A stretch of 64,000 bases of DNA from a virus, in IMG/VR virus record IMGVR_UViG_3300032236_001082, positions 1 through 64,000 of that record; one strand, 5' to 3'. Positions 1 through 64,000 of this stretch are shown piece by piece (the stretch's first letter is position 1; each line of letters opens with the position of its first letter). The translations under genes and the position numbers were made by a program. The notes beneath the pieces are model-generated. The model was not told the origin of the DNA and did no database searches. It saw only the letters and a program-made list of their open reading frames with translations.

Positions 1-276
1 ATAAAAATCTTCTTGGAAAGTCTGCTGACCGTGTGTTGTATAGGACCAAGTGATCTTTATGACACGATTTAGGGAAGTAACACTACCATTTAAGTCTAGT
101 GTATACTTCCCTATTTCTGGATCATTATATGCCAATGTAGATGGCAATAAAACTGTGTCTGGGTAATCTGCATCAACTATAACGGCATGAACATCGCCAT
201 CTGCGTTACATAGCTGCTTTTTGTAATATATCTCAAGCTCAGCTGTGGCTGTTGTACCTCTTATTATTTGATGCAT
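1..276 (-). CDS. Virion-associated protein, 3' end outside window
   Basis: An open frame runs from an ATG at 276 to base 1 without a stop (92 codons seen), so the C-terminus is missing. The start has a GGGGG ribosome site about five bases upstream. The visible part looks beta-rich (MHQIIRGTTATAELEIYYK at the start) and I recognise no family. Position directly downstream of the capsid gene and the HeH-domain gene suggests a head-tail connector or other virion component, by context only. Confidence 0.7.
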   Translation of the reverse strand, partial: MHQIIRGTTATAELEIYYKKQLCNADGDVHAVIVDADYPDTVLLPSTLAYNDPEIGKYTLDLNGSVTSLNRVIKITWSYTTHGQQTFQEDFY

Positions 277-289
277 TTCTGCCCCCTAT

Positions 290-676
290 TTAATTATAAA
301 ACTCCTGAGCTTCTCTAGGAGTTGCTGGTCTAAAGCCTGGCTCAGTGTCAAAGATTCTTGTAGCGTCATCTTCCGTCATCGCTACGAATGGATGTTCCTG
401 AGTAAAGGTATATCCATAAACTGTGTAAGAAGGATTAGCTTTGTCCATTCTTACTAAAATAGTTTTAGCTTTATCAAGCTTTACTTTCTTCTCTGTGATA
501 GGCTTTTCAATTTCAACCTTTTCAGTTCCGCTAAATTTAGCGTACATATCGTATGAAATTCCATTATCCTCAAGCTCAAGAAGGATTGACTGCTTTGTAG
601 CTTTTTCTGGCAATTCTACGCCAAAGGTCTGTGCTACCTTTTTTAATTCTGTAATTTTTAATGTATCAAATGACAT
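290..676 (-). CDS. Small protein with N-terminal HeH/SAP-like helix-extended-helix domain
   Basis: 128 residues if translation starts at the internal ATG at 676, which has AGAGGA six bases upstream; the longer frame adds only five residues and lacks a site. Residues 1-40 (LKITELKKVAQTFGVELP, then KATKQSILLELE) have the pattern of HeH/SAP/Rho-N nucleic-acid-binding helices. The C-terminal half, ending in PATPREAQEFYN, is unrecognised. Such proteins often follow the major capsid gene in actinophages, so a role in head completion is plausible. The domain call rests on pattern similarity only. Confidence 0.75.
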   Translation of the reverse strand: MSFDTLKITELKKVAQTFGVELPEKATKQSILLELEDNGISYDMYAKFSGTEKVEIEKPITEKKVKLDKAKTILVRMDKANPSYTVYGYTFTQEHPFVAMTEDDATRIFDTEPGFRPATPREAQEFYN

Positions 677-729
677 ATCTTTTCCTCTCATGTCGTATCT
701 ATTATACCATCTATTATATAAAGTATAAG

Positions 730-752
730 GGGGAGGATTTTAAGTCCTCCCC
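730..752 (-). terminator. Terminator after major capsid gene
   Basis: Perfect 8-bp stem (GGGGAGGA/TCCTCCCC) with a 7-nt TTTTAAG loop, between the capsid stop at 780 and the next start at 676. A terminator after the capsid gene would raise capsid message relative to downstream genes. T-rich sequence flanks it on both strands, so it may act in both directions. Confidence 0.75.
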
Positions 753-779
753 GCTTATTTTTACCTTTAATAGGTTAGA

Positions 780-1934
780 TTAGAATGTACCACGTGTACG
801 TGTATCTGCATTAGATACGAGTGAACCGTGTGTTACTGATCCGAGTGAACCGAAGTTGGTTCCTGAGACCTTAACATTCTTGACGATAACGTGTGCATCG
901 TAGTTCTCGAAAGCGCAGCCAACACGAATGAATAGTGTATATTCAATTGTGTCTTTCTTTGGCTGGAAGAGACGGTAGACAACAACGTCACGCTTGATAC
1001 CAACGATAAAGTTCTGAGGGAATGTCAAGTGGACATCACCAAAGAGACCTGATGTTGCATCATAGCCTGAATCGCCGTAAGCCTTACCAGTTGAATCACG
1101 AGTCTCATCCATAAGAGGGACGTTGATTACTGGGATACCGAAAGCAAACGGTGTAGTGGTACCAGGACCACCATCGTTAGCAACTACGTCACCACGGATT
1201 ACGCCAGAAGCGATATCCCATGGATTCACAGAACCAGCGTTAGCTGTAAGATTATATAGATAATCCTGAACTAAGTTAGATCCTACGAAGAAACGAAGCT
1301 GATTGCGACGCTGCTTGTACTTACGTGGCAAGGTCTTAATTGCTGTATTGAATACAGCCTTGTCAAGTCCCTGTGCGTTACCATCAACAACGTGTGCGTT
1401 TGCGAGAGCGTTAGCTCTGAATCCGACGAATGCTGACATAAGTCCGCTGCCTGATCCAGTACCGTTGATAAGAGTATCTTCGATATCATTACCTGCCTGT
1501 GTTGCCATCAAGCGGGCGATATGATCTTCGAGATCTGGACCCTCAAGGTTATCTTCAAGAGCCTCTGCTGAGAGCTCCCAGTCAAGACGAAGCTTGCGAG
1601 TTGTTAGAGAAATCTTAGAAAATGTTGCACCTGCTGTTGTAAATGAAGAACCATCTGCGTTAACATAGTCACGAGGATTTTCTTCTGCTGCAACTGTCAT
1701 AAGTCTCTGGCCTACAGATACACGATCAATTTCTGTCGTGTTTGAACGCATGCGGATAGTACGTGCTGCCTTAGCAAGAATCGTAGCATCCCACATGTAG
1801 TCAAGGAATCTATTAGCCTGATCTGGGTATAGGAGACCAGTTCCAGAGTGTGTGCGACCATCACCTGAAAGGTCTGAGCCTGATGTACCAAGATTTGTTG
1901 TGTCAATTACTTTTTGTAAAAGTTCATTGCTCAT
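780..1934 (-). CDS. Major capsid protein (HK97 fold)
   Basis: 384 residues, the usual size for an HK97-type shell protein made without its own delta domain. It follows the protease-scaffold gene and precedes a terminator, the standard order portal-protease-capsid on the minus strand. Features seen: a long N-terminal arm, ISLTTRKLRLDWELSAEAL typical of the E-loop/spine region, then an acidic helix, RKYKQRRNQLRFFVGSN as the P-domain strand, and a C-terminal VGIKRDVVVYRLFQPKKDT segment. The start has an AAAGGTGGT ribosome site. I am confident of the role from order, length and pattern. Confidence 0.92.
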   Translation of the reverse strand: MSNELLQKVIDTTNLGTSGSDLSGDGRTHSGTGLLYPDQANRFLDYMWDATILAKAARTIRMRSNTTEIDRVSVGQRLMTVAAEENPRDYVNADGSSFTTAGATFSKISLTTRKLRLDWELSAEALEDNLEGPDLEDHIARLMATQAGNDIEDTLINGTGSGSGLMSAFVGFRANALANAHVVDGNAQGLDKAVFNTAIKTLPRKYKQRRNQLRFFVGSNLVQDYLYNLTANAGSVNPWDIASGVIRGDVVANDGGPGTTTPFAFGIPVINVPLMDETRDSTGKAYGDSGYDATSGLFGDVHLTFPQNFIVGIKRDVVVYRLFQPKKDTIEYTLFIRVGCAFENYDAHVIVKNVKVSGTNFGSLGSVTHGSLVSNADTRTRGTF

Positions 1935-1966
1935 TTTTTATTTCACCACCTTTGTATTTGTTGATT

Positions 1967-2569
1967 TTATAGATTTGCGGAACCGAGGAAGGATCCTTGC
2001 CAATCGAACTCCATATTTTTCTGGAGTCTAGTACCCCTTGATGAGTTTTCTACTTCACCAATGGATTTTTGTACTGCAGTATCACTTTCGTAAGCACCAA
2101 AACGCTTTTCGAGCTCTTCAAATCGCTTGAAGAAATCAGAGATATTGTTAGTTAGATCTGTTAGATCCTTCTTCATGCCTTCTACGGCACTCATGTATTC
2201 GGCACGTGCTGCCTCAACTGTATCTACTGACTTTTGGATTTTTGCTTCTGTGTCTGCAGAATTCTGTTCTACTGCTTCGCTGAAGAGGTTACGCATTTCT
2301 GTCAACATCTTTGCAAAAGGTTCTGTTGCCTCTGCGCTTGTGACCGACTTCTCTACGGCTTCTTCTGCTGGAGCTTCTGCTGGTGCTTCTGCCTCTACTG
2401 GAGTTTCCTCTGTAGTAGGTGCATCTGCTGGTGCATCTGCTTCTGGAGCATCTGCTGGAGTTTCGACATCAGCTGCTGAATTTACAATTGCATCAATTGC
2501 GGATTCTGCTGCTTCAACAATCTGTTCGATTGCATCTGCTACTGCGTCATTGTTTGTTTCGTCTGCCAT
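1967..2569 (-). CDS. Nested scaffold protein from internal in-frame start
   Basis: Within the protease gene, codon 308 is an ATG preceded by a near-ideal ribosome site (AAGGAGG then seven bases). Translation there would give a 200-residue protein, MADETNNDAVADAIEQ onward, containing only the acidic, helical scaffold part. Phage lambda makes its scaffold Nu3 in the same nested way inside its protease gene. The ribosome site is better than that of many real genes in the window, so I list it separately; it is an inference until peptides are seen. Confidence 0.7.
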   Translation of the reverse strand: MADETNNDAVADAIEQIVEAAESAIDAIVNSAADVETPADAPEADAPADAPTTEETPVEAEAPAEAPAEEAVEKSVTSAEATEPFAKMLTEMRNLFSEAVEQNSADTEAKIQKSVDTVEAARAEYMSAVEGMKKDLTDLTNNISDFFKRFEELEKRFGAYESDTAVQKSIGEVENSSRGTRLQKNMEFDWQGSFLGSANL

Positions 2570-3490
2570 TTTATTACCTCCTTCATTAGCATACTCTGAA
2601 TCTTTTAGTGATTCAGACTTCTTTAATGTTTTTTTCTTGAGTTTTCTTCTCAGTCTTTGCTTTGCTTTATTTTGATCTGGATAAAGATTAATTGTTTCTT
2701 TTGAGTTTACAGTTCCAGCATCTCCATCTTGAGTAGTTGCTGAATGTGAAGGTCCTGGTGCATCGTCTTTCTTAAAATAAGAATCAACAACTTTGCTGAT
2801 TGCTACACCCTTTTCAATTTCTGAAGATTCAATCCAACCAACATTGTCCATGCTTTCTCCGCAGATAACGCAATCTTTTGTTACTGCTACTGTTGATGAA
2901 GCAATCTGATCTTTTTTACACCAATAAACATGCTCAATTTTAGTATCTGCTGACATGCCTTTAATAAAAGATGAACCATCAAGATTTTTTTGAATAGAAA
3001 AAATATTAGCTAGTGGATTTGCTGGTGAGTCAACTAAAGAAAGTTCCATAAGATCGTATTCTTTAATTACACGATGATCTTCTTTATCTCCTGGCATTAC
3101 TCCAGCATCAACGATATTCCCGCCAATTGAAAAACCAGTCATTGTGCCATCAAGAACTTTTTCCCAAGTATCTTGTGCGCCCTTTGATACATAAGCTTGT
3201 ACATAAATACCTTTATAAGTTTTTCCAGATTCTTTATCAAAGTAATCTTCAGGATGGAATGATAAAACTTTACCAATTGCAATTGGAGCATGCATTTCAC
3301 GGAGGTTTCCTCTAAAACGTGCAAATGCTTTTTCTGATGCTTCTGCGGTAACTATGTCACCGTGGCGATCAATATTATCTAATGTAGCGAATCCAGAGAC
3401 AGTTCTTTTTTCCTTGTCTACCTTGCTGATAGGAAAGGACATATTAATCTGTGAGCTGCTATTGTTCCACTGAACCTTTTGGATATTCAT
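1967..3490 (-). CDS. Prohead protease (XkdF/U35-like) fused to scaffold
   Basis: 507 residues. Residues 1-165 match phage prohead serine proteases: a probable catalytic triad is H67 (REMHAP), S121 (TGFSIGG) and E149 (YDLMELSLVDSPANP), spaced as in the HK97 protease. Residues about 185-215 contain C191, C207 and C210, a possible zinc knuckle insert. Residues 250-310 are basic; 310-507 are Ala/Glu/Pro-rich then helical, as in scaffold domains, ending in FDWQGSFLGSANL. It would cut the scaffold and capsid N-termini during head maturation. A strong internal start at 2569 predicts a separate scaffold product. Confidence 0.9.
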   Translation of the reverse strand: MNIQKVQWNNSSSQINMSFPISKVDKEKRTVSGFATLDNIDRHGDIVTAEASEKAFARFRGNLREMHAPIAIGKVLSFHPEDYFDKESGKTYKGIYVQAYVSKGAQDTWEKVLDGTMTGFSIGGNIVDAGVMPGDKEDHRVIKEYDLMELSLVDSPANPLANIFSIQKNLDGSSFIKGMSADTKIEHVYWCKKDQIASSTVAVTKDCVICGESMDNVGWIESSEIEKGVAISKVVDSYFKKDDAPGPSHSATTQDGDAGTVNSKETINLYPDQNKAKQRLRRKLKKKTLKKSESLKDSEYANEGGNKMADETNNDAVADAIEQIVEAAESAIDAIVNSAADVETPADAPEADAPADAPTTEETPVEAEAPAEAPAEEAVEKSVTSAEATEPFAKMLTEMRNLFSEAVEQNSADTEAKIQKSVDTVEAARAEYMSAVEGMKKDLTDLTNNISDFFKRFEELEKRFGAYESDTAVQKSIGEVENSSRGTRLQKNMEFDWQGSFLGSANL

Positions 3491-3542
3491 ACTAATGTAA
3501 TAATATCAACATATAAGATAAAGTCAAAATAATTCCAGTGTA

Positions 3543-5123
3543 TTATTTTACTTTTCTGCCTTCGCCTTTTCTAGCTCTACCGCTAACTGCTTCTTCTGGA
3601 GCGGCATTTCTAGTTTTATCCCTGGCTCTTGACTGAGTTGTTTGTGCCTGAATTTCGGCTGCCTTTGCTGCTGGGTCAAATACTTCGTCTCCAGAATCAA
3701 TAGGATTCATACCTAATCTCATTCTAACTTCGTTTGGCTTCAATACCTGAGTTGTCAAGTAAATCTGGTCAATTTGAGCCTGTGCCAATTCGTCAGTAAG
3801 AGTAAGTTCTTCAAACTTGAATTTAAACATATCAGTAAATTCTTTAATTATTTTATTAATTTGAATTTCTAGAGCATCTTGAGCAGGTCTTGTAACTTGC
3901 TCTTTAAAGATTTTATCGTCTAATGGGCTTGGGGTTCCATTACCTATTTTAGACAATGGGGTTCTATGTGCAATAAGGATACGATCTCTATTTTCTATAG
4001 CATAATTACTAAAGGATGAATCCTGAATTCCCGCCTCGACTGGCTCCATATTAAATTCAACACGAGCAGCATCGTTATCTGCTGGAAGGGGTATATAAAG
4101 GGTTCTATGGTTTCTGCCTTTTAAGCCAATCTGGAAGAACTCCAAAAGTTTTCTTTCTGAATCAGCGTTAAGACGTGCGCCTTTTGTTGTAATGATATAA
4201 CGAGGAACAGCCTTATTCTCAAAATAATCTAGATTATAACGTGAAGCAAATTCATCACCAGCAACTGCATTCTTTGCAGACAAGATATCTGGTACTCCAT
4301 AATATGTATTTGTTGGAGTATATTTTTTAAAATGAATAACTTCATTGGGACGAGGATCTGTGCCTATTTGGTCCTGTGTGGTCGTATCGCCAAAGTTTCT
4401 AAAGTAGGTATAGCGATTGTATACAACCTGCACGAAGCCGTCTCTATGCCGTCTTATACGCATTGTAATGGCAGGTATATGACCGATATAGCCAATCTCT
4501 CCCGCCGAAGTTCTACCAACTTCAAGATAACCGTTTCCAGTTGTTTCTAAATCTTTATAAACTTTGCGAAGAACCTCTTCAAATGAATCATCAGAGTTTA
4601 AGCTCTCTACTTTATCTCTCATCATGACTCTAGCACGTGAGATCTTTCTTCTAACCTTTTCTAATGCCTGCTCATCTTCTGAAGCATCTTCTAGTCTATC
4701 CAAAACTTTTTGAGTTTCAACAAATTTGTACCCCAGGCCAACTGTGTTAGAAACTTTTGCATCAATTGCTGCATGGTGATATGGAGAAACATCGTATAGT
4801 TGAGCCAAATACATAACGTTGTAAGGTGGCTGTACAATCTGGAATAAAGAGTAACCAGTTAAATCTAATGGGTCAAGCTTTTTTGATTTAGCATCTTCTA
4901 AGCCAGTATAAGCTTTTGCTAATTTACGAGAAGCATTTCTTTTAAAATTAGGATTAAGATTTTCAATCTTTAATAAATCTTCAGCCTTTGCTAAAAATGG
5001 ATCGTCAAAATCTGTTTCCTGAAGCTCACGAGCAGATGTGCCAAGTGCAGCACCTTCAATTTGCATTGAATAGCCTTTTGAGAAATCGTCATCATCGTCT
5101 GCTACTGTGGCTCTGTGTTCCAT
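3543..5123 (-). CDS. Portal protein (PBSX/HK97-type)
   Basis: 526 residues, typical for a portal. Recognisable blocks include SPYHHAAIDAKVSNTVGLG, the DLETTGNGYLEVGR motif, EVIHFKKYTPTNTYYGVPD and EIQINKIIKEF near the C-terminal stem, matching the phage portal family that forms the DNA-translocating dodecamer at the packaging vertex. The C-terminus is basic (GRARKGEGRKVK). It precedes the protease-scaffold gene as expected. Unusually, no terminase gene sits upstream; oxygenase genes do. Confidence 0.92.
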   Translation of the reverse strand: MEHRATVADDDDDFSKGYSMQIEGAALGTSARELQETDFDDPFLAKAEDLLKIENLNPNFKRNASRKLAKAYTGLEDAKSKKLDPLDLTGYSLFQIVQPPYNVMYLAQLYDVSPYHHAAIDAKVSNTVGLGYKFVETQKVLDRLEDASEDEQALEKVRRKISRARVMMRDKVESLNSDDSFEEVLRKVYKDLETTGNGYLEVGRTSAGEIGYIGHIPAITMRIRRHRDGFVQVVYNRYTYFRNFGDTTTQDQIGTDPRPNEVIHFKKYTPTNTYYGVPDILSAKNAVAGDEFASRYNLDYFENKAVPRYIITTKGARLNADSERKLLEFFQIGLKGRNHRTLYIPLPADNDAARVEFNMEPVEAGIQDSSFSNYAIENRDRILIAHRTPLSKIGNGTPSPLDDKIFKEQVTRPAQDALEIQINKIIKEFTDMFKFKFEELTLTDELAQAQIDQIYLTTQVLKPNEVRMRLGMNPIDSGDEVFDPAAKAAEIQAQTTQSRARDKTRNAAPEEAVSGRARKGEGRKVK

Positions 5124-5453
5124 TTATATAATCCCCATTTTTTTCTTTTGCTCTAAATCTTCTTTTAGTGCTGGGATGTCCCACTCGTCTGCTACTAATC
5201 CCCAGTCCATTCTTTGTTTCTGATTTTCATATTCTTCAGCAGAGACTGGGCGGTGACCAGAAAACCATACTGGCTCTCCTTCTTCAACACCATAAGACTT
5301 AGCAAAATTTCTAAGCTCTGTAATTTTTTTTACATCACCTTTAATTGCGTAAATGCACATAAAATTACCGTCTTCATCAGACACTAATTTGCCATCTGGC
5401 ATCTGCCATAGGTAGGTTCCGTAATTAACTTCTTCAACTGGTGTGATCTTCAT
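5124..5453 (-). CDS. Hypothetical protein upstream of portal
   Basis: 109 residues, abutting the portal start. The N-terminal half reads like a small beta domain (YLWQMPDGKLVSDEDGNF), followed by a helix and an acidic C-terminus. I recognise no family. Tight spacing to the portal gene suggests co-translation in the structural operon. Confidence 0.75.
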   Translation of the reverse strand: MKITPVEEVNYGTYLWQMPDGKLVSDEDGNFMCIYAIKGDVKKITELRNFAKSYGVEEGEPVWFSGHRPVSAEEYENQKQRMDWGLVADEWDIPALKEDLEQKKKMGII

Positions 5454-5505
5454 ATGTATCTATTTTACCACTTTCTTTATCTGTAGCGAATATTTTTAAC
5501 CTAGC

Positions 5506-5643
5506 TCAACCAATTAATGGGAACATTTTAAGGCATCTGTCACAAAAGTTATAGGTTTTTTTAGTAAATGGGCATTTACCTGCCAAATTTAAGTTATGGC
5601 CCCTAAGTAAACAAGCTAGCTTATTAAGCATTTTTAACAACAT
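5506..5643 (-). CDS. Very small zinc-ribbon-like protein (45 aa)
   Basis: Starts at ATG 5643, overlapping the end of the upstream gene by 20 bases, with AAAGGA six bases upstream, and stops at 5506. The protein has the order LLRGHN, a lone Cys (GKCPFTKK), then CDRC, a common small phage zinc-finger pattern. It fills what otherwise looks like an intergenic gap. Function unknown. Confidence 0.7.
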   Translation of the reverse strand: MLLKMLNKLACLLRGHNLNLAGKCPFTKKTYNFCDRCLKMFPLIG

Positions 5644-5821
5644 CTTTTATCCTTTTCCATTTGCCATATAGGTTTGGTTTTTCAGATCCAACATATTCTT
5701 GACCCGTTTCTAGATCAATCAATAGCCATTTCTCAGGGCATTTTGTGTGTATGGTCAAATCAACGGCAGAGTCAAATTCCTCAACTACACGTCCGTCAAG
5801 AAGTGTTCTAGTATTATTCAA
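5624..5821 (-). CDS. Hypothetical small protein (65 aa)
   Basis: 65 residues with a probable beta domain: LLDGRVVEEF and WLLIDLETGQEYVGSEKPN, ending in a basic tail. No family recognised. It overlaps the zinc-ribbon gene downstream and follows the first oxygenase gene closely, so it is probably part of the same transcript. Confidence 0.65.
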   Translation of the reverse strand: MNNTRTLLDGRVVEEFDSAVDLTIHTKCPEKWLLIDLETGQEYVGSEKPNLYGKWKRIKDVVKNA

Positions 5822-5829
5822 TTTATTAT

Positions 5830-6675
5830 TTATTCCTTCATGTCAGCAAAAAATGTAGAAGCTAATTCATAGCCTTTTAGTCCAGACTCCTGCATAATCT
5901 TTACAGCTTCTGGTGTAAACTGAGGGTTTGGCTTTAAGGGCTCTAGCCACTTTTTAACAGCAGCTTCAGACTTATCTCCAATTTGCTCATAGTACTCTGG
6001 GGTTTTATAATTATAAAAAGTGCCAGGATTGTCAATCGCTTTTAATGAAAAATTAGAAAACGCATATCTAATTCCAGAAGTAATTTCTCTTACTCCATGT
6101 GAATATGGATCAAATGCTGAATGGATTACAACGTCGCCTTTTTCTGGTTTATATTCAAAACACTCTTTATTATTTATTAACTGCCAAGCATCTTTTATTG
6201 TTCCATCTGGATTAACGTCTGGGTAAAATATTGCCCCGCCCTCATAATCTCCAAAATAAGCAACGACTCCATAATCTAATTCGCAGCAGGTCTTATAAGT
6301 ATCTGTTTGCGAAAGCAAATGGCATGCGCCCTTGCCTGGGCTATCTGAGTGAACAAACATGCCATTATCTCCAGGCTTAGTTTTTAAAATAGAAGCGGAA
6401 GGGTGAATAACCCAATCTGGCCCAATTAAATCGCCGATCTGTTCCCATACATCAATTAACTTTGGAGGAAGACCTGTTCCTTTACCCTCATACCAATCAA
6501 TTAAATTTAAAGGAGATTCTAAAATCTCTTCTTGCTCTGCGTTTAAAAAATCTTCTACAGATTTTATTAAATCTTCGCTTATAAACTTTTTAAATATAAA
6601 TATACCACTTTTTGTTCCGTAAGCATCAGTAAACGGAGATGGATTTATACAATCGGGTCTGTCGTAAAATTTCAT
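5830..6675 (-). CDS. 2OG-Fe(II) oxygenase, prolyl-4-hydroxylase-like
   Basis: 281 residues. The iron triad is H109-x-D111 (FVHSDS) and H193 (YSHGVRE), and R203 (SGIRYAFSNF) is positioned to bind the 2OG carboxylate. The YEGGAIFYP strand between them is the hallmark of the P4H branch. The enzyme would use O2 and 2OG to hydroxylate a peptide, most likely proline. It is the last gene of a run of oxygenases and is transcribed toward the portal. Closest functional partner by context is the PPG-repeat fibre at 13.5-14.7 kb. Confidence 0.88.
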   Translation of the reverse strand: MKFYDRPDCINPSPFTDAYGTKSGIFIFKKFISEDLIKSVEDFLNAEQEEILESPLNLIDWYEGKGTGLPPKLIDVWEQIGDLIGPDWVIHPSASILKTKPGDNGMFVHSDSPGKGACHLLSQTDTYKTCCELDYGVVAYFGDYEGGAIFYPDVNPDGTIKDAWQLINNKECFEYKPEKGDVVIHSAFDPYSHGVREITSGIRYAFSNFSLKAIDNPGTFYNYKTPEYYEQIGDKSEAAVKKWLEPLKPNPQFTPEAVKIMQESGLKGYELASTFFADMKE

Positions 6676-6693
6676 AATTCCTCCAAAATCTAA

Positions 6694-7341
6694 TTATATC
6701 ATATTAATAGAATTGGTTGAAGTATATCTAACCCCACTCAATATTGGCTTTACCTGATGAACAAATGAAGCTGGAAACATTATTAAGCTACCAGCTTTAG
6801 GTTTTATTGTTATATTATGATCTGGGAAGTACAGCTCTCCACCTTCATAATTTTCATTTAAATAAGTTACAGTAGTAAAAGCTAGATTTGAATGCTCATA
6901 GCTGCTATCGGAATGTGGTCCCATGTAAGAGTTTGCATTCCATTTTCTGACTGGCAGATAAGAAACATCAAGTTGATACTTTGCTGGATCTAACGACGTA
7001 TGCTGATTGATATATTGGTTATAACACATTTCAGCTGCCATTTTTAATGTATTAACAGTGTACAAAACTTTTTGATTTAGCTTTGGACTGTTGCTTTTAT
7101 TTTTTACAGTTTCTGAAAGAATCATTTTTGAGTAACCGTAAAGAACTGATGGGTTGTTGCTTGCAGTCCATTCTTGCCATTTTGGAATATTAGTATGAGA
7201 GTCTGGGTCCGTGTCCAAATTTTCTATTAATTTAATTAAATCTTCTGGATAGCTAATAACATTATCCCAATACCAGATATCGTCATTTAAAACTTCAAGA
7301 TCAAACATTACATACTGCTTTTTAAACTTTACGTCTTCCAT
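6694..7341 (-). CDS. 2OG-Fe(II) oxygenase, P4H-like
   Basis: 215 residues, the size of a minimal P4H catalytic domain. Visible residues: H143-x-D145 (GPHSDSSY), YEGGELYFP, H195 (FVHQVKP) and R205 (SGVRYTST). The N-terminal 120 residues are a helical cap. It is separated by one base from the next oxygenase gene, so the pair is translationally coupled. Low identity to its neighbours outside the motifs suggests old duplications or separate acquisitions, and thus different target peptides. Confidence 0.88.
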   Translation of the reverse strand: MEDVKFKKQYVMFDLEVLNDDIWYWDNVISYPEDLIKLIENLDTDPDSHTNIPKWQEWTASNNPSVLYGYSKMILSETVKNKSNSPKLNQKVLYTVNTLKMAAEMCYNQYINQHTSLDPAKYQLDVSYLPVRKWNANSYMGPHSDSSYEHSNLAFTTVTYLNENYEGGELYFPDHNITIKPKAGSLIMFPASFVHQVKPILSGVRYTSTNSINMI

Positions 7342-7342
7342 C

Positions 7343-8086
7343 TTATCCCTCTACTTCTTGTGCTGGGTACTGATAGCCCGTAGGAGCCAATCTAAGACCC
7401 TTTTCTCTAATGTCTTCCCATTCTACCGCCTGCTCTGCTTGCATGGCTCTAACCTCTGCTAGCTCCTTTGCCCAGGCATCCCTGGTTTCTTGTGGGTAGT
7501 CTGACTCTTCACGATCATCAAAAAATGAACCTATGGTATATCTAGTTGATTTTTTAACTATGTCTACCTTGTGCATATTAGAATGACCTCCATGGAATGT
7601 TGCAAGCATTCCAGTTTCTGGGAGAATTGTTAAATTATGTTGTGGGAAAACTAATTCCCCTCCCTCAAAATCATCATTTAGATATAAGAATGTTGCGTAG
7701 CGACTTCTTGTAAATGCTCCCATGACTCCATCATTTGAACTATTGTCTGAATGTTCTGGGGCAAATGCTCCTGGCAACCAACGCTGGGTATGAAAACTAA
7801 TTCTAGATAACTGAGGTTCAGGTATCCCAGCATTTTCAGCAGTAGCAACTCTAAACCTTTGATAAAGATCTGAAAACCAATTATTAGGCAAGCCAAATTC
7901 TGCTAGTATTGGATCGTTATCTTCTGGATACCCAGATGAATAAGATTCGTAAAAAGAAATTGGTTTCCAAAAATTTCCTCTTATTTCATCTAATTTATTT
8001 AACAGATCTATAGTTTTTTTAGCTTCTTCTTTTGTAATAAAGTTTTTATAAATAGTTAAATCTGTTAATAACTTTTCTTTTTCCAT
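7343..8086 (-). CDS. 2OG-Fe(II) oxygenase, P4H-like
   Basis: 247 residues. Iron ligands H112 and D114 (PEHSDNSS) and H172 (NMHKVDI); R182 (KSTRYTIGSF) for 2OG. YLNDDFEGGELVFPQH is a textbook P4H core strand pair. The C-terminal 60 residues are extra, charged and helical. Its start overlaps the stop of the upstream oxygenase by one base. Confidence 0.88.
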   Translation of the reverse strand: MEKEKLLTDLTIYKNFITKEEAKKTIDLLNKLDEIRGNFWKPISFYESYSSGYPEDNDPILAEFGLPNNWFSDLYQRFRVATAENAGIPEPQLSRISFHTQRWLPGAFAPEHSDNSSNDGVMGAFTRSRYATFLYLNDDFEGGELVFPQHNLTILPETGMLATFHGGHSNMHKVDIVKKSTRYTIGSFFDDREESDYPQETRDAWAKELAEVRAMQAEQAVEWEDIREKGLRLAPTGYQYPAQEVEG

Positions 8087-8922
8087 TACATGGCTCCTGC
8101 ATCTTGAGGATAAGCTTCTTCATAACTTACTGGTTTTCCATCTTTAAAATAAATCATAGTTCTTTTATTATCAAATTCAATTCTTTCATTTTCCATCTTA
8201 GCCCACTTATAAGCTCCGTATTTACGTTGATTTGCAATCCATTCAGGAGATCCTTCGTAAGAATGCATAACAAAGTTTCTAACAAAGAATTTGTTTCCAG
8301 TAGGAATTGTTTTAACACCATGATAGAAGGGTTCTCCAGAAGGAAATACCATTAGGTCTCCCGCTTTTGGTTTATGGTTTGTAACATCTCCGTTAACCCA
8401 AAACTCAACATCTCCTCCATCATAATTATCATTAATATAAAAAGTACAAGTAGTGTGGAATTTAGGACCTGGCATATCTTTTTCAGACACAATAAAATCT
8501 GTATGGTACTGCATTGTCATCTTGTTCTTTAAAACATCAACATCATTAAAGTATTTACAGTAAGAATGTCCACTAAAATAAGCATCTTCTGGCAATGTTC
8601 TTTCTATGCTAATATTATTAAAATAATGAGAAATAGCTTTATCATAAGCAGTTCTGATTTCTTCATCTAAATCTTTTTCATCTTTAAATTGCTGCTCTAG
8701 TACATTAGTTAAAGAATTTCCGTCTTTAGGTTGTGAGTAGGTTCCAAATGCTGACCAAGGGGTCCAAGCAGAAAGATAATAATCTCCAGATGCAAGCTCT
8801 TCTGATTTACGCATAGTCTCATAGGCTTTTGTTGGATCTTTAAGCATATTTCTATAGCATATCACTCCTGGGTATATCTCATCCCACTCTAAATCATTTA
8901 CATCTGTTCTTAAGTTAATCAT
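8086..8922 (-). CDS. 2OG-Fe(II) oxygenase, P4H-like with Lys 2OG anchor
   Basis: 278 residues. Iron ligands H140 and D142 (QYHTDFIV) and H201 (FYHGVKT). The 2OG-anchoring position is K211 (TGNKFFVRNF) rather than Arg, as in collagen-type prolyl-4-hydroxylases. YINDNYDGGDVEFW replaces the usual EGGEL strand. It resembles the larger oxygenase at 42.9-43.9 kb (shared VRNF/IRQF ending and similar N-terminal layout), so those two are probably paralogues. Confidence 0.87.
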   Translation of the reverse strand: MINLRTDVNDLEWDEIYPGVICYRNMLKDPTKAYETMRKSEELASGDYYLSAWTPWSAFGTYSQPKDGNSLTNVLEQQFKDEKDLDEEIRTAYDKAISHYFNNISIERTLPEDAYFSGHSYCKYFNDVDVLKNKMTMQYHTDFIVSEKDMPGPKFHTTCTFYINDNYDGGDVEFWVNGDVTNHKPKAGDLMVFPSGEPFYHGVKTIPTGNKFFVRNFVMHSYEGSPEWIANQRKYGAYKWAKMENERIEFDNKRTMIYFKDGKPVSYEEAYPQDAGAM

Positions 8923-8924
8923 AT

Positions 8925-9671
8925 TTACTCCTGCTCCTTATTAAATAATTGCTTGTACTCTTCAGATTCAAACCCGCCACGATAACCTGGAGGTGGCTGC
9001 TTTTCTCCAGTATGCTTTTTGATATTCCAAAAAAACGGAGAAGTGAATCTATTACCAGATTTTACTGGGCGGACTCCGTGTGTATAAAATCTATCTCCTG
9101 GAAAAAAGTAAGCTGATCTTGGTGTTGGTTTAAATTCAAGTCCATGCTGAGGGAAGTATAGCTCTCCGCCTTCGTAATCATCATTAAAATAAAAAAGGCT
9201 GGCTATGTCATAGTATGGGAAATCATTAGGTCTACCCTGCTCTGCTCCGATATGAAATTCTTTATCAGCATGTGGTTCTTGTCTTGCTCCTACAGGCCAT
9301 TTTACAATTGCTGGTCCTGTTGCTTCTACCTCTACTTCAAAAAACTTTTCTACTTCTATTTTTAATCTATCTATCATTCCATAAATTAATTTAAGTATTG
9401 AAGGGTCTGACTTCATGAGAGAATCATAAGTACAAACACGATCATCCCAGATACTTGCCTGATACAAAACCAATCCATCTTCGTCGTAGCTGTCCTGGGT
9501 TACATCCCAGACTTTGTTATTCAAAGCAAAATTCATAAGCCTTTGCTGCTCTTCTTCTGTTAAAAAGTCTTCTAGCTCAACTATGTTTGCGGACGAGTTG
9601 CCAAAAAATCCAGAAGGAGTTATTGAAGTGGGTCTATTTTGCACCCAACTATTAGAATTTGTTTGATTCAT
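8925..9671 (-). CDS. 2OG-Fe(II) oxygenase, P4H-like
   Basis: 248 residues. H134-x-D136 (EPHADKEF), DDYEGGELYFPQHGLEF, H198 (YTHGVRP) and R208 (SGNRFTSPFF) form the active site. The segment WPVGARQEPHADKE resembles bacterial and viral P4Hs acting on Pro-rich peptides. The N-terminus overlaps the end of the upstream DUF6065-like gene by 20 bases, showing tight coupling inside the cassette. Confidence 0.88.
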   Translation of the reverse strand: MNQTNSNSWVQNRPTSITPSGFFGNSSANIVELEDFLTEEEQQRLMNFALNNKVWDVTQDSYDEDGLVLYQASIWDDRVCTYDSLMKSDPSILKLIYGMIDRLKIEVEKFFEVEVEATGPAIVKWPVGARQEPHADKEFHIGAEQGRPNDFPYYDIASLFYFNDDYEGGELYFPQHGLEFKPTPRSAYFFPGDRFYTHGVRPVKSGNRFTSPFFWNIKKHTGEKQPPPGYRGGFESEEYKQLFNKEQE

Positions 9672-10362
9672 TTTGTTTTCTTTCTATTGTAAAAGACAGG
9701 CTATCTGCTTCATGTTTGCCTATTTTATTGCCTAAATGATCTAAAGCATTTTTATACCAATGCGTCAATCTTTTATTAATTCTACCATACTCAAACATAG
9801 CATCAATATAATTAGAATCGTGGACTCTATCTATACTCTCATCTGACAGTATTATTTTAGCATTATTTAAATTAGAAACGGATATTGGCAAAACAGAAGC
9901 AATTGGGGTGCCTGCTGGGATTTTAATTATTTTGCCTGGGCTAGTTACTCTCCAAACAACATGAAGGTTGCCAGTATAAAATGATGAAGACAATATAGTT
10001 GTAAAGCATTGGGCACCATCTATAAATTGATTGGGTACTGGCATTACTAAAAGACTAGAGTCTGGGCTTGTTTTAAATACTAAATTAGTAACAAATCCAA
10101 TCACTCCACCGCCTCGACCAAAAAAACAATAATCTTTTCCCTCAAGTACCTCAATATCTCCATCTTCTCCTTGTGCAGAACTACCGTTCCAAACAAATGA
10201 AATGTCTTGATCAAAAGATATTCCATAACCAAGTTTATTAGTTAAAGTTACTGGCGGGCAATGATAGCCATCTTTATTTTGGTTCATCCAATCACGACTA
10301 ACTTCTAAAGGAAAGATATTAGTTTTTAATCCATTAATTTCATAAACATTTACAGTATTCAT
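9652..10362 (-). CDS. DUF6065-like protein, paralogue A
   Basis: 236 residues, probably all-beta. It shares with the next gene the blocks LTNKLGYGISFDQDISFVW, MPVPNQFIDG, SSFYTGNLHVVW and the C-terminal YKNALDHLGNKIGKH. I tentatively assign it to DUF6065, a family of unknown function; the name is from memory. Its place between P4H genes suggests a job on the same substrate, for example binding the modified protein or acting as a non-metal beta-sandwich enzyme. No catalytic residues can be named. Confidence 0.7.
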   Translation of the reverse strand: MNTVNVYEINGLKTNIFPLEVSRDWMNQNKDGYHCPPVTLTNKLGYGISFDQDISFVWNGSSAQGEDGDIEVLEGKDYCFFGRGGGVIGFVTNLVFKTSPDSSLLVMPVPNQFIDGAQCFTTILSSSFYTGNLHVVWRVTSPGKIIKIPAGTPIASVLPISVSNLNNAKIILSDESIDRVHDSNYIDAMFEYGRINKRLTHWYKNALDHLGNKIGKHEADSLSFTIERKQNESNKF

Positions 10363-11051
10363 TTAACATCCAAGTCAAACTTTTTAACCTGATGGTAACC
10401 TAATTTTTGACCTAAATGATTTGTTGCATTGCGATACCAATCAGTCCATTTTCCTTGATTATTGATTTCAGCTCCAATAGCTGAGTAGTCTGAATTATCA
10501 GCATCTGGCATTTTTGCGTTAGAGATATCATCAAATAATATTTCTGAATTGTTTATTTCTGACAAATTTAAAGGAACAATTGCGATTACTGGGGTATTAG
10601 CCTTGATAGTAATTTCAACATTTGGTCGTGTTATTTGCCAAGCCACTGGTAGCTCTTTACTATAAAAAGAAGTTGTCATTAAAATAGAAAATGGAGATAC
10701 TCCATCTCTTGGGTAATTAGGTACTGGCATTTGAAACAAAGTTGTATCTTCATTTGTTCTAAACATTATTCCAGTATTAAAACTAATGGTTGCATTTGCT
10801 CTACCAGGAGATGCGTATTTATGTCCAGATAAAACTTTTACATGGCCTGGGTTGGCATCTGAAATCCCGTCCCAAATAAAAGTAATATCTTCTGGGAAAG
10901 AAATTCCCCAACCCATCTGATTAGTTAGGCTTACTGGAAAACAATGGTAGGCATGGGCATTTTGAGTATTATCCATCCATTCTCTTTTTACAGAAAGTGG
11001 TGACAAATTAGCACAAATCTCGCTAACCTTATATGCCTTAACCAAACTCAT
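10359..11051 (-). CDS. DUF6065-like protein, paralogue B
   Basis: 230 residues and clearly related to paralogue A: LTNQMGWGISFPEDITFIW, MPVPNYPRDG, TSFYSKELPVAWQ and YRNATNHLGQKLGYH align end to end. The start of paralogue A overlaps the stop of this gene by four bases. The pair looks like a tandem duplication that has diverged well beyond recent copying, so both are probably under selection. Function unknown. Confidence 0.7.
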   Translation of the reverse strand: MSLVKAYKVSEICANLSPLSVKREWMDNTQNAHAYHCFPVSLTNQMGWGISFPEDITFIWDGISDANPGHVKVLSGHKYASPGRANATISFNTGIMFRTNEDTTLFQMPVPNYPRDGVSPFSILMTTSFYSKELPVAWQITRPNVEITIKANTPVIAIVPLNLSEINNSEILFDDISNAKMPDADNSDYSAIGAEINNQGKWTDWYRNATNHLGQKLGYHQVKKFDLDVK

Positions 11052-11732
11052 CTACTTACCTTGCTCAACCCATCTTTGTCTCATCTGCATGAATTCATCA
11101 TTATGAGCATGGTCATTATAATCAAGCATTGTTACAATAGAATACTTTTGACCACTTTGGACTGGCTCAGCTACGTGAGAAAATAAATATGTTGAAGGGA
11201 ATATATAAAGATCTCCCGCTTGTGGTTTTATCTTTAGATCAAGCTTAGGGAAAGTTAGTTCCCCGCCTTCATAATCATCATTTGGATAACCAACTAAAGA
11301 AACAGTTGCACTGTAAGAAAATCCGTGGTCAGCATGCTCTTTAAAATGTTGGCCTGGGCCATACTTGATGCAATTCATGACTTCCCAATAATCCATTTTT
11401 ACAGAATACCTATTGCAGTAGTCTAAAGCTGGACCAGATTGAATATACTTTAAGTCTCTCCATAGATTAAGAACTTCTACCTGAGTATTATTAACTGGGT
11501 TTAAAACTTCATTAATTTTAATATCTTTGCAGTCTCTATAGCCTTGATTTACTGTTGAGTATCCAACAGAAGCTTCTTGCCAAAAATATCTAGCGTCATG
11601 CTCTTGTTGAGCTAATCTGCCAATGTTTTCTAGTCTATTTAAGATGTTTAATTCTTTCTTAAATACATTTCGATATACCCAAATCCCATGAAACAAATGT
11701 TCTTGAGATGTCCAAGTAGGTTGATTATTCAT
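11052..11732 (-). CDS. 2OG-Fe(II) oxygenase, P4H-like with Lys 2OG anchor
   Basis: 226 residues. H133-x-D135 (KEHADHGFSY), DDYEGGELTFPKLDLKIKP, H186 (FSHVAEP) and K196 (SGQKYSIVTM). The Lys at the 2OG-binding position is as in animal collagen P4H. It abuts the DUF6065-like pair and lies just downstream of the glycosyltransferase in transcription order. Confidence 0.88.
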   Translation of the reverse strand: MNNQPTWTSQEHLFHGIWVYRNVFKKELNILNRLENIGRLAQQEHDARYFWQEASVGYSTVNQGYRDCKDIKINEVLNPVNNTQVEVLNLWRDLKYIQSGPALDYCNRYSVKMDYWEVMNCIKYGPGQHFKEHADHGFSYSATVSLVGYPNDDYEGGELTFPKLDLKIKPQAGDLYIFPSTYLFSHVAEPVQSGQKYSIVTMLDYNDHAHNDEFMQMRQRWVEQGK

Positions 11733-11782
11733 TTTCTCTTTCCTATCTATTATTTACAAATTATATCAATTAAAAATTTAAT

Positions 11783-12790
11783 TTAAAAGGTTACAATTCT
11801 TGGAGGTTCAAATCTAATATCATAAGCGTGTCTATAACCAATCTCTGCATCCATCTTGTCAAAGTTAGGCATATATTCACACCATTTTTTATTAAGACCA
11901 CTAAAATCACAATAAGCCAAAACTTTTTCAAGAGGAATTCCGCCACGGCCAGATAACAAATCATTTAATTTTAACATTGTTTCATCAGACTGTTTCCAAA
12001 AAGCTTCTTTATGCTGATCTGTCCATGGTCTTCTTGTTGCAGACAACATTTCAAAATTATTTTCTGGGTATTCTTTTCTTGTATCGTGTAAATACAAAAT
12101 TTTAGGTGTTGCAAACATTCTCCAACCAGAACACCAAGTCTTTACAGTAATATAAATTTCTTCAGCTTGATAGTTGATATCATCTTCAAAAGGCAACTCA
12201 TCAAAATAAGCTCTTTCACCAAAAACATAACTAGCTTGAAAATAAACAGCTTCATGAACATCTCCATCATTAGGGACTGGGACAATATCTGGCCAACCAT
12301 GTCCTGGGATATATCTATCTGCATCCAACTTTTGATGGTAAAGACTCATGGTTCTTCCAGTAGAAACATCTTCCACCTTTAAAGATCCATCTTGGTTAAA
12401 TTCAAACTCTGGTCCACAAAAAGCTAATATAGCTTTCCCGTCAGAAGTTTTAGCTTTTGCTTTGTCTAACTCTATAAAAGATTCAGCATCCCAATTTTTT
12501 GTAAACAAATTGTGTCCACAAGTTACAAGAACATGGTCATATTCAAAATCATTTTCCATAGTCCTTGCTCTTGACCACAAAACTCCTCTAAATTCGGACA
12601 AATCGTACTTCTTGTAAAGTAATTGATTTTCTGGAATAAAGCTTAAATCAGCATGAAGATCATCAGAATATTGTTCTGAGACTATAGAGAAAAATAGATT
12701 CTCTGGATTCTTAGCATTTTCATAACAGCTTCTTACAGATTCAGCAAGCTTTTTTTCTCTATACGCAACCATAGAAACTAATATTTTCAT
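11783..12790 (-). CDS. Glycosyltransferase of the Skp1-HyPro GlcNAc-transferase type (PF11397-like)
   Basis: 335 residues. The start ILVSMVAYREKKLAESV with NAKNPENLFFSIVSEQ matches the beginning of the GlcNAc (PF11397) family, whose founding member adds GlcNAc to hydroxyproline of Skp1 in Dictyostelium after a P4H has acted. Later blocks also fit: GVLWSRARTM, GHNLFTKNWD, FQASYVFGERAYFDELPF and YQAEEIYITVKTWCSGW. The family's usual Asp-Ser-His metal motif reads Cys-Gly-His here (VTCGHNLF), an odd change. It lies between two P4H genes, immediately beside the PPG-repeat fibre operon. Predicted to glycosylate hydroxylated peptide; donor sugar unknown. Confidence 0.8.
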   Translation of the reverse strand: MKILVSMVAYREKKLAESVRSCYENAKNPENLFFSIVSEQYSDDLHADLSFIPENQLLYKKYDLSEFRGVLWSRARTMENDFEYDHVLVTCGHNLFTKNWDAESFIELDKAKAKTSDGKAILAFCGPEFEFNQDGSLKVEDVSTGRTMSLYHQKLDADRYIPGHGWPDIVPVPNDGDVHEAVYFQASYVFGERAYFDELPFEDDINYQAEEIYITVKTWCSGWRMFATPKILYLHDTRKEYPENNFEMLSATRRPWTDQHKEAFWKQSDETMLKLNDLLSGRGGIPLEKVLAYCDFSGLNKKWCEYMPNFDKMDAEIGYRHAYDIRFEPPRIVTF

Positions 12791-12791
12791 T

Positions 12792-13514
12792 TTATTTATT
12801 TAACCTTTTCATAATAACAGCTTCGGTATCATACGAGCTGTGACAGTCACACATTTGATCTTTTGGGACTTCTGGTTTAGATATTGTACCAGTTTTTAAA
12901 TAATAACGAACATCCCCGTCTAAAGCATATTTCTTAAAATTATCTTCTATTTCTTTTTCATTTTTAGATTGAGCAAACCAATGGTCTGGGGTAACAAAAT
13001 GCAAGAATAATAAAGTAATATAAGAATCTTCATCATCTACAGGATATTCTGGTCTACCATGTACTTGCTGTTGACCATAAAATACTATAGCTGAATTTTC
13101 TTCTTCAGTATAAGTTTGACCATCAACAATCAATCCCCACTCTAAATTATTTTTTTCTATACAAACATCTATAGTTATTTGACAGGCATATTGATCCATA
13201 TGGGGCCACAAATTTGGAACTACCCCGTCTTTTTTTTGATATCTTGAAATAAAGTAATAAGCTTTTTGGATATCATCCCTGCCTACTATTTGTTTTGCTT
13301 TATTTAAAATAACTTGTTCCGTATCTGCATCAAACTCTATACCAGATTCCCATCTTCCTAAAGTAGTATGATATTTATGATTTTGATCTACACCTAATCC
13401 AATGGACAATACTTTATTTTTAATTAAACTAAATGTACCAAGATCAAACAAGCCATCAATTTTTGATGGCCTGTTTGGTTCTGACAATTTAAATCTTATT
13501 GGATCTAAATTCAT
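12792..13514 (-). CDS. Divergent 2OG-Fe(II) oxygenase paired with PPG-repeat fibre
   Basis: 240 residues. H105-M-D107 (NLWPHMDQYACQITIDV) and H152 (QQVHGRPEYP) are the likely iron ligands; the EGGEL strand is absent, so this is a more distant member, closer to short cyanophage-type 2OG oxygenases. The 2OG anchor is less certain (R154 or the YITLLFLHF strand). Its ATG overlaps the stop codon of the PPG-repeat fibre gene by one base, the strongest genetic link between an oxygenase and a possible substrate in the window. Confidence 0.8.
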   Translation of the reverse strand: MNLDPIRFKLSEPNRPSKIDGLFDLGTFSLIKNKVLSIGLGVDQNHKYHTTLGRWESGIEFDADTEQVILNKAKQIVGRDDIQKAYYFISRYQKKDGVVPNLWPHMDQYACQITIDVCIEKNNLEWGLIVDGQTYTEEENSAIVFYGQQQVHGRPEYPVDDEDSYITLLFLHFVTPDHWFAQSKNEKEIEDNFKKYALDGDVRYYLKTGTISKPEVPKDQMCDCHSSYDTEAVIMKRLNK

Positions 13515-14680
13515 TAATCTTGATTCTTGTCTGTAAGTTCCTCTTCAACAGCTTTTTTAATTGTTGCGCTGCCTGGTACTGGGAACACTTTGAACCCTGG
13601 TGGCGAGAAGAAGCCTGGAGGGCTGAAGAACCCTGGAGGGCTGAAGAACCCTGGAGGGCTGAAGAACCCTGGTGGCGAGAAGAAGCCTGGAGGGCTGAAG
13701 AACCCTGGAGGGCTGAAGAACCCTGGAGGGGCAAAGAACCCTGGTGGCGAGAAGAAGCCTGGAGGGCTGAAGAACCCTGGTGGGGCAAAGAAGCTTGGTG
13801 GTTGAGATGTAGCAGTGTTAGATGCTGCAGAGTAGTTACCAGTTCCATTTTGGTTAACTGCTGATATTTGATAAGTATTTGAGTTACCAGCAGTTTCTGC
13901 AAATGTGTAAGGGCTTGATGTTACTCCAGGAACTACTGTTCCTAAATTATCTTTGATATTATATGAAGTAATTGCATATCCACCATTTGCTGGAGCCGAG
14001 AATGTAACAATTTCTGAGTTTGTTCCATTAGAAGCAGTTGGTGCTGATGGTGTGTCTGGAACTGTTGTAGCGGTAATTGAATTAGATGCAGTTGAAGCTG
14101 CAGAGGTTCCATTTGCATTTGTAGCTGTCATTGTAAATGTATAGCTGGTTGCAGAGGCTAATCCAGTAACTGTGATTGGAGATGATGTTCCTGTTCCAGT
14201 TTGAGAACCGCTTGAAGTTACTGTATAACCAGTAATTGCAGATCCACCTGTTGCTCCCGCTGTAAACGGTACAGTAGCTGCTCCGTTATTAAAGGCACGG
14301 TTTAAACCAACATCGGATACTGAACCTACTACTGGGGCTTGTGGGACTGTAGTTGCTGTAATTGACCCTGATGTTGTTGATGGTCCTGAACCATATGAAT
14401 TTGAGGGGACAACTGTAAATGTATAAGAAGTTGCAGAAGCTAAACCAGTAAACTGGTAAGATGTTGATGATGTTGTTTGTGTTGTAGTTGCTGGTGTAGA
14501 AGTTATTGTATATAGTGTTGCTGCTATAGAGTTGCTTGGCAATGACCAAGATAAATTAGCTGCTCCGTTATTATAAGCTCTTCCTGTTCCTACGTCTGAT
14601 GCCGTTAATCCTGTTACTGCCAACGGCGCAACATGTTGATCTTGACCATCTGCTGAAAATCTACCTGCTTGTTTTGACAT
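13514..14680 (-). CDS. Tail protein: three fibronectin-III modules plus PPGFFS repeats
   Basis: 388 residues. Residues about 20-290 hold three FN3-like modules, each with the LASATSYTF signature (two clear, one degenerate) joined by SITATTVP linkers. Residues 294-364 are twelve 6-residue units, PPGFFS with A or S at the sixth position, the first being PPSFFA and the last PPGFK. The tail KKAVEEELTDKNQD is charged. Every unit holds Pro-Pro-Gly, the sequence in which collagen prolyl-4-hydroxylase modifies the second Pro. FN3 modules are common on phage tail surfaces and bind carbohydrates. It heads the oxygenase cassette and follows the fibre genes. Confidence 0.85.
   Translation of the reverse strand: MSKQAGRFSADGQDQHVAPLAVTGLTASDVGTGRAYNNGAANLSWSLPSNSIAATLYTITSTPATTTQTTSSTSYQFTGLASATSYTFTVVPSNSYGSGPSTTSGSITATTVPQAPVVGSVSDVGLNRAFNNGAATVPFTAGATGGSAITGYTVTSSGSQTGTGTSSPITVTGLASATSYTFTMTATNANGTSAASTASNSITATTVPDTPSAPTASNGTNSEIVTFSAPANGGYAITSYNIKDNLGTVVPGVTSSPYTFAETAGNSNTYQISAVNQNGTGNYSAASNTATSQPPSFFAPPGFFSPPGFFSPPGFFAPPGFFSPPGFFSPPGFFSPPGFFSPPGFFSPPGFFSPPGFFSPPGFKVFPVPGSATIKKAVEEELTDKNQD
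13589..13801 (-). repeat. Tandem 18-bp repeat encoding PPGFF(S/A), 12 units
   Basis: About twelve contiguous 18-bp units, read on the plus strand as variants of CCTGGAGGGCTGAAGAAC. The third, wobble and serine/alanine positions vary in blocks (GGTGGCGAGAAGAAG and GGAGGGGCAAAGAAC variants recur), showing unit-level duplication. The tract is much more GC-rich than its surroundings. Such arrays change length by slippage or recombination. Confidence 0.95.
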
Positions 14681-14716
14681 GTTATTGTCCCCTTTTCTAT
14701 TTTAAATTATACCAGA

Positions 14717-17700
14717 TTATGCTGACAAATCACCGAAGAGTAGCCATGTGTTGGCTGCTGTCTTCATAATTGTTGCAACAGAACCTGTAGTTCTAAGCTT
14801 TAATCCTGGTGTTGACAAAATTGTTACACCAGCACCTGCTGCAAATGCTGCTCCAGTTCCTGAAGACTGATAGAAGTCAACGGATGTTCCAATTGGAGCT
14901 GTATTTGTTCCGTCTGGAGCGATTGTAAGAGTGTAAGCTCCTGCAATTGGCACCATCTGATCACGATATTGTGATGGGTAGTAAGTTCCATTTGAAGCAG
15001 CAACTGCTGTTGCAATTGTTGTAATTGATGGAACTGCTGCAACTGTCTGGATTGAACCATCTGAGAAGGTTATACCAGCAGAAGGAAGAGTAATTACTGG
15101 TGCGGTCAAAGTCTTATTTGTAAGAGTCTGTGAACCAGTTAATGTAGCTACTGTTGAATCTATAGCAATTGTAACTGCACCTGAACCATCAAATGATGAT
15201 CCTGAAAGTCCCGTTCCAATTGTAAGAGCATTTGTAGTAGATGCTTTTACAGTAATTGCTGCAGAACCATCGAATGCTACACCGTTAATATTACGAGCTG
15301 TGGCAAGCTTGGTTGCTGTGTCAGCATTACCAACTACTGCACCAGTGTGTGTTCCTGCTGTGTTGCCAGTCAAAGGACCAGTAAATGTTCCTGTAATTGT
15401 TTTATTTGTTAATGTTTGAGCTGTATTTAAGTCTACTGTTGTAGCAGTATCAATTGATAGCGTTGTTCCATTCTTTGACAAACCTGTACCAGCAAGTATT
15501 GCTTGAGCTGCGTTAAACTGAACATAGTTAATGTTATCTGTTCCAATTGCAACCGTTCCTGTGTTTGAAAGAATAAATCCTGTGCTGCCATAAAGAGTAC
15601 CAGAAGTAACAAAGTTAAAGTCTCCTCCAGCCATCTCTCCATTTGGATTGTTATCATCATCTGTTGCACGAGTTAATACCCAAGGAGCAGAAGATGAACC
15701 AACTGTTGTAAGTGTGTAAATACCATTTTGTTTTGCATCTGTCTGAGCTCTTACAAGAATTCTATCGCCTACTGAGAATCCTGAAATACCGTCTACAGTG
15801 CTAAATGCACGGTTTGTATCGGCTGTAAGGGTAGCTCCATATCCTGCTGTTCCATTTGAATATGTTGTAGAAAGATTTGCAGTTGTTGCAACTTTAGTTG
15901 CTGCGTGGAAGTTAATTCCTGAAGCTACGCCATCTACATAAAGCTTTGTTGCTGCATGTAGATCTGAAGTTGGAGCTCCAGCAAGAGTAAGTGTTCCTGT
16001 CATTGTTCCGCCAGCTAAAGATAACTTAGCATCAAGTGCTGTTTGAGTAGCTGTTGAGACTGGCTTGTTAGCATCAGATGTGTTATCTACGTTACCAAGA
16101 CCAACCATTGACTTTGTAATACCAGAAACTGTTCCAGTAAATGTTGGTGAAGCTAAAGGAGCTTTGGCAGCTAATGCTGTGTCAAGTCCTGAAATCTTAG
16201 ATGTTGCTATTGCAGCTGATGAAGAAATATCAGCGTTAACAATTGTTCCATCTGCAATCATTGTAGAAGTAACTGTTCCAGTATCTGTTGTTTTTACAAC
16301 GTTTGCTGTTGCAGTTGAAATTGCTGAGTTACGGTTGGTAACTTCTGTTGCAATCGCAGAATCTGTATAGGCTTCAGATGTGGAAATCGCTGCTGCTTTA
16401 GCAGTATCTGTATATCCTTCTGCAGTTGTTAATGATGTTGCAATTGCTGCATTTCTATTTGTAACTTCTGTTGAAATTTTACCATCAGTATAGGTTTCTG
16501 AGGTAGTGATTGCATTTGTAACGGCTGTTGCACGGTTAGTAGCTTCTGTGCTTACTGCGTTGTCTGCATATGTTTTTGTGGCAAGTGCTGATGTATCAGA
16601 AATGCCGTGAACATTTGTTGTTGCAGCAATATGATTTGAAGAAGTTGTTAATTGTGGTTGAATGCTTGCTGTTACTCCATGTACATAACCTAATTCTGTA
16701 GAAGTAGTTGTACCAATACTTGTTGTAGCTGGTAGTACCACAGTTCCGCTAAATGTTGGGCTATCTAGATTAGCTTTGAGTCCAAGAGCAGTATTTAATC
16801 CTGTTACTTGATCTTCTGTAATGCTAATAATTCTGTCTCCAGAAATACTTGCTACAGCAATTTTACTTCCGTCAACATCTGCAATCTGAAGATTGTGGAT
16901 GGTTCCGCTTGTAATCTTGGTACCGTCAACAGTTCCGTTTTTAAGAACTATACCGTCCAAAGAGCTTTCGCTTGCTGTTATTGTTCCCGTAAATGTAGGA
17001 GCAGATTTTGTTGCATATATTCCTGCTGCATTTGAAGCTGCAAGGCTAATTGCAGATGCTTTAGCTGAATCTGTGTAGGTATTTGCAGATGTAAGTGTTG
17101 TTTGATCATTTGTATCTACATAAGCTTTTGTAGCAGCATCTGTATTAAGTGTTGGGGTAGCTAAATCTTTTACTTTGTGTCCGCCCATTGCTAGGTCACC
17201 AGACATTGTATCTCCAGCCTTTGCAACTTTACCAGATACGGTAGTTGCAAGAGCGGAAGCAGTGCTTTCATCAGTAGCAAAGTGATCTGCTATCTCCCTA
17301 AGAGTATCAAGTGCAGCTGGGGCACCGTTAATAAGGTTAGAAATCGCTGTATCAGTGTAGCCTTCAGCTGTTGAAATAGCTTCTATCTTTTTAGTATCAG
17401 CATATGATTCTGATGTTGTAATAGCTTGAGATTTGGCTGTTGCAATTTCAGTTGTAATAGTTGCGTGAAGAGCAGTATCTGCTGTTGTAGCAAAATCTTC
17501 TGCTTGGCTTAAGGTATCAACGCTTTTTGAAGAAATTGCAGTATTTCTATTTGTAACTTCAGTTGATATAGCTGCATCTGTATAGTTTTCTGCAGTTGTA
17601 ATTGCATCTGATATATCTGTAGATGTTTGTGAAGCTAATCCAGATAAATCTGCAGCATCTGCTGCTGTATATCCAAGGGCATGGTTAACATCATAAGCAG

Positions 17701-17914
17701 TAAGATCTGTTCCGAGCCCAGTTGCAATTGCAGCTTGAAGCTGAGCTGGGGTAATTGTTGCATATCCTAGTGCGGTCCATGTTGATGTACCATCACCAAC
17801 TTTAATTTTCTTTGTGTCTGACTCATAGCCAGCTTCGCCTGCTGCCAGGACGGGATTTACGGAAGTCCAATCTGCTGCTGTACCTCTACGTAGTTGAATT
17901 CTTACTGTTGACAT
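14717..17914 (-). CDS. Long tail fibre with Mtd-like N-terminal domain
   Basis: 1065 residues. The N-terminus (STVRIQLRRGTAADWTSVN, LAAGEAGYESDTKKIKVGDG) is the Mtd-N/virion-attachment module seen in many fibres. Residues 80-300 and 430-560 are coiled-coil-like repeats built on TEVTNRNSAI and ISTAEGYTDT. Between them are beta-helix-like blocks with TLSIDTATTVDLN and the LTNKTITG motif. A domain around residues 690-800 (GISGFSVGDRILVR) and a C-terminal knob (AGVTILSTPGLKLRTTG) resemble other fibre tips. It probably forms the receptor-binding trimer. Long segments are shared with the 18.4-19.9 kb gene. Confidence 0.88.
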   Translation of the reverse strand: MSTVRIQLRRGTAADWTSVNPVLAAGEAGYESDTKKIKVGDGTSTWTALGYATITPAQLQAAIATGLGTDLTAYDVNHALGYTAADAADLSGLASQTSTDISDAITTAENYTDAAISTEVTNRNTAISSKSVDTLSQAEDFATTADTALHATITTEIATAKSQAITTSESYADTKKIEAISTAEGYTDTAISNLINGAPAALDTLREIADHFATDESTASALATTVSGKVAKAGDTMSGDLAMGGHKVKDLATPTLNTDAATKAYVDTNDQTTLTSANTYTDSAKASAISLAASNAAGIYATKSAPTFTGTITASESSLDGIVLKNGTVDGTKITSGTIHNLQIADVDGSKIAVASISGDRIISITEDQVTGLNTALGLKANLDSPTFSGTVVLPATTSIGTTTSTELGYVHGVTASIQPQLTTSSNHIAATTNVHGISDTSALATKTYADNAVSTEATNRATAVTNAITTSETYTDGKISTEVTNRNAAIATSLTTAEGYTDTAKAAAISTSEAYTDSAIATEVTNRNSAISTATANVVKTTDTGTVTSTMIADGTIVNADISSSAAIATSKISGLDTALAAKAPLASPTFTGTVSGITKSMVGLGNVDNTSDANKPVSTATQTALDAKLSLAGGTMTGTLTLAGAPTSDLHAATKLYVDGVASGINFHAATKVATTANLSTTYSNGTAGYGATLTADTNRAFSTVDGISGFSVGDRILVRAQTDAKQNGIYTLTTVGSSSAPWVLTRATDDDNNPNGEMAGGDFNFVTSGTLYGSTGFILSNTGTVAIGTDNINYVQFNAAQAILAGTGLSKNGTTLSIDTATTVDLNTAQTLTNKTITGTFTGPLTGNTAGTHTGAVVGNADTATKLATARNINGVAFDGSAAITVKASTTNALTIGTGLSGSSFDGSGAVTIAIDSTVATLTGSQTLTNKTLTAPVITLPSAGITFSDGSIQTVAAVPSITTIATAVAASNGTYYPSQYRDQMVPIAGAYTLTIAPDGTNTAPIGTSVDFYQSSGTGAAFAAGAGVTILSTPGLKLRTTGSVATIMKTAANTWLLFGDLSA

Positions 17915-17971
17915 TTTATTACCCCTTTTTATTTTTTATTTTTTTTATTATACCAGTTACCTGGCTTAAAA

Positions 17972-18334
17972 CTAAATTACTCCTGCATCAAATACATAGT
18001 CAAAATATGAATATGGTGTAGGAGTTCCTGCGTCTACAAATTTGCTATCCCCGCTAATTACAACGCCATTTGCCTGAACAATATATGTAGGCTGACCGTT
18101 ATAATCAATTGACAAGCCAATATCCATAAATGACAAGTTTCCTCCCAAATCTGCCAGTGTGGCAATGGAGGTCCAAGAATCATTTACGTATATTTGTAAT
18201 CTATTGGATGTTGTATCAAACGCTAAAGGGGTTGATCCTAATATAACTTGTGACCCAAATGTTGCATTTCCCGCTACATTTAGCCCATTTTTAACTTTAA
18301 AGTCTTTATCTGTAGTTACACTACTTGTTGTCAT
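17972..18334 (-). CDS. Short tail-fibre accessory protein
   Basis: 120 residues starting MTTSSVTTDKDFKVKNGLNV. The block DKDFKVKNGLNVAGNATFG is closely similar to the N-terminus of the 18.4-19.9 kb fibre (DKNFRVKHGLVVEG), so both probably attach to the same virion site. LQIYVNDSWTSIATLADLG recalls fibre adaptor sequences with the FxGxxW type motif. The C-terminus, YSYFDYVFDAGVI, has no parallel that I know. Confidence 0.7.
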   Translation of the reverse strand: MTTSSVTTDKDFKVKNGLNVAGNATFGSQVILGSTPLAFDTTSNRLQIYVNDSWTSIATLADLGGNLSFMDIGLSIDYNGQPTYIVQANGVVISGDSKFVDAGTPTPYSYFDYVFDAGVI

Positions 18335-18369
18335 TTTCGGTTCACTGTCCCCTAGAATTTGTATTTTGT

Positions 18370-18392
18370 GTGGGGGATTTTAAGGATCCCCC
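18370..18392 (-). terminator. Terminator upstream of short fibre gene
   Basis: 8-bp stem (TGGGGGAT/ATCCCCCA) closing a TTTAAGG loop between fibre genes ending at 18406 and starting at 18334. The loop sequence is like those after the capsid gene and after 52.1 kb. Confidence 0.7.
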
Positions 18393-18405
18393 AAACCTTT
18401 TACTA

Positions 18406-19923
18406 CTACTTAATTAATGTTGCTACTACAGAAACAGTTGTTGCTGCCTGAAGTGTTGTTACTGATACTGAGACGTTTCCGCCAGAGTATGCAGCTGTAA
18501 CAGTACCCAAATCTCCGTTTGTGCCAACTTGAGCATATTCGGTAATTGCGATATTGTTTGAAGAATCAAGAGTTAAAAGAACCTCTGAAATTTGTGAATG
18601 AGTTGATGTAGCAAATTTAACCAAAACCTTTGCAGTCTTGTAATCTGCTCCCGCCCAAGTGATTGCATTTGCAGTTCCAGCTATAGAAACAGTAGATGTT
18701 GCTGCTTTTATTGTTGATATTGAATTAATATTAACTGCTGTAAATGCTGTGGTTCCACTTGTAACATTTGAAACCGCTGCATCTGTATAACCCTCTGCTG
18801 TTGATAGAGAAGTTGCAATTGCAGAGTTACGGTTTGTAACTTCAGTTGAAATTGCGGTATCTGTATAACCCTCAGATGTTGAAATTGCTTGAGATTTAGC
18901 TGTATTTATTGCAGAATTACGGTTAGTAACTTCTGTTGAAATTGCTGAGTCTGTATAGCCTTCTGCTGTTGATAGAGAAGAATCTACATAAGCCTTAGTG
19001 GCTGCATCTGTGTTTGCCGTTGGTGTTCCAAGGCCAGTAACCTTGTGAGTTCCCATTGCAAGATCGCCAGACATAGTATCGCCAGCTTTTGAAACTTTGC
19101 CAGAGACTGTTGTAGCCAAAGCTGATGCTGTGCTTTCGTCTGATGCCAAAGCTGCTGCAATCTCGCCAAGTGTGTCAAGAATTGTTGGCGCACCATTGAT
19201 GAGGTTAGAAATTGCTGTATCTGTGTAGCCTTCGGCTGTAGAAATAGCTTCTGATTTCTTTGTGTCTGCGTATGATTCTGCAGTAGAAATTGCCTGAGAT
19301 TTAGCAGTTGCAATTGCTGAGTTACGATTTGTAACTTCAGTTGAAATTGCTGAATCTGTGTAACCTTCTGCGGTTGAAATAGCCTGAGATTTAGCAGTGT
19401 CTGTGTAACCTTCTGCGGTTGATAATGCTGTTGCTATAGCTGAATTACGGTTAGTAACTTCAGTTGAAATTGCTGATGTTATAGCTGAATTTCTATTAGT
19501 GACTTCTGTTGAAATGGCGGAATCTGTGTAGGATTCTGCTGAATTTAAAGCGTTACCTGCTGCTGTGTCAGCATAAGACTCTGCAGTGCTTATAGCATTT
19601 GAGATATCTGTTGATGACTGGCTGGATAACGTGCTTGAAAGTGAAGAGATAGCTGAATCTGTATAGGAATTTGCATTTGACTCTGCAGTAGAAGCTGCTC
19701 CATATGCATCAAATACGTTTGAGTTTACTGTAAGATTGCCTGCGCCATCTACGTTAAATACTGCTGTGTCAACAGACTTAACAAGTGTAGCTCCACCAAC
19801 AAGATTAAGGATATAAGAATCACCTGATGATTCTGTAAGAATATTATTGCCATTGATTGTACCTGTGGTACCTTCAACAACTAAACCATGTTTAACTCTA
19901 AAATTTTTATCTACTGTTGCCAT
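18406..19923 (-). CDS. Tail fibre with coiled TEVTNRN repeats
   Basis: 505 residues. After a 40-residue attachment region (DKNFRVKHGLVVEG) come about a dozen imperfect repeats of SYADTAIS...TEVTNRNSAI, which should form a trimeric coiled coil. A central block, DTMSGDLAMGTHKVTGLGTP with ATKAYVD, is shared almost residue for residue with the 14.7-17.9 kb fibre. The C-terminal 110 residues (FTAVNINSISTIKAATSTV onward) form a small beta tip. Ordered between other fibre genes, it is probably a second fibre or a shaft subunit. Confidence 0.85.
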   Translation of the reverse strand: MATVDKNFRVKHGLVVEGTTGTINGNNILTESSGDSYILNLVGGATLVKSVDTAVFNVDGAGNLTVNSNVFDAYGAASTAESNANSYTDSAISSLSSTLSSQSSTDISNAISTAESYADTAAGNALNSAESYTDSAISTEVTNRNSAITSAISTEVTNRNSAIATALSTAEGYTDTAKSQAISTAEGYTDSAISTEVTNRNSAIATAKSQAISTAESYADTKKSEAISTAEGYTDTAISNLINGAPTILDTLGEIAAALASDESTASALATTVSGKVSKAGDTMSGDLAMGTHKVTGLGTPTANTDAATKAYVDSSLSTAEGYTDSAISTEVTNRNSAINTAKSQAISTSEGYTDTAISTEVTNRNSAIATSLSTAEGYTDAAVSNVTSGTTAFTAVNINSISTIKAATSTVSIAGTANAITWAGADYKTAKVLVKFATSTHSQISEVLLTLDSSNNIAITEYAQVGTNGDLGTVTAAYSGGNVSVSVTTLQAATTVSVVATLIK

Positions 19924-19949
19924 GTTTGGGTGTTGCTCCTTGTTTTATT

Positions 19950-20504
19950 TTATTTTTTAATAGCTGTTCTGATAAACCTTACGGATACAGATCCCGCTAT
20001 TGGGGTCACTACTAAGTTTATTATACTTTCACTTACTGTAAAATCCAAATGGGCTGGGTTTGTAAAAGAATCGCTTGTAGATATTACATTTGATTCAGTT
20101 ACTCCAATGTTTGCACCAAACAAAACTTTAATTATTGATGAATAAATTTCAGAACCCTTTGTTATTTGTATTTCGTAAGTTGCTGATCTCCACACATTAG
20201 AATCTAAAGAATCTATTGTTGTTGGATTTTCTATTTCATTAACTGTTAAATCATTATTGCCGTCTAAACCTAAAAGGTCTACAGCGTTGTTGCCTTCAAG
20301 TCCCGCCAATTGAGACTGAATGTCAGAAACTTTATAATCAAGAGAATTTACATCTGTTGATCCATCAATACCAACTTTTGCTTCAAGAGCTTCAATTGCA
20401 GTATTTGCAAGTATGTGTTGCTCCGAGTGAGATGGATTTGATAATGGATCATTTGAATTAGGATTTGTAATGCTATCTAAATTTTCGGGGAAACTACTGG
20501 CCAA
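19950..20504 (-). CDS. Fibre-associated protein
   Basis: 184 residues. The N-terminal region PSHSEQHILANTAIEALEAKVG is a helical linker often found in actinophage tail adaptors, followed by a beta domain around SNVWRSATYEIQITKGSEIY, a pattern used by small fibre tips and carbohydrate modules. Its start overlaps the upstream gene end by 11 bases. Role in the tail by context. Confidence 0.7.
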   Translation of the reverse strand: MASSFPENLDSITNPNSNDPLSNPSHSEQHILANTAIEALEAKVGIDGSTDVNSLDYKVSDIQSQLAGLEGNNAVDLLGLDGNNDLTVNEIENPTTIDSLDSNVWRSATYEIQITKGSEIYSSIIKVLFGANIGVTESNVISTSDSFTNPAHLDFTVSESIINLVVTPIAGSVSVRFIRTAIKK

Positions 20505-20865
20505 TTATGCCACCATCCAAGTTTGAAAGATTTGATTGTGATTGTCTAGTTGCTGTAGCTTCCTGACTGCCACCATCTTCTCCTATTATAACAGGGATGC
20601 TCTCTAACGCCGAACCGCCATCAACATCTCCTCCAAGAAGTATTGGATCTTGAATATTGATTGTGTGTATATCACCATCATAGGTATGAGTGTGTTCATA
20701 AAATGGAACGGGATCATCTGATTTAACAACAGTTACCCAAGTTACACCATTAAAAATTCTTATACTGCTATCTTGTGTATTAAAATAAATATCGCCTTCT
20801 GTACCAGAAGAAGGATCAGATGCTCTTGTTAAAAGATTTAATGGGGTTAACATTTTTCTTGACAT
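20494..20865 (-). CDS. Small fibre protein with adaptor motif
   Basis: 123 residues. LLTRASDPSSGTEGDIYFN followed by IRIFNGVTWVTV is a widespread adaptor motif that starts fibre proteins (a similar stretch begins the next gene). The following HTYDGDIHTI segment and C-terminal glycine-rich part look like a short beta module. Probably an adaptor or chaperone for the neighbouring fibre. Confidence 0.7.
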   Translation of the reverse strand: MSRKMLTPLNLLTRASDPSSGTEGDIYFNTQDSSIRIFNGVTWVTVVKSDDPVPFYEHTHTYDGDIHTINIQDPILLGGDVDGGSALESIPVIIGEDGGSQEATATRQSQSNLSNLDGGIIGQ

Positions 20866-20888
20866 CTGATCCTCCTCTAGTTTTCCTA

Positions 20889-22676
20889 TTATCCTACGAT
20901 AATAACTTTGTAAGCGTTTGTATCTGGGGCATTTGTAAATGCTATTGTAACTGTATTGTCATCTTTCATACGAATATCAGTCTCTACAACATTATACTCT
21001 GCATTATTTTCTCTTACCATAACAGTAATGTCACGGGTTCCAAGATTGTGTACAACATCAAATGATGTATTTGATGCATCCCCAACGGTTGAAACATATT
21101 TACGAGCAATTGCATAGTAATGTGAACCATCATTTGTTAATGTCCAGTCCTTATTAGACTCAGACCAAATAATAGCTGTATCATTAGCAGTTCCACGGTG
21201 TACGATAATTCCAGCATCTTGTGTTGGAGCACCAGTCCAGTTAGTATTGAGTTTAATTGTATTATCTTCAATATTAATTTCTGTACGGTTTACCGCATTA
21301 AGTGTTCCGTTAACATTTAGATTTCCATCTACTGTTACATTTCCACCAAATTGAACTTCTTTTGTTGATCCAGTAACTGAGACAACATTTGCTCCATTTG
21401 AGTCAAGAACATTAAATGCACCATTTGTTCCGCCTCCGCCAATAGTTACATCTTCTGATGTAATCTGAATAGCTTGTGCAACAATGTTTAGTGTATTTGC
21501 TCCGCCATCTTTAGAAGCAATAGAATCTGTAATAAGATTGTTATTTATAACAACATTTCCAGAATCTGGACTTAATGTAAGGTCTAAGTTATTTGTACTT
21601 ATAGTACCTTCTGAATCAAGTCTAATCTGATCGCTGAATGTTGTATTGCCATTTTGTGGGTCAATATTAATCCCGCCATCATGTGATTCTAAATGTAACC
21701 AGCCAGTTGCAGCAACTGTTAAGCTGCCATCTGATGGATGAGCAATAATAGCACCACGGTTATTACCACCGTTGTCGCCACCTTGCCAAAGTTCTACCTT
21801 GGATGTATGTAATTCAGCACCAAGTGTTGTTACAATACCATTGTCTGGGAAGAGAGTGATTGCTCCGCTGTCAGTAGAAATCTTTCCGTCGTTACCATCA
21901 ATGTAAATATTGTTATTAATCCAAGTACGTCCTGTATTTGGATTAATCTTGATATCACCACTGTTAGTTTCAAGCTGAAGCTGTCCACTTGTTGCAGTAA
22001 GTCTTAAAGAAGAGTCAGACTGAGCAGCAATTACACCTTGAAGATCTCCATTGCGATAATATTCTGTTTTCTGAAGATGAAGTTCTCCAGAATTACCATT
22101 AATATTTACAACGTTGCTATCAGCATTAAGATTGACATCACCATTATTTGATGTTAGGTTTAAATTACCATTTGCTGTGATGCTTGCATTTGAACCATCG
22201 TTATTGATGGTAAGCATGCGTGTATCATCTTGAGCATGATTAAGTGCAATGTATTCACCAGTTGCACTAAGCATAATTGATGGATAACCATCATTGTTTT
22301 TAATATATGTGTCTGGTGCAAGAGAAATTGTTGTTGTATTATCAATATCATTGACAACAATTTGATTCTCTGTTCCAGATACGTTAAAGTGTGTACTTAA
22401 TGTAATGATTCCTGTGGCTGGGTCAACACTAGCTGTTCCCGTTACATCTCCTGTGAGTGTTACGGTTGAAGCAGATGCTCCTCCTACAGAAAGGTCATAC
22501 CATTTAGCACCTTGAAGTGAATCGTTGCGATAAACACGAAGTGTTTTTCTTGTGCTGTCGTAGTAAATTCGACCTTCCGTATTGCCACTTGACGGGGCAG
22601 TGGAAAGGTTTTGAATGACGGCATTTTGAAGCTCGTTCTGATTCAGGTCAATATTAGTTAGAAATAATCTAGCCAT
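20889..22676 (-). CDS. Tail fibre with beta-helical shaft
   Basis: 595 residues. The N-terminus (NEGRIYYDSTRKTLRVYRND-like, then WYDLSVGG) is an adaptor motif. The middle is a long run of short beta strands with repeated NLTSNNGDVNLNADS, ISTDSGAITLFPDNG and TLSPDSGNVVINN, as in beta-solenoid shafts. The C-terminal 95 residues (IARKYVSTVGDASN, VVHNLGTRDITVMVREN, PDTNAYKVIIVG) are a compact tip also seen in other phage fibres. Function is host surface contact, by family pattern and position. Confidence 0.87.
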   Translation of the reverse strand: MARLFLTNIDLNQNELQNAVIQNLSTAPSSGNTEGRIYYDSTRKTLRVYRNDSLQGAKWYDLSVGGASASTVTLTGDVTGTASVDPATGIITLSTHFNVSGTENQIVVNDIDNTTTISLAPDTYIKNNDGYPSIMLSATGEYIALNHAQDDTRMLTINNDGSNASITANGNLNLTSNNGDVNLNADSNVVNINGNSGELHLQKTEYYRNGDLQGVIAAQSDSSLRLTATSGQLQLETNSGDIKINPNTGRTWINNNIYIDGNDGKISTDSGAITLFPDNGIVTTLGAELHTSKVELWQGGDNGGNNRGAIIAHPSDGSLTVAATGWLHLESHDGGINIDPQNGNTTFSDQIRLDSEGTISTNNLDLTLSPDSGNVVINNNLITDSIASKDGGANTLNIVAQAIQITSEDVTIGGGGTNGAFNVLDSNGANVVSVTGSTKEVQFGGNVTVDGNLNVNGTLNAVNRTEINIEDNTIKLNTNWTGAPTQDAGIIVHRGTANDTAIIWSESNKDWTLTNDGSHYYAIARKYVSTVGDASNTSFDVVHNLGTRDITVMVRENNAEYNVVETDIRMKDDNTVTIAFTNAPDTNAYKVIIVG

Positions 22677-22709
22677 TTATATTTTACCTACCCTTTCGTT
22701 CATTTGTGT

Positions 22710-23162
22710 TTAAGAAAGATATGCTTTCCCAGACACTGCCCCGATGAATCGTAAAACGATTGTATTTTCATCAGGGTAGGATATTTCTCCTTCTATAACG
22801 GTTCCTGCAGTATCAATGCAAGTTGCGTTAGGATGATATCCAAGATCATGTTGTATATGCCACTCTGAGGCAGCATTTGGTATATTGAAAACTTGTCCTA
22901 AAAGATTATGATTAAATCCTTCAAAAAGAATATCTGTTGGCCAGCCAGTAGTAGTTTTAGGTCCATAAACAATTCTTGTATTTGTATCAACCCAAACATC
23001 TCCAACACGTCCCACCAAATTTGATGGAAGGCCTGGGCCAGTTAAAAAACTTGTTCCTGGATCGCCTTTTGCACCAGTAACAGTTGCATTTGATCTTACA
23101 ACAACTTTATCTGTATCTTTTACAGTTACTACTTTTGTTGTTTGATAATATTGTTTTGGCAT
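22710..23162 (-). CDS. Virion protein with short collagen-like GXY run
   Basis: 150 residues. Residues 30-38 carry three Gly-X-Y triplets (GAKGDPGTS) with Pro in the Y position, then LTGPGLPSNLVGRVGDVWVD, an adaptor motif. The C-terminal domain, WHIQHDLGYHPNATCIDTAG with EISYPDENTIVLRF, is a small beta module shared by tail proteins. It abuts the next gene, sharing its first and last bases. Possible minor target of the P4H system. Confidence 0.75.
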   Translation of the reverse strand: MPKQYYQTTKVVTVKDTDKVVVRSNATVTGAKGDPGTSFLTGPGLPSNLVGRVGDVWVDTNTRIVYGPKTTTGWPTDILFEGFNHNLLGQVFNIPNAASEWHIQHDLGYHPNATCIDTAGTVIEGEISYPDENTIVLRFIGAVSGKAYLS

Positions 23163-23500
23163 TATATTAAACCAGCCTCTACTTCAACCCATCCATTTAA
23201 CAATGTGTCTTGAGTGTCTTGAATTTTGATTTGATAATAAGATTTAGGTAAAGCAAACTTTTTTGTTTCAGAGCCTGGGAAGGTAACAATAATTGTTGCT
23301 CCTATTCCATCGTCAACAGAAATTATTCCACCAGATGTAGTTGAAATTGAACTAATAGATTCTTTGCTACCTGGCTTGGATGCAACTTCAGCAACAATTG
23401 TCTGATTTGAAATATTAATAGGCGTACCATTTGTATCTTCATAGGTAATAGTGAGTTGCCACTTATCACCCTGAACAATTGAAAAATTAGTATTTGCCAT
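23162..23500 (-). CDS. Small tail protein, BppU-like beta domain
   Basis: 112 residues. The start MANTNFSIVQGDKWQLTITY with TPINISNQTIVAEV resembles the N-terminal domain of phage baseplate/upper-fibre proteins (BppU type). It is the first gene of this fibre block, lying just after a terminator that isolates the block from the reductase gene. Confidence 0.7.
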   Translation of the reverse strand: MANTNFSIVQGDKWQLTITYEDTNGTPINISNQTIVAEVASKPGSKESISSISTTSGGIISVDDGIGATIIVTFPGSETKKFALPKSYYQIKIQDTQDTLLNGWVEVEAGLI

Positions 23501-23549
23501 GTTTACCCCTAAATATTTTTAATTATACCATTCTAACGGCTCAAAACAT

Positions 23550-23592
23550 AAGAAACCCCTGCCACGTATTCGCCGTAGAAACAGGGGTTCTT
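23550..23592 (-). terminator. Terminator between nrdJ and fibre block
   Basis: Inverted repeat (AAGAACCCCTG/CAGGGGTTTCTT, one bulged base) separated by 18 bases, with TTCTTATGTTTT after it on the minus strand. It lies directly downstream of the reductase stop at 23606. Confidence 0.75.
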
Positions 23593-23605
23593 AATTTATA
23601 TTATA

Positions 23606-25540
23606 TCAGTTCTGGCCAATGTCTACAATTTCACATTCTCCAGAAACGCAAGCCAAAGCCTGAGATCCAGTTGTAGAGTCTTCAGTTTCATATAAAGAAA
23701 GGCCTTGCCACTGAATAGACTTTGGCATTTTAGCCACAAGTGCCTCATAGCCATCCTTGTCAACTTCTTGATACGGGGCTTGAACATAAGTGTGCTCTGA
23801 ATAAGGCAAGAATGAAATTCCAGAAACCTCATCAAAATGCTTGTATACCCAAGCTCCAACTTCCATCCATTCATCTTCTTTTACAGAGACTGTAATTGAT
23901 GGTTTATGCTCACACCAGTGTCTTTGATAAGTTAGCCAGATTTCTAGTTGCTGAATAGCAGTTAGCTTGTCTCTAGTAATTGCATTCTTTGGAGCTTTGA
24001 CTGGGAATGAGAAAACAGATGTTGCATCTGGCTTCATAACGTCATCCTCAGTAGGAATTCCAGAATCAATTAAGAACTTTGTAATTGGATCTTTTTTATC
24101 CCCACGAACTGTGCGAATATAATAATCTGAATGCCATGGATGCATTCCTGAACTCACCCCGACCAATTGGGACACTGTGCCTGAAGGCTTAACGCATGTT
24201 ACTGCTGCTGAGGCGGGAATCCCAATTTTCTCTGCCTCTTCAATATTAACCTGAACAGCATACTCACGAAGTCTATCAAGAGCATCAGCCAGTTTATCCA
24301 TTCCACTTTGTCCAGAAAAGAACTTATTTCCAAACTGACCAGTTAAAGAAACTCCAAGCAGTCTTTCTTCTTCTGTATTATCTTTCCAAATTTTACGAAT
24401 ATATTTAAAGTCTGTAAGGGTTGACTGCCATGTTCCAAGAATAGAAGCAAGTCTAACCTTTTTAGCAACAGTCTCTGGAGTATCGTCTTCACGAAGAACA
24501 ACTTCAGACAAGTTGCAGAACTGATAAGGACGCAAAATAATTTCAGAGCAAGGGTTTGTTCCGTAATGAATATCAGCACTACGTCTTCCATATTTTGCTG
24601 CCTGTGCTTGAGCTGCTGCTACGTTGTAGATTCCACGCTCTCCAGATTTTGAATCATACAAAGATTTCCATTCAGCAATAAATTGCTGCATCTCTGGTTT
24701 GCGAGAATAAGCTACTGAGTTGTTTGATAACGCACGTTGAGAATTCTTTTCCCACCAATTACCAGCTTTTGCTTGAGCCATTTCAATATCGTTAATATTA
24801 GACAATGAAATCATTGCTGAACGACGAACGCCTCCAACAACAACAACTTCGCCAATTTTACACATTAAATCATGACACTCAATTGGTTTTAATTGACGAC
24901 CAAGTGCGCCTTTAAAAATTTGAACACTAAAATCAAAAAGATTAACTAATGGTTGTGGACCAGAAGATCTTCCACCCATAGTTTTAAGTCTAGCTCCTGC
25001 TGGACGAACTTTGCTTACATCAATTTGTGGAATTTGTCCTGCCCAAAGCAAAGACAAAAATTCACGATAAGCTTTTGCCCAGCCTTCTTTAGAATCTCCA
25101 ACGGAAATTACTGTATTTGACTTTTCTAATGTTTCGGGAAGGGCTGGAAGTTTGTTGATGTACTTATACTCAACAGAGAATCCAACTCCAGTACCGCACA
25201 TAAGAATATACATAGCTTCATCAAATGAACGAGCATTATCTACTGGAAGAAAAGCACAGTTATATCCAGAAACATTTTCTCTTTCTAATGCAGGTCCTGC
25301 AGTCATAACAGAACGCATTGATGGCATAACATTACGGTTAAACACTGCTTCTCTTAGATCTGCTAAATCTTTATCGTTAGGAACAAAGCCATGTTTTTCA
25401 CGCAACTGAATAACCATAAAATCAAAATAACGATCTACGGTTTCTCCCCAAGTTTCTCTACGATTTTCTTTTTCTAACCATCTTGCATAGCGAGACAATG
25501 CAATAAAGTTTTCATACGGGTTTTCAATTGCTCTAGACAT
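23606..25540 (-). CDS. nrdJ: Adenosylcobalamin-dependent ribonucleoside-triphosphate reductase (class II)
   Basis: 644 residues, shorter than the 739-residue Lactobacillus enzyme but with all key residues. C95 (GYNCAFLP) and C342 (QFCNLSEV) are the redox pair, C331 and E333 (NPCSEI) are the thiyl-radical Cys and Glu, spaced eleven residues from C342 as in the family, and C631/C636 (ACVSGECE) are the C-terminal shuttle pair. The B12 enzyme makes dNTPs without oxygen dependence, and needs host cobalamin. The start has AAGAGGA upstream. It probably works with ThyX and thioredoxin encoded elsewhere in the window. Confidence 0.95.
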   Translation of the reverse strand: MSRAIENPYENFIALSRYARWLEKENRRETWGETVDRYFDFMVIQLREKHGFVPNDKDLADLREAVFNRNVMPSMRSVMTAGPALERENVSGYNCAFLPVDNARSFDEAMYILMCGTGVGFSVEYKYINKLPALPETLEKSNTVISVGDSKEGWAKAYREFLSLLWAGQIPQIDVSKVRPAGARLKTMGGRSSGPQPLVNLFDFSVQIFKGALGRQLKPIECHDLMCKIGEVVVVGGVRRSAMISLSNINDIEMAQAKAGNWWEKNSQRALSNNSVAYSRKPEMQQFIAEWKSLYDSKSGERGIYNVAAAQAQAAKYGRRSADIHYGTNPCSEIILRPYQFCNLSEVVLREDDTPETVAKKVRLASILGTWQSTLTDFKYIRKIWKDNTEEERLLGVSLTGQFGNKFFSGQSGMDKLADALDRLREYAVQVNIEEAEKIGIPASAAVTCVKPSGTVSQLVGVSSGMHPWHSDYYIRTVRGDKKDPITKFLIDSGIPTEDDVMKPDATSVFSFPVKAPKNAITRDKLTAIQQLEIWLTYQRHWCEHKPSITVSVKEDEWMEVGAWVYKHFDEVSGISFLPYSEHTYVQAPYQEVDKDGYEALVAKMPKSIQWQGLSLYETEDSTTGSQALACVSGECEIVDIGQN

Positions 25541-25606
25541 TAAACTTTTCCTCTTATTCTTTAAATTTTAATAGAACTTAATTCTACCACAAACGCTTTC
25601 TAAACG

Positions 25607-26629
25607 TTAAAGTTTAAAATTTTCTTTTTCCATAAGCAATTGTGCATAAATCATTCTTAATCTTGCTACTGCAGGTTTTGTAACTTCTAACCAGTCATAC
25701 TTATGTTGTAAAATATTTGCATTCTTAAAAGATTGTGCAGCAGCTTCTTTATAGTTTTTTACACTACTTAACATTTGTCTTTTTAAATCTTCTTTTTCTG
25801 GTTTCATCATCATACCTTGATGAATATCTGGCCAAGGACTACTATGCCATCTTGCTTTTACTGGAAAAGTAATATAGTCTGCATAATCAGCCCAGCCGTC
25901 TGTTGATATGGAGGGCATGCCAGATGCTTCTGCTTGTAAAGGTTGAAATCCAAATCCTTCTCCCCAGCTTGGATAAACAAAAACATCACAAAGGTTATAT
26001 AACTCAACCATCTCATTTGGGGACAACATAGTATTTATTTCAACGATATTATCATAAACTGAAGCTGGGTTGACCAAATATCCTTGACCCACTTTAACTT
26101 TAGTAGTATTCATCTTAGTGCATTTTAAAACTAATTTATATTTAGGATCATTGCCAAACAATTCAATAAATGAATCTACAACTAGTTGCCCGTCTTTTCT
26201 TGAATAAGGCTCTCCAATATGCAAAAATGTAAATTGATCATGTGGAGCTTTTCTTAATTTTGGAATCCATATATCGTTAATTCCATGCTTATAAACAAAA
26301 ACTTTTTTATTTGGAAATGCTTCACGATATACATTTGCAACCCAATCTGATGTAGCCCATATCTCATCAGCTTTTTCCATTGTGGCTTTATACGTTGGGC
26401 TTATGTCTGTACTCTCCCACGCAGTATAACATATTTTATAACTGAGGGGATCGTTAAAATTATAATTTTTAGGATCTGCAAAACAGATTTCAATATCAGC
26501 TTGTTTAGCTTCTATTTCTACATCTATCTTTAATTTTTTAAATGAATTATATATATTCCAAGAAGCTTCACCATAGCCTACACCACGGTCCATATTTCTA
26601 AAAGCTGGGCCAGTAAACGAAATTTTCAA
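25607..26629 (-). CDS. GT4-family glycosyltransferase
   Basis: 340 residues from a TTG start that has AAGGAG six bases upstream. The Rossmann-like C-terminal half contains FLHIGEPYSRKDGQ and the E-x7-E motif region YPSWGEGFGFQPLQAEASG, both typical of retaining GT-B enzymes (GT4/GT1 class) that transfer from nucleotide sugars. The N-terminal half opens with KISFTGPAFRNMDRGVGYG. It is divergent from the lysozyme operon. It could modify virion protein, DNA or host surface; no acceptor is implied by the sequence. Confidence 0.88.
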   Translation of the reverse strand: MKISFTGPAFRNMDRGVGYGEASWNIYNSFKKLKIDVEIEAKQADIEICFADPKNYNFNDPLSYKICYTAWESTDISPTYKATMEKADEIWATSDWVANVYREAFPNKKVFVYKHGINDIWIPKLRKAPHDQFTFLHIGEPYSRKDGQLVVDSFIELFGNDPKYKLVLKCTKMNTTKVKVGQGYLVNPASVYDNIVEINTMLSPNEMVELYNLCDVFVYPSWGEGFGFQPLQAEASGMPSISTDGWADYADYITFPVKARWHSSPWPDIHQGMMMKPEKEDLKRQMLSSVKNYKEAAAQSFKNANILQHKYDWLEVTKPAVARLRMIYAQLLMEKENFKL

Positions 26630-26638
26630 AATTGCTCC

Positions 26639-26667
26639 TTGTTTTTCTTATTATATCATGCTACACT
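26639..26667 (+). promoter_or_regulatory. Promoter of the lysozyme operon
   Basis: TTGTTT at 26639-26644, 17 bases, then TACACT at 26662-26667, reading rightward. The first good start downstream is the ATG at 26704 with GAGGAGGTAAGGGA ahead of it. The region is shared with the left-reading glycosyltransferase start. Confidence 0.65.
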
Positions 26668-26703
26668 ATATATTACCTGTCAGTAAAACGAGGAGGTAAG
26701 GGA

Positions 26704-27351
26704 ATGAATCTAAAAAATAAGTTCCATCTAACACTAGTTGTATTGATAACCTTAGCAAATTCTTTGATTGGGATTTGTCAAGTTGATACAGCAAACGCTT
26801 TAACGGTTGATCCTGCATTTGCAGGTTATAATCTCAAAGTGTACAATCAAAATATATCTAATATATATAATAATATTAATATAAAATATATATCTATAAG
26901 ATTATATAATATAAATATTAATAATAATATAAATAAAAGAAAAATGAATTTGAGTAATGTACTCAGCTTCAAAGAAAAAGTTGAAATCTTGATGTATTCT
27001 ATTAAGCAAGTAGAATCTCATGGCAGGTACAAGGCTAAATCAAAATGGTCTTCAGCTTGTGGAGCATATCAATATATGCCTATAACCTGGAATAATTATC
27101 AAGGTTTCAAAACTGCTTGTCTTGCTCCAGAATCGGCGCAGGACTCTCGCATGAGAGGCGAGATAAAATATCTCTGGGCAAAGTATCATGACTGGGAAAA
27201 AGTCATTGCTAGCCATTTCTTGCCAGCCTACGCTGGTAATAAGGCTCTTTGGAATACTCGCTATTACAAAGGTCAGCCTACTATCAGAGAATATGTTCAG
27301 AATGTGCAAACAACTATGAACAGAGTAGTGTCAGGTCTGGCAACTACTTGA
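26704..27351 (+). CDS. Secreted lysozyme/lytic transglycosylase-like protein
   Basis: 215 residues from the ATG at 26704, chosen for its AGGAGG site; an upstream frame adds 24 residues that lie inside the promoter. Residues 1-31 form a signal peptide (basic MNLKNKF, then a hydrophobic run ending in ANA). Residues 45-80 are an Asn/Ile-rich linker from very AT-rich DNA. The catalytic domain starts with IKQVESHGRYKAKS, where the Glu is the likely acid, followed by GAYQYMPITWNNY and HFLPAYAGNKALW, matching SLT/lysozyme-like folds. It should cut cell-wall glycan, either at lysis or at infection. Confidence 0.85.
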   Translation: MNLKNKFHLTLVVLITLANSLIGICQVDTANALTVDPAFAGYNLKVYNQNISNIYNNINIKYISIRLYNININNNINKRKMNLSNVLSFKEKVEILMYSIKQVESHGRYKAKSKWSSACGAYQYMPITWNNYQGFKTACLAPESAQDSRMRGEIKYLWAKYHDWEKVIASHFLPAYAGNKALWNTRYYKGQPTIREYVQNVQTTMNRVVSGLATT

Positions 27352-27357
27352 TTTAAA

Positions 27358-27383
27358 ATGGGGGGATGTAAAAGTCCCCCCAT
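27358..27383 (+). terminator. Terminator after lysozyme-like gene
   Basis: Perfect 8-bp stem ATGGGGGG/CCCCCCAT with a 10-base loop, starting seven bases after the stop. The T tract that follows is weak. Confidence 0.75.
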
Positions 27384-27404
27384 TCTCTATCAGAAAGCTT
27401 ATTA

Positions 27405-27611
27405 ATGAGATTATCAGTATTTCAAAAATATCAAGAAGAATCACCAAAGCCTTTTATGTGCATCTACCCAGATCATGAAATGGCTTTAGTTCCTTTTATG
27501 ACAACTGATTTGGTTATAGAGCTAAGATGTTTCTTTCCAGATTGTACTTATAAAATTACACCTGGTTTGATGACATATAAAAAAATTATAGAAAAGAATT
27601 TAAATGTCTAG
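27405..27611 (+). CDS. Small hypothetical protein with Cys/His pairs
   Basis: 68 residues with MCIYPDHEMALVPF and LRCFFPDCTYKITPG, suggesting one small metal site made of C..H and CFFPDC. It overlaps the next gene by eight bases. No family recognised. Confidence 0.65.
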   Translation: MRLSVFQKYQEESPKPFMCIYPDHEMALVPFMTTDLVIELRCFFPDCTYKITPGLMTYKKIIEKNLNV

Positions 27612-28044
27612 ACAATGTGGAGATTGCACAGCCTGCTGTGAAGGTTGGTTAATTGCAGATATTAACGGTGTTTACATGGAGCCTGGAACGCCATGCTATC
27701 TTTTGCAGATAGGCAAAGGTTGCTCGGACTACGAGAATCGCCCTCAGAACCCCTGTAGAGGCTTTGAATGCGAGTGGTTGAGACAACCCGACCTATACCC
27801 CGAAGAAATGCGTCCTGACAAGGCTAGAGCCATTTTTTCACTGCAGGAAGTGGACGGGGTGCAATACCTTAGAATTACTGAAATGGGAAAGCGTCTAGAT
27901 TCAGAAGTTTTATCTCATGGAATCAAAGTAACCTTATCTAATAGATTTAATTTATATTGGGAAGTTGAAGGAAAGATGCACTGGATTGGTAATAAAGATT
28001 TTGTTACAATTATGAATAGTTATAGAGACGGGCACATCAAGTAG
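27604..28044 (+). CDS. YkgJ/Fli-like cysteine-cluster protein
   Basis: 146 residues. The N-terminus CGDCTACCEGW followed by CYLL, GKGCSDYENRPQNPC and FECEW is the pattern of the CxxCxxCC family (YkgJ), small proteins that chelate zinc or an iron-sulfur cluster with eight cysteines. Next to a P4H gene it may supply or sense metal, but that is context only. The C-terminal half (LYWEVEGKMHWIG) is less conserved. Confidence 0.8.
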   Translation: MSRQCGDCTACCEGWLIADINGVYMEPGTPCYLLQIGKGCSDYENRPQNPCRGFECEWLRQPDLYPEEMRPDKARAIFSLQEVDGVQYLRITEMGKRLDSEVLSHGIKVTLSNRFNLYWEVEGKMHWIGNKDFVTIMNSYRDGHIK

Positions 28045-28083
28045 GCAATGGTATAATGTTTTATATATTAAAAGGAGATTACC

Positions 28084-28701
28084 ATGCAGCCTAAAATTAT
28101 TGAAAACTTTATAAATAAAGAAACTTGCAATTACATCATGTCTTATATGGCAAAACCTTATACGCTTGATGAAAAGGGTAAACGTATAATTCACGTAAAT
28201 GAAGAAAGTGGAGAAAATGCTGTATGTATGGGTTGGTATCCAGAGATTGAAACTTTTTTAAAAACTTTAAAAAAAGAAAATCTTCAGAATTCTTTAATTT
28301 ACGATTTATTTAATTTAATTGGTCAAAATATGTGTAGCGTTTTTGATTTTAAACAATCAGAAGTAATATACGAAACTTCTCATTATAAATATTTTGGCTC
28401 AGAGCAAATTGGCGATAGCTTTGGTTCAGAAAAAGACGGAGAAAATGGTCAGCTTCCTCACACGGATCAATATGGTATGGATGGACAAATCTATACAGCA
28501 GTATTATATTTAAATGATGAATATGTGGGCGGAGATGTAATTTTTTACGAAAATAACGATGAGTCAAAGCCAACAAGATATAGAATGAAAGCTGGTTCAT
28601 TAATGTATTTTAGTGGTCTTGACTTGCATGCGGTAGAAAATGTGACTGCTGGTAAAAGAGCGTCATTTGTTTTGCATATTAGAGTTAAAGAGAAAAATTA
28701 A
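28084..28701 (+). CDS. 2OG-Fe(II) oxygenase, P4H-like
   Basis: 205 residues with a ribosome site AAAAGGAGA and a TATAAT box upstream at about 28052. Iron ligands H126 and D128 (LPHTDQYG) and H182 (DLHAVEN); R192 (GKRASFVLHI) for 2OG; NDEYVGGDVIFY is the core strand. The N-terminus MQPKIIENFINKETCNYI closely resembles that of the oxygenase at 43.9-44.5 kb, so the two are paralogues on opposite strands, away from the main cassette. Confidence 0.87.
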   Translation: MQPKIIENFINKETCNYIMSYMAKPYTLDEKGKRIIHVNEESGENAVCMGWYPEIETFLKTLKKENLQNSLIYDLFNLIGQNMCSVFDFKQSEVIYETSHYKYFGSEQIGDSFGSEKDGENGQLPHTDQYGMDGQIYTAVLYLNDEYVGGDVIFYENNDESKPTRYRMKAGSLMYFSGLDLHAVENVTAGKRASFVLHIRVKEKN

Positions 28702-28890
28702 ATGAGCGACGAACAGATACAAGCATTTCAAGAAATGATTGCAGGCATCTATATTCAGCAATTAAGAATATACGATTTGCTAGCTACATTAGTAACTTTG
28801 CAGAATCCAGGCAGAATGGATGAATTAGAAAAGTTGCACACACAAGGAAAAGTTTTAGCTCCAGATCCAGCATTGACAATTGAAAATTGA
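28702..28890 (+). CDS. Hypothetical helical protein (62 aa)
   Basis: Starts one base after the stop of the oxygenase gene. The sequence is helical (IQAFQEMIAGIYIQQLRIYD) with a short charged tail. No family recognised; probably translated with the oxygenase. Confidence 0.65.
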   Translation: MSDEQIQAFQEMIAGIYIQQLRIYDLLATLVTLQNPGRMDELEKLHTQGKVLAPDPALTIEN

Positions 28891-28918
28891 TATAATAGAG
28901 TTATATGGGATACAACCT

Positions 28919-29203
28919 ATGACTCCGCAAGAAATTCGGAAACGAATAGATAAAATTAAAATGACCGCAGGTTGCGAGATTTGTGGATATAACTCTCATC
29001 CAGCAGCGTTATCGTTTGATCATTTTAATCCAGAAAACAAGTATAAAACCAAATCGGGTAAAAAGGTACATGTCGCAGACATGGTTAAGGGCGGGAGATA
29101 CGCATGGAAAACAATCGCAGAGGAAATACAGAAATGCAGAGTGTTATGCATGAACTGTCACATGGAAGTAACGCACCCAAGAGCAGACTTAAAACAGACA
29201 TAA
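28919..29203 (+). CDS. HNH-like zinc-ribbon nuclease
   Basis: 94 residues from the ATG at 28919; a TTG start at 28880 would add 13. Zinc residues C19/C22 (CEICG) and C77/C80 (CRVLCMNCH) frame the H-N-H core DHFNPEN (H35) and terminal H81. Small HNH proteins cut or nick DNA; phage ones serve packaging, homing or host DNA attack. A TATAAT sequence at 28891 lies just ahead. Which role applies here cannot be told. Confidence 0.75.
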   Translation: MTPQEIRKRIDKIKMTAGCEICGYNSHPAALSFDHFNPENKYKTKSGKKVHVADMVKGGRYAWKTIAEEIQKCRVLCMNCHMEVTHPRADLKQT

Positions 29204-29451
29204 CTTTATTTGCTATTTTAGTTCCACTAGGAATTTTCTTGCCATCTAACTATATTCAAGCATTAGGTGCAGTTACAACTATAGTATTTTTAATTCGTAA
29301 TTGGTCATTTAATCGCAAAATGAGTGAGCCGAAAAGTAAAAACCTCGATTATAACGATATAGACCGTAGCAAGGCTATGTTGGCAACTATGGGTACAAGC
29401 AGAATTGAAAGAGATAAGTTGCAAAATATTATGCTAACGAGAAGGATGTAA
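29134..29451 (+). CDS. Small membrane protein
   Basis: About 105 residues if the start is the ATG at 29134 inside the HNH gene; the start is uncertain because the ribosome site is poor (GAGG 12 bases upstream). Two hydrophobic segments, ITLFAILVPLGIFLPSN and ALGAVTTIVFLI, with a charged C-terminal tail in the cytoplasm. No family recognised. Confidence 0.6.
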   Translation: MQSVMHELSHGSNAPKSRLKTDITLFAILVPLGIFLPSNYIQALGAVTTIVFLIRNWSFNRKMSEPKSKNLDYNDIDRSKAMLATMGTSRIERDKLQNIMLTRRM

Positions 29452-30002
29452 TGTCAGAATTTTGGGAAGGGCTAACCGATACAGATGAAGCCCTAGATGC
29501 TATCCTTACAGGATATACGGGCGATGCAATCAATATGCCCATTTATAACGAAGTAGTAGATCAATTACGACATGCAGGATCTATATTAGATTTTGGATGC
29601 GGGGCGGGGCGTAATTTAAAGTACCTCATTGATCAGTATGAAGTCGTATATGGATATGATTATCCTAATATGCTTAAGTTTATACCAGATGAAACACGTG
29701 CAGCAAAGAATCTCATATTGCTGGATAATTTAGATAAGGTCTTATTGCGTAATTATGATGAAGTATTATGCTCATTGGTTCTGCAGCATATACATCCTGA
29801 TGAGCTGCATGAAATTTTAGGAGAGCTGTCGTTACACTCCCGCCGATTTATTATTCATTCAAGAACATGGGTAGATTTTACCGAAGAAGACATTATGCCT
29901 ATCTTGGAAAAATACTTTAAGGTTGATACAATAGAGTATCAGAAAGATCCTAATTCTGATGAGAATGATCATTTTATAGGAACGTTTTTACCTAGGAGTT
30001 AA
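29451..30002 (+). CDS. SAM-dependent methyltransferase-like protein
   Basis: 183 residues, start overlapping the previous stop. ILDFGCGAGRNLKYLI is SAM motif I; VYGYDYPNML gives the acidic residue after strand two; VLCSLVLQHIHPDEL resembles motif IV/post-IV of class I methyltransferases. The substrate is unknown; no DNA-recognition region is present. Confidence 0.8.
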   Translation: MSEFWEGLTDTDEALDAILTGYTGDAINMPIYNEVVDQLRHAGSILDFGCGAGRNLKYLIDQYEVVYGYDYPNMLKFIPDETRAAKNLILLDNLDKVLLRNYDEVLCSLVLQHIHPDELHEILGELSLHSRRFIIHSRTWVDFTEEDIMPILEKYFKVDTIEYQKDPNSDENDHFIGTFLPRS

Positions 30003-30003
30003 T

Positions 30004-30174
30004 ATGGCAAGAGATCACTTCGCTAAACATATGATGAGTCCTCATTTTCATGGATATCAACATACTCGTCATTCTGATGGTGCTAGACCAGATCTAGATA
30101 TGGAAGCTAAAATTGAAGGTTTCTTAAAACGCATTATATGCACCCTAACGTTTCATAAATTCTTTAAGAGCTGA
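30004..30174 (+). CDS. Histidine-rich small protein (56 aa)
   Basis: ATG at 30004 with AGGAG upstream; stop at 30172. The sequence MSPHFHGYQHTRHSDGARP has six histidines in 24 residues, suggesting metal binding. No family recognised. Its 3' end overlaps the small gene read from the other strand. Confidence 0.6.
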   Translation: MARDHFAKHMMSPHFHGYQHTRHSDGARPDLDMEAKIEGFLKRIICTLTFHKFFKS

Positions 30175-30289
30175 GAGATAACTCTTTAATCTTTTGTATA
30201 CATGGTAGACAATACCTTGCTTGTTCCCGCTCTTTTAATATTACATATTTAGCTACGTTAATACAATTCTCTGTTGTGCAAGTATTCAT
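30164..30289 (-). CDS. Small zinc-ribbon protein (41 aa), apparently leaderless
   Basis: Reads MNTCTTENCINVAKYVILK and then RYCLPCIQK, a C-x4-C plus CLPC pair. There is no ribosome site; instead a TATAAT box ends six bases before the ATG, which places the transcript start at or beside the start codon. It converges with the histidine-rich gene. Confidence 0.55.
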   Translation of the reverse strand: MNTCTTENCINVAKYVILKEREQARYCLPCIQKIKELSLSS

Positions 30290-30418
30290 TGCATTATTAT
30301 AACATAACACAAATGTACCCCACCCGTCGTATTTCATATTGGAAAAATGTTAATAATTTTTTTTAGTGTATGATCCACGTTTTAAAACGCAAAATAAAAA
30401 AACATAGTGTGCCCATAA

Positions 30419-30430
30419 TGTCCGATTTGT
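30419..30430 (+). promoter_or_regulatory. TGTCCG-type 12-mer, copy 1
   Basis: TGTCCGATTTGT; the same or near-same word occurs at 30472, 31688, 33219, 35283 and 40210, always in non-coding DNA on the plus strand. It could be the operator of a phage repressor or a stoperator-like element. Confidence 0.5.
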
Positions 30431-30439
30431 ACCCATATT

Positions 30440-30455
30440 TGTGACCTATCTCACA
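30440..30455 (+). promoter_or_regulatory. CRP/GlxR-like operator, site 1
   Basis: TGTGA-CCTATC-TCACA, a perfect match to the CRP consensus TGTGA-N6-TCACA also used by actinobacterial GlxR. Its centre lies about 72 bases before the -10 box at 30520. Confidence 0.6.
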
Positions 30456-30496
30456 AAAAAACTTTTTAAAATGTCCGATTTGTACGCATTTCTAAC

Positions 30497-30525
30497 TTGA
30501 AAATGTCAGACCCCTATGCTAGGAT
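30497..30525 (+). promoter_or_regulatory. Early-type promoter P1
   Basis: TTGAAA, 17-base spacer starting ATGTCAG, then TGC-TAGGAT (extended -10). It serves the zinc-ribbon gene starting at 30562. Confidence 0.65.
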
Positions 30526-30561
30526 TATCTTATTAGATAAACAAAAGAAAGGACATAAATT

Positions 30562-30738
30562 ATGTCACTGTATGATAGAAGAGGGTTCGCTACTGTTAGC
30601 GATTATCCTAGAGGTTTAATGAATCTCTGCGTATGTGGTCAGGTAGTCTTGGCTCCCGCCACTGTTCACGAGTCTTGCGAGTGGTGTGAGTCACACAATG
30701 ACTACCGCTCAAAGTGTGGTGTAAATCACACAGCCTAG
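30562..30738 (+). CDS. Small zinc-ribbon protein (58 aa)
   Basis: ATG at 30562 with AAAGGA upstream. Cysteines fall in CVCG and CEWC pairs with a further SKCG. This is the first plus-strand gene of the early-type region. Its 3' end contains a near-CRP palindrome (30715-30730) that may control the next promoter. Unknown function. Confidence 0.7.
   Translation: MSLYDRRGFATVSDYPRGLMNLCVCGQVVLAPATVHESCEWCESHNDYRSKCGVNHTA
30715..30730 (+). promoter_or_regulatory. CRP-like operator, site 2
   Basis: TGTGG-TGTAAA-TCACA, one mismatch to the consensus, lying in the last codons of the upstream gene and centred about 52 bases before the -10 box at 30775. Confidence 0.5.
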
Positions 30739-30751
30739 ACGGCGTGTCGAG

Positions 30752-30780
30752 TTGATTTCCTAGCAATAGTATGCTAGTAT
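30752..30780 (+). promoter_or_regulatory. Promoter P2
   Basis: TTGATT, 17 bases, TGC-TAGTAT. The surrounding 60 bases (ACGGCGTGTCG before, ATTAAATAAAGAAA after) recur at 31.83-31.90 kb, so this promoter is duplicated. Confidence 0.65.
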
Positions 30781-30822
30781 TCTACTATAAAATTAAATAA
30801 AGAAAATCCTAGTTGAGCCTCT

Positions 30823-30864
30823 GAGCCTTAGCAAATAATCCGAAAGGTGAGCCTAAGCAAATAA
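30823..30864 (+). repeat. Direct repeat in leader (GAGCCTnAGCAAATAA x2)
   Basis: Two 16-base copies 26 bases apart, with a third partial AGCAAATAA directly after, in the 150-base untranslated leader of the gene at 30934. Could be a binding site for a protein or RNA; nothing else is visible in this leader. Confidence 0.7.
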
Positions 30865-30933
30865 GAGCAAATAACACTAGGCAAGGAAATAGATAACACA
30901 AGGTTATCGAATAAAAAGAAAGGTGGTCTTAAT

Positions 30934-31164
30934 ATGACTACACTAAATAACTACTATGAAGAAATCCGTATGGATATCGCTAAAGACTTTGGCTTAGAGG
31001 CTGGTGGATATGCTCCACGCCCTGCTATGCTACCTATCCGTATCGCTCAGCGTATTAACGCTAAGTATCCTGCTAGTGGCTCTAGTCGCTATGATATGGT
31101 TATCAACCCTAAAGCGGTTGTAATCGCTAAGCGTTATATGTCCCTATTCGGAGGTGCTAAGTAA
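30934..31164 (+). CDS. Hypothetical small protein (76 aa)
   Basis: AAAGGTGG ribosome site. Helical N-terminus (NNYYEEIRMDIAKDFGLE) and a basic C-terminal part (VINPKAVVIAKRYM). First of four overlapping genes. No family recognised. Confidence 0.7.
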   Translation: MTTLNNYYEEIRMDIAKDFGLEAGGYAPRPAMLPIRIAQRINAKYPASGSSRYDMVINPKAVVIAKRYMSLFGGAK

Positions 31165-31277
31165 TGATTATCCTTACTTATGTAGTGCGTACTCTAATGC
31201 TACTTGCCTTCCCGCCCCTATGTATGCTACTATGGGCTATGTATCAAGACTTTAAAACTTTAGGAAAGGATAACTAA
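31164..31277 (+). CDS. Small membrane protein (37 aa)
   Basis: Start overlaps the previous stop (TAATG). One hydrophobic helix, LMLLAFPPLCMLLWAM, then a short charged tail. The next gene's ATG overlaps its TAA. Unknown function. Confidence 0.6.
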   Translation: MIILTYVVRTLMLLAFPPLCMLLWAMYQDFKTLGKDN

Positions 31278-31450
31278 TGACTATGACATATTCTTGGGAA
31301 AAACAATATAACCCTTGGGACACCGAGCCCGATGTATATGACTCAGTTCTAGAAGAAGAACTAGAGAACGCTAAGGTAGCGGATGAAATCTCTATCGAAG
31401 ATATAGATACAGATTCAGAAATCGAGTTTGATGAGGAGTTCGACCTATAA
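31277..31450 (+). CDS. Acidic small protein (57 aa)
   Basis: MTMTYSWEKQYNPWDTEP then a strongly acidic C-terminus (EISIEDIDTDSEIEFDEEF). Such acidic mini-proteins in early phage regions can mimic DNA, but there is no direct evidence here. Overlaps both neighbours by one base. Confidence 0.65.
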   Translation: MTMTYSWEKQYNPWDTEPDVYDSVLEEELENAKVADEISIEDIDTDSEIEFDEEFDL

Positions 31451-31632
31451 TGATGAGCCGTAAAGACTATGTAATCGTAGCGGATATCTTAGCAGATAAT
31501 CGCAATTCAATGGATCGAGAAACTTTTGAAAATCTTGTAGCAGATTTTTCAGATTTCTTTTTTCAAGATAATAAAAACTTCTCGCCAAATCGTTTTGAAT
31601 TAGCGTGTTACGCAGAAACTTCAAACGTGTAA
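31450..31632 (+). CDS. Small conserved phage protein (60 aa)
   Basis: RKDYVIVADILADNR, DRETFENLVADFSDFF and FSPNRFELACYAE follow the pattern of a very common small actinophage protein (start KDY..IA..L, end NPRFD...FLAAC). No function is known for that family. Ends the four-gene cluster before a terminator. Confidence 0.75.
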   Translation: MMSRKDYVIVADILADNRNSMDRETFENLVADFSDFFFQDNKNFSPNRFELACYAETSNV

Positions 31633-31641
31633 AATAAAAAG

Positions 31642-31667
31642 CGGGGCTTGCAAAAGCTCCGTTTTTT
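31642..31667 (+). terminator. Intrinsic terminator
   Basis: CGGGGCTT/AAGCTCCG stem (one G-U) with short loop and a six-T tract. Confidence 0.85.
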
Positions 31668-31701
31668 GGCGCGGGCGATGTCCAAAATGTCCGATTTATC
31701 C

Positions 31702-31717
31702 TGTGGCGTACTTCACA
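31702..31717 (+). promoter_or_regulatory. CRP-like operator, site 3
   Basis: TGTGG-CGTACT-TCACA, three bases after a TGTCCGATTTAT word. Its centre is about 72 bases before the -10 at 31781. Confidence 0.5.
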
Positions 31718-31757
31718 AAGCCCACGCTCCAAATAGTGAGACTACTCCCTAGTATAC

Positions 31758-31786
31758 TAGACAGTAGCACTTTTTTCTGTTATAAT
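31758..31786 (+). promoter_or_regulatory. Promoter between terminator and P3
   Basis: TAGACA, 17 bases, TGT-TATAAT: one mismatch to the -35 and an exact -10 with extended TG. Confidence 0.6.
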
Positions 31787-31843
31787 TCCATTATACAAAA
31801 TTAAATAAATATAAAAAATATTGGCAACACACGGCGTGTCGCC

Positions 31844-31872
31844 TTGATTTTCCAGCAGTTATCTGCTAGAAT
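31844..31872 (+). promoter_or_regulatory. Promoter P3, duplicate of P2
   Basis: TTGATT, 17 bases, TGC-TAGAAT. Flanks match P2 closely on both sides. Drives the gene at 31909. Confidence 0.65.
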
Positions 31873-31908
31873 ACTCAGTATTAGATTAAATAAAGAAAGG
31901 TGGTCAAA

Positions 31909-32100
31909 ATGACTACACTAACAAAAACAAATATCCATACCCATAAGCCTCACCTAGAGGCTATCTCGTCTATCGTTCACGATTCTGAATTCGTAGACCA
32001 ATACACTTTCTGTGAAGATTGTGAACAAAATATTGACCGATTCTCGTTCTATGATGATGACCGAGGAATTGTCTGGTCAAAATGGTCAATAACTAAATAA
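31909..32100 (+). CDS. Small zinc-site protein (63 aa)
   Basis: Start chosen at 31909, ten bases after AAAGGTGG; the frame begins nine bases earlier. HTHKPHLEAI and FCEDCEQNIDRF give a His cluster and a CxxC. Unknown function. Confidence 0.65.
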   Translation: MTTLTKTNIHTHKPHLEAISSIVHDSEFVDQYTFCEDCEQNIDRFSFYDDDRGIVWSKWSITK

Positions 32101-32114
32101 AGAAAGGGGCTATT

Positions 32115-32276
32115 ATGTCCACTATGATAAATGAAATCTGTGTAGGCTGTGGCAAAGTAATGGGTCAAGTATCCATCTATGACGCTCAATTTATCTCAGA
32201 TCCCACCTGCTGGGATTGTGCTGATGAGGCACTATATGCTGAATATCTAAATCAATTGGCAGATATGGCTGACTAA
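32115..32276 (+). CDS. Small zinc-ribbon protein (53 aa)
   Basis: AAGGGG ribosome site, ATG at 32115. Two pairs, CVGCG and CWDCADEA, form a treble-clef-like ribbon. Stop overlaps the beginning of promoter P4. Confidence 0.7.
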   Translation: MSTMINEICVGCGKVMGQVSIYDAQFISDPTCWDCADEALYAEYLNQLADMAD

Positions 32277-32299
32277 ATGTCAGTGGTACCTGCTACAAT
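32277..32299 (+). promoter_or_regulatory. AATGTCAGTGG promoter P4
   Basis: AATGTCAGTGG then seven bases to TGC-TACAAT at 32294. Followed by AGAAAGAAGAAA and the ATG at 32334. Confidence 0.6.
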
Positions 32300-32333
32300 A
32301 TAACCCTCAAACCCGATAGAAAGAAGAAAACAA

Positions 32334-32591
32334 ATGACAGTACAACATAACTTAGAAACCTCAAACTGGTTGGCATTCCCGTTCGAAGTTGACGGCATTA
32401 ATTATGTCTCAAAAATCAAGCCTGATTCTGCTATGGCTAAGCGTGTGGCAGGTGTGCCTGCTACAGTATTCGTCTCGCTTAACGCTGATTGTGTTCGTGA
32501 ACTTATTGGCAAGGCAACTCGTGAAGAGGCTCTCTCTAAACTAGAATTTATCAACGCAGGTGCTAGTGAAGCCGTTATCGAAATTGTCTGA
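32334..32591 (+). CDS. Hypothetical small protein (85 aa)
   Basis: Beta start (WLAFPFEVDGINYVSKIKP) followed by a helix around REEALSKLEF; ends EAVIEIV. Has its own promoter. No family recognised. Confidence 0.7.
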   Translation: MTVQHNLETSNWLAFPFEVDGINYVSKIKPDSAMAKRVAGVPATVFVSLNADCVRELIGKATREEALSKLEFINAGASEAVIEIV

Positions 32592-32698
32592 GCAAGTTAG
32601 AAGAGTCCAAGAGTTGAGGCGTAGTAATGCGTCTCAACCTCTTAGGAATAAAAAGAAATATACCCGTAAACAAAAACACAAGAAAGCAGAATACTAAT

Positions 32699-32956
32699 AT
32701 GTCAAATATCTCTACCGCCCTCGAAATTCAACAAGCATGCACTCAGTCAGTCTTTAATGATGAAAATCTAATTATTGCTGCCGAAATTGCAAACGCTACA
32801 GATTTTAATCCTGAAGTGATGGCTTTGCTCCTTAAGTACTCCGCAAGTTTAACGGCGGACGTTGCAACTCGTGTAACAACAATTTTAATGCCTCATGATG
32901 AAATCCAAGCAATGATTTCAGAATTGCAAGAAGTGGAGGCATTCGATGTCAACTAA
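32699..32956 (+). CDS. Hypothetical helical protein (85 aa)
   Basis: I place the start at the ATG at 32699 (MSNISTALEIQQACTQSV) because the 24 residues upstream are basic, low-complexity and cross a hairpin at 32611-32641. All-helical with NATDFNPEVMALLLKY. Overlaps the next gene by 11 bases. Confidence 0.65.
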   Translation: MSNISTALEIQQACTQSVFNDENLIIAAEIANATDFNPEVMALLLKYSASLTADVATRVTTILMPHDEIQAMISELQEVEAFDVN

Positions 32957-33131
32957 TGTGCACACTGAATTGATCCAAAATGCATTAGGTGTCACGGAAG
33001 ACGTGGCCCTACGTGTACAGGATGAGATTAACACTTATTATAATTTAGATTGGTCCGAAGCAACTCCTGCAGAGATTAATTTTATTTCGCATGCAGCTTT
33101 TGAAAGCTTGAATGTAACGCATCAATTTTAA
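32946..33131 (+). CDS. Hypothetical helical protein (61 aa)
   Basis: GGAGG site seven bases before ATG 32946. Sequence pattern (LIQNALGVTEDVALRVQDEI) resembles the preceding gene product, so the two may be related or interact. Ends before a terminator. Confidence 0.65.
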   Translation: MSTNVHTELIQNALGVTEDVALRVQDEINTYYNLDWSEATPAEINFISHAAFESLNVTHQF

Positions 33132-33151
33132 TTGCGACGGGTAGAGAGATG

Positions 33152-33179
33152 ACGGTGGGTCCAGGGGTGGGCCCACCGT
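33152..33179 (+). terminator. Hairpin terminator
   Basis: Perfect ACGGTGGG/CCCACCGT stem, 12-base loop; weak T tract. Confidence 0.65.
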
Positions 33180-33185
33180 TCTACA

Positions 33186-33230
33186 CGACACGCCCGAGTG
33201 GGCGCGGGCTGTCCGAAATGTCCGTTTTGT
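33186..33230 (+). repeat. 45-bp intergenic repeat, copy 1
   Basis: Begins CGACACGCCCGAGTGGGCG, a short GC palindrome, and ends in TGTCCGTTTTGT. It matches 35250-35294 at 43 of 45 positions. Shorter pieces occur at 31.67 and 34.15 kb. Confidence 0.9.
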
Positions 33231-33231
33231 C

Positions 33232-33247
33232 TGTGAGGTTTATCACA
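33232..33247 (+). promoter_or_regulatory. CRP/GlxR-like operator, site 4
   Basis: TGTGA-GGTTTA-TCACA, perfect half-sites, starting two bases after the TGTCCG word; centre about 73 bases before the -10 of P5. Confidence 0.6.
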
Positions 33248-33294
33248 CAGTTTGAGCGTCTCAAAATATGAAATTACTGGCTAGTAAGTAGAAT

Positions 33295-33318
33295 AATGTC
33301 AGTGCCTTACGATATAAT
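33295..33318 (+). promoter_or_regulatory. AATGTCAGTG promoter P5
   Basis: AATGTCAGTG followed eight bases later by TATAAT at 33313; then AGAAAGAAGG and the ATG at 33354. Confidence 0.6.
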
Positions 33319-33353
33319 ATCCGTATTAAGCAAAAAGAAAGAAGGTAGTCACT

Positions 33354-33575
33354 ATGGCTAATCTATATAATATCGAGTCCCTACTAATTGGTAAATCTTA
33401 CTACTCAGTTAATCGTAAAGGTTTAAGTGGAATTATCCAAGATGCTGAAAAGCGTTCAGATGTCTATTTCGACAAAGCAGATGCTTATTTAGTTCGTGTT
33501 CGCCCCGTATATAAAGGCGACGGGATTTTCCGTAACGATTTCTACGCAACAGTAGCAGTTCAGGTAGGTGAATAA
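33354..33575 (+). CDS. Hypothetical small protein (73 aa)
   Basis: Beta-rich: SVNRKGLSGIIQDAEKRSD, AYLVRVRPVYKGDG and FYATVAVQVG. No family recognised. First of four overlapping genes. Confidence 0.7.
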   Translation: MANLYNIESLLIGKSYYSVNRKGLSGIIQDAEKRSDVYFDKADAYLVRVRPVYKGDGIFRNDFYATVAVQVGE

Positions 33576-33691
33576 TGCTTAAAGAAATATTTATATGCGA
33601 TAATTGCGATACTCTCGCCACAGTGTCAGTGGTATCTGATACAATAACTATCTCACAATGTCAATGCCTTACCTTAGATTGGAATAACTAA
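33575..33691 (+). CDS. Tiny zinc-ribbon protein (38 aa)
   Basis: Overlaps both neighbours by one base. FICDNCDTLA and SQCQCLTL supply four cysteines. The promoter-like word GTGTCAGTGG with TACAAT lies inside it and is translated as VSVVSDTI. The N-terminal part of the protein at 37557 looks similar (HVCHTCDALI, then CECG). Confidence 0.6.
   Translation: MLKEIFICDNCDTLATVSVVSDTITISQCQCLTLDWNN
33622..33645 (+). promoter_or_regulatory. GTGTCAGTGG promoter P6, inside a gene
   Basis: AGTGTCAGTGG and TACAAT at 33640 with the same spacing as P4 and P10; the next start is at 33691. Confidence 0.5.
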
Positions 33692-33906
33692 TGACTAACT
33701 ATAAAATCACAGTAACCTATGACTCTAATCCCGCTCCAGACTTTAGTTTCCAATACTCAGATGAACTACAAGCACACAAAGAGTTTGCTAAGTTTATTGA
33801 CTGGGGATTTGCTGACGAATACTCAACAGTTAATCTATACACGCCAACAGGCAAGTGTTATACTAAAATATTTTATCGTGAAGGAAGAAAGGTAGTGGAG
33901 AAATAA
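33691..33906 (+). CDS. Hypothetical small protein (71 aa)
   Basis: Alternating beta and helix: NYKITVTYDSNPAPDF, then ELQAHKEFAKFIDWG and STVNLYTPTGKCYTKIFY. A KH- or ferredoxin-like small fold is possible but no family is recognised. Confidence 0.65.
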   Translation: MTNYKITVTYDSNPAPDFSFQYSDELQAHKEFAKFIDWGFADEYSTVNLYTPTGKCYTKIFYREGRKVVEK

Positions 33907-34121
33907 TGGCTAAGCACCCACCCGTAGGATCAGCTAACTGGCATAATCTATTTATAGATGAGAAAGTGTCTGTATATCAAGATGGTAACGATGACATATT
34001 TTATAAGGTAGTTATCAAGGGTTCCCGCCCTAAGTATTTCTACAATGAAACAGCCCATAGCGATGTCTCTCGCTATTGCGCTGATGAACTGGGCATAAGT
34101 TACTGGTCAGTACTAAACTAA
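33906..34121 (+). CDS. Hypothetical small protein (71 aa)
   Basis: MAKHPPVGSANWHNLF, then strands around DDIFYKVVIKGSRPKYF and a helix SDVSRYCADELG. Starts within the stop of the preceding gene. No family recognised. Confidence 0.65.
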   Translation: MAKHPPVGSANWHNLFIDEKVSVYQDGNDDIFYKVVIKGSRPKYFYNETAHSDVSRYCADELGISYWSVLN

Positions 34122-34133
34122 ATAGAATTGTCG

Positions 34134-34149
34134 TGTGAGGTAAATCACA
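34134..34149 (+). promoter_or_regulatory. CRP/GlxR-like operator, site 5, in a hairpin
   Basis: TGTGA-GGTAAA-TCACA, perfect half-sites. It lies inside GTCGTGTG/CACACGAC, so in RNA it could also act as a terminator hairpin for the gene ending at 34121. Centre is about 53 bases before the -10 at 34195. Confidence 0.6.
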
Positions 34150-34170
34150 CACGACACGCCCATAGTGGGT

Positions 34171-34200
34171 TGGACAAAGGTTGGCTCACTATGGTAAAAT
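34171..34200 (+). promoter_or_regulatory. Promoter for the 34234 gene
   Basis: TGGACA, 18 bases, TGG-TAAAAT. Confidence 0.6.
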
Positions 34201-34233
34201 ACCACCTATAACAACAACAGAAAAGGAAACAAA

Positions 34234-34404
34234 ATGACCGATACAACAGCAAAGAAGACCTACGCAGTAGGCGACCTATTCACCACTCAGAAGTCAGGTG
34301 TAACAGGCACTATCAAGGAAATCAACCCTATCAGCGCAAGCACAACCCGTGTTTTGCTTGATGTAAATGGTGAAGACCGCTGGACAACAGCAGTATTTAA
34401 CTAA
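34234..34404 (+). CDS. Small beta protein (56 aa), paralogue 1
   Basis: AAAAGGAAA ribosome site. The core YAVGDLFTTQKSGVTGTI and TTRVLLDVNG aligns throughout with the 56-residue protein at 35009. Likely an SH3-like or OB-like barrel of about five strands. Function unknown. Confidence 0.7.
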   Translation: MTDTTAKKTYAVGDLFTTQKSGVTGTIKEINPISASTTRVLLDVNGEDRWTTAVFN

Positions 34405-34428
34405 TTATTAAATCGGCTACCCCTCACC

Positions 34429-34452
34429 AATGTCGGTGGGGGGTGCTATAAT
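34429..34452 (+). promoter_or_regulatory. AATGTCGGTGG promoter P7
   Basis: AATGTCGGTGG, then TGC-TATAAT at 34447; ATG at 34493 follows. Confidence 0.55.
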
Positions 34453-34492
34453 AACTCTCTCAAACCAACCCGAATAGAAAGAAGAAAAATAA

Positions 34493-34909
34493 ATGGCTCG
34501 TAGTATCACAGTAAAGGTGGCAACACCAAAGGTAATCGCTGCTCTCGAAGCAAAGTTAGTCCAACTTAAAACCGATAAGGACAACGAAGCAAGCAACGAA
34601 GCAAAGCATCAAGAGGCTCTAAAGAATTGGCGTAAGGAAATTGGCGAGTATGCTATTGCTAATTTTGCTAAGGCTGAAAACCTCCGTACAAATTATCGCT
34701 CTTGGAATAAAACTCTCAATGTAGATTTTGACCTCACAGTAGCAGAAGGTAATTTCCCTGCTGAACCACAGCGTGATTTCACAACTATTCACGACCACAC
34801 TTATCGTGAAATGGTAGAGGAAATTAACAACGCCCTCAACATCTTAAAGATGACCGACGAGGAAACAGTTAATGCTTCTACAATGAAGTCTATCGCTCAG
34901 TATCTCTAA
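34493..34909 (+). CDS. Hypothetical helical protein (138 aa)
   Basis: Starts ARSITVKVATPKVIAALEAK. A long charged helix (KTDKDNEASNEAKHQEALK) suggests a coiled coil, followed by a small domain with WNKTLNVDFDLTV. Ends in a helix. No family recognised. It has its own promoter and is among the larger genes of this region. Confidence 0.75.
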   Translation: MARSITVKVATPKVIAALEAKLVQLKTDKDNEASNEAKHQEALKNWRKEIGEYAIANFAKAENLRTNYRSWNKTLNVDFDLTVAEGNFPAEPQRDFTTIHDHTYREMVEEINNALNILKMTDEETVNASTMKSIAQYL

Positions 34910-35008
34910 ATAAATAATCGAAACAGGGGCAGTTTGAGAGTGTTCTCGCCCAATGTCGTAAGTAATAACTCTCACTATAATTAAAAACCCGAACAGAAAG
35001 AAAAAGCA

Positions 35009-35179
35009 ATGACACTACAAGGATACACATATCAAATCGGCGATCTATTCACAACATCTAAAACAGGTGTAACAGGTCGCATCACTAACTTCTCGCCAAT
35101 TAACAACAAGGTAACTCGTGTTTCGTTAAAGCTGGCAAATGGCGCACATCGTTTTGCTATGGTTAAAACAACTAAGTAA
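35009..35179 (+). CDS. Small beta protein (56 aa), paralogue 2
   Basis: YQIGDLFTTSKTGVTGRI and KVTRVSLKLANG match paralogue 1 at 34234. Same length, same gene spacing from an upstream promoter, so the duplication included regulatory DNA. A long inverted repeat (GTGTGGGT/ACCCACAC, 35190-35242) follows as a probable terminator. Confidence 0.7.
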   Translation: MTLQGYTYQIGDLFTTSKTGVTGRITNFSPINNKVTRVSLKLANGAHRFAMVKTTK

Positions 35180-35249
35180 ATAAATATTGTGTGGGTTCGC
35201 AATGATACCCGAGTAAGAGTGCCGTAGTCGGTACCACCCACACTATTTG

Positions 35250-35294
35250 CGACACGCCCGAGTGGGCGCGGGCCGCCCGAAATGTCCGTTTTGT
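35250..35294 (+). repeat. 45-bp intergenic repeat, copy 2
   Basis: 43/45 match to 33186-33230. Unlike copy 1 it is not followed by a CRP-like site but by a near-consensus promoter (TTGACA at 35310). Confidence 0.9.
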
Positions 35295-35309
35295 AACGAC
35301 TCTCCCATA

Positions 35310-35339
35310 TTGACATAACCCCTACAGATAGGCTATAAT
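35310..35339 (+). promoter_or_regulatory. Consensus promoter of leaderless gene
   Basis: TTGACA, 18 bases, TATAAT. The ATG at 35346 is six bases after the -10, so the transcript should start at the start codon. Confidence 0.8.
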
Positions 35340-35345
35340 TTTCAG

Positions 35346-35447
35346 ATGATAGCAGCCCTAGTATTAGTCCCGCTTGTGATTATTCTCACACCCGCTGTAA
35401 TGCTGCTCGGAATTGTCCTATTTGTGAAGACTCTCCGTATTAAATAG
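35346..35447 (+). CDS. Leaderless small membrane protein (33 aa)
   Basis: One long hydrophobic helix (ALVLVPLVIILTPAVMLLG) and a short basic tail (KTLRIK). No ribosome site; the position relative to a perfect promoter implies leaderless translation, which is common in actinobacteria. Function unknown. Confidence 0.6.
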   Translation: MIAALVLVPLVIILTPAVMLLGIVLFVKTLRIK

Positions 35448-35449
35448 AT

Positions 35450-35479
35450 TTGACTAATGTCAGTGGCATATGTTAGAAT
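35450..35479 (+). promoter_or_regulatory. AATGTCAGTGG promoter P8
   Basis: TTGACT, 18-base spacer beginning AATGTCAGTGG, TAGAAT. The -35 is clear here. Drives the DUF932 gene. Confidence 0.7.
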
Positions 35480-35508
35480 AAGGCTTCAATAACAGAAAGT
35501 AGGTTCAT

Positions 35509-36540
35509 ATGAACAACACCGCTCATAAATCAGAAGTAGAGAATGGTTCTGTATCATTCGCTCTTGTTGATTCCCGCTCTAATCCTGCATGGCACTCTTA
35601 TGCGAATAAGATTTTTGATGCAGATACAGAAACCCCGACAGTATCAGAAATTATGGATGCTGCTAAACTATCTAATTGGAATGTATCTCTTGAGCCTGTC
35701 TCAGAATTGGTTCCAGATTATACAATGGTAACAGAATCTTATCTTGTTACACGTGACAATCCTTATACAGCAGGACAGAAAGATGTTTTGTCCGTCGTAG
35801 GCTCACGCTACAAGGCTGTACAGAATGAAGATTTGTTTGCGTTTGCACAAAATCTTCACGATTCTAACCCTGATGTCAAAATTGACAGTGCAGGTTCTTT
35901 CAAGAATGGTCGTGTAGTTTATGGCTCTTGGTCAATCCCTAATCAACTTGTGCTTGACCCACAAGGTGCTAACGATGCAACTAATTTGTATCTTGTTGTT
36001 CATACGTCACACGATGGCTCGGTAGCGATTCAAGCAGGAATTACACCTGTGCGTGTTAAGTGCCAGAATACACTTAACTTTGCAATGAAACGTGCTAAGC
36101 AATCTTTCAAGATTCGACACACCGCAACAGTGGATGGAAAAATTGCTGCTGCACGTGAGGCTCTAGGAATGTCGGTTGCGTACTTTGATGAGTTCTCTAA
36201 GCAAGCAAACGAATTGTTTGAGCGTGAGGTTACTAACTCTCAATTCTCAAAAATCATCAACACACTTTATCCTAAGCCTGAGAGTGACTCTAAGGGTGCT
36301 ATCACTAAGTGGGAAAATAAGGTTGTCCTGCTTGATGAGTTGTACCACAACTCTCCTACTAACGCTAATATCAAGGGTACAGCGTGGGGCGTTGTTAATG
36401 CTCTCACCGAACGCCTAGACTATTATCGTACAGCCCGCAAGGGTGGCGAATCACTCGCTTATTCTGCTAGCGGATTTGACCCCGTTATCACAGCAGAAAA
36501 AAATAAAATTGTTAAGCAGGTTCTTTCACTAACCGCTTAA
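35509..36540 (+). CDS. DUF932 phage/plasmid-like protein
   Basis: 343 residues. DVLSVVGSRYKAVQNEDLFAF, then GRVVYGSWSIPNQLVLD, LVVHTSHDGSVAIQAGITP and VRVKCQNTLNFAMK are hallmark blocks of DUF932 (TIGR03299), found widely in phages and plasmids. The family's activity is not established; a DNA-associated role is often suspected. Flanked by its own promoter and by a strong terminator, it is a stand-alone unit. Confidence 0.9.
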   Translation: MNNTAHKSEVENGSVSFALVDSRSNPAWHSYANKIFDADTETPTVSEIMDAAKLSNWNVSLEPVSELVPDYTMVTESYLVTRDNPYTAGQKDVLSVVGSRYKAVQNEDLFAFAQNLHDSNPDVKIDSAGSFKNGRVVYGSWSIPNQLVLDPQGANDATNLYLVVHTSHDGSVAIQAGITPVRVKCQNTLNFAMKRAKQSFKIRHTATVDGKIAAAREALGMSVAYFDEFSKQANELFEREVTNSQFSKIINTLYPKPESDSKGAITKWENKVVLLDELYHNSPTNANIKGTAWGVVNALTERLDYYRTARKGGESLAYSASGFDPVITAEKNKIVKQVLSLTA

Positions 36541-36546
36541 TAAATT

Positions 36547-36578
36547 GGGAGGGCGAAAGCCCTCCCACTCTTTTTTTA
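36547..36578 (+). terminator. Strong intrinsic terminator after DUF932 gene
   Basis: GGGAGGGC-GAAA-GCCCTCCC, a perfect stem with a tetraloop, then a seven-T tract. Confidence 0.95.
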
Positions 36579-36589
36579 TTTGGAGGATC

Positions 36590-36694
36590 ATGTCAGCTCG
36601 AATTGTAATATGTAATAAATGTAAAAAAGAAATTGAAGTGCGATCAAAATTTGCACACGACACTTTAAATAATCACTTGACAAAATGCAAATAA
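36590..36694 (+). CDS. Tiny C2HC zinc-finger protein (34 aa)
   Basis: GGAGG site just after the terminator. ICNKCKKEIEV followed by TLNNHLTKC is a single classical-like finger. It has no visible promoter of its own, so some readthrough of the terminator would be needed. Confidence 0.65.
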   Translation: MSARIVICNKCKKEIEVRSKFAHDTLNNHLTKCK

Positions 36695-36882
36695 TTTGGC
36701 GCGGGTAGAGCGGTCATATCTTTTCTAAAAAGTCAATTACGATAGAGGTAAAAATCTCCCTGGAATATAGACAAAACCTGATCATATGTCCAAGCTTTAC
36801 GATCAAACAAGTATATGCTGTATGGACAAATGTCAGTGGGGTATGGTATTATATGACCCTAATTACGAACAAAGGATATAAA
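36695..36882 (+). promoter_or_regulatory. Non-coding gap with promoter P9
   Basis: Starts with GGCGCGGG, a remnant of the 45-bp repeat. TGGACA at 36823, an 18-base spacer starting AATGTCAGTGGG and TATTAT at 36847 form the promoter. Nothing else is seen. Confidence 0.6.
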
Positions 36883-37557
36883 ATGCCAAACTGGGTATAT
36901 AATGGATTAACTGCACAAGGTCCAAAAGAATCTGTGTATAAGATGAAAGAGCAATTGAATACACCTTTTGTAGACTATATAGAGGCTACAGGTGATTTGG
37001 CTTATGGTATTAAGCAGACTAAGTATTCTAATCCCGTCTTTTCTTTCCGTAACATTATCGCCCCCACCAATCTTGAAGAATATAAGAAGCAACCTTTTAC
37101 TTTTAATGGTGATGAACGTACTGAGAATCCTGATTCTTGGTATAACTTTAATATCCGTAACTGGGGTGTTAAATGGGATGTAGCCGTATCTAATGATAAC
37201 GAGCATCCTGAGACATATATGGAAGAGTTTGAGGATGAATGGACTGCATCTGTATACTATAACTTTAATACTGCTTGGGGTATTCCACTACCTGCCTTAA
37301 CTACATTGTCATCTCAGTATCCCGACCTTTTGTTTACTTTGTCTTACGAAGAAGAAACTGGTTGGGGCGGAGAAATGGAACTGCTACGAGGTGTGGTAAT
37401 CAGTGATAATCAGTATGGCTGGAAGTGTCGTGAGTGTGACCACACCGAGGAAGACACACCTTACTGCGAAGAGTGCGAATACGATATGTGTCCAAAATGT
37501 GGGTGGGGAGAACCATCAGAAACCTGTGCGGTACATAAGGAAGAGGTGAATGCATAA
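36883..37557 (+). CDS. Api92/DUF1281-like protein with C-terminal zinc ribbon
   Basis: 224 residues starting at the ATG at 36883; the earlier ATG at 36853 touches the -10 box and would not be transcribed. MPNWVYNGLTAQGP is the typical start of the Api92-like/DUF1281 family, whose ferredoxin-like domain is common in phages and plasmids. The C-terminus adds CRECDHTEEDTPYCEECE and CPKCG, a double zinc ribbon. Function unknown. Confidence 0.8.
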   Translation: MPNWVYNGLTAQGPKESVYKMKEQLNTPFVDYIEATGDLAYGIKQTKYSNPVFSFRNIIAPTNLEEYKKQPFTFNGDERTENPDSWYNFNIRNWGVKWDVAVSNDNEHPETYMEEFEDEWTASVYYNFNTAWGIPLPALTTLSSQYPDLLFTLSYEEETGWGGEMELLRGVVISDNQYGWKCRECDHTEEDTPYCEECEYDMCPKCGWGEPSETCAVHKEEVNA

Positions 37558-38159
37558 TGGATCAAAGCTGGAATAAGTATACACACGTATGCCATACTTG
37601 TGATGCCTTAATTGAATATACCTCTACCAGAAATGTGACAGACATCACATGCGAATGTGGCGGGAATACCGTACTTTTGTCAGTGGCTGGTGCTACAATA
37701 CTCCCTATAACCGATAAGAAAGAAGAAGCAATGGAAACCACAACTACCGTCCCACAGACAATTACTCTTGACTGGGTTGAGAATGATGTCACCAAGACAA
37801 CCACATATACTGAATCAGATATTCGCAATATGGTTTGGCAGAACAAGAATCTTTATTCAAAGCAAAACGAGTACTACCGCAAGGAATCACAACTCCGTAC
37901 TTTGCTTGAAGAGGTTTATGCTGACTCATCAGAGCAGGACACACTTGCTCAGATTGCAGAAATCTTTGATGTATCATTAACTAAGGAAATCGAAGTTACT
38001 GCTTGGGTTCGTGTTGACATGGTTATCGAAGTTGACATGGCTGAAGGCGACTACGACATCGAACAGTTGGTTTCTGATAACTTGACTATTGATTCATATG
38101 GTTCAGAGATTACAGTTAACAACCACGAGATTGACCGAGTAGAGGAAGGTGCATATTAA
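37557..38159 (+). CDS. Zinc-ribbon plus acidic domain protein, or two products
   Basis: 200 residues. Residues 1-40 are a ribbon (HVCHTCDALI, ITCECGGN). Residues 59-200 form an acidic domain (ESDIRNMVWQNKNLYSK, DVSLTKEIEVTAWVRVDM). Between them the DNA holds a TGTCAGTGG promoter with TACAAT and, after AAGAAAGAAGAA, an ATG at codon 59. A shorter 142-residue protein from 37731 is therefore likely, with the full-length form made only by upstream transcription. Confidence 0.7.
   Translation: MDQSWNKYTHVCHTCDALIEYTSTRNVTDITCECGGNTVLLSVAGATILPITDKKEEAMETTTTVPQTITLDWVENDVTKTTTYTESDIRNMVWQNKNLYSKQNEYYRKESQLRTLLEEVYADSSEQDTLAQIAEIFDVSLTKEIEVTAWVRVDMVIEVDMAEGDYDIEQLVSDNLTIDSYGSEITVNNHEIDRVEEGAY
37676..37699 (+). 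promoter_or_regulatory. TTGTCAGTGG promoter P10, inside a gene
   Basis: TTTTGTCAGTGG then TGC-TACAAT at 37694, in frame within the 37557 gene. Confidence 0.55.
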
Positions 38160-38335
38160 TGGCACGTACTAGTTTTATCTCAGGCACGGTTTACGAAGTA
38201 AACTATCCAGATGGTCAGGAAGACCTTTTGGAACAGGCTTACAATGCATTTTGGGATTTTGGAGCAGAGATGCCAGAAGGCTTTGAAATCTACGAATCAG
38301 ATGTTACACATTTTTGGGAAGGAGAGACAGTTTAA
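38159..38335 (+). CDS. Hypothetical small protein (58 aa)
   Basis: MARTSFISGTVYEVNYPDG then DLLEQAYNAFWDFGAEMP; mixed alpha/beta. Starts and ends in one-base overlaps with its neighbours. No family recognised. Confidence 0.65.
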   Translation: MARTSFISGTVYEVNYPDGQEDLLEQAYNAFWDFGAEMPEGFEIYESDVTHFWEGETV

Positions 38336-38544
38336 TGTCTATTTACACAGTTGATGCTGGTTCCCGCCAAACGGCGGGAGCAATTATGATGGAGGCTTGG
38401 AAGTATGGCATAGAGGTAGAACACCTATATGGCAACCAGGTAGAACTATGTTCGGGTAATGAAGAAAAGCTGGATTTAGTTATTAATAAGTTTGCAGGTA
38501 TCAAAGTACTACATAAAGAACTAATTAAGGAGATCTTTGAGTGA
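38335..38544 (+). CDS. Hypothetical small protein (69 aa)
   Basis: MSIYTVDAGSRQTAGAIMM, a probable alpha/beta fold ending in a Lys/Ile-rich helix. The start is set by the overlap with the previous stop; the frame opens 21 bases earlier. Confidence 0.65.
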   Translation: MSIYTVDAGSRQTAGAIMMEAWKYGIEVEHLYGNQVELCSGNEEKLDLVINKFAGIKVLHKELIKEIFE

Positions 38545-38696
38545 ACGAGTTAATTGAATATATTAAGTTACATCTAATTAGTTTAGAACAAGACCTAGAT
38601 GGTGAAACAAATGACTATGACATTAGTTATATCCAAGGGGCTATAGATGCCACTGGACACATACTTGACACAGCCAAGACATATATGGTAGGATAA
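38541..38696 (+). CDS. Hypothetical helical protein (51 aa), GTG start
   Basis: GTG at 38541 overlaps the preceding TGA and has AAGGAG ten bases upstream. NELIEYIKLHLISLEQDL and YIQGAIDATGHILD indicate two helices. No family recognised. Confidence 0.65.
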   Translation: MNELIEYIKLHLISLEQDLDGETNDYDISYIQGAIDATGHILDTAKTYMVG

Positions 38697-38701
38697 CGCC
38701 C

Positions 38702-39061
38702 ATGAATATAACACCACAAGAACGTATGGACCTACTGCTAGATATCAATGTCAGTATGACTAAGTATACTGATTCCAATGGGTCAGATTGGCGTCCCGCC
38801 ATTCAAGACTATGTAACCTATCATACACTACGCAATATGTATGAGGATGACTACAGCGAACTTAAGCCGTACACACTATGGCGTAAGAAACCTGATGAGA
38901 TTATGCTTAGCATAATTAATTCCACACAACTATTCACAATTGACTTTGGGTGGGAAGACCTACACGAATCAATCCGTGAGTGGCTAATCGAAGAAGAATT
39001 CATCGTAGATGCCGATGAAGCAAGTGAAGAAGAATACAAACAACTAATGGAGGAGATGTAA
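38702..39061 (+). CDS. Hypothetical acidic protein (119 aa)
   Basis: Mostly helical with a strongly acidic C-terminus (DADEASEEEYKQLMEEM). No family recognised. Ends one base before the Lsr2-like gene. Confidence 0.7.
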   Translation: MNITPQERMDLLLDINVSMTKYTDSNGSDWRPAIQDYVTYHTLRNMYEDDYSELKPYTLWRKKPDEIMLSIINSTQLFTIDFGWEDLHESIREWLIEEEFIVDADEASEEEYKQLMEEM

Positions 39062-39062
39062 C

Positions 39063-39257
39063 ATGGCAGCAAAGAAGACAGCAACAGAGACAGCAGCACC
39101 AACAGTCCCAGCACGTGAGTTCCTAGTATCAAAGGGCTTTAAGCCTGGTGCACGTGGCCGCTTTAGCACTGAGATGGTAAAGGCACTGCAGGATGCAGGC
39201 TATCCAATTAAGGCACCAAAAGAGCGTTCAAAGGTTACTTCGGTCCCTTTAGCGTAA
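39063..39257 (+). CDS. Lsr2 C-terminal-domain-like DNA-binding protein
   Basis: 64 residues. After a Lys/Ala/Thr-rich tail, residues 17-45 (AREFLVSKGFKPGARGRF, then STEMVKALQDAG) follow the pattern of the Lsr2 DNA-binding domain, in which an RGR core (31-33 here) enters the minor groove of AT-rich DNA. There is no N-terminal dimerisation domain. It could compete with host Lsr2, the xenogeneic silencer of actinobacteria, or organise phage DNA. The match is by pattern only. Confidence 0.65.
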   Translation: MAAKKTATETAAPTVPAREFLVSKGFKPGARGRFSTEMVKALQDAGYPIKAPKERSKVTSVPLA

Positions 39258-39272
39258 ACCCTTACTTCGAAC

Positions 39273-39325
39273 TGCCCCCGATCCGAGTATCACGTACACT
39301 GTACGGGCTCGATAGGTTGGGGGCA
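39273..39325 (+). terminator. Long rod-like hairpin after the Lsr2-like gene
   Basis: TGCCCCC/GGGGGCA outer stem, CGAG/CTCG middle, and a perfect inner CGTACA/TGTACG. No T tract follows, so it may be an RNA element rather than a simple terminator. Confidence 0.55.
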
Positions 39326-39340
39326 CGTATCGGGTATGTA

Positions 39341-39445
39341 ATGTGCGGGGATTGCAAATTGCACATGTCCTATTGCAATTGCGACGGGGGAGTAAAAGCT
39401 CCGTCTCAAATAGTGAAAGCACTTGATAATCTAGTACGACTATGA
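39341..39445 (+). CDS. Possible tiny zinc-ribbon protein (34 aa)
   Basis: MCGDCKLHMSYCNCDGG, then a short helix (SQIVKALDNLVRL). Four cysteines in two pairs match the other mini-ribbons here, but the ribosome site is weak and it overlaps the promoter for the next gene. Confidence 0.45.
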   Translation: MCGDCKLHMSYCNCDGGVKAPSQIVKALDNLVRL

Positions 39446-39451
39446 TAGAAT
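39423..39451 (+). promoter_or_regulatory. Promoter of the 39461 gene
   Basis: TTGATA, 17 bases, TAGAAT; the ATG follows nine bases after the -10, so the leader is only a few bases. Confidence 0.65.
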
Positions 39452-39460
39452 GGGGGACTT

Positions 39461-39712
39461 ATGGCTATCAGTATAAATCAGAAATATGTTAAACAGACTA
39501 ATGATATGTTGCTTAACGCAGAGGCTAATTTAGAACTAATTGCCACTCAGTTAAACACACTACCTGCCCGAGAGCAGAACAGATTGTTTAGGATTATCCT
39601 AAGTTATATAGACATTGTTTCTAATTCTAGAAACGCTGGTATGAAGGATATGATTAACCTATCTAAAGATATAATGGACACCGTAAATCTATACTATGAG
39701 GAGAATCAATAA
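39461..39712 (+). CDS. Hypothetical helical protein (83 aa)
   Basis: Almost entirely helical (NDMLLNAEANLELIATQL, LFRIILSYIDIV). No family recognised. Followed with TAATG overlap by the next gene. Confidence 0.7.
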   Translation: MAISINQKYVKQTNDMLLNAEANLELIATQLNTLPAREQNRLFRIILSYIDIVSNSRNAGMKDMINLSKDIMDTVNLYYEENQ

Positions 39713-40098
39713 TGGGAGCCCGAGTTAACTTTGTATTTAAGACAGAATTAGATAAGCCTAACATTGTGCTATATAGCCACTGGGGTGAAACTACGTGGCG
39801 TGAGGATTTGGCTATGGCTATTGCTAAGTCACAATCCCGCCTCAAATTGGGTGATACCTCATATGCCACCCGCATTATCATGTCACAGTTGATTGGATCA
39901 GATTGGGATTCAGAGACGGGATATGGAATTCACCTAGCAACAGATGAAGAACTAAATGAAGGTATGTTTGACTTTTGGGTAGAGATTGATATGACTACTC
40001 AAATGGTTAATGATTCAGGGCATTGGCATTCATTTGAATCATTCAGGGAATATCACCTTGAAGAGATGACAGCCAACCATTCATTTGACAGCATTTAA
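39712..40098 (+). CDS. Hypothetical conserved phage protein (128 aa)
   Basis: Starts GARVNFVFKTELDKPNIVLY with SHWGETTWREDLAMAIAK, a pattern I have seen in other actinophage proteins of unknown role. Mixed alpha/beta. The last codons contain the -35 box (TTGACA) of the small RNA promoter. Confidence 0.75.
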   Translation: MGARVNFVFKTELDKPNIVLYSHWGETTWREDLAMAIAKSQSRLKLGDTSYATRIIMSQLIGSDWDSETGYGIHLATDEELNEGMFDFWVEIDMTTQMVNDSGHWHSFESFREYHLEEMTANHSFDSI

Positions 40099-40114
40099 TA
40101 TGCAATGGTATAAT
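40085..40114 (+). promoter_or_regulatory. Perfect consensus promoter of a small RNA
   Basis: TTGACA (40085-40090), 18 bases, TGG-TATAAT (40109-40114). Both hexamers are exact. Confidence 0.9.
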
Positions 40115-40119
40115 AATAA

Positions 40120-40200
40120 AACGAGATAGGGCGTTCAGGCTTTCTGCCAAGTCCATTATAAGACCCCTTGGGATTCGGGACCCAGGGGGTCTTTTCTTTT
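40120..40200 (+). ncRNA. Candidate small RNA with intrinsic terminator
   Basis: Starting about seven bases after the -10, an 80-base transcript would end at a strong terminator: AGACCCC/GGGGTCT with inner TGGG/CCCA pairing and TTTTCTTTT. No start codon with a usable frame lies within. It is placed just before the origin-like region, so it could regulate replication, or be a decoy or antisense RNA. Target unknown. Confidence 0.75.
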
Positions 40201-40672
40201 GTCCACATATGTCCGTTATGTCCTATTTCGCGCGTATATATTTATTTTGGTAAGGATTACGAAGGGGGTCAAAAATCTCCACGACTTTTTGGGCGGGACA
40301 TTACGATGGCAGCTTAAAATCTCCAAACAAGTACTGGTATAAACACCTATATAAAATAGATCAATAATCAAACAAAACATATATAAAACTAAAGAAACAT
40401 AATCACAATTGGACAATATGGTAGACATTCTGTCTATTTTTGTCCATATTTGTGAGTGTGACCAAATATGACCATATATTGACCATATAACACTTGACAC
40501 ATATAATTTTATATGCACATGTGGATATAGGCTGTGGATAACTTTATATGGATTTGACATGCATAATATTATGTGGTTTATTACATGTATCTAATATCTG
40601 TGGATAACATGTGTATAAATTGTGGATAAGGGTGTATATATTCTCCACTATGCTCCACTATACTCCACTTTA
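40199..40672. other. Candidate replication origin: DnaA boxes and iterons
   Basis: About 500 bases with no gene. DnaA-box words: TTGTCCACA at 40199, TGTGGATAT at 40520, and exact TGTGGATAA at 40533, 40599 and 40621, the last four in one orientation. Just before them are repeated TGACCATAT words (40467-40492) and very AT-rich DNA; after them CTCCACTAT repeats three times with a 10-base period (40643-40672). It sits where the long plus-strand block ends. Host DnaA would be the obvious initiator. Strand-switch location and box clustering support the call. Confidence 0.65.
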
Positions 40673-40734
40673 AAAGGGTCTAGGAGCCTGTATGAGAGGT
40701 TATCTATGCGTGATTGATATAGGATATGGCGGGA

Positions 40735-40842
40735 TTATGAACAGTCTGTGCAATAATTCTCAGCCCTAAGATGTTCTGAAACACGATATATGGCTGTACC
40801 ACAATGAGCACATCTTAATTCTATAAGGTCAGATTGCTCCAA
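40735..40842 (-). CDS. Possible small zinc-ribbon protein (35 aa), TTG start
   Basis: LRCAHCGTAIYRVSEHL followed by YCTDC is a clear ribbon, so the frame is probably coding, but the only start is a TTG at 40842 without a ribosome site. Confidence 0.45.
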   Translation of the reverse strand: MEQSDLIELRCAHCGTAIYRVSEHLRAENYCTDCS

Positions 40843-40927
40843 TTTAATCTTAAATGATCTGGTATAGTATAGCTTTGTTATATACCATATGGCTAGGAGT
40901 TCTAATATCATTCAATCCCCCGCCCTA

Positions 40928-41098
40928 TTACAAGTCTTCTTTATCAATATCTTCTTCCAGATCCAGATCATATTCCCACATAGTTCCCCATCGAATATGT
41001 GGCTTTAGGAATATAGCAGATATTCTCCCGCAAATATTACCTATTATATTTAAGATCGGATTGTCCGATCCTTGTACTTTGTTCCAGTTTTCGCTCAT
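40928..41098 (-). CDS. Hypothetical small protein (56 aa)
   Basis: ATG 41098 with GGGG seven bases upstream. Sequence MSENWNKVQGSDNP and an acidic end (DLDLEEDIDKEDL). It opens with the same MSEN as the gene at 42468. Divergent from the JmjC-fusion gene. Confidence 0.55.
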   Translation of the reverse strand: MSENWNKVQGSDNPILNIIGNICGRISAIFLKPHIRWGTMWEYDLDLEEDIDKEDL

Positions 41099-41130
41099 TT
41101 TTGTGCCCCAATACGGCTTATAATTACAAC

Positions 41131-41139
41131 TGATATAAT
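41131..41139 (+). promoter_or_regulatory. Extended -10 promoter of leaderless gene
   Basis: TGA-TATAAT ends six bases before the ATG at 41146. No clear -35; a second TATAAT lies at 41119. The transcript should start at the start codon. Confidence 0.65.
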
Positions 41140-41145
41140 TGTACC

Positions 41146-42210
41146 ATGACTGTAATTATACCGTTTGGTGCCAACTGCGTACCTGCTAACATATTAAAAA
41201 ATCAGAAGAATCTGAGGAATGCTCATCTACCCTTTGACTGGGTATTTGCCTATCCAGAGTATATTAAGAAAGCTTTAGATACAGACTTTGATGGTTGGTT
41301 GGACCCACAGTATATGACTCGTATAGATGATAATGCTGCAGGATATAGTACCAAACATTCCCTCTACCCGCTTAAACCTGAAAATGAACAGGGTGGACTA
41401 TCTGGTTTCTTTGAGCACTTTGATATGACTGACCCAGATAACCGTGAGAAATATGCCAGAGCAATAACTAGATTTAAGAATCTAATCCAGTCAGATGAGC
41501 ACTTGGTATTCTTCACAACAATAGATTATGAGACCCTACAGCAGTATGGGTTGGTTGATTATTTTAATAGAAACAATACGGAATTCTTGATTTTAAAGCA
41601 TATAGAATCAAATGATAATGTCATTGGATTTGAAGATAGAGGTACCCATTGTGTTATATATCAGCATACACCTAGTTGGAATGAAGAATGGGAATGGATC
41701 AGAAATATAATCAGAGATAGATATAACCTGAAGCCAGGAACATTGTTTCACTTTGTAGATGCTTGTATTAATAATAATTTAGAATACGCTGTGTATCGCA
41801 ACTGGCATCAGCCAACTCCTACTTGGGCAGAGTTTGAGAACTTATACAACACAGTTAGACAGTCTGGTCGTATATCAATTAAAGGATTAGATATAACACC
41901 AGAGATGGAATTCTTTAAAAAGGCTGCAATTGAAGTTTATCCAGAAATAGAGTATGAGTTGTTTGCTATGGAAGCTGAGTCATTTCGTAATTTAGATCCC
42001 GCCAATTCTGGTACCTATCAGCATACAGACCCGCATGATGTAATTCACTGGCAGTGCCGTGGTGCTTCGGAGTGGTTTATGGGAGAAGAGATGCAATCAT
42101 TTATATTAGAACCAGGAGATTTGATCTGGTTTAAGGCAGGAACAAAGCATAAAATTGAAAATATAACAGAAAAATATGCACTGATATTTAATTGTGGATT
42201 GCTGCCTTAA
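41146..42210 (+). CDS. DUF1796 papain-like domain fused to JmjC-type 2OG oxygenase
   Basis: 354 residues. Residues 3-60 (PFGANCVPANILKNQKNLRN, HLPFDWVFAYPEYI) match DUF1796, a putative cysteine-peptidase family with the Cys in GANC. Residues about 285-350 fit the JmjC/ribosomal-oxygenase cupin: HTDPHDVIHWQCRGASEW with H-x-D, then EPGDLIWFKAGTKHKIEN with the distal His. Such oxygenases hydroxylate His or Arg in proteins. The fusion is unusual. It has no ribosome site and sits alone on the plus strand between minus-strand genes. Confidence 0.75.
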   Translation: MTVIIPFGANCVPANILKNQKNLRNAHLPFDWVFAYPEYIKKALDTDFDGWLDPQYMTRIDDNAAGYSTKHSLYPLKPENEQGGLSGFFEHFDMTDPDNREKYARAITRFKNLIQSDEHLVFFTTIDYETLQQYGLVDYFNRNNTEFLILKHIESNDNVIGFEDRGTHCVIYQHTPSWNEEWEWIRNIIRDRYNLKPGTLFHFVDACINNNLEYAVYRNWHQPTPTWAEFENLYNTVRQSGRISIKGLDITPEMEFFKKAAIEVYPEIEYELFAMEAESFRNLDPANSGTYQHTDPHDVIHWQCRGASEWFMGEEMQSFILEPGDLIWFKAGTKHKIENITEKYALIFNCGLLP

Positions 42211-42341
42211 TCAGCAGCATAATTAGATAGATGTACTAGGCATACTGATAGCTCTTTGCCATCTTTCCATTCATTATATAACCCTGCTCTATAGCAATAG
42301 TGGCATTTGTAATTATTAAATATATCTTTAATTGATATCAT
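42207..42341 (-). CDS. Small zinc-site protein (44 aa)
   Basis: GGGAGGG site before ATG 42341. KCHYCYRAG and CLVHLSN make a CxxC plus C..H site. Its stop overlaps the JmjC-fusion stop from the other strand. Confidence 0.65.
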   Translation of the reverse strand: MISIKDIFNNYKCHYCYRAGLYNEWKDGKELSVCLVHLSNYAAD

Positions 42342-42468
42342 CTTTGCCCTCCCGCTTTCTTAAATATCTTTGTATATAACGCTTTAGCCCCGCACGTCGC
42401 CCACTTACCTCATAAAATGCATGAATCAATGGATCGTGGTTTACCACGTGTCCTTCATTTTCGCTCAT
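42328..42468 (-). CDS. Basic small protein (46 aa)
   Basis: ATG overlaps the upstream TGA. The C-terminal half is basic (GRRAGLKRYIQRYLRKREGK). Overlaps the next gene by 14 bases. Unknown function. Confidence 0.6.
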   Translation of the reverse strand: MSENEGHVVNHDPLIHAFYEVSGRRAGLKRYIQRYLRKREGKDDIN

Positions 42469-42686
42469 TTATCGCCAAAGTCGTTCTTATGTTCGTATTG
42501 CAATGGTGTTAGTTTCATTATTTCTTCTTTTAGCCGTTTGTTCTCAAGCTGTAGGTATGTGTAATGGAGTTGATTACCACTTAAAGCATCTGGAGTTTTG
42601 TCCTTCAGCTTCTCTTCATAATAATGAATCGCTGCCACAATAAACAAAGTCAAGAAAGCACAATAAACTAATAATACTGACTGCAT
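42465..42686 (-). CDS. Membrane-anchored coiled protein (73 aa)
   Basis: Start at ATG 42686, overlapping the previous stop. N-terminal helix QSVLLVYCAFLTLFIVAAI then a charged helix YLQLENKRLKEEIMKL. The layout is that of Rz-like spanins or other small membrane proteins, but no more can be said. Confidence 0.65.
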   Translation of the reverse strand: MQSVLLVYCAFLTLFIVAAIHYYEEKLKDKTPDALSGNQLHYTYLQLENKRLKEEIMKLTPLQYEHKNDFGDK

Positions 42687-42931
42687 TACCAAACCTCATC
42701 AACATTAAACTCAGGCTTAGGATTATCCCTTTCGTACATAATACCTTTAAGGTATACGCAAAGGTCCAAAGCTTCCTCGTAAGCGTCCTGTAGCATGTCT
42801 CTGCCGTTGTATGCCTGCAAGCCAGTGCCATACCGCTCTATGCCCAATTCAAGGCGTTTTGCCATATCTTCTATGACCATCTTCTGCAAGATCGGATTGC
42901 CGTTTATAGTTGGAATTGGTTGCTCTGTCAT
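42686..42931 (-). CDS. MazG-like nucleotide pyrophosphohydrolase fragment-type protein
   Basis: 81 residues. RLELGIERYGTGLQAYNGRD and DAYEEALDLCVYLKG match the small MazG-like proteins of actinophages, with acidic residues placed to bind Mg-nucleotide. Such enzymes remove pyrophosphate from dNTPs or alarmones. It is shorter than full MazG. The ribosome start overlaps the upstream oxygenase by four bases. Confidence 0.7.
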   Translation of the reverse strand: MTEQPIPTINGNPILQKMVIEDMAKRLELGIERYGTGLQAYNGRDMLQDAYEEALDLCVYLKGIMYERDNPKPEFNVDEVW

Positions 42932-43890
42932 ATATTTAATTCTTTTCTAGTCTTGATTACGCAAGCAATTTGTGACTCTACCACCTGTGAGTATTTTGGT
43001 GAATCTAAGTCAATTGAATCTAATGAATCAAATATAACTGGCATAACCCTATCTAGTGAATACTTTTTACGGTCTTCATCTAATGCCTTTTGGAAATCTT
43101 CTGGACTTAAAGCTTCCATCTTTTCGTAATATTCTTTTGGATGTGGGGCAGATAAGAACTGTCTGATATAGAACTTAGACTTATCTCCTGATAGTTTTCC
43201 TACGCCATGGTAGTAATCTGTGGGGAAGATCATTCCGTCTCCCGCCTCCATCTTGTATGAGAAGTAATCCTCAATTAGCCAAGCTTCTTTTTCTTTTCCA
43301 GAATAAGTGTCAATGTACTTTGCCTTCTCAACGCCTTCGTGAGTAAAGAATATAATCTCTCCACCCTCGTAATCATCATTTACATAAATATTAAAGTTGA
43401 ATATGTGGCTAGAACCGCCCCACCAATGCATTACATCTTGGTGAATCTTCATCTGATAGTCTGAATCAGCATTTAAAGATGTTTCAAATATAGGCATATC
43501 TGCCATGCTGTGGGTGAAATTACCAGCAGCCAATCTTGCTTCTAATTCTTCAAGGCTAGTAGGAAAGTCTGAACTCCAGTTGTATTTATCAAAATAGCTT
43601 TGATCCAAGAACTTATTTTTATATACCTTTAGAACGTTAAAGAATATATCCAAACACTCTTTTTGCAAATCCGCTCCCGCAGAATCACTGTCTTTATAAG
43701 ACTTATCCTCATTTGGATACATCTTTGAATAATTACCCCAAGGCAACCATGTAGTCCAAGTATCTTTATTTGCATATGGATCATCTCCAGTTTTTGAATC
43801 TAGGATGAATTGATATGTTTTCTGGGGGTCCTTGAGTACATTCTTAAACAGTACTACTCCATGACCTAAATCTATTGGGTTAAGTTCCAT
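42928..43890 (-). CDS. Large 2OG-Fe(II) oxygenase, P4H-like
   Basis: 320 residues. H150-x-D152 (KIHQDVMHWW), NDDYEGGEIIFF, H228 (DYYHGVGK) and K239 (KSKFYIRQFL). A 25-residue insert (VEKAKYIDTYSGKEKEAW) lies between the core strands. N-terminus LGHGVVLFKNVLKDPQKTY parallels the 8.1-8.9 kb enzyme (PGVICYRNMLKDPTKAY), so these are paralogues about 34 kb apart. Confidence 0.88.
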   Translation of the reverse strand: MELNPIDLGHGVVLFKNVLKDPQKTYQFILDSKTGDDPYANKDTWTTWLPWGNYSKMYPNEDKSYKDSDSAGADLQKECLDIFFNVLKVYKNKFLDQSYFDKYNWSSDFPTSLEELEARLAAGNFTHSMADMPIFETSLNADSDYQMKIHQDVMHWWGGSSHIFNFNIYVNDDYEGGEIIFFTHEGVEKAKYIDTYSGKEKEAWLIEDYFSYKMEAGDGMIFPTDYYHGVGKLSGDKSKFYIRQFLSAPHPKEYYEKMEALSPEDFQKALDEDRKKYSLDRVMPVIFDSLDSIDLDSPKYSQVVESQIACVIKTRKELNI

Positions 43891-43932
43891 GTCTTGCCTT
43901 TCGGTTATACAACAATTATATCATTAATTTAA

Positions 43933-44475
43933 TTACTGGGTTACTGCATAAAACAATATTAAATTAGCACGTTCGCCATAGATAACGTCTTTAACTTCAT
44001 GGGGATGATTTTCGTCTCCCTTAAAATAAATTAAAGTTCCCTTTGTAGGCTTATATGCTGTTCCGCTTTCGGGTGTGCCAGAGTTATCATCATAAAACCA
44101 GATCTCCCCGCCTTCGTAATCATCTGTAAGGTAAAGCAAAGCCGAGTAGTAGGCATCTGTGTAGCCATCAACACCACCGTATGCATCGGTATGCCAACCA
44201 AGCCCCTCACCCTTTTGCAGCACTTGATAAAGCACTCTATCTAATTTGATAGAAGCTTTTGGGAATCCAAATTGATTTGAAATAGAATCAATAGTTAAAT
44301 TAATTAAATCATGCACCACCTTGCTGTCAAGCCCTGGATTGGAGTTTAAGTGTAATGGGTTTAAAGGTACATTTAAAACGCCTCTTGGGTTTATTTCTGC
44401 TTTAGGTCTTAAGTAATTGTTTATATACTCTGCTGTTTCTTGATTTATAAAATCATCAACTATTGTTGGTTGCAT
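43933..44475 (-). CDS. Compact 2OG-Fe(II) oxygenase, P4H-like
   Basis: 180 residues, near the minimum for the fold. H95-x-D97 (GWHTDAYGG), TDDYEGGEIWFYDD, H159 (NHPHEVKD) and R169 (GERANLILFY). MQPTIVDDFINQETAEYI at the start aligns with the 28.1 kb oxygenase. It neighbours the ThyX region rather than virion genes, so its target could be a host protein. Confidence 0.88.
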   Translation of the reverse strand: MQPTIVDDFINQETAEYINNYLRPKAEINPRGVLNVPLNPLHLNSNPGLDSKVVHDLINLTIDSISNQFGFPKASIKLDRVLYQVLQKGEGLGWHTDAYGGVDGYTDAYYSALLYLTDDYEGGEIWFYDDNSGTPESGTAYKPTKGTLIYFKGDENHPHEVKDVIYGERANLILFYAVTQ

Positions 44476-44724
44476 CTACCATTCCTGCCCGTTGTTGGGT
44501 ACATCTTTGTTGTTGATAATTACCCATAAAGCTTTCTGAACACAAACTGCTACCCCGTCTCCAAATCTATGCTGGAAGGTAAGTTCTTTTTCCCAATGGA
44601 CATCATCTCTTGTTGTTACAGCATATTCTACCACATCATCTATTTCTTGAGGCCAATGGCGACTGCCTATTTGAAGATCCATTATTTCAGTTTCATTAAT
44701 CTTAACAGTTACATAAATTGACAT
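44476..44724 (-). CDS. Hypothetical protein (82 aa)
   Basis: Starts MSIYVTVKINETEIMDLQ; beta-rich, with a Trp/His-rich centre (HWEKELTFQHRFGDG). Fits exactly between thyX and the oxygenase with one-base overlaps. No family recognised. Confidence 0.65.
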   Translation of the reverse strand: MSIYVTVKINETEIMDLQIGSRHWPQEIDDVVEYAVTTRDDVHWEKELTFQHRFGDGVAVCVQKALWVIINNKDVPNNGQEW

Positions 44725-45413
44725 TATTTAATTGCTCCCATTACATTTGGAAAAGCTGATTTAGTTAATTCATTTACAGCTTTTGCGTACTCTTGAATTT
44801 CTACCTGTGCGTCGTGTGGCAATCTTTGATCTAAGAATGTTAGTACCCCTTGTAAACTTACTGTCCACCGCCATCTTACGTACATGCCATATGCAGGTAA
44901 AAATAACCTAGCTAATTCTGGTGCTACGTTAAAATCCATAGCAGCTTGATAAAGTGCAACGCCAGAGTTAACATACTGATTTAATTTTTCAGATAAATTT
45001 TTGCCCATATCTTCATTGACTGGTAAACCTGAACCTTGTTTAGAATTTTCTGGCTTTGAACGCCAAGCGTCTGCGTCTGGTATATAGAATTCTTCCTGCT
45101 CTGTAATATATCTGCGAGATGACTCGTTCCAACCATTTTGATCATCAATATGAGTGGATGCTACTGCGTACTTCCACCATTGACGTGCCACCATGAGTGG
45201 GGCATATACCTCAAAGGTAAGGGCAGCGTGGCGGAGTGGTGATGTATGCTCTTCCCTAATTAAAAAATTAATTAGCTTAACATCTTTGTCTGTGAACTCC
45301 GCCGATTCCTTGTCATAACTGACACGGGCTGCATTTACTATAGATAAGTCGTTACCCAAAACATCCACTAGGCGAACATATCCCTTATCTAAAACTGTGA
45401 TTTTATCAGTCAA
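44724..45413 (-). CDS. thyX: Flavin-dependent thymidylate synthase ThyX, divergent
   Basis: 229 residues. HTSPLRHAALTFEVYAPLMV and NESSRRYI match ThyX, which makes dTMP from dUMP with FAD and NADPH. The signature RHRxxS normally upstream of the SRRY motif reads KYAVAS here (ARQWWKYAVASTHID), so the first two basic residues that help bind dUMP are changed. The rest, including GVALYQAAMDFNVAPELAR and WRWTVSLQGVLTFLDQR, fits. Works with the class II reductase for DNA precursors. Confidence 0.88.
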   Translation of the reverse strand: MTDKITVLDKGYVRLVDVLGNDLSIVNAARVSYDKESAEFTDKDVKLINFLIREEHTSPLRHAALTFEVYAPLMVARQWWKYAVASTHIDDQNGWNESSRRYITEQEEFYIPDADAWRSKPENSKQGSGLPVNEDMGKNLSEKLNQYVNSGVALYQAAMDFNVAPELARLFLPAYGMYVRWRWTVSLQGVLTFLDQRLPHDAQVEIQEYAKAVNELTKSAFPNVMGAIK

Positions 45414-45660
45414 TTCTTACTCCATTAATTGTAAAATGCTGTACTGTATATCCAGCATTAATTCTCTTTAATTCTTTTCTAATCGCCCGCCACATACCCC
45501 ATTTGGTAAATGCTAGACCACCGTTTCCTTGCCTAAAATAACGCTTATGCTCATCGTTCCATTTTTCAATATGCCAGAACTTTTCATACTTTGGATATTG
45601 ACCATGACCGCCTCCTGGCTCTACTACAATACGGTATAAGGGTTTATCTTTCTTACTCAT
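45406..45660 (-). CDS. Hypothetical basic protein (84 aa)
   Basis: Start set at ATG 45660 with AGGAG seven bases upstream. WHIEKWNDEHKRYFRQGNGG and FTKWGMWRAIRKELKR are basic and aromatic, perhaps nucleic-acid binding. Overlaps thyX by eight bases. No family recognised. Confidence 0.65.
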   Translation of the reverse strand: MSKKDKPLYRIVVEPGGGHGQYPKYEKFWHIEKWNDEHKRYFRQGNGGLAFTKWGMWRAIRKELKRINAGYTVQHFTINGVRID

Positions 45661-45902
45661 GACCAATCTCCTAAATGGCTTAAAAACTTACCACAATCAT
45701 CGCAAGTTTCATCAGAATCCCCGCATTGATCACATGTAATTCCATCCCATGATGTATTTTCATGTTTGCATAATTCTTTTTCAATAGCTTCTACAGCATC
45801 TCTAACTTTTCCCCATATTGATGAGCCATAGTTTTGATTCATATATGTGATTAATTCTTGACCAGCTTTTGTTTTAATACCTTCTAGCAGTTCGTCGCTC
45901 AT
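45657..45902 (-). CDS. Helical protein with zinc ribbon (81 aa)
   Basis: Helical N-terminus (LLEGIKTKAGQELITYMN), then CKHENTSWDGITCDQCGD and CDDCGKFL, a two-site ribbon. No family recognised. Confidence 0.7.
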   Translation of the reverse strand: MSDELLEGIKTKAGQELITYMNQNYGSSIWGKVRDAVEAIEKELCKHENTSWDGITCDQCGDSDETCDDCGKFLSHLGDWS

Positions 45903-46063
45903 GCTAATTCCTTCTCAATGGCATTAACTGCTGCCTCAGCTATGCAAGCGATACAATTCATTTTGGTGCGTGGCGGTACTTCTTCATGTCTCATATGAGG
46001 ACATAAGCCATTCAAAATGCGAATAGATTGCTCTACCTTGCCCACTAATTCATCATGTGTCAT
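45899..46063 (-). CDS. Small Cys/His protein (54 aa)
   Basis: ATG 46063, ATGA-type overlap with the next gene. LVGKVEQSIRILNGLCPHM and NCIACIAEAAVNAIEKEL. It resembles the preceding gene product in its helix (VEAIEKEL/VNAIEKEL), so they may be related. Confidence 0.65.
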   Translation of the reverse strand: MTHDELVGKVEQSIRILNGLCPHMRHEEVPPRTKMNCIACIAEAAVNAIEKELA

Positions 46064-46158
46064 TACTTCTTCTTTCTAGCTATATGATGATTTACATTAA
46101 TATAAGTATTGATCCATACTCCAATAGCAATCATAGCATCTAAAATATTATGAAACAT
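46063..46158 (-). CDS. Tiny hydrophobic protein (31 aa)
   Basis: MFHNILDAMIAIGVWINTYI then a basic end (HHIARKKK). TAATG overlaps at both ends support it being a real gene. Function unknown. Confidence 0.5.
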   Translation of the reverse strand: MFHNILDAMIAIGVWINTYINVNHHIARKKK

Positions 46159-46298
46159 TAGTAACCCCCCAAGCAATTGATAGATTTAGTGTGTCGAGTA
46201 TACTGCATCAGGTATTCAGATTTGGTAGGTGCATAAAATTCTTTTTGACACGCCCCGCAATTGCCAGACCATTCTTCTTCAAAGAAGTTGTAAGTCAT
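46158..46298 (-). CDS. Small zinc-finger protein (46 aa)
   Basis: I favour the ATG at 46298 (MTYNFFEEEWSGNCGACQK); the frame stays open to 46376, into the upstream gene. CGACQKEFYAPT, HTKSINC forms a C2HC site. Start uncertain. Confidence 0.6.
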   Translation of the reverse strand: MTYNFFEEEWSGNCGACQKEFYAPTKSEYLMQYTRHTKSINCLGGY

Positions 46299-46321
46299 AA
46301 GTTTAATTAATGGATTGGTGC

Positions 46322-46471
46322 TTATTGGCGGTGTCTTTTTTTGTTTCCGTATTTGTTCTCTACGTCTTGTTTGCATCTGTCTACAATCGCTTTCGTTAGT
46401 AGTTCAATACGACGGGATGCTTCAAGAGCACGGATATCATCCCAATCCATTGGATCTTCTTGCTGGTTCAT
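46322..46471 (-). CDS. Small helical protein (49 aa)
   Basis: MNQQEDPMDWDDIRALEAS followed by a helix with RRIELLTKAIVDRCKQ and a basic tail. ATG 46471. No family recognised. Confidence 0.6.
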   Translation of the reverse strand: MNQQEDPMDWDDIRALEASRRIELLTKAIVDRCKQDVENKYGNKKRHRQ

Positions 46472-46486
46472 ACCCTATTATAGCAA

Positions 46487-47203
46487 TTATGGATATTGTT
46501 TGTCAATAGCATTAAGGATTGATTCCCTTAACTTATTTTGTTTAAATCTTTCATAGTGATCTGATAGGCGTGAAAAAGGAAATTTATAACGAGATTCTAT
46601 TGCAATACTAGAATAACTAGATAGCTCTTCATTCATTTCAAATTGAATAAAATTTATCTTTTTGTCAGTCATAAATTCAATATAAAATAATGGATCGTTT
46701 TTATTTAATTTAAATTTACCAGATTCATTCCACATTTGATACTGTGTTGGGTATGCTCTAAACCATTTGCCCACATCAAATTCTCCTGGGATTAAAGAAC
46801 AGTCGCCAGAAGTCTTATCAAAATAAGGACTTGTAAATCGTGCAACGACTGACTCATCAGCAAAGAATAAATAAAAAGACTGATAAACAAACATAGGCCC
46901 ATAACCTTTAATGTTTGGATCAACATCTTGAGATAAATTAATTACACTATTGTTTACATTAATTATTTCTTTGCTGCCATAATCATATTCGGCATCGGCT
47001 GGGCTTCGTACAATATAAACATTTTTAAATAAATCTTGAACAGCTGGACAAGAAAATAATGTTTGAGTTGTACTGTCTGGGTGCTTTGATTTGCTTAAAG
47101 TTTTAAATAAAGGTGTTGGTTCCTCAAAGGTTAGGACGGGGTTATCTTGCTCTTCCCCGTTTATTTGAACTGACCAATAAACATTTATTACATTTTTATC
47201 CAT
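46487..47203 (-). CDS. Hypothetical beta protein (238 aa), oxygenase-associated type
   Basis: No catalytic motif seen. The blocks YGPMFVYQSFYLFFADES, VARFTSPYFDKTS, GEFDVGKWFRAYPTQYQ and FIQFEMNEEL are reminiscent of a protein family that occurs next to 2OG oxygenases in aquatic phages, from memory. It has the same overall size and all-beta look as the DUF6065-like pair. Preceded by a perfect 12-bp hairpin. Confidence 0.65.
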   Translation of the reverse strand: MDKNVINVYWSVQINGEEQDNPVLTFEEPTPLFKTLSKSKHPDSTTQTLFSCPAVQDLFKNVYIVRSPADAEYDYGSKEIINVNNSVINLSQDVDPNIKGYGPMFVYQSFYLFFADESVVARFTSPYFDKTSGDCSLIPGEFDVGKWFRAYPTQYQMWNESGKFKLNKNDPLFYIEFMTDKKINFIQFEMNEELSSYSSIAIESRYKFPFSRLSDHYERFKQNKLRESILNAIDKQYP

Positions 47204-47239
47204 TAATATATTATACCAAACTAGTATTTTCTATATGAA

Positions 47240-47267
47240 CCAAAATGGTCCCGTAGGACCATTTTGG
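47240..47267. terminator. Perfect 12-bp hairpin
   Basis: CCAAAATGGTCC-CGTA-GGACCATTTTGG. It has a four-base loop and no long T tract. It may end transcripts from the right or be an RNA-stability element. Confidence 0.7.
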
Positions 47268-47295
47268 CTTATCATATTTATGAGATTCGTAGTAT

Positions 47296-47391
47296 TTATT
47301 TATCTTTTTTAAGATTTTTATATTTACAATATAATCTCATATTGGATTGTATGAGTACAATGATGATACCTAGAGGCAGGAAGTGAATCAT
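47296..47391 (-). CDS. Tiny membrane protein (31 aa)
   Basis: ATGA overlap with the DUF1003 gene. MIHFLPLGIIIVLIQS is one short membrane helix, then a basic tail (YKNLKKDK). Confidence 0.5.
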   Translation of the reverse strand: MIHFLPLGIIIVLIQSNMRLYCKYKNLKKDK

Positions 47392-47756
47392 GTTTCAGAT
47401 TCCTCCCCTTCTCCTGTGACATATTCTTTGATCTGACTTAATTCCTCATGCATATGCTGTAATAACTTTTGAGTTTCCATAGAAACTCGCAAGTCTCTGT
47501 TCATGACCTTTCGATCACGCTCAGATTCCCTGTCAGTTGCAGATAAAATTAAACCAGATAGCAAGATAGCTTCTAATGAAACTATCATTGTTAAAAGCCC
47601 AAATGGAAACGGTTCAACCTTGAACACAATCCAAGATGCAAACCAGATCACATGAAATATAAGAAACCAAGGGCTTCCTGCTACATGTGCAGACCAGTCT
47701 GCTAGTGCTTCTATGCTTTTTTCTATATGTTTTATTGCTTTTTTGATATCCATCAC
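47388..47756 (-). CDS. DUF1003 membrane protein
   Basis: 122 residues. FLIFHVIWFASWIVF, PFPFGLLTMIVSLEAILLSG and LILSATDRESERDRKV fit DUF1003, a two-helix membrane family; small iron-permease-like families look similar. The function of DUF1003 is unknown. A GAGGTG site precedes the start, and the gene lies after a hairpin terminator. Confidence 0.8.
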   Translation of the reverse strand: MMDIKKAIKHIEKSIEALADWSAHVAGSPWFLIFHVIWFASWIVFKVEPFPFGLLTMIVSLEAILLSGLILSATDRESERDRKVMNRDLRVSMETQKLLQHMHEELSQIKEYVTGEGEESET

Positions 47757-47760
47757 CTCT

Positions 47761-47792
47761 TTGTAAGCAGTAATGAGAGATACCGCTTACAA
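47761..47792 (-). terminator. Hairpin terminator
   Basis: TTGTAAGC/GCTTACAA stem with a 16-base loop, between genes at 47829 and 47756. Confidence 0.6.
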
Positions 47793-47828
47793 GATAATTA
47801 TATCATTAATTAAGTTATTTATATACTT

Positions 47829-47984
47829 TTAAGGCCACAAGTAATAATTAAACAAATCATTACGTATCTGTCTAATCTCATACATGTTAATTATTTCTAA
47901 CAATAAAACTAATCCTGCTATTGAAACAAAAACCCAATTAAGTTTCACTGGATCTTTATGCCAAGGTTTCTTTCTTACTGCCAT
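47829..47984 (-). CDS. Small membrane protein (51 aa)
   Basis: TAATG overlap with the upstream gene. Basic N-terminus (MAVRKKPWHKDP), one helix (WVFVSIAGLVLLLEI), short tail. Unknown function. Confidence 0.6.
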   Translation of the reverse strand: MAVRKKPWHKDPVKLNWVFVSIAGLVLLLEIINMYEIRQIRNDLFNYYLWP

Positions 47985-48211
47985 TACTTTAAATCAATCT
48001 TTGGAGCACTAGCAAGTTTAGCTGTATCCATTAATGAATTAATGTAATACATGTAACGTTCTACAATAAAGATTACTTCATCTAATACTTCATTAGATAT
48101 TTCTTCTGTTACGTTTTCTATCTTACCGTCAATTGCACGTTGCTCAACAACATCACGTGCTACGTTATAAACTACTTCGTTTAAATCATTTGGGCTTACT
48201 GGGATTTCCAT
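47984..48211 (-). CDS. Hypothetical helical protein (75 aa)
   Basis: MEIPVSPNDLNEVVYNVARD then a long helix (SNEVLDEVIFIVERYMYYI). No family recognised. Confidence 0.65.
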   Translation of the reverse strand: MEIPVSPNDLNEVVYNVARDVVEQRAIDGKIENVTEEISNEVLDEVIFIVERYMYYINSLMDTAKLASAPKIDLK

Positions 48212-48346
48212 TTATTCCTTGTCCAATTCTTCTCTTATTTTTCTTCTTAACAGATGCAGTGTGTATGGGGCATCATGATCATTTTCTTTTAAAAAGTCAG
48301 ATATCTCTTGATATACATTCTTTTTAATAATATCTACTGCTCCCAA
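48212..48346 (-). CDS. Possible small helical protein (44 aa)
   Basis: An open frame (IIKKNVYQEISDFLKEN, LRRKIREELDKE) with protein-like composition fills the gap, but the only usable start is a TTG at 48346 inside the preceding gene. Listed with low certainty. Confidence 0.4.
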   Translation of the reverse strand: MGAVDIIKKNVYQEISDFLKENDHDAPYTLHLLRRKIREELDKE

Positions 48347-48702
48347 TATGCAACACCATTCTCATCACGATCATCCCAGCCTGGTCCTGTCATGCCCTCT
48401 AAGGCACCTTCTACCAAGCTTTTGATCTGCCTTGCCCTGCGTTCTTCCTTAACCATTTGAAGGGTTTCAAAGTAACCAGCCCCATCTACGATGTTATCTC
48501 TTTTAGGGCGGTTGACTTCACGACTAATCTTTAACCCAACCATACATAAAGCAACATTTTCTGGAGTTACTTCTATGCCTAAAATAGCTGACCAAATCTG
48601 TGCCGTGCGAGAAAAATCTTCAAAAGGGTGACCGTAGTTTTCTCCACGTTCGCCATGGACAATTCTCTGAGCCTCTTCTAAAATTGATTCTTTATTAGCC
48701 AT
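48334..48702 (-). CDS. DUF6378 phage protein
   Basis: 122 residues. ILEEAQRIVHGERGENYGHP, TPENVALCMVGLKISREVNR and DNIVDGAGYFETL are strongly conserved blocks of DUF6378, which is very common in phages of Gram-positive hosts. Histidine- and acid-rich, it may be a metal-dependent enzyme of the HD or MazG type, but no activity is established. Confidence 0.88.
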   Translation of the reverse strand: MANKESILEEAQRIVHGERGENYGHPFEDFSRTAQIWSAILGIEVTPENVALCMVGLKISREVNRPKRDNIVDGAGYFETLQMVKEERRARQIKSLVEGALEGMTGPGWDDRDENGVAYWEQ

Positions 48703-48889
48703 TTAAATATGCCTTTAAATATCCTTCTCCTGCATTTGGTCTTGTCTTAAGATTTAAATCTTTTCCGTATTTAAACATAAGTCTTGAAACGTAAGCTAGA
48801 TTCTCCATCTTTCTATGCTTTCTTTCTAAATTCTTTCTTGTACGTCTATGTCCTACACGCTGTGCTTTTGCACCTAAACCCTTATGCAT
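48695..48889 (-). CDS. Small basic protein (64 aa)
   Basis: Start at ATG 48889, eight bases after GAGGA inside the end of the GroES gene. Very basic (AQRVGHRRTRKNLERKHRK), a likely RNA- or DNA-binding helix. Unknown function. Confidence 0.65.
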   Translation of the reverse strand: MHKGLGAKAQRVGHRRTRKNLERKHRKMENLAYVSRLMFKYGKDLNLKTRPNAGEGYLKAYLNG

Positions 48890-49196
48890 TGTTATCCTCA
48901 TATCCAAATAGAACTGCGCTGTTTACAAAGTAAAACTTATCTCCCGACGCATCTTTGATTTCTGTAGCATGGTTTGGAGAGTAGTATACTACCATACCAG
49001 CTTCAATTGTGTCAACTGGGTAAAGCTGTCCATTAAATGAACTAACTTCACCTGGACCAACTTTAATTACTGTTCCTCGCTTTAGATCCTGCTCAGTGGC
49101 AGTTGCTGTTAGAACCAATCCTGAAGCGGTCTTTGATTCTGTTGTTTCAATTTCTTTAACAAGCAATAGCTTGCCTAAAGGGTTTAAATTAGTCAT
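48882..49196 (-). CDS. GroES-like co-chaperonin
   Basis: 104 residues. NPLGKLLLVKEIETTESKT, the GLVL beta strand of the mobile loop, then RGTVIKVGPGEVSSFNGQ, MVVYYSPNHATEI and FVNSAVLFGYE follow the GroES fold. No GroEL is in the window, so it should work with host GroEL, as T4 gp31 does for capsid folding. Confidence 0.85.
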   Translation of the reverse strand: MTNLNPLGKLLLVKEIETTESKTASGLVLTATATEQDLKRGTVIKVGPGEVSSFNGQLYPVDTIEAGMVVYYSPNHATEIKDASGDKFYFVNSAVLFGYEDNNA

Positions 49197-49398
49197 TTTC
49201 CATATCCATTTCTATATAATCTGGGCTATCTATCGGTGTGCCTATGGTGTATTTTGTATCACAATTATAGCATTTACCATTAATTCCGTACATTCCAATT
49301 TCATAATCTTGTGGGTCAACCACAATCCAAGTTACAAATCTGCCAGAGCTACAATTAGGACATACTGGAGATGGTATGCCAGTATAATCTATACTCAT
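49189..49398 (-). CDS. Zinc-ribbon protein (69 aa)
   Basis: CPNCSSGRF and CYNCDTKYT flank a strand-rich centre (TWIVVDPQDYEIGMYG). Resembles transcription-factor-like ribbons, no family named. Overlaps GroES by eight bases. Confidence 0.7.
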   Translation of the reverse strand: MSIDYTGIPSPVCPNCSSGRFVTWIVVDPQDYEIGMYGINGKCYNCDTKYTIGTPIDSPDYIEMDMEND

Positions 49399-49574
49399 CC
49401 TAAGTAAATTACTCTAGCGACGGTCATGCAAGGATCCCCGCCGTCTTCCCATTCTTTAACTTCTTCTTCTGTCATTACATCATAACCACCGTCATGTGTT
49501 TGACAAAATGGATTACTTACATAACCCTTATTAACACCTTCGTTAAACCAATCCCAAAACTCTGTATCTGACAT
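49395..49574 (-). CDS. Small conserved phage protein (59 aa)
   Basis: MSDTEFWDWFNEGVNKGYVS, PFCQTHDG and MTEEEVKEWEDGGDPCM match a recurrent actinophage mini-protein (FC.THDG...EEGGDPC). Cys and His could bind metal. Overlaps both neighbours. Confidence 0.75.
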   Translation of the reverse strand: MSDTEFWDWFNEGVNKGYVSNPFCQTHDGGYDVMTEEEVKEWEDGGDPCMTVARVIYLG

Positions 49575-50128
49575 TATTTGCTCCTCGCAGCCTTATTTGC
49601 TTTTTGCTGTCTTACAATTTGAAAAGGTCCAGATGTATAAATATCATTGTTAGCAGCAATCTCTAGTGCTTTTTCTACAGAAACACCAGCGTACAACGCA
49701 CCAATAGCGAATTGTGAACCATTGCCCACACCATATATGCCGTCGCTATTCAGCAAAACACTAAAATCGTTTCCGATATCAAACACTTCTCCGTTGTATG
49801 CAAACAACATGCTGAAACCAGAATCTTTATCTTCATTATCTTTCTTCCAACCATTTTCTTCTAACGCTTCTCTCATGGCTGGAATAAACTTTACAATCAT
49901 GAACTTGTAAAGGTCTTCACGTTCTTTAGCTGTAGGAACTGGGGGAACAAAGATATGCTGAAGGATATCGCATGGAGTAGAGTCACCACTACCAGCTATC
50001 AACCAGCCGTTATTCTTCGTAATCTTTTCCATTTGCGGATGCTTATTTGGTCTTGATCCATCAGAAACCTGAGAGTCAGCACCCATTGTAACGTTTCCGT
50101 TTTTTACTACCGCTACGATTGTTGTCAT
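49574..50128 (-). CDS. HslV/proteasome-beta-like Ntn hydrolase
   Basis: 184 residues. MTTIVAVVKNGNVTMGADSQ closely parallels the HslV start (MTTIVSVRRNG), with Thr2 as the nucleophile after Met removal. MEKITKNNGWLIAGSGD supplies the catalytic Lys; SDGIYGVGNGSQFAIGALYA and IAANNDIYTSGPFQIV complete the fold. No HslU-like ATPase is visible. It could degrade host proteins, or be a phage relative that has changed function. Confidence 0.85.
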   Translation of the reverse strand: MTTIVAVVKNGNVTMGADSQVSDGSRPNKHPQMEKITKNNGWLIAGSGDSTPCDILQHIFVPPVPTAKEREDLYKFMIVKFIPAMREALEENGWKKDNEDKDSGFSMLFAYNGEVFDIGNDFSVLLNSDGIYGVGNGSQFAIGALYAGVSVEKALEIAANNDIYTSGPFQIVRQQKANKAARSK

Positions 50129-50421
50129 CCGTTTACCTGCTTTAAGATTTCATCTGATAACTTTGCTGTGATCTTGTCACCTAGCAGACCATCGTTTATC
50201 TTATAAACTTGGGGAATGCTTTTAATGTTGTATTGGTTTAAGTACTCAGCACCAATCTTATCAACATCAACAAAAAAGTATTCACGTGACTCGTCTTGCA
50301 TAGCAGCTTTTGCCATTTGAGGCTTTAACTGCTTGCATGGACCGCACCATTCAGCACTAAAGTAAACAACAGCATCCTTTGCTGCAATTACTTCTTCCAT
50401 ATCATTAGTTATCTTAATCAT
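50125..50421 (-). CDS. Thioredoxin
   Basis: 98 residues. C26 and C29 in SAEWCGPCKQLKPQM form the redox pair, and YNIKSIPQVYKI contains the cis-Pro. A cytoplasmic dithiol reductant; in this phage it could feed the NrdJ reductase or the AhpC peroxidase. Overlaps the protease-like gene by four bases. Confidence 0.92.
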   Translation of the reverse strand: MIKITNDMEEVIAAKDAVVYFSAEWCGPCKQLKPQMAKAAMQDESREYFFVDVDKIGAEYLNQYNIKSIPQVYKINDGLLGDKITAKLSDEILKQVNG

Positions 50422-50429
50422 TTCTGCTC

Positions 50430-50660
50430 CTAAGCAATTAATTCGTTGGCAAGAATTTCGTTGCCAAGATACCTACGTTTAATTATAAATTCTCTAACAG
50501 AGTCTGGGCCCTTTGATCGTGCACAAAGAACTACAACCCAACGTGGCTCTAACTTAAGGTCAATACAAGATTGACACATCAGCGAAGAAACCCCATCAAT
50601 AAGTTCTGACTTCTTAGGGTGTAACTCATTCTTTTGTTTACCGCAGGAATAACATTTCAT
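50430..50660 (-). CDS. Zinc-finger protein (76 aa)
   Basis: KCYSCGKQKNELHP and LMCQSCIDLKLEPRWVVVL follow a recurrent actinophage pattern (CxxC, 25 residues, CxxC). The C-terminus is basic and helical (VREFIIKRRYLG). Function unknown. Confidence 0.75.
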   Translation of the reverse strand: MKCYSCGKQKNELHPKKSELIDGVSSLMCQSCIDLKLEPRWVVVLCARSKGPDSVREFIIKRRYLGNEILANELIA

Positions 50661-50830
50661 TCCTCTTCCTCCAAATCATCATAAAGCAATTCGTAATCAT
50701 CCTTTTCAACAATCACGTCGTACATAACTCCACCGTACATATATCTAACTCTAGAAGCATAAGCTCCTTCTGAAACAAGTTCAGCAAAAATGCCTTCTTT
50801 AATTAAAAGGACTTTTCGGTGCAGGGACAT
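50657..50830 (-). CDS. Hypothetical small protein (57 aa)
   Basis: MSLHRKVLLIKEGIFAELV, ASRVRYMYGGVMYDVIVE and an acidic tail (DDLEEEE). Small beta-barrel-like pattern. ATG 50830; its start overlaps the previous gene end by 32 bases. Confidence 0.65.
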   Translation of the reverse strand: MSLHRKVLLIKEGIFAELVSEGAYASRVRYMYGGVMYDVIVEKDDYELLYDDLEEEE

Positions 50831-51068
50831 ATTTTATTCCTTCTATTTCACATCGAACCCCAAAGGATTCTATCAACTGTCTACAAAGTAACAAGTACTC
50901 CATGATATCTGCTCTCTTATCAATTTCGTATTGCATTATGTTTTCTTCGTATACAGTCAAAGCTAGATAGTTTGGACGTGCTCTTACGTCCATCTTAAGA
51001 TCCTTTACTGGCATCTTAACGTTTCGTATGGCTTTTGCCATAGCTACATTATAAAATATTTTTTCCAT
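50799..51068 (-). CDS. Hypothetical protein (89 aa)
   Basis: Beta then helix (RARPNYLALTVYEENIMQYE, RADIMEYLLLCRQLIESFG), ending KYVPAPKSP. Starts inside the WhiB gene. No family recognised; the start could also be the ATG at 51041. Confidence 0.6.
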   Translation of the reverse strand: MEKIFYNVAMAKAIRNVKMPVKDLKMDVRARPNYLALTVYEENIMQYEIDKRADIMEYLLLCRQLIESFGVRCEIEGIKYVPAPKSPFN

Positions 51069-51369
51069 GGATTTTCTTTAAAGTATTCCAAGTTTCTGCG
51101 CTTTTGTGCAAATTGTTTTGCTTATCTATGCGCCCTAGATCCATGAAGATTCCTCCACGTACACCAAATTCTTTATTAGCAACGCCTTCTTTATAGCATT
51201 GCTTAATAACTGGACAACTCAAACAAACTTCGTCTGCAGTTTGTGCCATGATCTTATCGTTTTCGTAATCATCATAAAACCAATTGATGTTCATCCCAGC
51301 ACATGCTGCTAGGTGGTACCACTTTAGATCTTCCGCATCAATTCCTAATGACTTAAGTATATTTGACAT
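51049..51369 (-). CDS. WhiB-family iron-sulfur regulator
   Basis: 106 residues. Four cysteines, C23 (AACAGMN), C49 and C52 (CLSCPV) and C58, bind the [4Fe-4S] cluster. The GVWGG turn of the family reads GVRGG (69-73). WhiB proteins occur only in actinobacteria and their phages, where they bind the primary sigma factor and change transcription or block superinfection. No basic C-terminal tail of the usual kind follows, but HKSAETWNTLKKIHGKN is mildly basic. Confidence 0.9.
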   Translation of the reverse strand: MSNILKSLGIDAEDLKWYHLAACAGMNINWFYDDYENDKIMAQTADEVCLSCPVIKQCYKEGVANKEFGVRGGIFMDLGRIDKQNNLHKSAETWNTLKKIHGKNIL

Positions 51370-51586
51370 ATTTTGATGGAATTAACCATGTACCCTTGTC
51401 TGTTAGAGGGTAATTATTTGCATATCCCCAACGATTATTTTTAAACATGCCATTTGTTTGGCTAAAACCATTATGACCTGGGGACCACTTTACAATTGTG
51501 TAACCGTCCCAATAGAACCCAGCCTTTTTGTTATCTTCAACAAACTTGTGGGCCTGGTTGTAGTTTAGTTCTTCTACGTTTTTCAT
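51353..51586 (-). CDS. Hypothetical Trp/Tyr-rich protein (77 aa)
   Basis: FYWDGYTIVKWSPGHNGF, MFKNNRWGYANNYPL and GTWLIPSKYV suggest a small aromatic beta fold. No family recognised. Overlaps whiB by 17 bases. Confidence 0.65.
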   Translation of the reverse strand: MKNVEELNYNQAHKFVEDNKKAGFYWDGYTIVKWSPGHNGFSQTNGMFKNNRWGYANNYPLTDKGTWLIPSKYVKYT

Positions 51587-51705
51587 ATTTGTCTTGGCAA
51601 CTTGCTTTCTTTTTGTGTTTTCTGTTCTTTTAAAAGATTCTTAATTTCTTCTAAAAGGCTTACTATCTGAGTAAGCTGGTCTTCTATTATAACATTTTTA
51701 TTCAT
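51583..51705 (-). CDS. Small coiled-coil protein (40 aa)
   Basis: VIIEDQLTQIVSLLEEIKNL is an ideal heptad helix, then a basic end. ATGA overlap with the next gene. Confidence 0.55.
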   Translation of the reverse strand: MNKNVIIEDQLTQIVSLLEEIKNLLKEQKTQKESKLPRQI

Positions 51706-51711
51706 TATCTG

Positions 51712-52083
51712 TCAAGCACTTTCCACTATACGGGTGGGAATCCCATATTCTTTTAATATTTTAATAAAGGATTTAGTCCTGTTGCACCCAGTAGAAAATA
51801 CAATTGCATATTCTAAACCAGAATCCATAACTGCCATATCATTAACAACAGGAGCTTTTCCCCTGTGCAATTCTTCTTTTAATTTAAAATTCTTTTGCCT
51901 TAAAAATCTTTCGGTCTTGCCAACGTATTCAGTTACCATATTTTCGGCACCCTTAAGACCAGTATGTACTAATAGGATATTGTCATGTCCAACATCATGT
52001 GCTTCTTGAATGAACACAGTCATGTTACGCATAAGATCTGGATAGTCTACCCAGTCCTTACTACCAAATACTCCTACCTTCAT
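51712..52083 (-). CDS. SLOG/DUF2493-like Rossmann protein
   Basis: 123 residues. MKVGVFGSKDWVDYPDLMR followed by ILLVHTGLKGAENMVTEY and YAIVFSTGCNRTKSFIKI follows the YspA/DUF2493 branch of the SLOG superfamily (strand-GSRdW, then H-x-G-x-x-GAD with changes). These proteins bind nucleotides or NAD-derived signals and appear in phages as well as in defence systems. First gene of a minus-strand unit before a terminator. Confidence 0.7.
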   Translation of the reverse strand: MKVGVFGSKDWVDYPDLMRNMTVFIQEAHDVGHDNILLVHTGLKGAENMVTEYVGKTERFLRQKNFKLKEELHRGKAPVVNDMAVMDSGLEYAIVFSTGCNRTKSFIKILKEYGIPTRIVESA

Positions 52084-52101
52084 TTTTTCTCCCTAGAAAT
52101 G

Positions 52102-52131
52102 GGACAGCGGAGGTTTTAATCCCCGCTGTCC
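52102..52131 (-). terminator. Intrinsic terminator
   Basis: GGACAGCGG/CCGCTGTCC perfect stem with a 12-base AT-rich loop, downstream of the 52149 gene. Confidence 0.8.
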
Positions 52132-52148
52132 TATACTTTATAATAAGA

Positions 52149-52904
52149 TTAAAGCTTACCGTGAATTCTTGGTGCGAATGCTCCGCCCCAAACTGATTTC
52201 TTCATCTCTTTTTCTTCTTTTGCTTCGTCTTCTTTAGACTCTGAAGCTTCTTCTTCTGCTGATTCCTTTTCATCTGCTGCTTTAGCGATGCTATCGAAAC
52301 CTGCTGCTTCGTGATCTGGAGCTGTCTCTGCTGATACTACTGGAGCACCATCTACAGTCTTTTCCATAGGCATAGATTGACCACAATGTGGGCACTTCTC
52401 TGCTGCTGCTTTAGACATTCCTGAACACTCGCAAAGTGTCATAGACTTACCGCAATCTGGGCAGTCTGCTGCTTTCTCTATAGGCTCAGTAGTTTCTCCC
52501 TTTGAAGGAGCTTCTTCTGTTGTGTTTGCAGTAGTTCCAACTGTTGTGTGTGGAATCTCTGCTGACTTTGTGATAGCAATTGCACTCTGTGCATCTGGCT
52601 CAGTTGTTGCTGTACCAGGGTTTGAATAAGAATTTTCTGTTGTTGTTGATGTATTAACATCTAATGTTTTTTCTGTCATTTTTTTTTCACCACCGTTCGT
52701 AAATAAATTTGAATCAAACATTGATGCAATATCCTTATTTTCTGATACCACATGTTGTTTGACATAGTGTTCTAAGTGATTATCGCTAATCTCTTCGTGC
52801 TGACTACTAGATGAGGAAAATGGAGAAACAACGCCAGGATCTGGCTTCCACGACTTTAAAATTTCTGCAGTTAATTTTACTACTTTATCGTAGACGTTCT
52901 CCAT
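52149..52904 (-). CDS. Acidic, zinc-ribbon, scaffold-like protein
   Basis: 251 residues. Low-complexity Thr/Ser/Glu-rich, with CPDCGKSMTLCECSG and CPHCGQSM ribbons at 150-185 and a Glu/Lys-rich helix at 215-240. The extreme C-terminus, KKSVWGGAFAPRIHGKL, shares W-x-G-x-F with the ends of the scaffold (FDWQGSFLG) and of the 59.8 kb protein (KKSIWDGVFVP). An internal ATG at 52679 has a GGTGGTGA site like that of the capsid gene. I infer a virion-assembly or internal head protein. Confidence 0.65.
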   Translation of the reverse strand: MENVYDKVVKLTAEILKSWKPDPGVVSPFSSSSSQHEEISDNHLEHYVKQHVVSENKDIASMFDSNLFTNGGEKKMTEKTLDVNTSTTTENSYSNPGTATTEPDAQSAIAITKSAEIPHTTVGTTANTTEEAPSKGETTEPIEKAADCPDCGKSMTLCECSGMSKAAAEKCPHCGQSMPMEKTVDGAPVVSAETAPDHEAAGFDSIAKAADEKESAEEEASESKEDEAKEEKEMKKSVWGGAFAPRIHGKL

Positions 52905-52917
52905 TATTCCCCCTAAA

Positions 52918-53175
52918 TTAGTTAGCTGTTGGGCGTGTTGCGTTGTTTACGCTACCCTGCTCTGTTGACACGATTGGTCCACCAAATGCTGCACCTGTAG
53001 TCATTGACTCGTTTGCACCTGTAAGTGGGCTCTGTACTGAAGCTCCTGACATGATCTTTGGCTCGTGTACTCCAAGATTCGTTACAGCGTGAGCTGCTGC
53101 AGAATTTGGGGATGATGCTGATGTTACCTCTGGAGCTGTTGCTGCCTGAGATGGGGTCTGCTGATTGTTATCCAT
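52918..53175 (-). CDS. Low-complexity protein (85 aa)
   Basis: Ser/Ala/Thr/Asn-rich throughout with no hydrophobic core (SSPNSAAAHAVTNLGVHEP). Strong GGAGGTG site. It looks disordered and could be a virion decoration or linker. Just upstream of the scaffold-like gene. Confidence 0.65.
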   Translation of the reverse strand: MDNNQQTPSQAATAPEVTSASSPNSAAAHAVTNLGVHEPKIMSGASVQSPLTGANESMTTGAAFGGPIVSTEQGSVNNATRPTAN

Positions 53176-53221
53176 ATTTCACCTCCATAGTGATTGTATC
53201 TATATTATAGCGCATTAATGA

Positions 53222-53524
53222 TTAATTTGGGAATGGAAAATCAATGCCATTGGCTTCCATCCATTCTATGCCTTTTTTAGTTGCCCTAAATCCAGCATTT
53301 AAGTTCTCGTCATATTCAATTTCTACAAAGCCCTGCTCGTATAAATTCATTAGGTCAGCGTCAATATCTAGCATAATTTCATCATACAGCTCTGGCATAA
53401 CCTCTTTAAGACGCTCAAGGTCAAATCTAAATATAGCCTCACCGTCTTCTGCCATGCCGTCCCAAATAACGGCACCCTGCTCCTCTAGCCAGCCAATAAT
53501 CTTATCATCGTCTTTATCAACCAT
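53222..53524 (-). CDS. Hypothetical winged-helix-like protein (100 aa)
   Basis: Start at ATG 53524, 13 bases after GGCGG; the open frame extends into the subtilase gene. DIDADLMNLYEQGFVEIEYD, then NAGFRATKKGIEWMEANG follows the pattern of a winged helix with its wing and last helix, as in small transcription regulators. Assignment is by pattern only. Confidence 0.6.
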   Translation of the reverse strand: MVDKDDDKIIGWLEEQGAVIWDGMAEDGEAIFRFDLERLKEVMPELYDEIMLDIDADLMNLYEQGFVEIEYDENLNAGFRATKKGIEWMEANGIDFPFPN

Positions 53525-53528
53525 TTGA

Positions 53529-54413
53529 TTATTGTACCGCCTTTGCCATATTAATAGCAACGACATTTTGCTTTACCATAATGTTGGTATAATTTGTACC
53601 AGTTGATTTAATTAAATCGTACTCTTGGCTATAATTAATATTTTTTGAATTAGCGATCTTTAGCCAATCTGCACCGAATACAGCCACAGAAAGTGAAGTT
53701 CCGTAGTCTGACTTGAATTGGTTATTTGGAATAGCAACTGTCATATTGCCATTAGCTGCGAAGTCCACCTTTGAAGAATAGTTGGCATATAAAGCTAAAC
53801 GCCCCTTGTCATCAATAGCACTAATTGCTAGCACTCCTGGCAAACATGCGGGATTATCAACAGCAGTATAGTTAAATTCATTTCCAGTAGAAACAATTAC
53901 TGGAATGTTACTTGCAATAAGTTTATTAATAGGAGATACGTAACTGGCAGATAGGTTGCAAGAACCAGTACCACCTAATGGCATTACTACCGCTCCAATA
54001 TTATACCTGGCAGTGTTAGCAACTACCCAGTTTAATGATGTGGCAAGCATGTCAGCGTTGCAACCAATGTAGCCATTTGTACCAATTAAAGAAGCACATC
54101 GAAATTCAATAATCTTAACATTAGGATCCGTTTGAGTTGCTGCTGAGGCAACTTCTGTGCCATGGCCCCAAGAAGAATTTGAATACATTGATGGAGTAAC
54201 TGTAGCTGCGCCTGTACCTTCCATAAAGTTCTGCTTGTTTGGACAAGCGTTATAGCCAGATACGCAAACTTCGTAAACAATATTATTTTTAATGGATGAG
54301 TGCTGAATGTCAACACCAGTGTCAATAATCACCATTGTTTTTGATGCAGCAGCGTGAGCTGGGTTAACGATGGCAGCGGAAAATAACGCTAAAATTACAA
54401 TTAGCTTCTTCAT
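53529..54413 (-). CDS. Secreted subtilisin-like serine protease (S8)
   Basis: 294 residues. Signal peptide MKKLIVILALFSAAIVNPAH with cleavage near AHA-A. Catalytic D31 (VIIDTGVDIQHSS), H84 (SSWGHGTEVAS) and S240 (DYGTSLSVAVFG); N178 (STGNEF) fits the oxyanion site. No propeptide is evident. It would be exported by infected host cells or be part of the virion; both are rare in phages. Confidence 0.9.
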   Translation of the reverse strand: MKKLIVILALFSAAIVNPAHAAASKTMVIIDTGVDIQHSSIKNNIVYEVCVSGYNACPNKQNFMEGTGAATVTPSMYSNSSWGHGTEVASAATQTDPNVKIIEFRCASLIGTNGYIGCNADMLATSLNWVVANTARYNIGAVVMPLGGTGSCNLSASYVSPINKLIASNIPVIVSTGNEFNYTAVDNPACLPGVLAISAIDDKGRLALYANYSSKVDFAANGNMTVAIPNNQFKSDYGTSLSVAVFGADWLKIANSKNINYSQEYDLIKSTGTNYTNIMVKQNVVAINMAKAVQ

Positions 54414-54450
54414 TTATATTCTTTCTCTAGTAGTTATAAGGATAATACTA

Positions 54451-55167
54451 TCAGTTAGATAATATGCTGTCAAGCTTATCTATGATGCCATCCATAATTT
54501 TTTCAAATGTTTCTTTATTTGGATGGTCTAACTTAAAACCAGCATATTGAGGATCTAAGCAGTCTCTACATGTGTGGCATTCGTAAGATTCATCAAGCTT
54601 ATCAACACCTAATATATCTTCTATACTAATTGGTTTATCTAAACCTCTTGCTTCACATTCTTGCTGTAAGTATTTAATAAATGCTTTCTGGTACGGTTCC
54701 CGCTCTTCAAATGGCAATAGTGGGCTACCAAATCCTAAGATGTTAGTAAATTGTGGCAAAGGCTCTACAAATATAACCCTATTGTTTTTAAAGTAAGCTA
54801 ACGTTCTGTCTATATAAGTTTTAACTGCCACTTCTGGATTCTTAAATCCTTCTAGCGGTAAGAATTGCTTCACATCAATATAACCAAACCAAGGTACAAC
54901 AACAAACTCTTCATCTTTATATTGCTCTAAACAAGGATAGTTGTTGTCTTCATAATAAGAACCTCGGTACCCAGTCTTACCTCTGTGTCCAGAAAAATAA
55001 ATTTCTGTTGTTCCATAGTCTGGAGTTGTCTTACCCATATGGTTTTGAATACATTTTGAAGTTACTGGTATATCTCCTGGACCAAAGTAACAATCTTCTA
55101 CAATACCAGTAGGCAAAGCATTGCGTAATCGCAATGTGTGGCTATCGCCAATAATTAAGATCTTCAT
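54451..55167 (-). CDS. SGNH/GDSL-like hydrolase
   Basis: 238 residues. Starts MKILIIGDSHTLRLRNAL, the GDS nucleophile motif after strand one. Later, YRGSYYEDNNYPCLEQYKDE and FVEPLPQF precede a C-terminal CHTCRDCLDPQYAGFKLDHP, where H in the last part may be the catalytic base (D-x-x-H) and two cysteine pairs could bind zinc. Substrate unknown; esters on carbohydrates are typical. Confidence 0.75.
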   Translation of the reverse strand: MKILIIGDSHTLRLRNALPTGIVEDCYFGPGDIPVTSKCIQNHMGKTTPDYGTTEIYFSGHRGKTGYRGSYYEDNNYPCLEQYKDEEFVVVPWFGYIDVKQFLPLEGFKNPEVAVKTYIDRTLAYFKNNRVIFVEPLPQFTNILGFGSPLLPFEEREPYQKAFIKYLQQECEARGLDKPISIEDILGVDKLDESYECHTCRDCLDPQYAGFKLDHPNKETFEKIMDGIIDKLDSILSN

Positions 55168-55610
55168 TACATAATTGATTTCTTGATAGTGCTAGAAAGC
55201 TGCCAGTTCCATTTCTGATGCATGGATTCTCTTATTTCTAAATCGCCAGCTATACCAATCTGACCAGCTTCTTCTGCTGCTTTATGTGCTACTCTTAAAT
55301 CATTAATAACTATTTCGTTAGACATCAAAAAGCTTTCAATCTGATCAAGCGGGTTATTCCCAAAATAAAATGAACTAATGTTTCTATTCTCAATAAACTG
55401 CTCTAGCATGTGTGGGGCTGGAGTATTAAGTTTACGTAACATCTCTGAAATATCATCAATAGACTCATAAACATCTTCATAGATTTCCAAGAACTTAGAA
55501 TGCATCTCTGGGAATAGCATGCCCTCTACATTCCAGTGATAGCCGTGAATTTGAAAATAAGCAGTAACTACGTCTGCTTGTAATTTCTTTAATGCCTCTG
55601 TTAATTCCAT
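55167..55610 (-). CDS. Dps/ferritin-like DNA-protection protein
   Basis: 147 residues, four-helix bundle. H25 (YHWNVEG), H37 (PEMHSKF), D52 and E56 (SIDDISEML) match the ferroxidase ligands of Dps proteins in spacing; the Asp normally four residues after H37 is Leu41. Dps oxidises Fe(II) with peroxide and stores it, shielding DNA. Together with AhpC, AhpD and thioredoxin it makes a peroxide-defence set. Confidence 0.85.
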   Translation of the reverse strand: MELTEALKKLQADVVTAYFQIHGYHWNVEGMLFPEMHSKFLEIYEDVYESIDDISEMLRKLNTPAPHMLEQFIENRNISSFYFGNNPLDQIESFLMSNEIVINDLRVAHKAAEEAGQIGIAGDLEIRESMHQKWNWQLSSTIKKSIM

Positions 55611-55807
55611 TAGTTTAATCTCTCCTTAATCCATACCCACAAATGCTCGTGCCAATAATATAACGCTGTCTCAAACAACATCTCGGCAGAAGCTAATTTT
55701 AATCCTACTGTCCATTCACTAGTAATGAATGTACCCAAAAGTGTTACCATTAAAAAGTGAAATAAATACCAGCTAAATGTTTTTAGTAAGATTAGTTTAT
55801 GCTTCAT
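55610..55807 (-). CDS. DUF2061 membrane protein (65 aa)
   Basis: KTFSWYLFHFLMVTLLGTFI and ALYYWHEHLWVWIKERL fit DUF2061, a two-helix membrane family with a conserved YY-x-HE-x-x-W end. Unknown function. Starts inside the stop of the gene at 55929. Confidence 0.8.
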   Translation of the reverse strand: MKHKLILLKTFSWYLFHFLMVTLLGTFITSEWTVGLKLASAEMLFETALYYWHEHLWVWIKERLN

Positions 55808-55929
55808 TTTGTTTTAGCGTATCCTGTCTTCTTTTTGTTCATTGATCCTGGCAACTTCCCGCCAGGTCCTTTGTGATTCTTTTGTCGAATCTCTAAAGCT
55901 TTTTTGATTTTTTCAGTCTTATTTCCCAT
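55804..55929 (-). CDS. Small basic protein (41 aa)
   Basis: ATG 55929 after AGGAGAATC. Lys-rich (KTEKIKKALEIRQKNHKG, NKKKTGYAK) with GPGGKLPG in the middle. Probably binds nucleic acid. ATGA overlap downstream. Confidence 0.6.
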   Translation of the reverse strand: MGNKTEKIKKALEIRQKNHKGPGGKLPGSMNKKKTGYAKTK

Positions 55930-55939
55930 GATTCTCCTA

Positions 55940-56773
55940 TTATATCATATTATTAATGTCTGGCTTGGTTAAAGTGGCCCAGACACCATTAAAATATCTT
56001 TCTTCTGGCTTAAATCCGCCAGTTATAGTGTGTACAAGTTTAAATAAATCGGGAATTAAGATGTCTCCCTGTTGCCATTTATGCACTATTCTAATGTCTT
56101 CATTGTTCTTCACTTGATCGTTTAAGAACATCATAATTCTATTAAATTCTTTTTCCATTGGATCGGAAGGCTCAAAACCATTATATCTTGCTAAATATTT
56201 GTACTTAGAGGGATCAGCATTGAAATCAACGTGAGCCATCAATTCGCCCGTTCTATAATGTTTAGAAGCGCAATTTGCCAATATGACATCATCAAAATAA
56301 TAAAAATAGGTTTGGGAGTCTGTAATTATCTGTTGCTCTTGAGGATTTAAAAGATTCCATAATTTGTGGGCATCTACAAAGTAAGTTTTACCGCTGTCTG
56401 GACTACAAGTAAATGTCTTCATGTTCCAAATAGCACCAGCAGTTCTATTCTTTCTATAGAAATGCTCTAGGTGCCAAGTGATTACAATATCGTCATTTCC
56501 CCACTTTTCGTTATAAGCGTGTTTGTGGTTTTCTGAATAAAAAGCATAAGCATTAAATGCTTCAAGATTTTCTGGGTCATCAAAAGACTTAGTATTAGGA
56601 AACCAGCCAGCTTTATCTCCAAATATTTTAAGTATTTCTACTTGTTCTTCTTTTGAAACATCCCCACCTCTAAAACAGATGACAGAATTTTCCTCAAATT
56701 TATCAAAATAATATTGAAGGTTATCTTTAATTCCTTCTATACCTGGATACTGTGTAATATATGGACTTAGCAT
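55940..56773 (-). CDS. TauD/TfdA-like 2OG dioxygenase
   Basis: 277 residues. H101-x-E103 (ITWHLEHFY) uses Glu in place of the usual Asp; H248 (LVHTITGG) and R259 (EERYFNGVW) complete the iron and 2OG sites, and FTCSPDSGKTYFVDA is the typical strand before the lid. This branch usually acts on small molecules rather than peptides, so it is separate in function from the P4H cassette. Confidence 0.8.
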   Translation of the reverse strand: MLSPYITQYPGIEGIKDNLQYYFDKFEENSVICFRGGDVSKEEQVEILKIFGDKAGWFPNTKSFDDPENLEAFNAYAFYSENHKHAYNEKWGNDDIVITWHLEHFYRKNRTAGAIWNMKTFTCSPDSGKTYFVDAHKLWNLLNPQEQQIITDSQTYFYYFDDVILANCASKHYRTGELMAHVDFNADPSKYKYLARYNGFEPSDPMEKEFNRIMMFLNDQVKNNEDIRIVHKWQQGDILIPDLFKLVHTITGGFKPEERYFNGVWATLTKPDINNMI

Positions 56774-56998
56774 TTAGTTACTTGATTGGGATGGCTTTTG
56801 ATTGATGTACTCCCGCTCATCAATAATTTCGTATGCTTGATTATCAAGCTTTTCTTGGTTTTTATTGTAATGATGACCACAAAACATTAATTCTCCGCTT
56901 ATTAATTTAACTAAAACAAAAGCTTGAGAACCACATGCATCACATCTATCAATTACATTTAATGTACGATCTGCTTTTTCTTGTGTCATTGTCATCAT
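56774..56998 (-). CDS. DUF7455-like zinc protein (74 aa)
   Basis: Start at ATG 56998 (MMTMTQEKADRTLNVIDRC); the longer frame runs through a tRNA and is not credible. CDACGSQAFVLVKLISGELM with FCGHHYNKN is the DUF7455 signature, known almost only from actinobacteria and their phages. Binds zinc; role unknown. Confidence 0.8.
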   Translation of the reverse strand: MMTMTQEKADRTLNVIDRCDACGSQAFVLVKLISGELMFCGHHYNKNQEKLDNQAYEIIDEREYINQKPSQSSN

Positions 56999-57039
56999 AG
57001 GTATAGTATATCCTTTTATATTAGTAGTTACAAGTTTAG

Positions 57040-57112
57040 TGCCTCCAGTAGGGCTCGAACCTACGACCCGCAGATTAAAAGTCTGCTGCTCTACCAACTG
57101 AGCTATAGAAGC
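57040..57112 (-). tRNA. tRNA-Lys(UUU)
   Basis: Complete cloverleaf of 73 bases: acceptor GCTTCTA/TGGAGGC, anticodon loop CTTTTAA, T loop TTCGAGC, discriminator A. CCA is not encoded. Confidence 0.95.
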
Positions 57113-57116
57113 AAGT

Positions 57117-57243
57117 GATCAATACAGGTAAAGGGAAACTACTGTATTGATCGTGATACTGCTGGTTTACCCTAGCCTTTTGCCAGCCTATTGTCCACGT
57201 CTGGAGTCGGACCCATTTTCTTCCGCCACGCAATAGTTGTATC
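57117..57243 (-). ncRNA. Structured RNA between tRNA-Lys and tRNA-Leu
   Basis: No gene fits. Outer stem GATAC/GTATC (57243-57239 with 57159-57155) encloses two hairpins, CTATTG/CAATAG and GCTGG/CCAGC; a separate perfect 11-bp hairpin GATCAATACAG/CTGTATTGATC ends the segment. It would be freed by processing of the flanking tRNAs. Not a tRNA: no T-loop. Confidence 0.5.
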
Positions 57244-57244
57244 G

Positions 57245-57317
57245 TACCCCAAGACAGATTCGAACTGTCGCTGTATGGATTTTAAGTCCACTATCTCTAC
57301 CGCTGGATTACTGGGGC
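57245..57317 (-). tRNA. tRNA with anticodon UAA (Leu), class I shape
   Basis: 73 bases: acceptor GCCCCAG/TTGGGGT (G-U at both ends), anticodon loop CTTAAAA, T arm GACAG-TTCGAAT-CTGTC, discriminator A. The variable loop is only five bases, whereas bacterial tRNA-Leu has a long variable arm. It reads UUA by anticodon, but what it is charged with is open. Confidence 0.85.
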
Positions 57318-57321
57318 TTGG

Positions 57322-57393
57322 AGCCCCCCGTCAGGATTGAACTGACGACCTTCCGCTTACAAGGCGGATGCTCTACCACTGAGCTAGGGAGGC
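57322..57393 (-). tRNA. tRNA-Thr(UGU)
   Basis: 72 bases: acceptor GCCTCCC/GGGGGGC, anticodon loop CTTGTAA, T loop TTCAATC, discriminator U. Confidence 0.93.
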
Positions 57394-57397
57394 GGAT

Positions 57398-57547
57398 GCC
57401 AACCGTGATAAAAAACCGTTGGCTGTAGATACCTATCTAATTCTGCAGAGCAATCTCCATCGTGCTGAACCACTTCGTATGATGCAGTTAGAACTCAATT
57501 TATCGGTATCCAACATCTCAGAATAAATTGTTCAGATTTATTCTTTG
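57398..57547 (-). ncRNA. Structured RNA between tRNA-Thr and tRNA-Arg
   Basis: Hairpin AGAATAAAT/ATTTATTCT, then an outer stem GGATACC/GGTATCT enclosing CTGCA/TGCAG, then hairpin GCCAAC/GTTGGC. The outer stem repeats the GATAC/GTATC pairing of the other gap RNA. No tRNA arms or reading frame found. Confidence 0.45.
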
Positions 57548-57549
57548 AG

Positions 57550-57622
57550 CCCCCTCGGCACGATTCGAACGTGCGACGCAGGCCTTAGAAGAGCCTCGCT
57601 CTATCCTCTGAGCTACGAAGGG
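57550..57622 (-). tRNA. tRNA-Arg(UCU)
   Basis: 73 bases: acceptor CCCTTCG/CGAGGGG, anticodon loop CTTCTAA, T loop TTCGAAT, discriminator G. It lies eight bases after the AhpD stop. Confidence 0.93.
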
Positions 57623-57629
57623 AAACCTA

Positions 57630-58142
57630 TTATGCAGAAAGAATTTTACTTAAAGAATTAACTGTTGCTGCAATTCTTCCGATATCACGCAACTGTTCTA
57701 CTGTATATCCTTCTTGCTTGAGAGTCTCATAATGCGCCTTAACGCAGAAATGACACTTACCAATAATTGATGAAGCTAATGAATATGCTTCAAACTTAGC
57801 TTTTGTTGTACCGCCGTGTGATGCAATAGCATTCATTCTTAACTGTGCTGGTAAACCAGACAAAGCAGAATCATCCGCCATTTCAACGTAAGGATACCAC
57901 ACATTGTTTTGAGCCATCAAGGCACCAGCAGTCAAAGCAGCATTTTTTTCTACTTCATCCGTTGCGCCTGCAGCAATAAATGCCAAAAGCTTTCCATTTC
58001 CTGTTGCAAAAGCAGCAGCAATTGCTAAATAAGTAACTTGATCTGGGTCAATCGTAGAACGATTGACCACAGCATCTAAGTTCAACTTAATATCTTTTGC
58101 ATATTCTGGCAAAGAATCTTTTAGTTGATCAACCCAAGACAT
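57630..58142 (-). CDS. ahpD: AhpD-like alkylhydroperoxidase
   Basis: 170 residues from ATG 58142, which overlaps the AhpC stop and follows GGAGGGG. E118, C130, C133 and H137 (FEAYSLASSIIGKCHFCVKA then HYE) match the catalytic set and numbering of Mycobacterium AhpD. AhpD reduces AhpC and is itself reduced by lipoyl proteins; such pairing is typical of actinobacteria. The catalytic set is intact, so it is probably active. Confidence 0.92.
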   Translation of the reverse strand: MSWVDQLKDSLPEYAKDIKLNLDAVVNRSTIDPDQVTYLAIAAAFATGNGKLLAFIAAGATDEVEKNAALTAGALMAQNNVWYPYVEMADDSALSGLPAQLRMNAIASHGGTTKAKFEAYSLASSIIGKCHFCVKAHYETLKQEGYTVEQLRDIGRIAATVNSLSKILSA

Positions 58143-58678
58143 TAGAGAGTTGCCCCTCCAAGTGGACGATTGCAAGCACAAAGCTCACCAGTCTGAAGTG
58201 CATCCAAGACACGAAGTGCCTCATCCGCATTGCGACCAACATCTAGGTTGTTTACTGTAATATGCTGAATTACATTCTCTGGGTCAACAATAAATGTTGC
58301 ACGGAGTGTAACTCCTTGTGGGGTAATAATGCCCAAGTCTGATGAGAGTTCACGTGCTGAGTCAGCAAATGCCCATGAGTTTGTCTTAGCAAGATCTTCA
58401 TGGTTATTACGCCAAGCGACCTTACAGAACTCATTATCAACTGAACCTGTCATAAGTACCGCATCACGGTCATTAAAATCATTAACTAACTTGTCGTATG
58501 CAACAATTTCTGTTGGACATACAAACGTAAAATCTTTTGGATAAAATGCAATAATCTTCCACTTTCCAGCGAAAGAATCTTGATTCAAGTTCTCAAAAGA
58601 AGAATCATCATACGCCAATGCTCCTGGCTTAACACCAACAACATTGAAGTTTCCTAACTTATCTCCTACGGTCTTCAT
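58142..58678 (-). CDS. ahpC: AhpC-type peroxiredoxin
   Basis: 178 residues. Peroxidatic C54 in FTFVCPTEIVAYD and resolving cysteines C167/C169 in ELCACNRPLGG. AILMTGSVDNEFCKVAWRNN-type segment and RATFIVDPENVIQHITVN fit the 2-Cys family. Reduces H2O2 and organic peroxides using AhpD or thioredoxin, both encoded here. Coupled to ahpD by one-base overlap, and flanked by tRNAs. Confidence 0.95.
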   Translation of the reverse strand: MKTVGDKLGNFNVVGVKPGALAYDDSSFENLNQDSFAGKWKIIAFYPKDFTFVCPTEIVAYDKLVNDFNDRDAVLMTGSVDNEFCKVAWRNNHEDLAKTNSWAFADSARELSSDLGIITPQGVTLRATFIVDPENVIQHITVNNLDVGRNADEALRVLDALQTGELCACNRPLGGATL

Positions 58679-58710
58679 ATTTCTCCTTATATAAGAAGGC
58701 TTGCGCCTTG

Positions 58711-58784
58711 CGATCTCAACGGGACTTGAACCCGCAACCTCTACCGTGACAGGGTAGCGATCTAACCAATTGATCTATGAGATC
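58711..58784 (-). tRNA. tRNA-Asp(GUC)
   Basis: 74 bases: acceptor GATCTCA/TGAGATC, anticodon loop CTGTCAC, T loop TTCAAGT, discriminator G. Confidence 0.93.
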
Positions 58785-58788
58785 CTAG

Positions 58789-58862
58789 TGGAACAGCTCG
58801 GACTTGAACCGAGGATTACCGAATTATGAGTTCGGGGCTTTAACCAACTAAGCTACTGTTCC
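58789..58862 (-). tRNA. tRNA-Met(CAU)
   Basis: 74 bases: acceptor GGAACAG/CTGTTCC, anticodon loop CTCATAA, T loop TTCAAGT, discriminator A. Acceptor base pair 1-72 is G-C, so an elongator type; an Ile2-type (lysidine) tRNA cannot be excluded. Confidence 0.92.
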
Positions 58863-58867
58863 TTTGG

Positions 58868-58941
58868 TAGAATGTTTGCGAATTGAACGCAACTCTAGGG
58901 AGGATATAAGCCACCACCTGACCACCAGCCAGCCACATTCC
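58868..58941 (-). tRNA. Degenerate tRNA-like gene, anticodon UAU (Ile)
   Basis: Acceptor GGAATGT/ACATTCT, anticodon loop CTTATAT in a GGTGG/CCTCC stem with one T-T mismatch, T arm TTGCG-TTCAATT-CGCAA, discriminator A and an encoded CCA (58865-58867). Spacing 8-26 and T arm are canonical, but U8 and A14 are replaced. It fills the gap between two good tRNAs with one base to spare. Confidence 0.55.
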
Positions 58942-58942
58942 G

Positions 58943-59015
58943 CTGGGGTGACAGGGATCGAACCTGTGACACTTCGATTAACAGTCGAATGCTCTGCCTG
59001 CTGAGCTACACCCCA
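58943..59015 (-). tRNA. tRNA-Asn(GUU)
   Basis: 73 bases: acceptor TGGGGTG/CACCCCA, anticodon loop CTGTTAA, T loop TTCGATC, discriminator G. First tRNA after the array promoter. Confidence 0.93.
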
Positions 59016-59020
59016 AAAGG

Positions 59021-59133
59021 GTACGGTAAGCAAATCCATCTGCACAGGCGTTGGGGTCTCTTACACCGCAAACGCTATAGCCGAGTATGTAATATGTAAC
59101 TATAACATCCTAAGAAAGTGTTGCTTACCGTAC
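59021..59133 (-). ncRNA. Structured leader RNA of the tRNA array
   Basis: Closed by a perfect 13-bp stem (GTACGGTAAGCAA at 59021 with TTGCTTACCGTAC ending 59133) with further stems inside (GCGTT/AACGC, TATAG/CTATA). A perfect promoter predicts the transcript start at or within a base of 59133, so the 5' end itself forms the stem. RNase P cutting at tRNA-Asn would release it with about five extra bases. No reading frame; not a tRNA. Confidence 0.7.
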
Positions 59134-59139
59134 TATCAT

Positions 59140-59169
59140 ATTATACTATTAAGGGTTATTTGATGTCAA
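59140..59169 (-). promoter_or_regulatory. Perfect consensus promoter of the tRNA array
   Basis: On the minus strand, TTGACA (59169-59164), 18 bases, TATAAT (59145-59140). It overlaps the 3' end of the SDR gene. Confidence 0.9.
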
Positions 59170-59743
59170 TAGTTTTGCCATTATAAGACGTGTCTGCATC
59201 TAATATTAAATTAGCTATATCTTCACGCATAGAATCTGTGATTGTGGCTGGGGATATTGAAAACATTGATTGATTATCTGATAATTGACTTGAAGCCGAT
59301 CTAACGAATGCTTCTACTCCCGCCTTTACAGCAGAATAGTGTGCATCTTGAATAGGGATATCAGCAGCAATTGATGATATAAATACTATTTGTCCATCAA
59401 ACTCAAGCATATGTGTTAGATTCATTATAAGTGAAATATAATTAATTAAGAATGCATCATAAAAACTTATCATTTCATCTTCAGCAACGTCTTTATAACT
59501 TCTACCCAAACCACTACCAGATAAAAATATTATCTTTGAGTAAAAATGTTTAGGAAGAAATGTAAAAAACATTTCTATAGAATGCTTATCATACAAATCA
59601 AGCTTAATCCAAGTGTAGTTATTGTATATCTTATCAACTTGTCTAAATGTCATTGCAGCGATTTCATAACCATTATTTTCTAATTTTGAAATGATAGGTT
59701 GAGCTAGGCTGGAAGTCCCGCCTATTATTAATACTTTTTTCAT
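59156..59743 (-). CDS. Short-chain dehydrogenase/reductase
   Basis: 195 residues. VLIIGGTSSLAQPIIS is the nucleotide-binding loop, VFISSIAADIPIQDAHYSAVK holds Ser and the Y-x3-K catalytic pair. Shorter than the usual 250 because the C-terminal substrate loop is small. It likely oxidises or reduces a sugar or alcohol; its neighbours (fibre, collagen-like protein) suggest a sugar for virion or surface modification. Confidence 0.85.
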   Translation of the reverse strand: MKKVLIIGGTSSLAQPIISKLENNGYEIAAMTFRQVDKIYNNYTWIKLDLYDKHSIEMFFTFLPKHFYSKIIFLSGSGLGRSYKDVAEDEMISFYDAFLINYISLIMNLTHMLEFDGQIVFISSIAADIPIQDAHYSAVKAGVEAFVRSASSQLSDNQSMFSISPATITDSMREDIANLILDADTSYNGKTIDIK

Positions 59744-59749
59744 TTTATC

Positions 59750-60328
59750 CTATATCGTTGTATTGTTGGAAGATCGGTTTCCGTACCCCGCAGATGACTG
59801 TCCATCATTTTCATATGTCGCTCTTGACGGGAAATAATATCTTGCATCTTGCATTGTGGAATTAAATTCTGGTCCCATTTGACCTTTATTGGATGGAACA
59901 AAAACTCCATCCCAAATTGATTTTTTGATAGGAATGCAATTAGGAACTGTTTTGCCATCTTGTTCTTTTGTACCAGCATATTGATATCCTTCCCAACATG
60001 GTCCTTTACCTTTTGTAACACAATATGCACACTTTTCCGTATCAGAAATATAATGATGATCATTTCCTAAATCATCGCATCCGCATGTCATGCATTTATT
60101 AACCACGTTATTCTCCTTATACTCCTCTGGGGTTTTAGTAGTCCTAACTTCATCGCTAAGTAGGTCTATTTTGGGGTTATCTAGGCCTTTAAGGGCCTCT
60201 TCTGCCTCTTCCTTAGTAAGGTAACAACCTATTGATTGTCCCGTCCCAGACTTTAAAATAGAGTATCCGTGTTGACAATCTGGCGTACCAAACTCTATTG
60301 ACCAGCCATCTCCACCTGTAAATATCAT
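59750..60328 (-). CDS. Cys-rich virion-associated protein
   Basis: 192 residues. N-terminus: GWSIEFGTPDCQHGYSILKS resembles a small domain with a helix (KEEAEEALKGL). Middle: CMTCGCDDLGNDHHYIS with CAYCVTKGKGPCWEGYQ, a zinc ribbon. C-terminal KKSIWDGVFVPSNKG matches the end of the 52.1-52.9 kb protein. Starts exactly after the fibre gene. Confidence 0.65.
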   Translation of the reverse strand: MIFTGGDGWSIEFGTPDCQHGYSILKSGTGQSIGCYLTKEEAEEALKGLDNPKIDLLSDEVRTTKTPEEYKENNVVNKCMTCGCDDLGNDHHYISDTEKCAYCVTKGKGPCWEGYQYAGTKEQDGKTVPNCIPIKKSIWDGVFVPSNKGQMGPEFNSTMQDARYYFPSRATYENDGQSSAGYGNRSSNNTTI

Positions 60329-61215
60329 TACCAGTTGTCTCCTGCATGATAATCAATTTTTTTCCAAATTGGTGTTGAATTGTTTACATAATCTTTTATA
60401 CATACATATAAGAAGGAAGAATCATGTGCGATCATACCCTCAACATCTCCAGATACTCCATAAGAATGTGCGGGAACAGAAGATTTTACAATAACAGATT
60501 TAATATCGCTATTGTAAGAAATTTCACCCGTTGAAGTATTATAAGATAATGGCTTTATGCCTGAAGATTGTGGTTTATAGCCTATACCATTTATATAAGT
60601 TTTACCACCATCTTGGTAGATACCATTAGATCCCCCACCAAAATAAATCTTACCTATGCCAGACTCTTCAACTAAACGCAAAACTACATTATCGTTTCCA
60701 TCATGCAATTCAATATTGTTTGCAATAATTGCGGGAAGCTGGGCTTGTGCAATACCATCAATAAAGAATACACCGTTATCAATAGTTAAAGCAACTTGCT
60801 GATTTGTTGTAGCGTCCGTAATATAGATAGTACCTTCACCGATTGAAATAGATTTCCATCTGTGTGTATCATTTCCAAGAGTGTAAGCATTGTCTGAGGC
60901 TGGGATCAGGTCTGTACCTATTACAGTTTTACCAGATCCATCTGTACCAATATTTTGTGCCATTCCCGTTCCAAAAGAAATATACCCTTTTGAAGAATCT
61001 TCAAAACCTCTTATTGAAAGTGTATTTGCAAGGTTAACATCACCAAGCCAAACATCATCACCAATTTTAACATTGGTTCCATTGCCGTTATTTGTTACAT
61101 ATAACTTATCATATGTATCTGTGGGGGTTCCATTTCCTGCTGGACCTTGTGCTCCAGTGTCACCTTTAGGCCCTGGGGCTCCTGTTCCTGGGGTGCTTAT
61201 ATGAATTCTAGACAT
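60328..61215 (-). CDS. Collagen-like tail fibre
   Basis: 295 residues. Residues 12-27 are Gly-X-Y triplets (GAPGPKGDTGAQGPAG), with Pro in X or Y. Then a fibre body: YLTNNGNGTNVKIGDDVWLG-like strands, IPASDNAYTLGNDTHRWKS (a common fibre adaptor motif) and a C-terminal HSYGVSGDVEGMIAHDS knob with a CIKDYVNN end. Collagen-like parts of phage fibres often form the trimer neck. The short GAP triplet is a possible P4H site. Confidence 0.85.
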   Translation of the reverse strand: MSRIHISTPGTGAPGPKGDTGAQGPAGNGTPTDTYDKLYVTNNGNGTNVKIGDDVWLGDVNLANTLSIRGFEDSSKGYISFGTGMAQNIGTDGSGKTVIGTDLIPASDNAYTLGNDTHRWKSISIGEGTIYITDATTNQQVALTIDNGVFFIDGIAQAQLPAIIANNIELHDGNDNVVLRLVEESGIGKIYFGGGSNGIYQDGGKTYINGIGYKPQSSGIKPLSYNTSTGEISYNSDIKSVIVKSSVPAHSYGVSGDVEGMIAHDSSFLYVCIKDYVNNSTPIWKKIDYHAGDNW

Positions 61216-61499
61216 TAATCTTGCACCAAGATGACTGCAACTGATGGAGTACCACTTGCTGCGATTGCGTATAAGTCATCCCCTGCTGAAACATCAAGGC
61301 TAAGTGCTCCACCTGGAATTAATCTAAATCCATAAGAGCTAGAAGTTACATTAGAACCACCGATATAAATATTAATTGAAGAATCAACATTTTGCATAGA
61401 AACGGCTACATCTCTATTGTAAAATGGATCTATTGCTTCAGCAGTCAATTTGACTGGTGTAGAAGAATTAAGTGTTACTAAATTGTGTGTTAAAGACAT
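61215..61499 (-). CDS. Small beta virion protein (94 aa)
   Basis: TLNSSTPVKLTAEAIDPF, SINIYIGGSNVTSSSYGFRL and DVSAGDDLYAIAASG form a small beta sandwich of a type seen near tail genes. Its start is one base after the fibre gene end. No function known. Confidence 0.7.
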   Translation of the reverse strand: MSLTHNLVTLNSSTPVKLTAEAIDPFYNRDVAVSMQNVDSSINIYIGGSNVTSSSYGFRLIPGGALSLDVSAGDDLYAIAASGTPSVAVILVQD

Positions 61500-61532
61500 T
61501 ATTGGTACCTCCAGTACGTTTATATTATACCA

Positions 61533-61790
61533 TTATTGTTTATAAATATCACTCAAGATATCTTCATCTGGTTTAGATGGATCATTATCTGTATACAATG
61601 CCTTCAAAGCTTTTTTATTTTCCATCTTTTGTGCTGATTCTCCCATACCAATCATAAGCATGACAGAAGGAATAATTATATCAATTGGAAGGCTAGGAAA
61701 GTGTTTATTTATATATAGGATTAAAGCAGAAAGATACCCAGCTATTTTAGCTGGGTTCTTCCTAGTATAATTTGCTACTCTTGCCCACAT
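61533..61790 (-). CDS. Small membrane protein (85 aa), holin-like
   Basis: Helix-rich: GYLSALILYINKHFPSLP and IDIIIPSVMLMIGMGES are two membrane segments, then a charged tail. This size and layout, next to further membrane proteins, is that of holins or antiholins. Confidence 0.65.
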   Translation of the reverse strand: MWARVANYTRKNPAKIAGYLSALILYINKHFPSLPIDIIIPSVMLMIGMGESAQKMENKKALKALYTDNDPSKPDEDILSDIYKQ

Positions 61791-61805
61791 GTATTAATTA
61801 TATCA

Positions 61806-62108
61806 TTAATTAGATGTAGGTGCTTTTTTGTCTACCGCTGCAAAAGCTGCATTAATTTCATCTACTGTAAGCTTGCCGTCATCTAGGAAACCACGTGCGA
61901 GTCTTTCGACTACAGTGGCTACGCCTAATGTGCCTGCAAGTATGACTGCTTTAGCAGTGCTTATGCCAACTACGGCACCCGCACCAATAACACTCAAACC
62001 AGAAGCAGCAAAAACAGCAACAATTCGCATGAATATGTTATTAATGCTTGCTATTGCACCAGATCCAACTTGTGTTGGCTCTTCTACAACTTTATCGTTC
62101 TTTGCCAT
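61806..62108 (-). CDS. Membrane protein (100 aa) with EF-hand-like loop
   Basis: Two hydrophobic helices (MRIVAVFAASGLSVIGAGAV, AVILAGTLGVATVVE) then DDGKLTVDEINAAF, which has the acidic spacing of an EF-hand calcium loop. Actinophage holin-region proteins often look like this. AAAGGAG site before the ATG. Confidence 0.7.
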   Translation of the reverse strand: MAKNDKVVEEPTQVGSGAIASINNIFMRIVAVFAASGLSVIGAGAVVGISTAKAVILAGTLGVATVVERLARGFLDDGKLTVDEINAAFAAVDKKAPTSN

Positions 62109-62112
62109 TTTG

Positions 62113-62295
62113 TTACTCCTTTCCTTTTGGATTTCTTAATCTATATGTTGCGACCCACAAGAAGATAGAGATAAGTATTGCATCTCCAACAACTGTTTTT
62201 GCAGATCCCGTCAAAACAAGCCATGCAGAGAATAGACCAACGAAAGTCCAAATCTGATTGGCTAGGTCTGACATTAAACCTTTAATTAGTTTCAT
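62113..62295 (-). CDS. Small membrane protein (60 aa), holin-like
   Basis: AAGGAGG site before ATG 62295. WTFVGLFSAWLVLTGSA and AILISIFLWVATYRL are two helices with a basic end (RNPKGKE). ATGA overlap with the PA14 gene. With its two neighbours it makes three membrane proteins in a row, a typical lysis block. Confidence 0.7.
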   Translation of the reverse strand: MKLIKGLMSDLANQIWTFVGLFSAWLVLTGSAKTVVGDAILISIFLWVATYRLRNPKGKE

Positions 62296-64000
62296 TTGCC
62301 GAACCTCCTTCTAAGTGACGCTATTTGTCCTACAACAAGCGTAGTCACTAAGATTTTTTTAGCTTTCTTTCTTGTTACAGGCGACATATCGTTTCCAATA
62401 TTTGCCATCGCAACAAATGCTTGATTTACTGCTTCTATGCCAGGAACTGCAGCAAGTGCACCAGTTACTGGGGTTAAAACAACAGGGACAGCAATGTCTG
62501 GAGCATTAAAGCTAGTACCGCCTGGTTGTCCGATAAATGTATCAGCAGTTGTGATTGCATCTGCAGGTATTGGTAAACCAGATCCTGGAGGTGGGGGTGG
62601 AGGCGTAAGCTTTCCATCTTCTCCAACAACTTGAGGTGCACTCTTAGTACCAAAAAATTCAATACCACCATTTTCTACTCCTTTTACATCTTGTTGTATG
62701 TGTGGCACTAAAGCTTCTTTTGGGGCTTCCTTAACTACTGTATCTGAAAGTTGATCTGGGCTATTTGGCTTTACTCCAATAGCGTCTTGCTTTGCTTTAT
62801 CATCCGCCGCTTTTTGTGCATCAGCTTTAGCCTGTGCATCTTTTTGTGCTTGAATAGCAGCATCTGCTTGTGCCTTGGCATCTTTAGCTGCTTGATCCTT
62901 AGCTGCTTGATCCGCTGCAATTTTGTCTGCTTGGGCTTTTGCAGCATCTGCTGCAGCTTTAGCATTTGCTTCTTCTTGAGCTTTTTGAGCAGCCTCATCA
63001 GCTGCTTTTTGTGCAGCTATTGCAACATCTTGTTCTGCTTTTGCTTTTGCGTCCGCTTCAGCTTTTGCAGCATCTGCTGCTGCTTGTGCGTCTTTTGCTG
63101 CCTGAATTTTTGCATCTTCTGCAGCTTTATCTGCTGCTGCTTGAGCTTCTTTAGCTGCTTGTTCGGCAGCAATACGTGCATCTTCTGCAGCTTTAGCTTC
63201 TGCTGCAGCTTTCTCTTGTGCAGCTTTTGCATCTGCAATTGCTTGCTCAGCAGCTATTCTTGCAGCATCTGCTTTTGCTGCATTTTCTGCAGCAATTCTT
63301 GCTCTTTCTTCTGCAGCTGCCTTTTCTTGTGCAGCTTGTGTTGCTGCTTGTTCGGCAGCAATACGTGCATCTTCTGCAGCAATTCTTTGTTGCTCTGCAT
63401 AATAATCCGTTGTCACTTGAGCAGCATTTGTCATTGCAGTTACTGCTTCATTTACTTGTGTTGTTGCATTATTTGCTAAAGAGTCAGCAGTTTGCAATGC
63501 AATGGTTAGGTTTTGGTTTGCAGTTGTAAGGTTTTGCTGTTCTGTTGTGAGGTTTTGTTGAGCAATGGTTAGGTTTTGTTGAGCAGTATCATATGCTGCT
63601 TGAGCTGTATCAATAACAGACTGTTGTGCATCTACAGCATGGATAGCATCTTGCCAAGCTTGATAAGCAGCATTTCTTATTGCTAGCTGTGTGTCGTAGG
63701 CTGACTGAGTAGATATTACATTGGCTTTTGCTGAATCTGCTGCTGCAAGCTTAACTGGATCAACCGTTGTTGTATTTGTGCCAAACGCTGATGCACCAGG
63801 AGTTGTAAAATAACCAGTACCATCTGCTCTAAATATCATCCACCCAAGTGTACAGCTAGCACCCCCGCCATTTTCATAATACCAAATTACAAAGTCTTGA
63901 CTCTTATCAGTTGTAGTGTTATAAATTGGTGAATATGGACTCCAGGTTGTACCTTGATCACGCCAGTTGTTAATTGCTAATACGCCATCAACATACATTT
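62292..64000 (-). CDS. PA14-like and Ala-rich coiled tail protein, N-terminus outside window
   Basis: At least 569 codons; the frame is open to the right edge. YVDGVLAINNWRDQGTTW with FVIWYYENGGGASCTLGWM is the second half of a PA14-like sugar-binding domain, so the true start is further right and ATG 63998 is internal. Residues 90-430 are Ala/Gln/Glu/Lys coiled coil (AEDARIAAEQAAKEAQAAAD). A Pro-rich hinge (PPPPPPGSGLP) precedes a C-terminal part with VVLTPVTGALAAVPGIEAVN and a basic end (SLRRRFGK). Likely a minor tail or fibre protein. Confidence 0.75.
   Translation of the reverse strand, partial: MYVDGVLAINNWRDQGTTWSPYSPIYNTTTDKSQDFVIWYYENGGGASCTLGWMIFRADGTGYFTTPGASAFGTNTTTVDPVKLAAADSAKANVISTQSAYDTQLAIRNAAYQAWQDAIHAVDAQQSVIDTAQAAYDTAQQNLTIAQQNLTTEQQNLTTANQNLTIALQTADSLANNATTQVNEAVTAMTNAAQVTTDYYAEQQRIAAEDARIAAEQAATQAAQEKAAAEERARIAAENAAKADAARIAAEQAIADAKAAQEKAAAEAKAAEDARIAAEQAAKEAQAAADKAAEDAKIQAAKDAQAAADAAKAEADAKAKAEQDVAIAAQKAADEAAQKAQEEANAKAAADAAKAQADKIAADQAAKDQAAKDAKAQADAAIQAQKDAQAKADAQKAADDKAKQDAIGVKPNSPDQLSDTVVKEAPKEALVPHIQQDVKGVENGGIEFFGTKSAPQVVGEDGKLTPPPPPPGSGLPIPADAITTADTFIGQPGGTSFNAPDIAVPVVLTPVTGALAAVPGIEAVNQAFVAMANIGNDMSPVTRKKAKKILVTTLVVGQIASLRRRFGK

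Follow-up and report, generated by a model that had tools for sequence, protein, structure and literature searches.

Prolyl hydroxylation and the modifications built on it have been described mainly for collagen, plant cell walls and Skp1. In the Skp1 pathway, a prolyl 4-hydroxylase (P4H) acts first and is followed by a GlcNAc-transferase of the PF11397 family and later by Fuc/Gal transferases. The extensin-type hydroxyproline arrays of plants and algae are proline-rich surface repeats that involve P4H and glycosyltransferases. In aquatic phages, 2OG oxygenases are abundant, unexplained and usually listed as auxiliary metabolic genes. Our literature search, which took in few subscription journals, found no paper on the hydroxylation of phage structural proteins; the two matches for PPGFF, judged by title and abstract, do not concern phages, and the one match that joined phages, prolyl hydroxylase and tail fibres is a paper on an annotation tool. 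Mycobacteriophage virions are described as glycosylated in work that we consulted through a citing article (Freeman 2023, as cited in PMC12619734).

Here we analysed a 64,000-nt stretch of viral DNA (the window), positions 1 to 64,000 of the IMG/VR record IMGVR_UViG_3300032236_001082, in which a surface-type protein with a PPxFF repeat array is followed by a cassette of oxygenase genes. We propose, with a probability of roughly two in three, that the genes here form a module for tailoring a virion protein: the array would be the substrate of the enzymes encoded behind it, and proline hydroxylation would be the likeliest reaction.

The nearest described enzymes are collagen P4H and vCPH of PBCV-1, itself virus-encoded. 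By sequence and fold neighbours the core enzyme is, like these, a P4H-type 2OG/Fe(II) oxygenase, and its presumed substrate is again a proline-rich repeat; here, however, the repeat is PPxFF in place of Gly-X-Y, the enzyme gene keeps a set place behind a single virion gene, and DUF6065 and several oxygenases lie alongside. The Skp1 pathway resembles the locus only in how it would work, with a P4H-type oxygenase beside a PF11397-family glycosyltransferase. Unlike in that pathway, PF11397 occurs in few loci, the D of the D-x-H motif is missing from the window copy, no downstream sugar enzymes were seen, and the candidate target is a repeat array in place of a single proline. No Skp1-like protein was noticed among the listed ORFs. 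Extensin-type arrays share the combination of proline-rich surface repeats with P4H and glycosyltransferases, and Cr-P4H is a fold neighbour of the core enzyme, but repeat sequence, organism and all accessory genes differ. With mycobacteriophages, as far as the citing article describes them, the common element is phage-encoded modification of virion proteins; we know of no oxygenases or PPxFF arrays in that system, and here the presumed hydroxylation would be the constant part, and the transferases vary. The cyanophage 2OG-Fe(II) oxygenases (PHROG 61/81) belong to the same superfamily and are also present in multiple copies per phage, yet they have been read as serving DNA repair or 2-oxoglutarate/nitrogen functions (PMC3037559), and neither DUF6065 nor the fibre protein had a match among 50,697 isolate phage records.

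An oxygenase cassette behind an fn3-anchored repeat gene

The proposed substrate is an fn3-domain virion-type protein of 388 aa, encoded on the minus strand at 13514-14680 (fn3 match 2.1e-16). Ten consecutive ORFs on the same strand (5830-13514) adjoin it nearly end to end, in the head-to-tail order divergent oxygenase, PF11397 glycosyltransferase, P4H-type 2OG oxygenase, two DUF6065 proteins and five further oxygenases. The first of these genes shares one base with the fibre gene (TAATG at 13514); this overlap and the close packing had both been reported in an initial annotation of the DNA, and we recovered them. Because a profile search found 13 PF13640 matches in the whole 112,158-bp record, and the gene order of the window was found again in many other contigs, the oxygenase-rich locus is more than a chance assembly. 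From a weak PHROG match to "minor tail protein" and from portal, protease and capsid genes nearby we infer, as the initial annotation had, a tail protein, although this identity stays provisional.

The C-terminal array (13586-13801, minus strand) consists of 12 hexads with a DNA period of 18/36/72 bp. The number of units had been given correctly, but not all of them are PPGFFS: ten are PPGFF[SA], and the others are PPSFFA and PPGFKV. Relatives carry the hexad as [AGS]PPxFF, with G after PP in 690 of about 1,320 units, and glycine stands at every sixth position at most, against every third in collagen. The hexads do not form a Gly-X-Y triplet repeat with X-Pro-Gly targets, and the earlier analogy with the X-Pro-Gly sites of collagen finds no support in that form; the likeness of the array to collagen is weak.

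As the signature of a 2OG oxygenase we took an HxD...H iron triad with R or K about ten residues past the distal H. The set is complete in six of the seven cassette oxygenases. The exception is the protein whose gene touches that of the fibre (12792-13514, phrog_2954), which had no match in Pfam and possesses HxD and the distal H without R/K at H+10, so the earlier statement that all seven are intact fails for this one. Five proteins exceed the curated PF13640 cut-off of Pfam: the core P4H-type oxygenase (11052-11732), which pairs with DUF6065 across relatives, and four others with intact motifs at 6694-7341, 7343-8086, 8086-8922 and 8925-9671. The diverged oxygenase at 5830-6675 scores 17.1 bits against the PF13640 cut-off of 27, retains the complete HxD/H/R set and scores clearly with a cassette profile.

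The core oxygenase carries H133, D135, H186 and K196, and these H, D, H and K are invariant in its family. In a profile search of the PDB the best sequence matches of this family were P4Hs, and the top 50 Foldseek matches of the modelled protein in the PDB were all prolyl hydroxylases, including vCPH (5c5t) and Cr-P4H (3gze); for a predicted structure, the TM-scores of 0.44-0.63 fix the superfamily and the nearest branch, not the substrate. The P4H-type assignment proposed at the outset fits both sequence and fold of this family, the one that was modelled.

Two DUF6065-like proteins had also been recognized, and both (at 9652 and 10359) exceed the curated PF19541 cut-off of 26.6 bits, one scoring 110.3 bits and the other 77.8 bits. 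The protein at 10359-11051 has a predicted dUTPase-like beta-clip fold, and that at 9652-10362 is a second, diverged copy. Foldseek matched the DUF6065 model to dUTPase with E 3.8e-5 and probability 1.0, yet with a TM-score by query length of 0.34-0.41, so the model points to a dUTPase-like core without implying that the protein is a dUTPase. We found no paper on DUF6065 in the literature.

Linkage of the repeat array to the oxygenases

Genes for PPxFF proteins occur in at least 100 IMG/VR contigs, and a PPxFF surface protein followed by prolyl-hydroxylase-type genes is a feature of hundreds of uncultured freshwater phages. A 2OG oxygenase gene lies on the same strand within 3.5 kb downstream of the PPxFF gene in 57 of 62 cases, together with DUF6065 in 55 of these 62, and upstream in only 1 of 45. 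Seen from the other side, a PPxFF gene is present within 4 kb upstream in 40 of 41 DUF6065 loci, and all DUF6065 loci have a flanking 2OG gene (75/75). Phage records that lack the capsid family of the window carry the same combination of array, 2OG and DUF6065 on a different N-terminus; in this second lineage the T4-type capsid profile PF07068 had no match, which is uninformative.

Physical linkage could by itself lead to co-inheritance of array and enzymes that do not act on each other. We searched for relatives with the fn3 anchor only, excluding array and enzymes from the query; at least 572 contigs are available for a larger set. Proline-pair arrays on this anchor are accompanied by 2OG in 128/128 loci and by DUF6065 in 110/128. 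For FG-type arrays on the same anchor the figures are 3/22 for 2OG and 0/22 for DUF6065, and in 15/22 a different family stands behind the array. At 85% non-redundancy the 2OG counts are 90/90 for proline-pair and 3/24 for FG-type arrays. Along the anchor tree we count 13 changes of array type. The loci are not independent of each other, and only six contrasts are independent with well-supported branches, among which 2OG changes in the same direction in 5.7 on average and never in the opposite one (p about 0.03). This joint change of enzymes and repeat type suggests chemical modification by the phages of the surface of their own virions. The central idea of the initial annotation, that phage enzymes modify the phage's own surface array, thus gains good support from the two-way linkage and the co-switching.

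Proposed tailoring and competing readings

With the array as presumed substrate and proline as presumed residue, an fn3-anchored surface protein would be made whose C-terminal ([AGS]-P-P-x-F-F)n array is acted on by the products of the adjoining genes. The P4H-type oxygenase at 11052-11732 would most likely hydroxylate prolines of the PP pairs in the course of infection, no later than assembly, and the other oxygenases could act elsewhere on this array or carry out further oxidation. The resulting hydroxyls may be capped with sugar or sulfate by variable transferases: PF11397 here, a GT61 at a second PPGFF gene and sulfotransferase-like proteins in relatives. DUF6065, almost always found with proline-pair arrays, is at best guess an array-binding partner or adaptor. 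The modification may alter virion surface chemistry, stability or receptor contact.

It is possible, at clearly lower probability, that the oxygenases do target the array or its anchor, but chiefly at residues other than proline (e.g., Phe, Ser or Asn), the prolyl hydroxylases being only their nearest known relatives. Single genomes carry as many as 13-15 PF13640 genes, which exceeds what one type of residue would call for, an Asp/Asn beta-hydroxylase family is found in many cassettes, and in some relatives FG-type arrays without the proline pair have a different family behind them, with an HxH..H..R pattern. However, 2OG genes track the presence of PP pairs, and the PDB neighbours of the core enzyme in sequence and fold are prolyl hydroxylases. 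Slightly less probable still is a cargo (moron) hot spot whose oxygenases have their targets in host metabolism, nucleic acids or small molecules. The 2OG oxygenases are common in cyanophages, where the roles cited above have been proposed (PMC3037559), and the dUTPase-like fold of DUF6065 hints at nucleotides; yet in a cargo spot one would expect neither gene content that follows the array sequence on a single anchor, nor a position downstream in 57/62 and upstream in 1/45 cases, nor recurrence on another anchor in records without this capsid family. That a nearby collagen-like (Gly-X-Y) tail protein is the true substrate, on the model of viral collagen P4H, and the PPxFF link indirect is very improbable. 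In its favour, vCPH is a fold neighbour, a collagen-like protein carrying a Peptidase_S74 domain comes after some cassettes, and a collagen-like gene lies within 8 kb in 19 of 30 DUF6065 loci. Of those 30 loci, however, 29 have PPxFF, among them 10 that lack a collagen-like gene, and of 35 PPxFF loci whose sequence extends 7.5 kb downstream just 5 have a collagen-like gene, a much weaker link than that to PPxFF. The only collagen-like stretch of the window (60328-61215) is about 46 kb away.

Accessory transferases and the wider array family

For tailoring of the PPxFF array, glycosylation is best read as a variable extra, in which transferases vary around constant hydroxylation enzymes. The glycosyltransferase at 11783-12790 (minus strand) had been called PF11397-like, with a family search suggested, and it matches the Pfam profile at 58.5 bits (cut-off 21; E 1.1e-15). 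At the position of the D-x-H motif, which we take from related folds to bind metal, the window copy and L371 have C-G-H and L332 has K-Q-H, and D-[SA]-H, the form in most phage relatives, is found in 10 aligned rows (L024, L123, L210-L216 and XacN1, some of them duplicates). A PDB search with the PF11397 proteins gave nothing useful. The enzyme is a rare accessory, present in few loci. Of the original suggestion that the phage hydroxylates and glycosylates its own fibre, enzymatic modification of the array is well supported by the comparisons, and glycosylation as a general step is not supported. Sulfotransferase-like genes are present in the cassettes of relatives.

We give about even odds to a general system in which low-complexity surface arrays are swapped on common anchors with matched cassettes, changing the surface chemistry of the virion. 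Its arrays would comprise PPxFF, FFPPFFP, TPFGAFGF, (TP)n and others, and its cassettes P4H-type 2OG with DUF6065, the HKFFER family, PF11397/GT61, sulfotransferases and sometimes a self-processing intein-like domain. The HKFFER family was also considered as a 2OG oxygenase; its histidine pattern is suggestive, database support is absent, and a PDB search gave nothing useful. To our knowledge there is no earlier protein-hydroxylation system of bacteriophage virions, and this one would be the first. If the proposal is true, part of the 2OG oxygenases of aquatic phages would gain a substrate and a purpose, DUF6065 would gain a context, and phages would furnish their virions with repeat arrays that are hydroxylated and may also carry sugar or sulfate. 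Since the array moves together with the enzyme, enzyme-substrate specificity should be predictable from sequence and could be tested by expressing two to four genes in E. coli.

The same genome contains a second PPGFF gene, followed by 2OG genes and a GT61. Among GTDB genomes, a narrow DUF6065 pattern had a single match, a 5.3-kb contig of a Chitinophagaceae MAG; it carries array, 2OG and DUF6065, and a phage fragment binned with the MAG is its probable origin.

The gene block behind the repeat-bearing fibre protein

The fibre gene and the genes behind it appear to belong to a phage module that is new and widespread and that pairs the repeat array of a virion-type protein with modifying enzymes matched to it. 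From comparative genomics we infer that the array is the substrate of these enzymes (probability about 0.75), that proline is rather probably the main residue modified and, more tentatively, that the array of the window phage may also be glycosylated. Proline hydroxylation would be the likeliest core reaction.

The initial annotation placed such a block at 5830-14680, and it is indeed a real run of minus-strand genes. These are transcribed in the order fn3/array protein (13514-14680), divergent oxygenase (12792-13514, directly behind the fibre gene), PF11397 glycosyltransferase, prolyl 4-hydroxylase-type oxygenase, two DUF6065 proteins and five oxygenases (to 5830); portal, prohead protease and major capsid genes come after the block. 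The reported one-base overlap between the divergent oxygenase and the fibre gene also holds, as base 13514 is common to both through TAATG. Other details needed adjustment. The array does contain twelve hexads, but just ten of the supposed PPGFFS units read PPGFF[SA]. Six of the seven oxygenases described as intact retain HxD..H..R/K, but the fibre-adjoining one lacks the R/K at its usual place. The PF11397 assignment is solid, but the window protein has Cys-Gly-His in place of the Asp-Ser/Ala-His of most other phage relatives, and its activity is therefore uncertain.

In the core oxygenase (11052-11732), H133, D135, H186 and K196 are invariant, and its sequence neighbours in the PDB are prolyl hydroxylases, PiuC and LH3. 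Its AlphaFold model (pLDDT 88.6) has only prolyl hydroxylases among its top 50 fold matches (E down to 3.7e-10, TM 0.44-0.63). The DUF6065 model (pLDDT 94) resembles dUTPase-like beta-clip proteins (E 3.8e-5), and the viral models nearest to it are uncharacterised phage proteins. Since it goes with proline-pair arrays, and since proteins of dUTPase-like fold are as a rule trimers, our working guess is that DUF6065 is an array-binding partner.

Linkage of arrays and enzymes

For 62 PPxFF genes, 3.5 kb or more of downstream sequence is available; 57 of them have a same-strand 2-oxoglutarate/Fe(II) (2OG) oxygenase gene within that distance and 55 have both 2OG and DUF6065 genes there; a 2OG gene lies upstream in 1/45. 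One of the five without a counted 2OG gene is the second PPGFF gene of the window genome, an artefact of how the start codon was called, as its 2OG gene actually overlaps it. From the DUF6065 side, a PPxFF gene is found upstream in 40 of the 41 loci having 4 kb of upstream sequence and a 2OG gene adjoins DUF6065 in 75/75, in a sample that favours near relatives because the query was taken from PPGFF loci.

In our view, the strongest argument that the enzymes belong to the array, and not to the anchor or the site, comes from the fn3 anchor, the N-terminal part of the array protein. Searched for alone, with no array or enzyme sequence in the query, this anchor was also found carrying other C-terminal arrays, which regular expressions sort into a proline-pair class (PPxFF, FFPPFFP, HFPP) and an FG-type class (TPFGAFGF, SVFGFF and similar). 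When distinct anchor proteins followed by 2.5 kb or more of sequence are pooled from all the loci collected, proline-pair arrays are accompanied by 2OG genes in 128/128 cases and by DUF6065 in 110/128, whereas the figures for FG-type arrays are 3/22 and 0/22. At 85% non-redundancy, 2OG genes occur with 90/90 proline-pair versus 3/24 FG-type arrays. A tree of 114 anchors has 13 changes of array type, and across six independent contrasts on well-supported branches 2OG presence tracks the array in 5.7 on average and never the opposite way, within the limits of a quick tree, related loci, only six supported contrasts and a sample partly gathered via PPGFF or DUF6065.

Behind FG-type arrays, the "HKFFER" family (HxH..H..R pattern) is present in 15/22 loci, while others carry sulfotransferase-like, Asp/Asn-hydroxylase, GNAT-like or distant DUF6065-like genes instead. 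HKFFER is not exclusive to this class, as 12/128 proline-pair loci also have a copy. Possibly a new oxygenase family, it has no Pfam or PDB match, and one of two members tested matched a PHROG of unknown function. Up to four copies occur in cassettes behind FG-type arrays (L255, L261, L264, L292, L293, L256, L307). Several FG-type loci have a ribonucleotide-reductase-like gene directly behind the cassette; the window encodes a ribonucleotide reductase with a class II insertion-domain match at 23606-25540. The fn3 anchor also carries NFYNYSNFYN and FTPYAFTPYSF repeats (L349, with two anchor genes, L363 and L336), and the 2.5 kb downstream of these showed no 2OG gene.

Candidate capping enzymes

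The second PPGFF gene of the genome encodes 785 aa with eight PPGFF units and PPSFVVYPG motifs. Its locus (genome positions 88135-93140; L012:5236-10241) continues with a 2OG gene, a gene for a GT61 glycosyltransferase and two more oxygenase-like genes; the GT61 gene (89217-90188) is situated between 2OG-type genes. Cassettes of other phages include a Sulfotransfer_2-type and an Asp/Asn beta-hydroxylase family. In L212-L216 and L123, PF11397-type glycosyltransferases with D-S-H follow tail proteins that carry long (TP)n repeats, which hints independently that such transferases go with proline-rich repeats. In L213, a 2OG gene sits between the (TP)n tail protein and the PF11397-type glycosyltransferase.

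Spread, phage backgrounds and likely host

PPGFFxPPGFF occurs in at least 119 stretches of an IMG/VR scan, a few sharing one contig, and DUF6065 has at least 562 relatives there. Among isolate phage records, neither the fibre nor DUF6065 had a match. The only GTDB match for DUF6065 to a narrow search pattern, a 5.3-kb contig with the phage cassette in a Chitinophagaceae MAG (L133, JAFMJX010000128.1), is probably a mis-binned phage fragment. The repeat consensus is [AGS]PPxFF. G takes up position 3 in about half of the units, the remainder having S, A, L, V, R, T or N, and about 96% have A, S or G at position 6. Arrays stand behind the fn3 anchor or behind a short PASTA-looking segment, which has no Pfam match, and often ahead of a bacterial intein-like (BIL/Hint) domain matching PDB 2lwy (E 2.5e-6). 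This domain of about 165-185 aa directly follows the array in L025 (5920-7581), L022, L017 and many more; some copies retain Cys1 and the C-terminal HN, and others have Ser or lack the residue. Self-cleavage of these array proteins is possible. In loci with a Hint domain, GNAT-like and cupin-looking genes follow closely on the array gene (L107:4074-4616, L256:6081-6623, L129:3855-4436).

Of 16 large contigs with a cassette, 12 have the window capsid family. The other four (L032, L038, L081, L085) all use the PASTA-looking anchor, and their lack of this capsid gene is only suggestive of a second phage background, since the records may be fragments. Despite the missing capsid family, L032, L038 and L081 have 2OG and DUF6065 genes behind the array; the L085 locus examined shows none, though 2OG genes lie elsewhere on that contig.

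The window capsid protein shares about 55% identity with those of Streptomyces phages and the phage encodes WhiB, which makes an actinobacterial host likely. The 112,158-bp IMG/VR record that includes the window has 13 PF13640 matches, and about 17 ORFs across the genome are picked up by profiles of the cassette oxygenases. Outside the cassette, the window encodes TauD-like and other 2OG oxygenases (55940-56773, 28084-28701, 42928-44475), and one protein (41146-42210) combines a DUF1796 domain with a cupin-like C-terminus.
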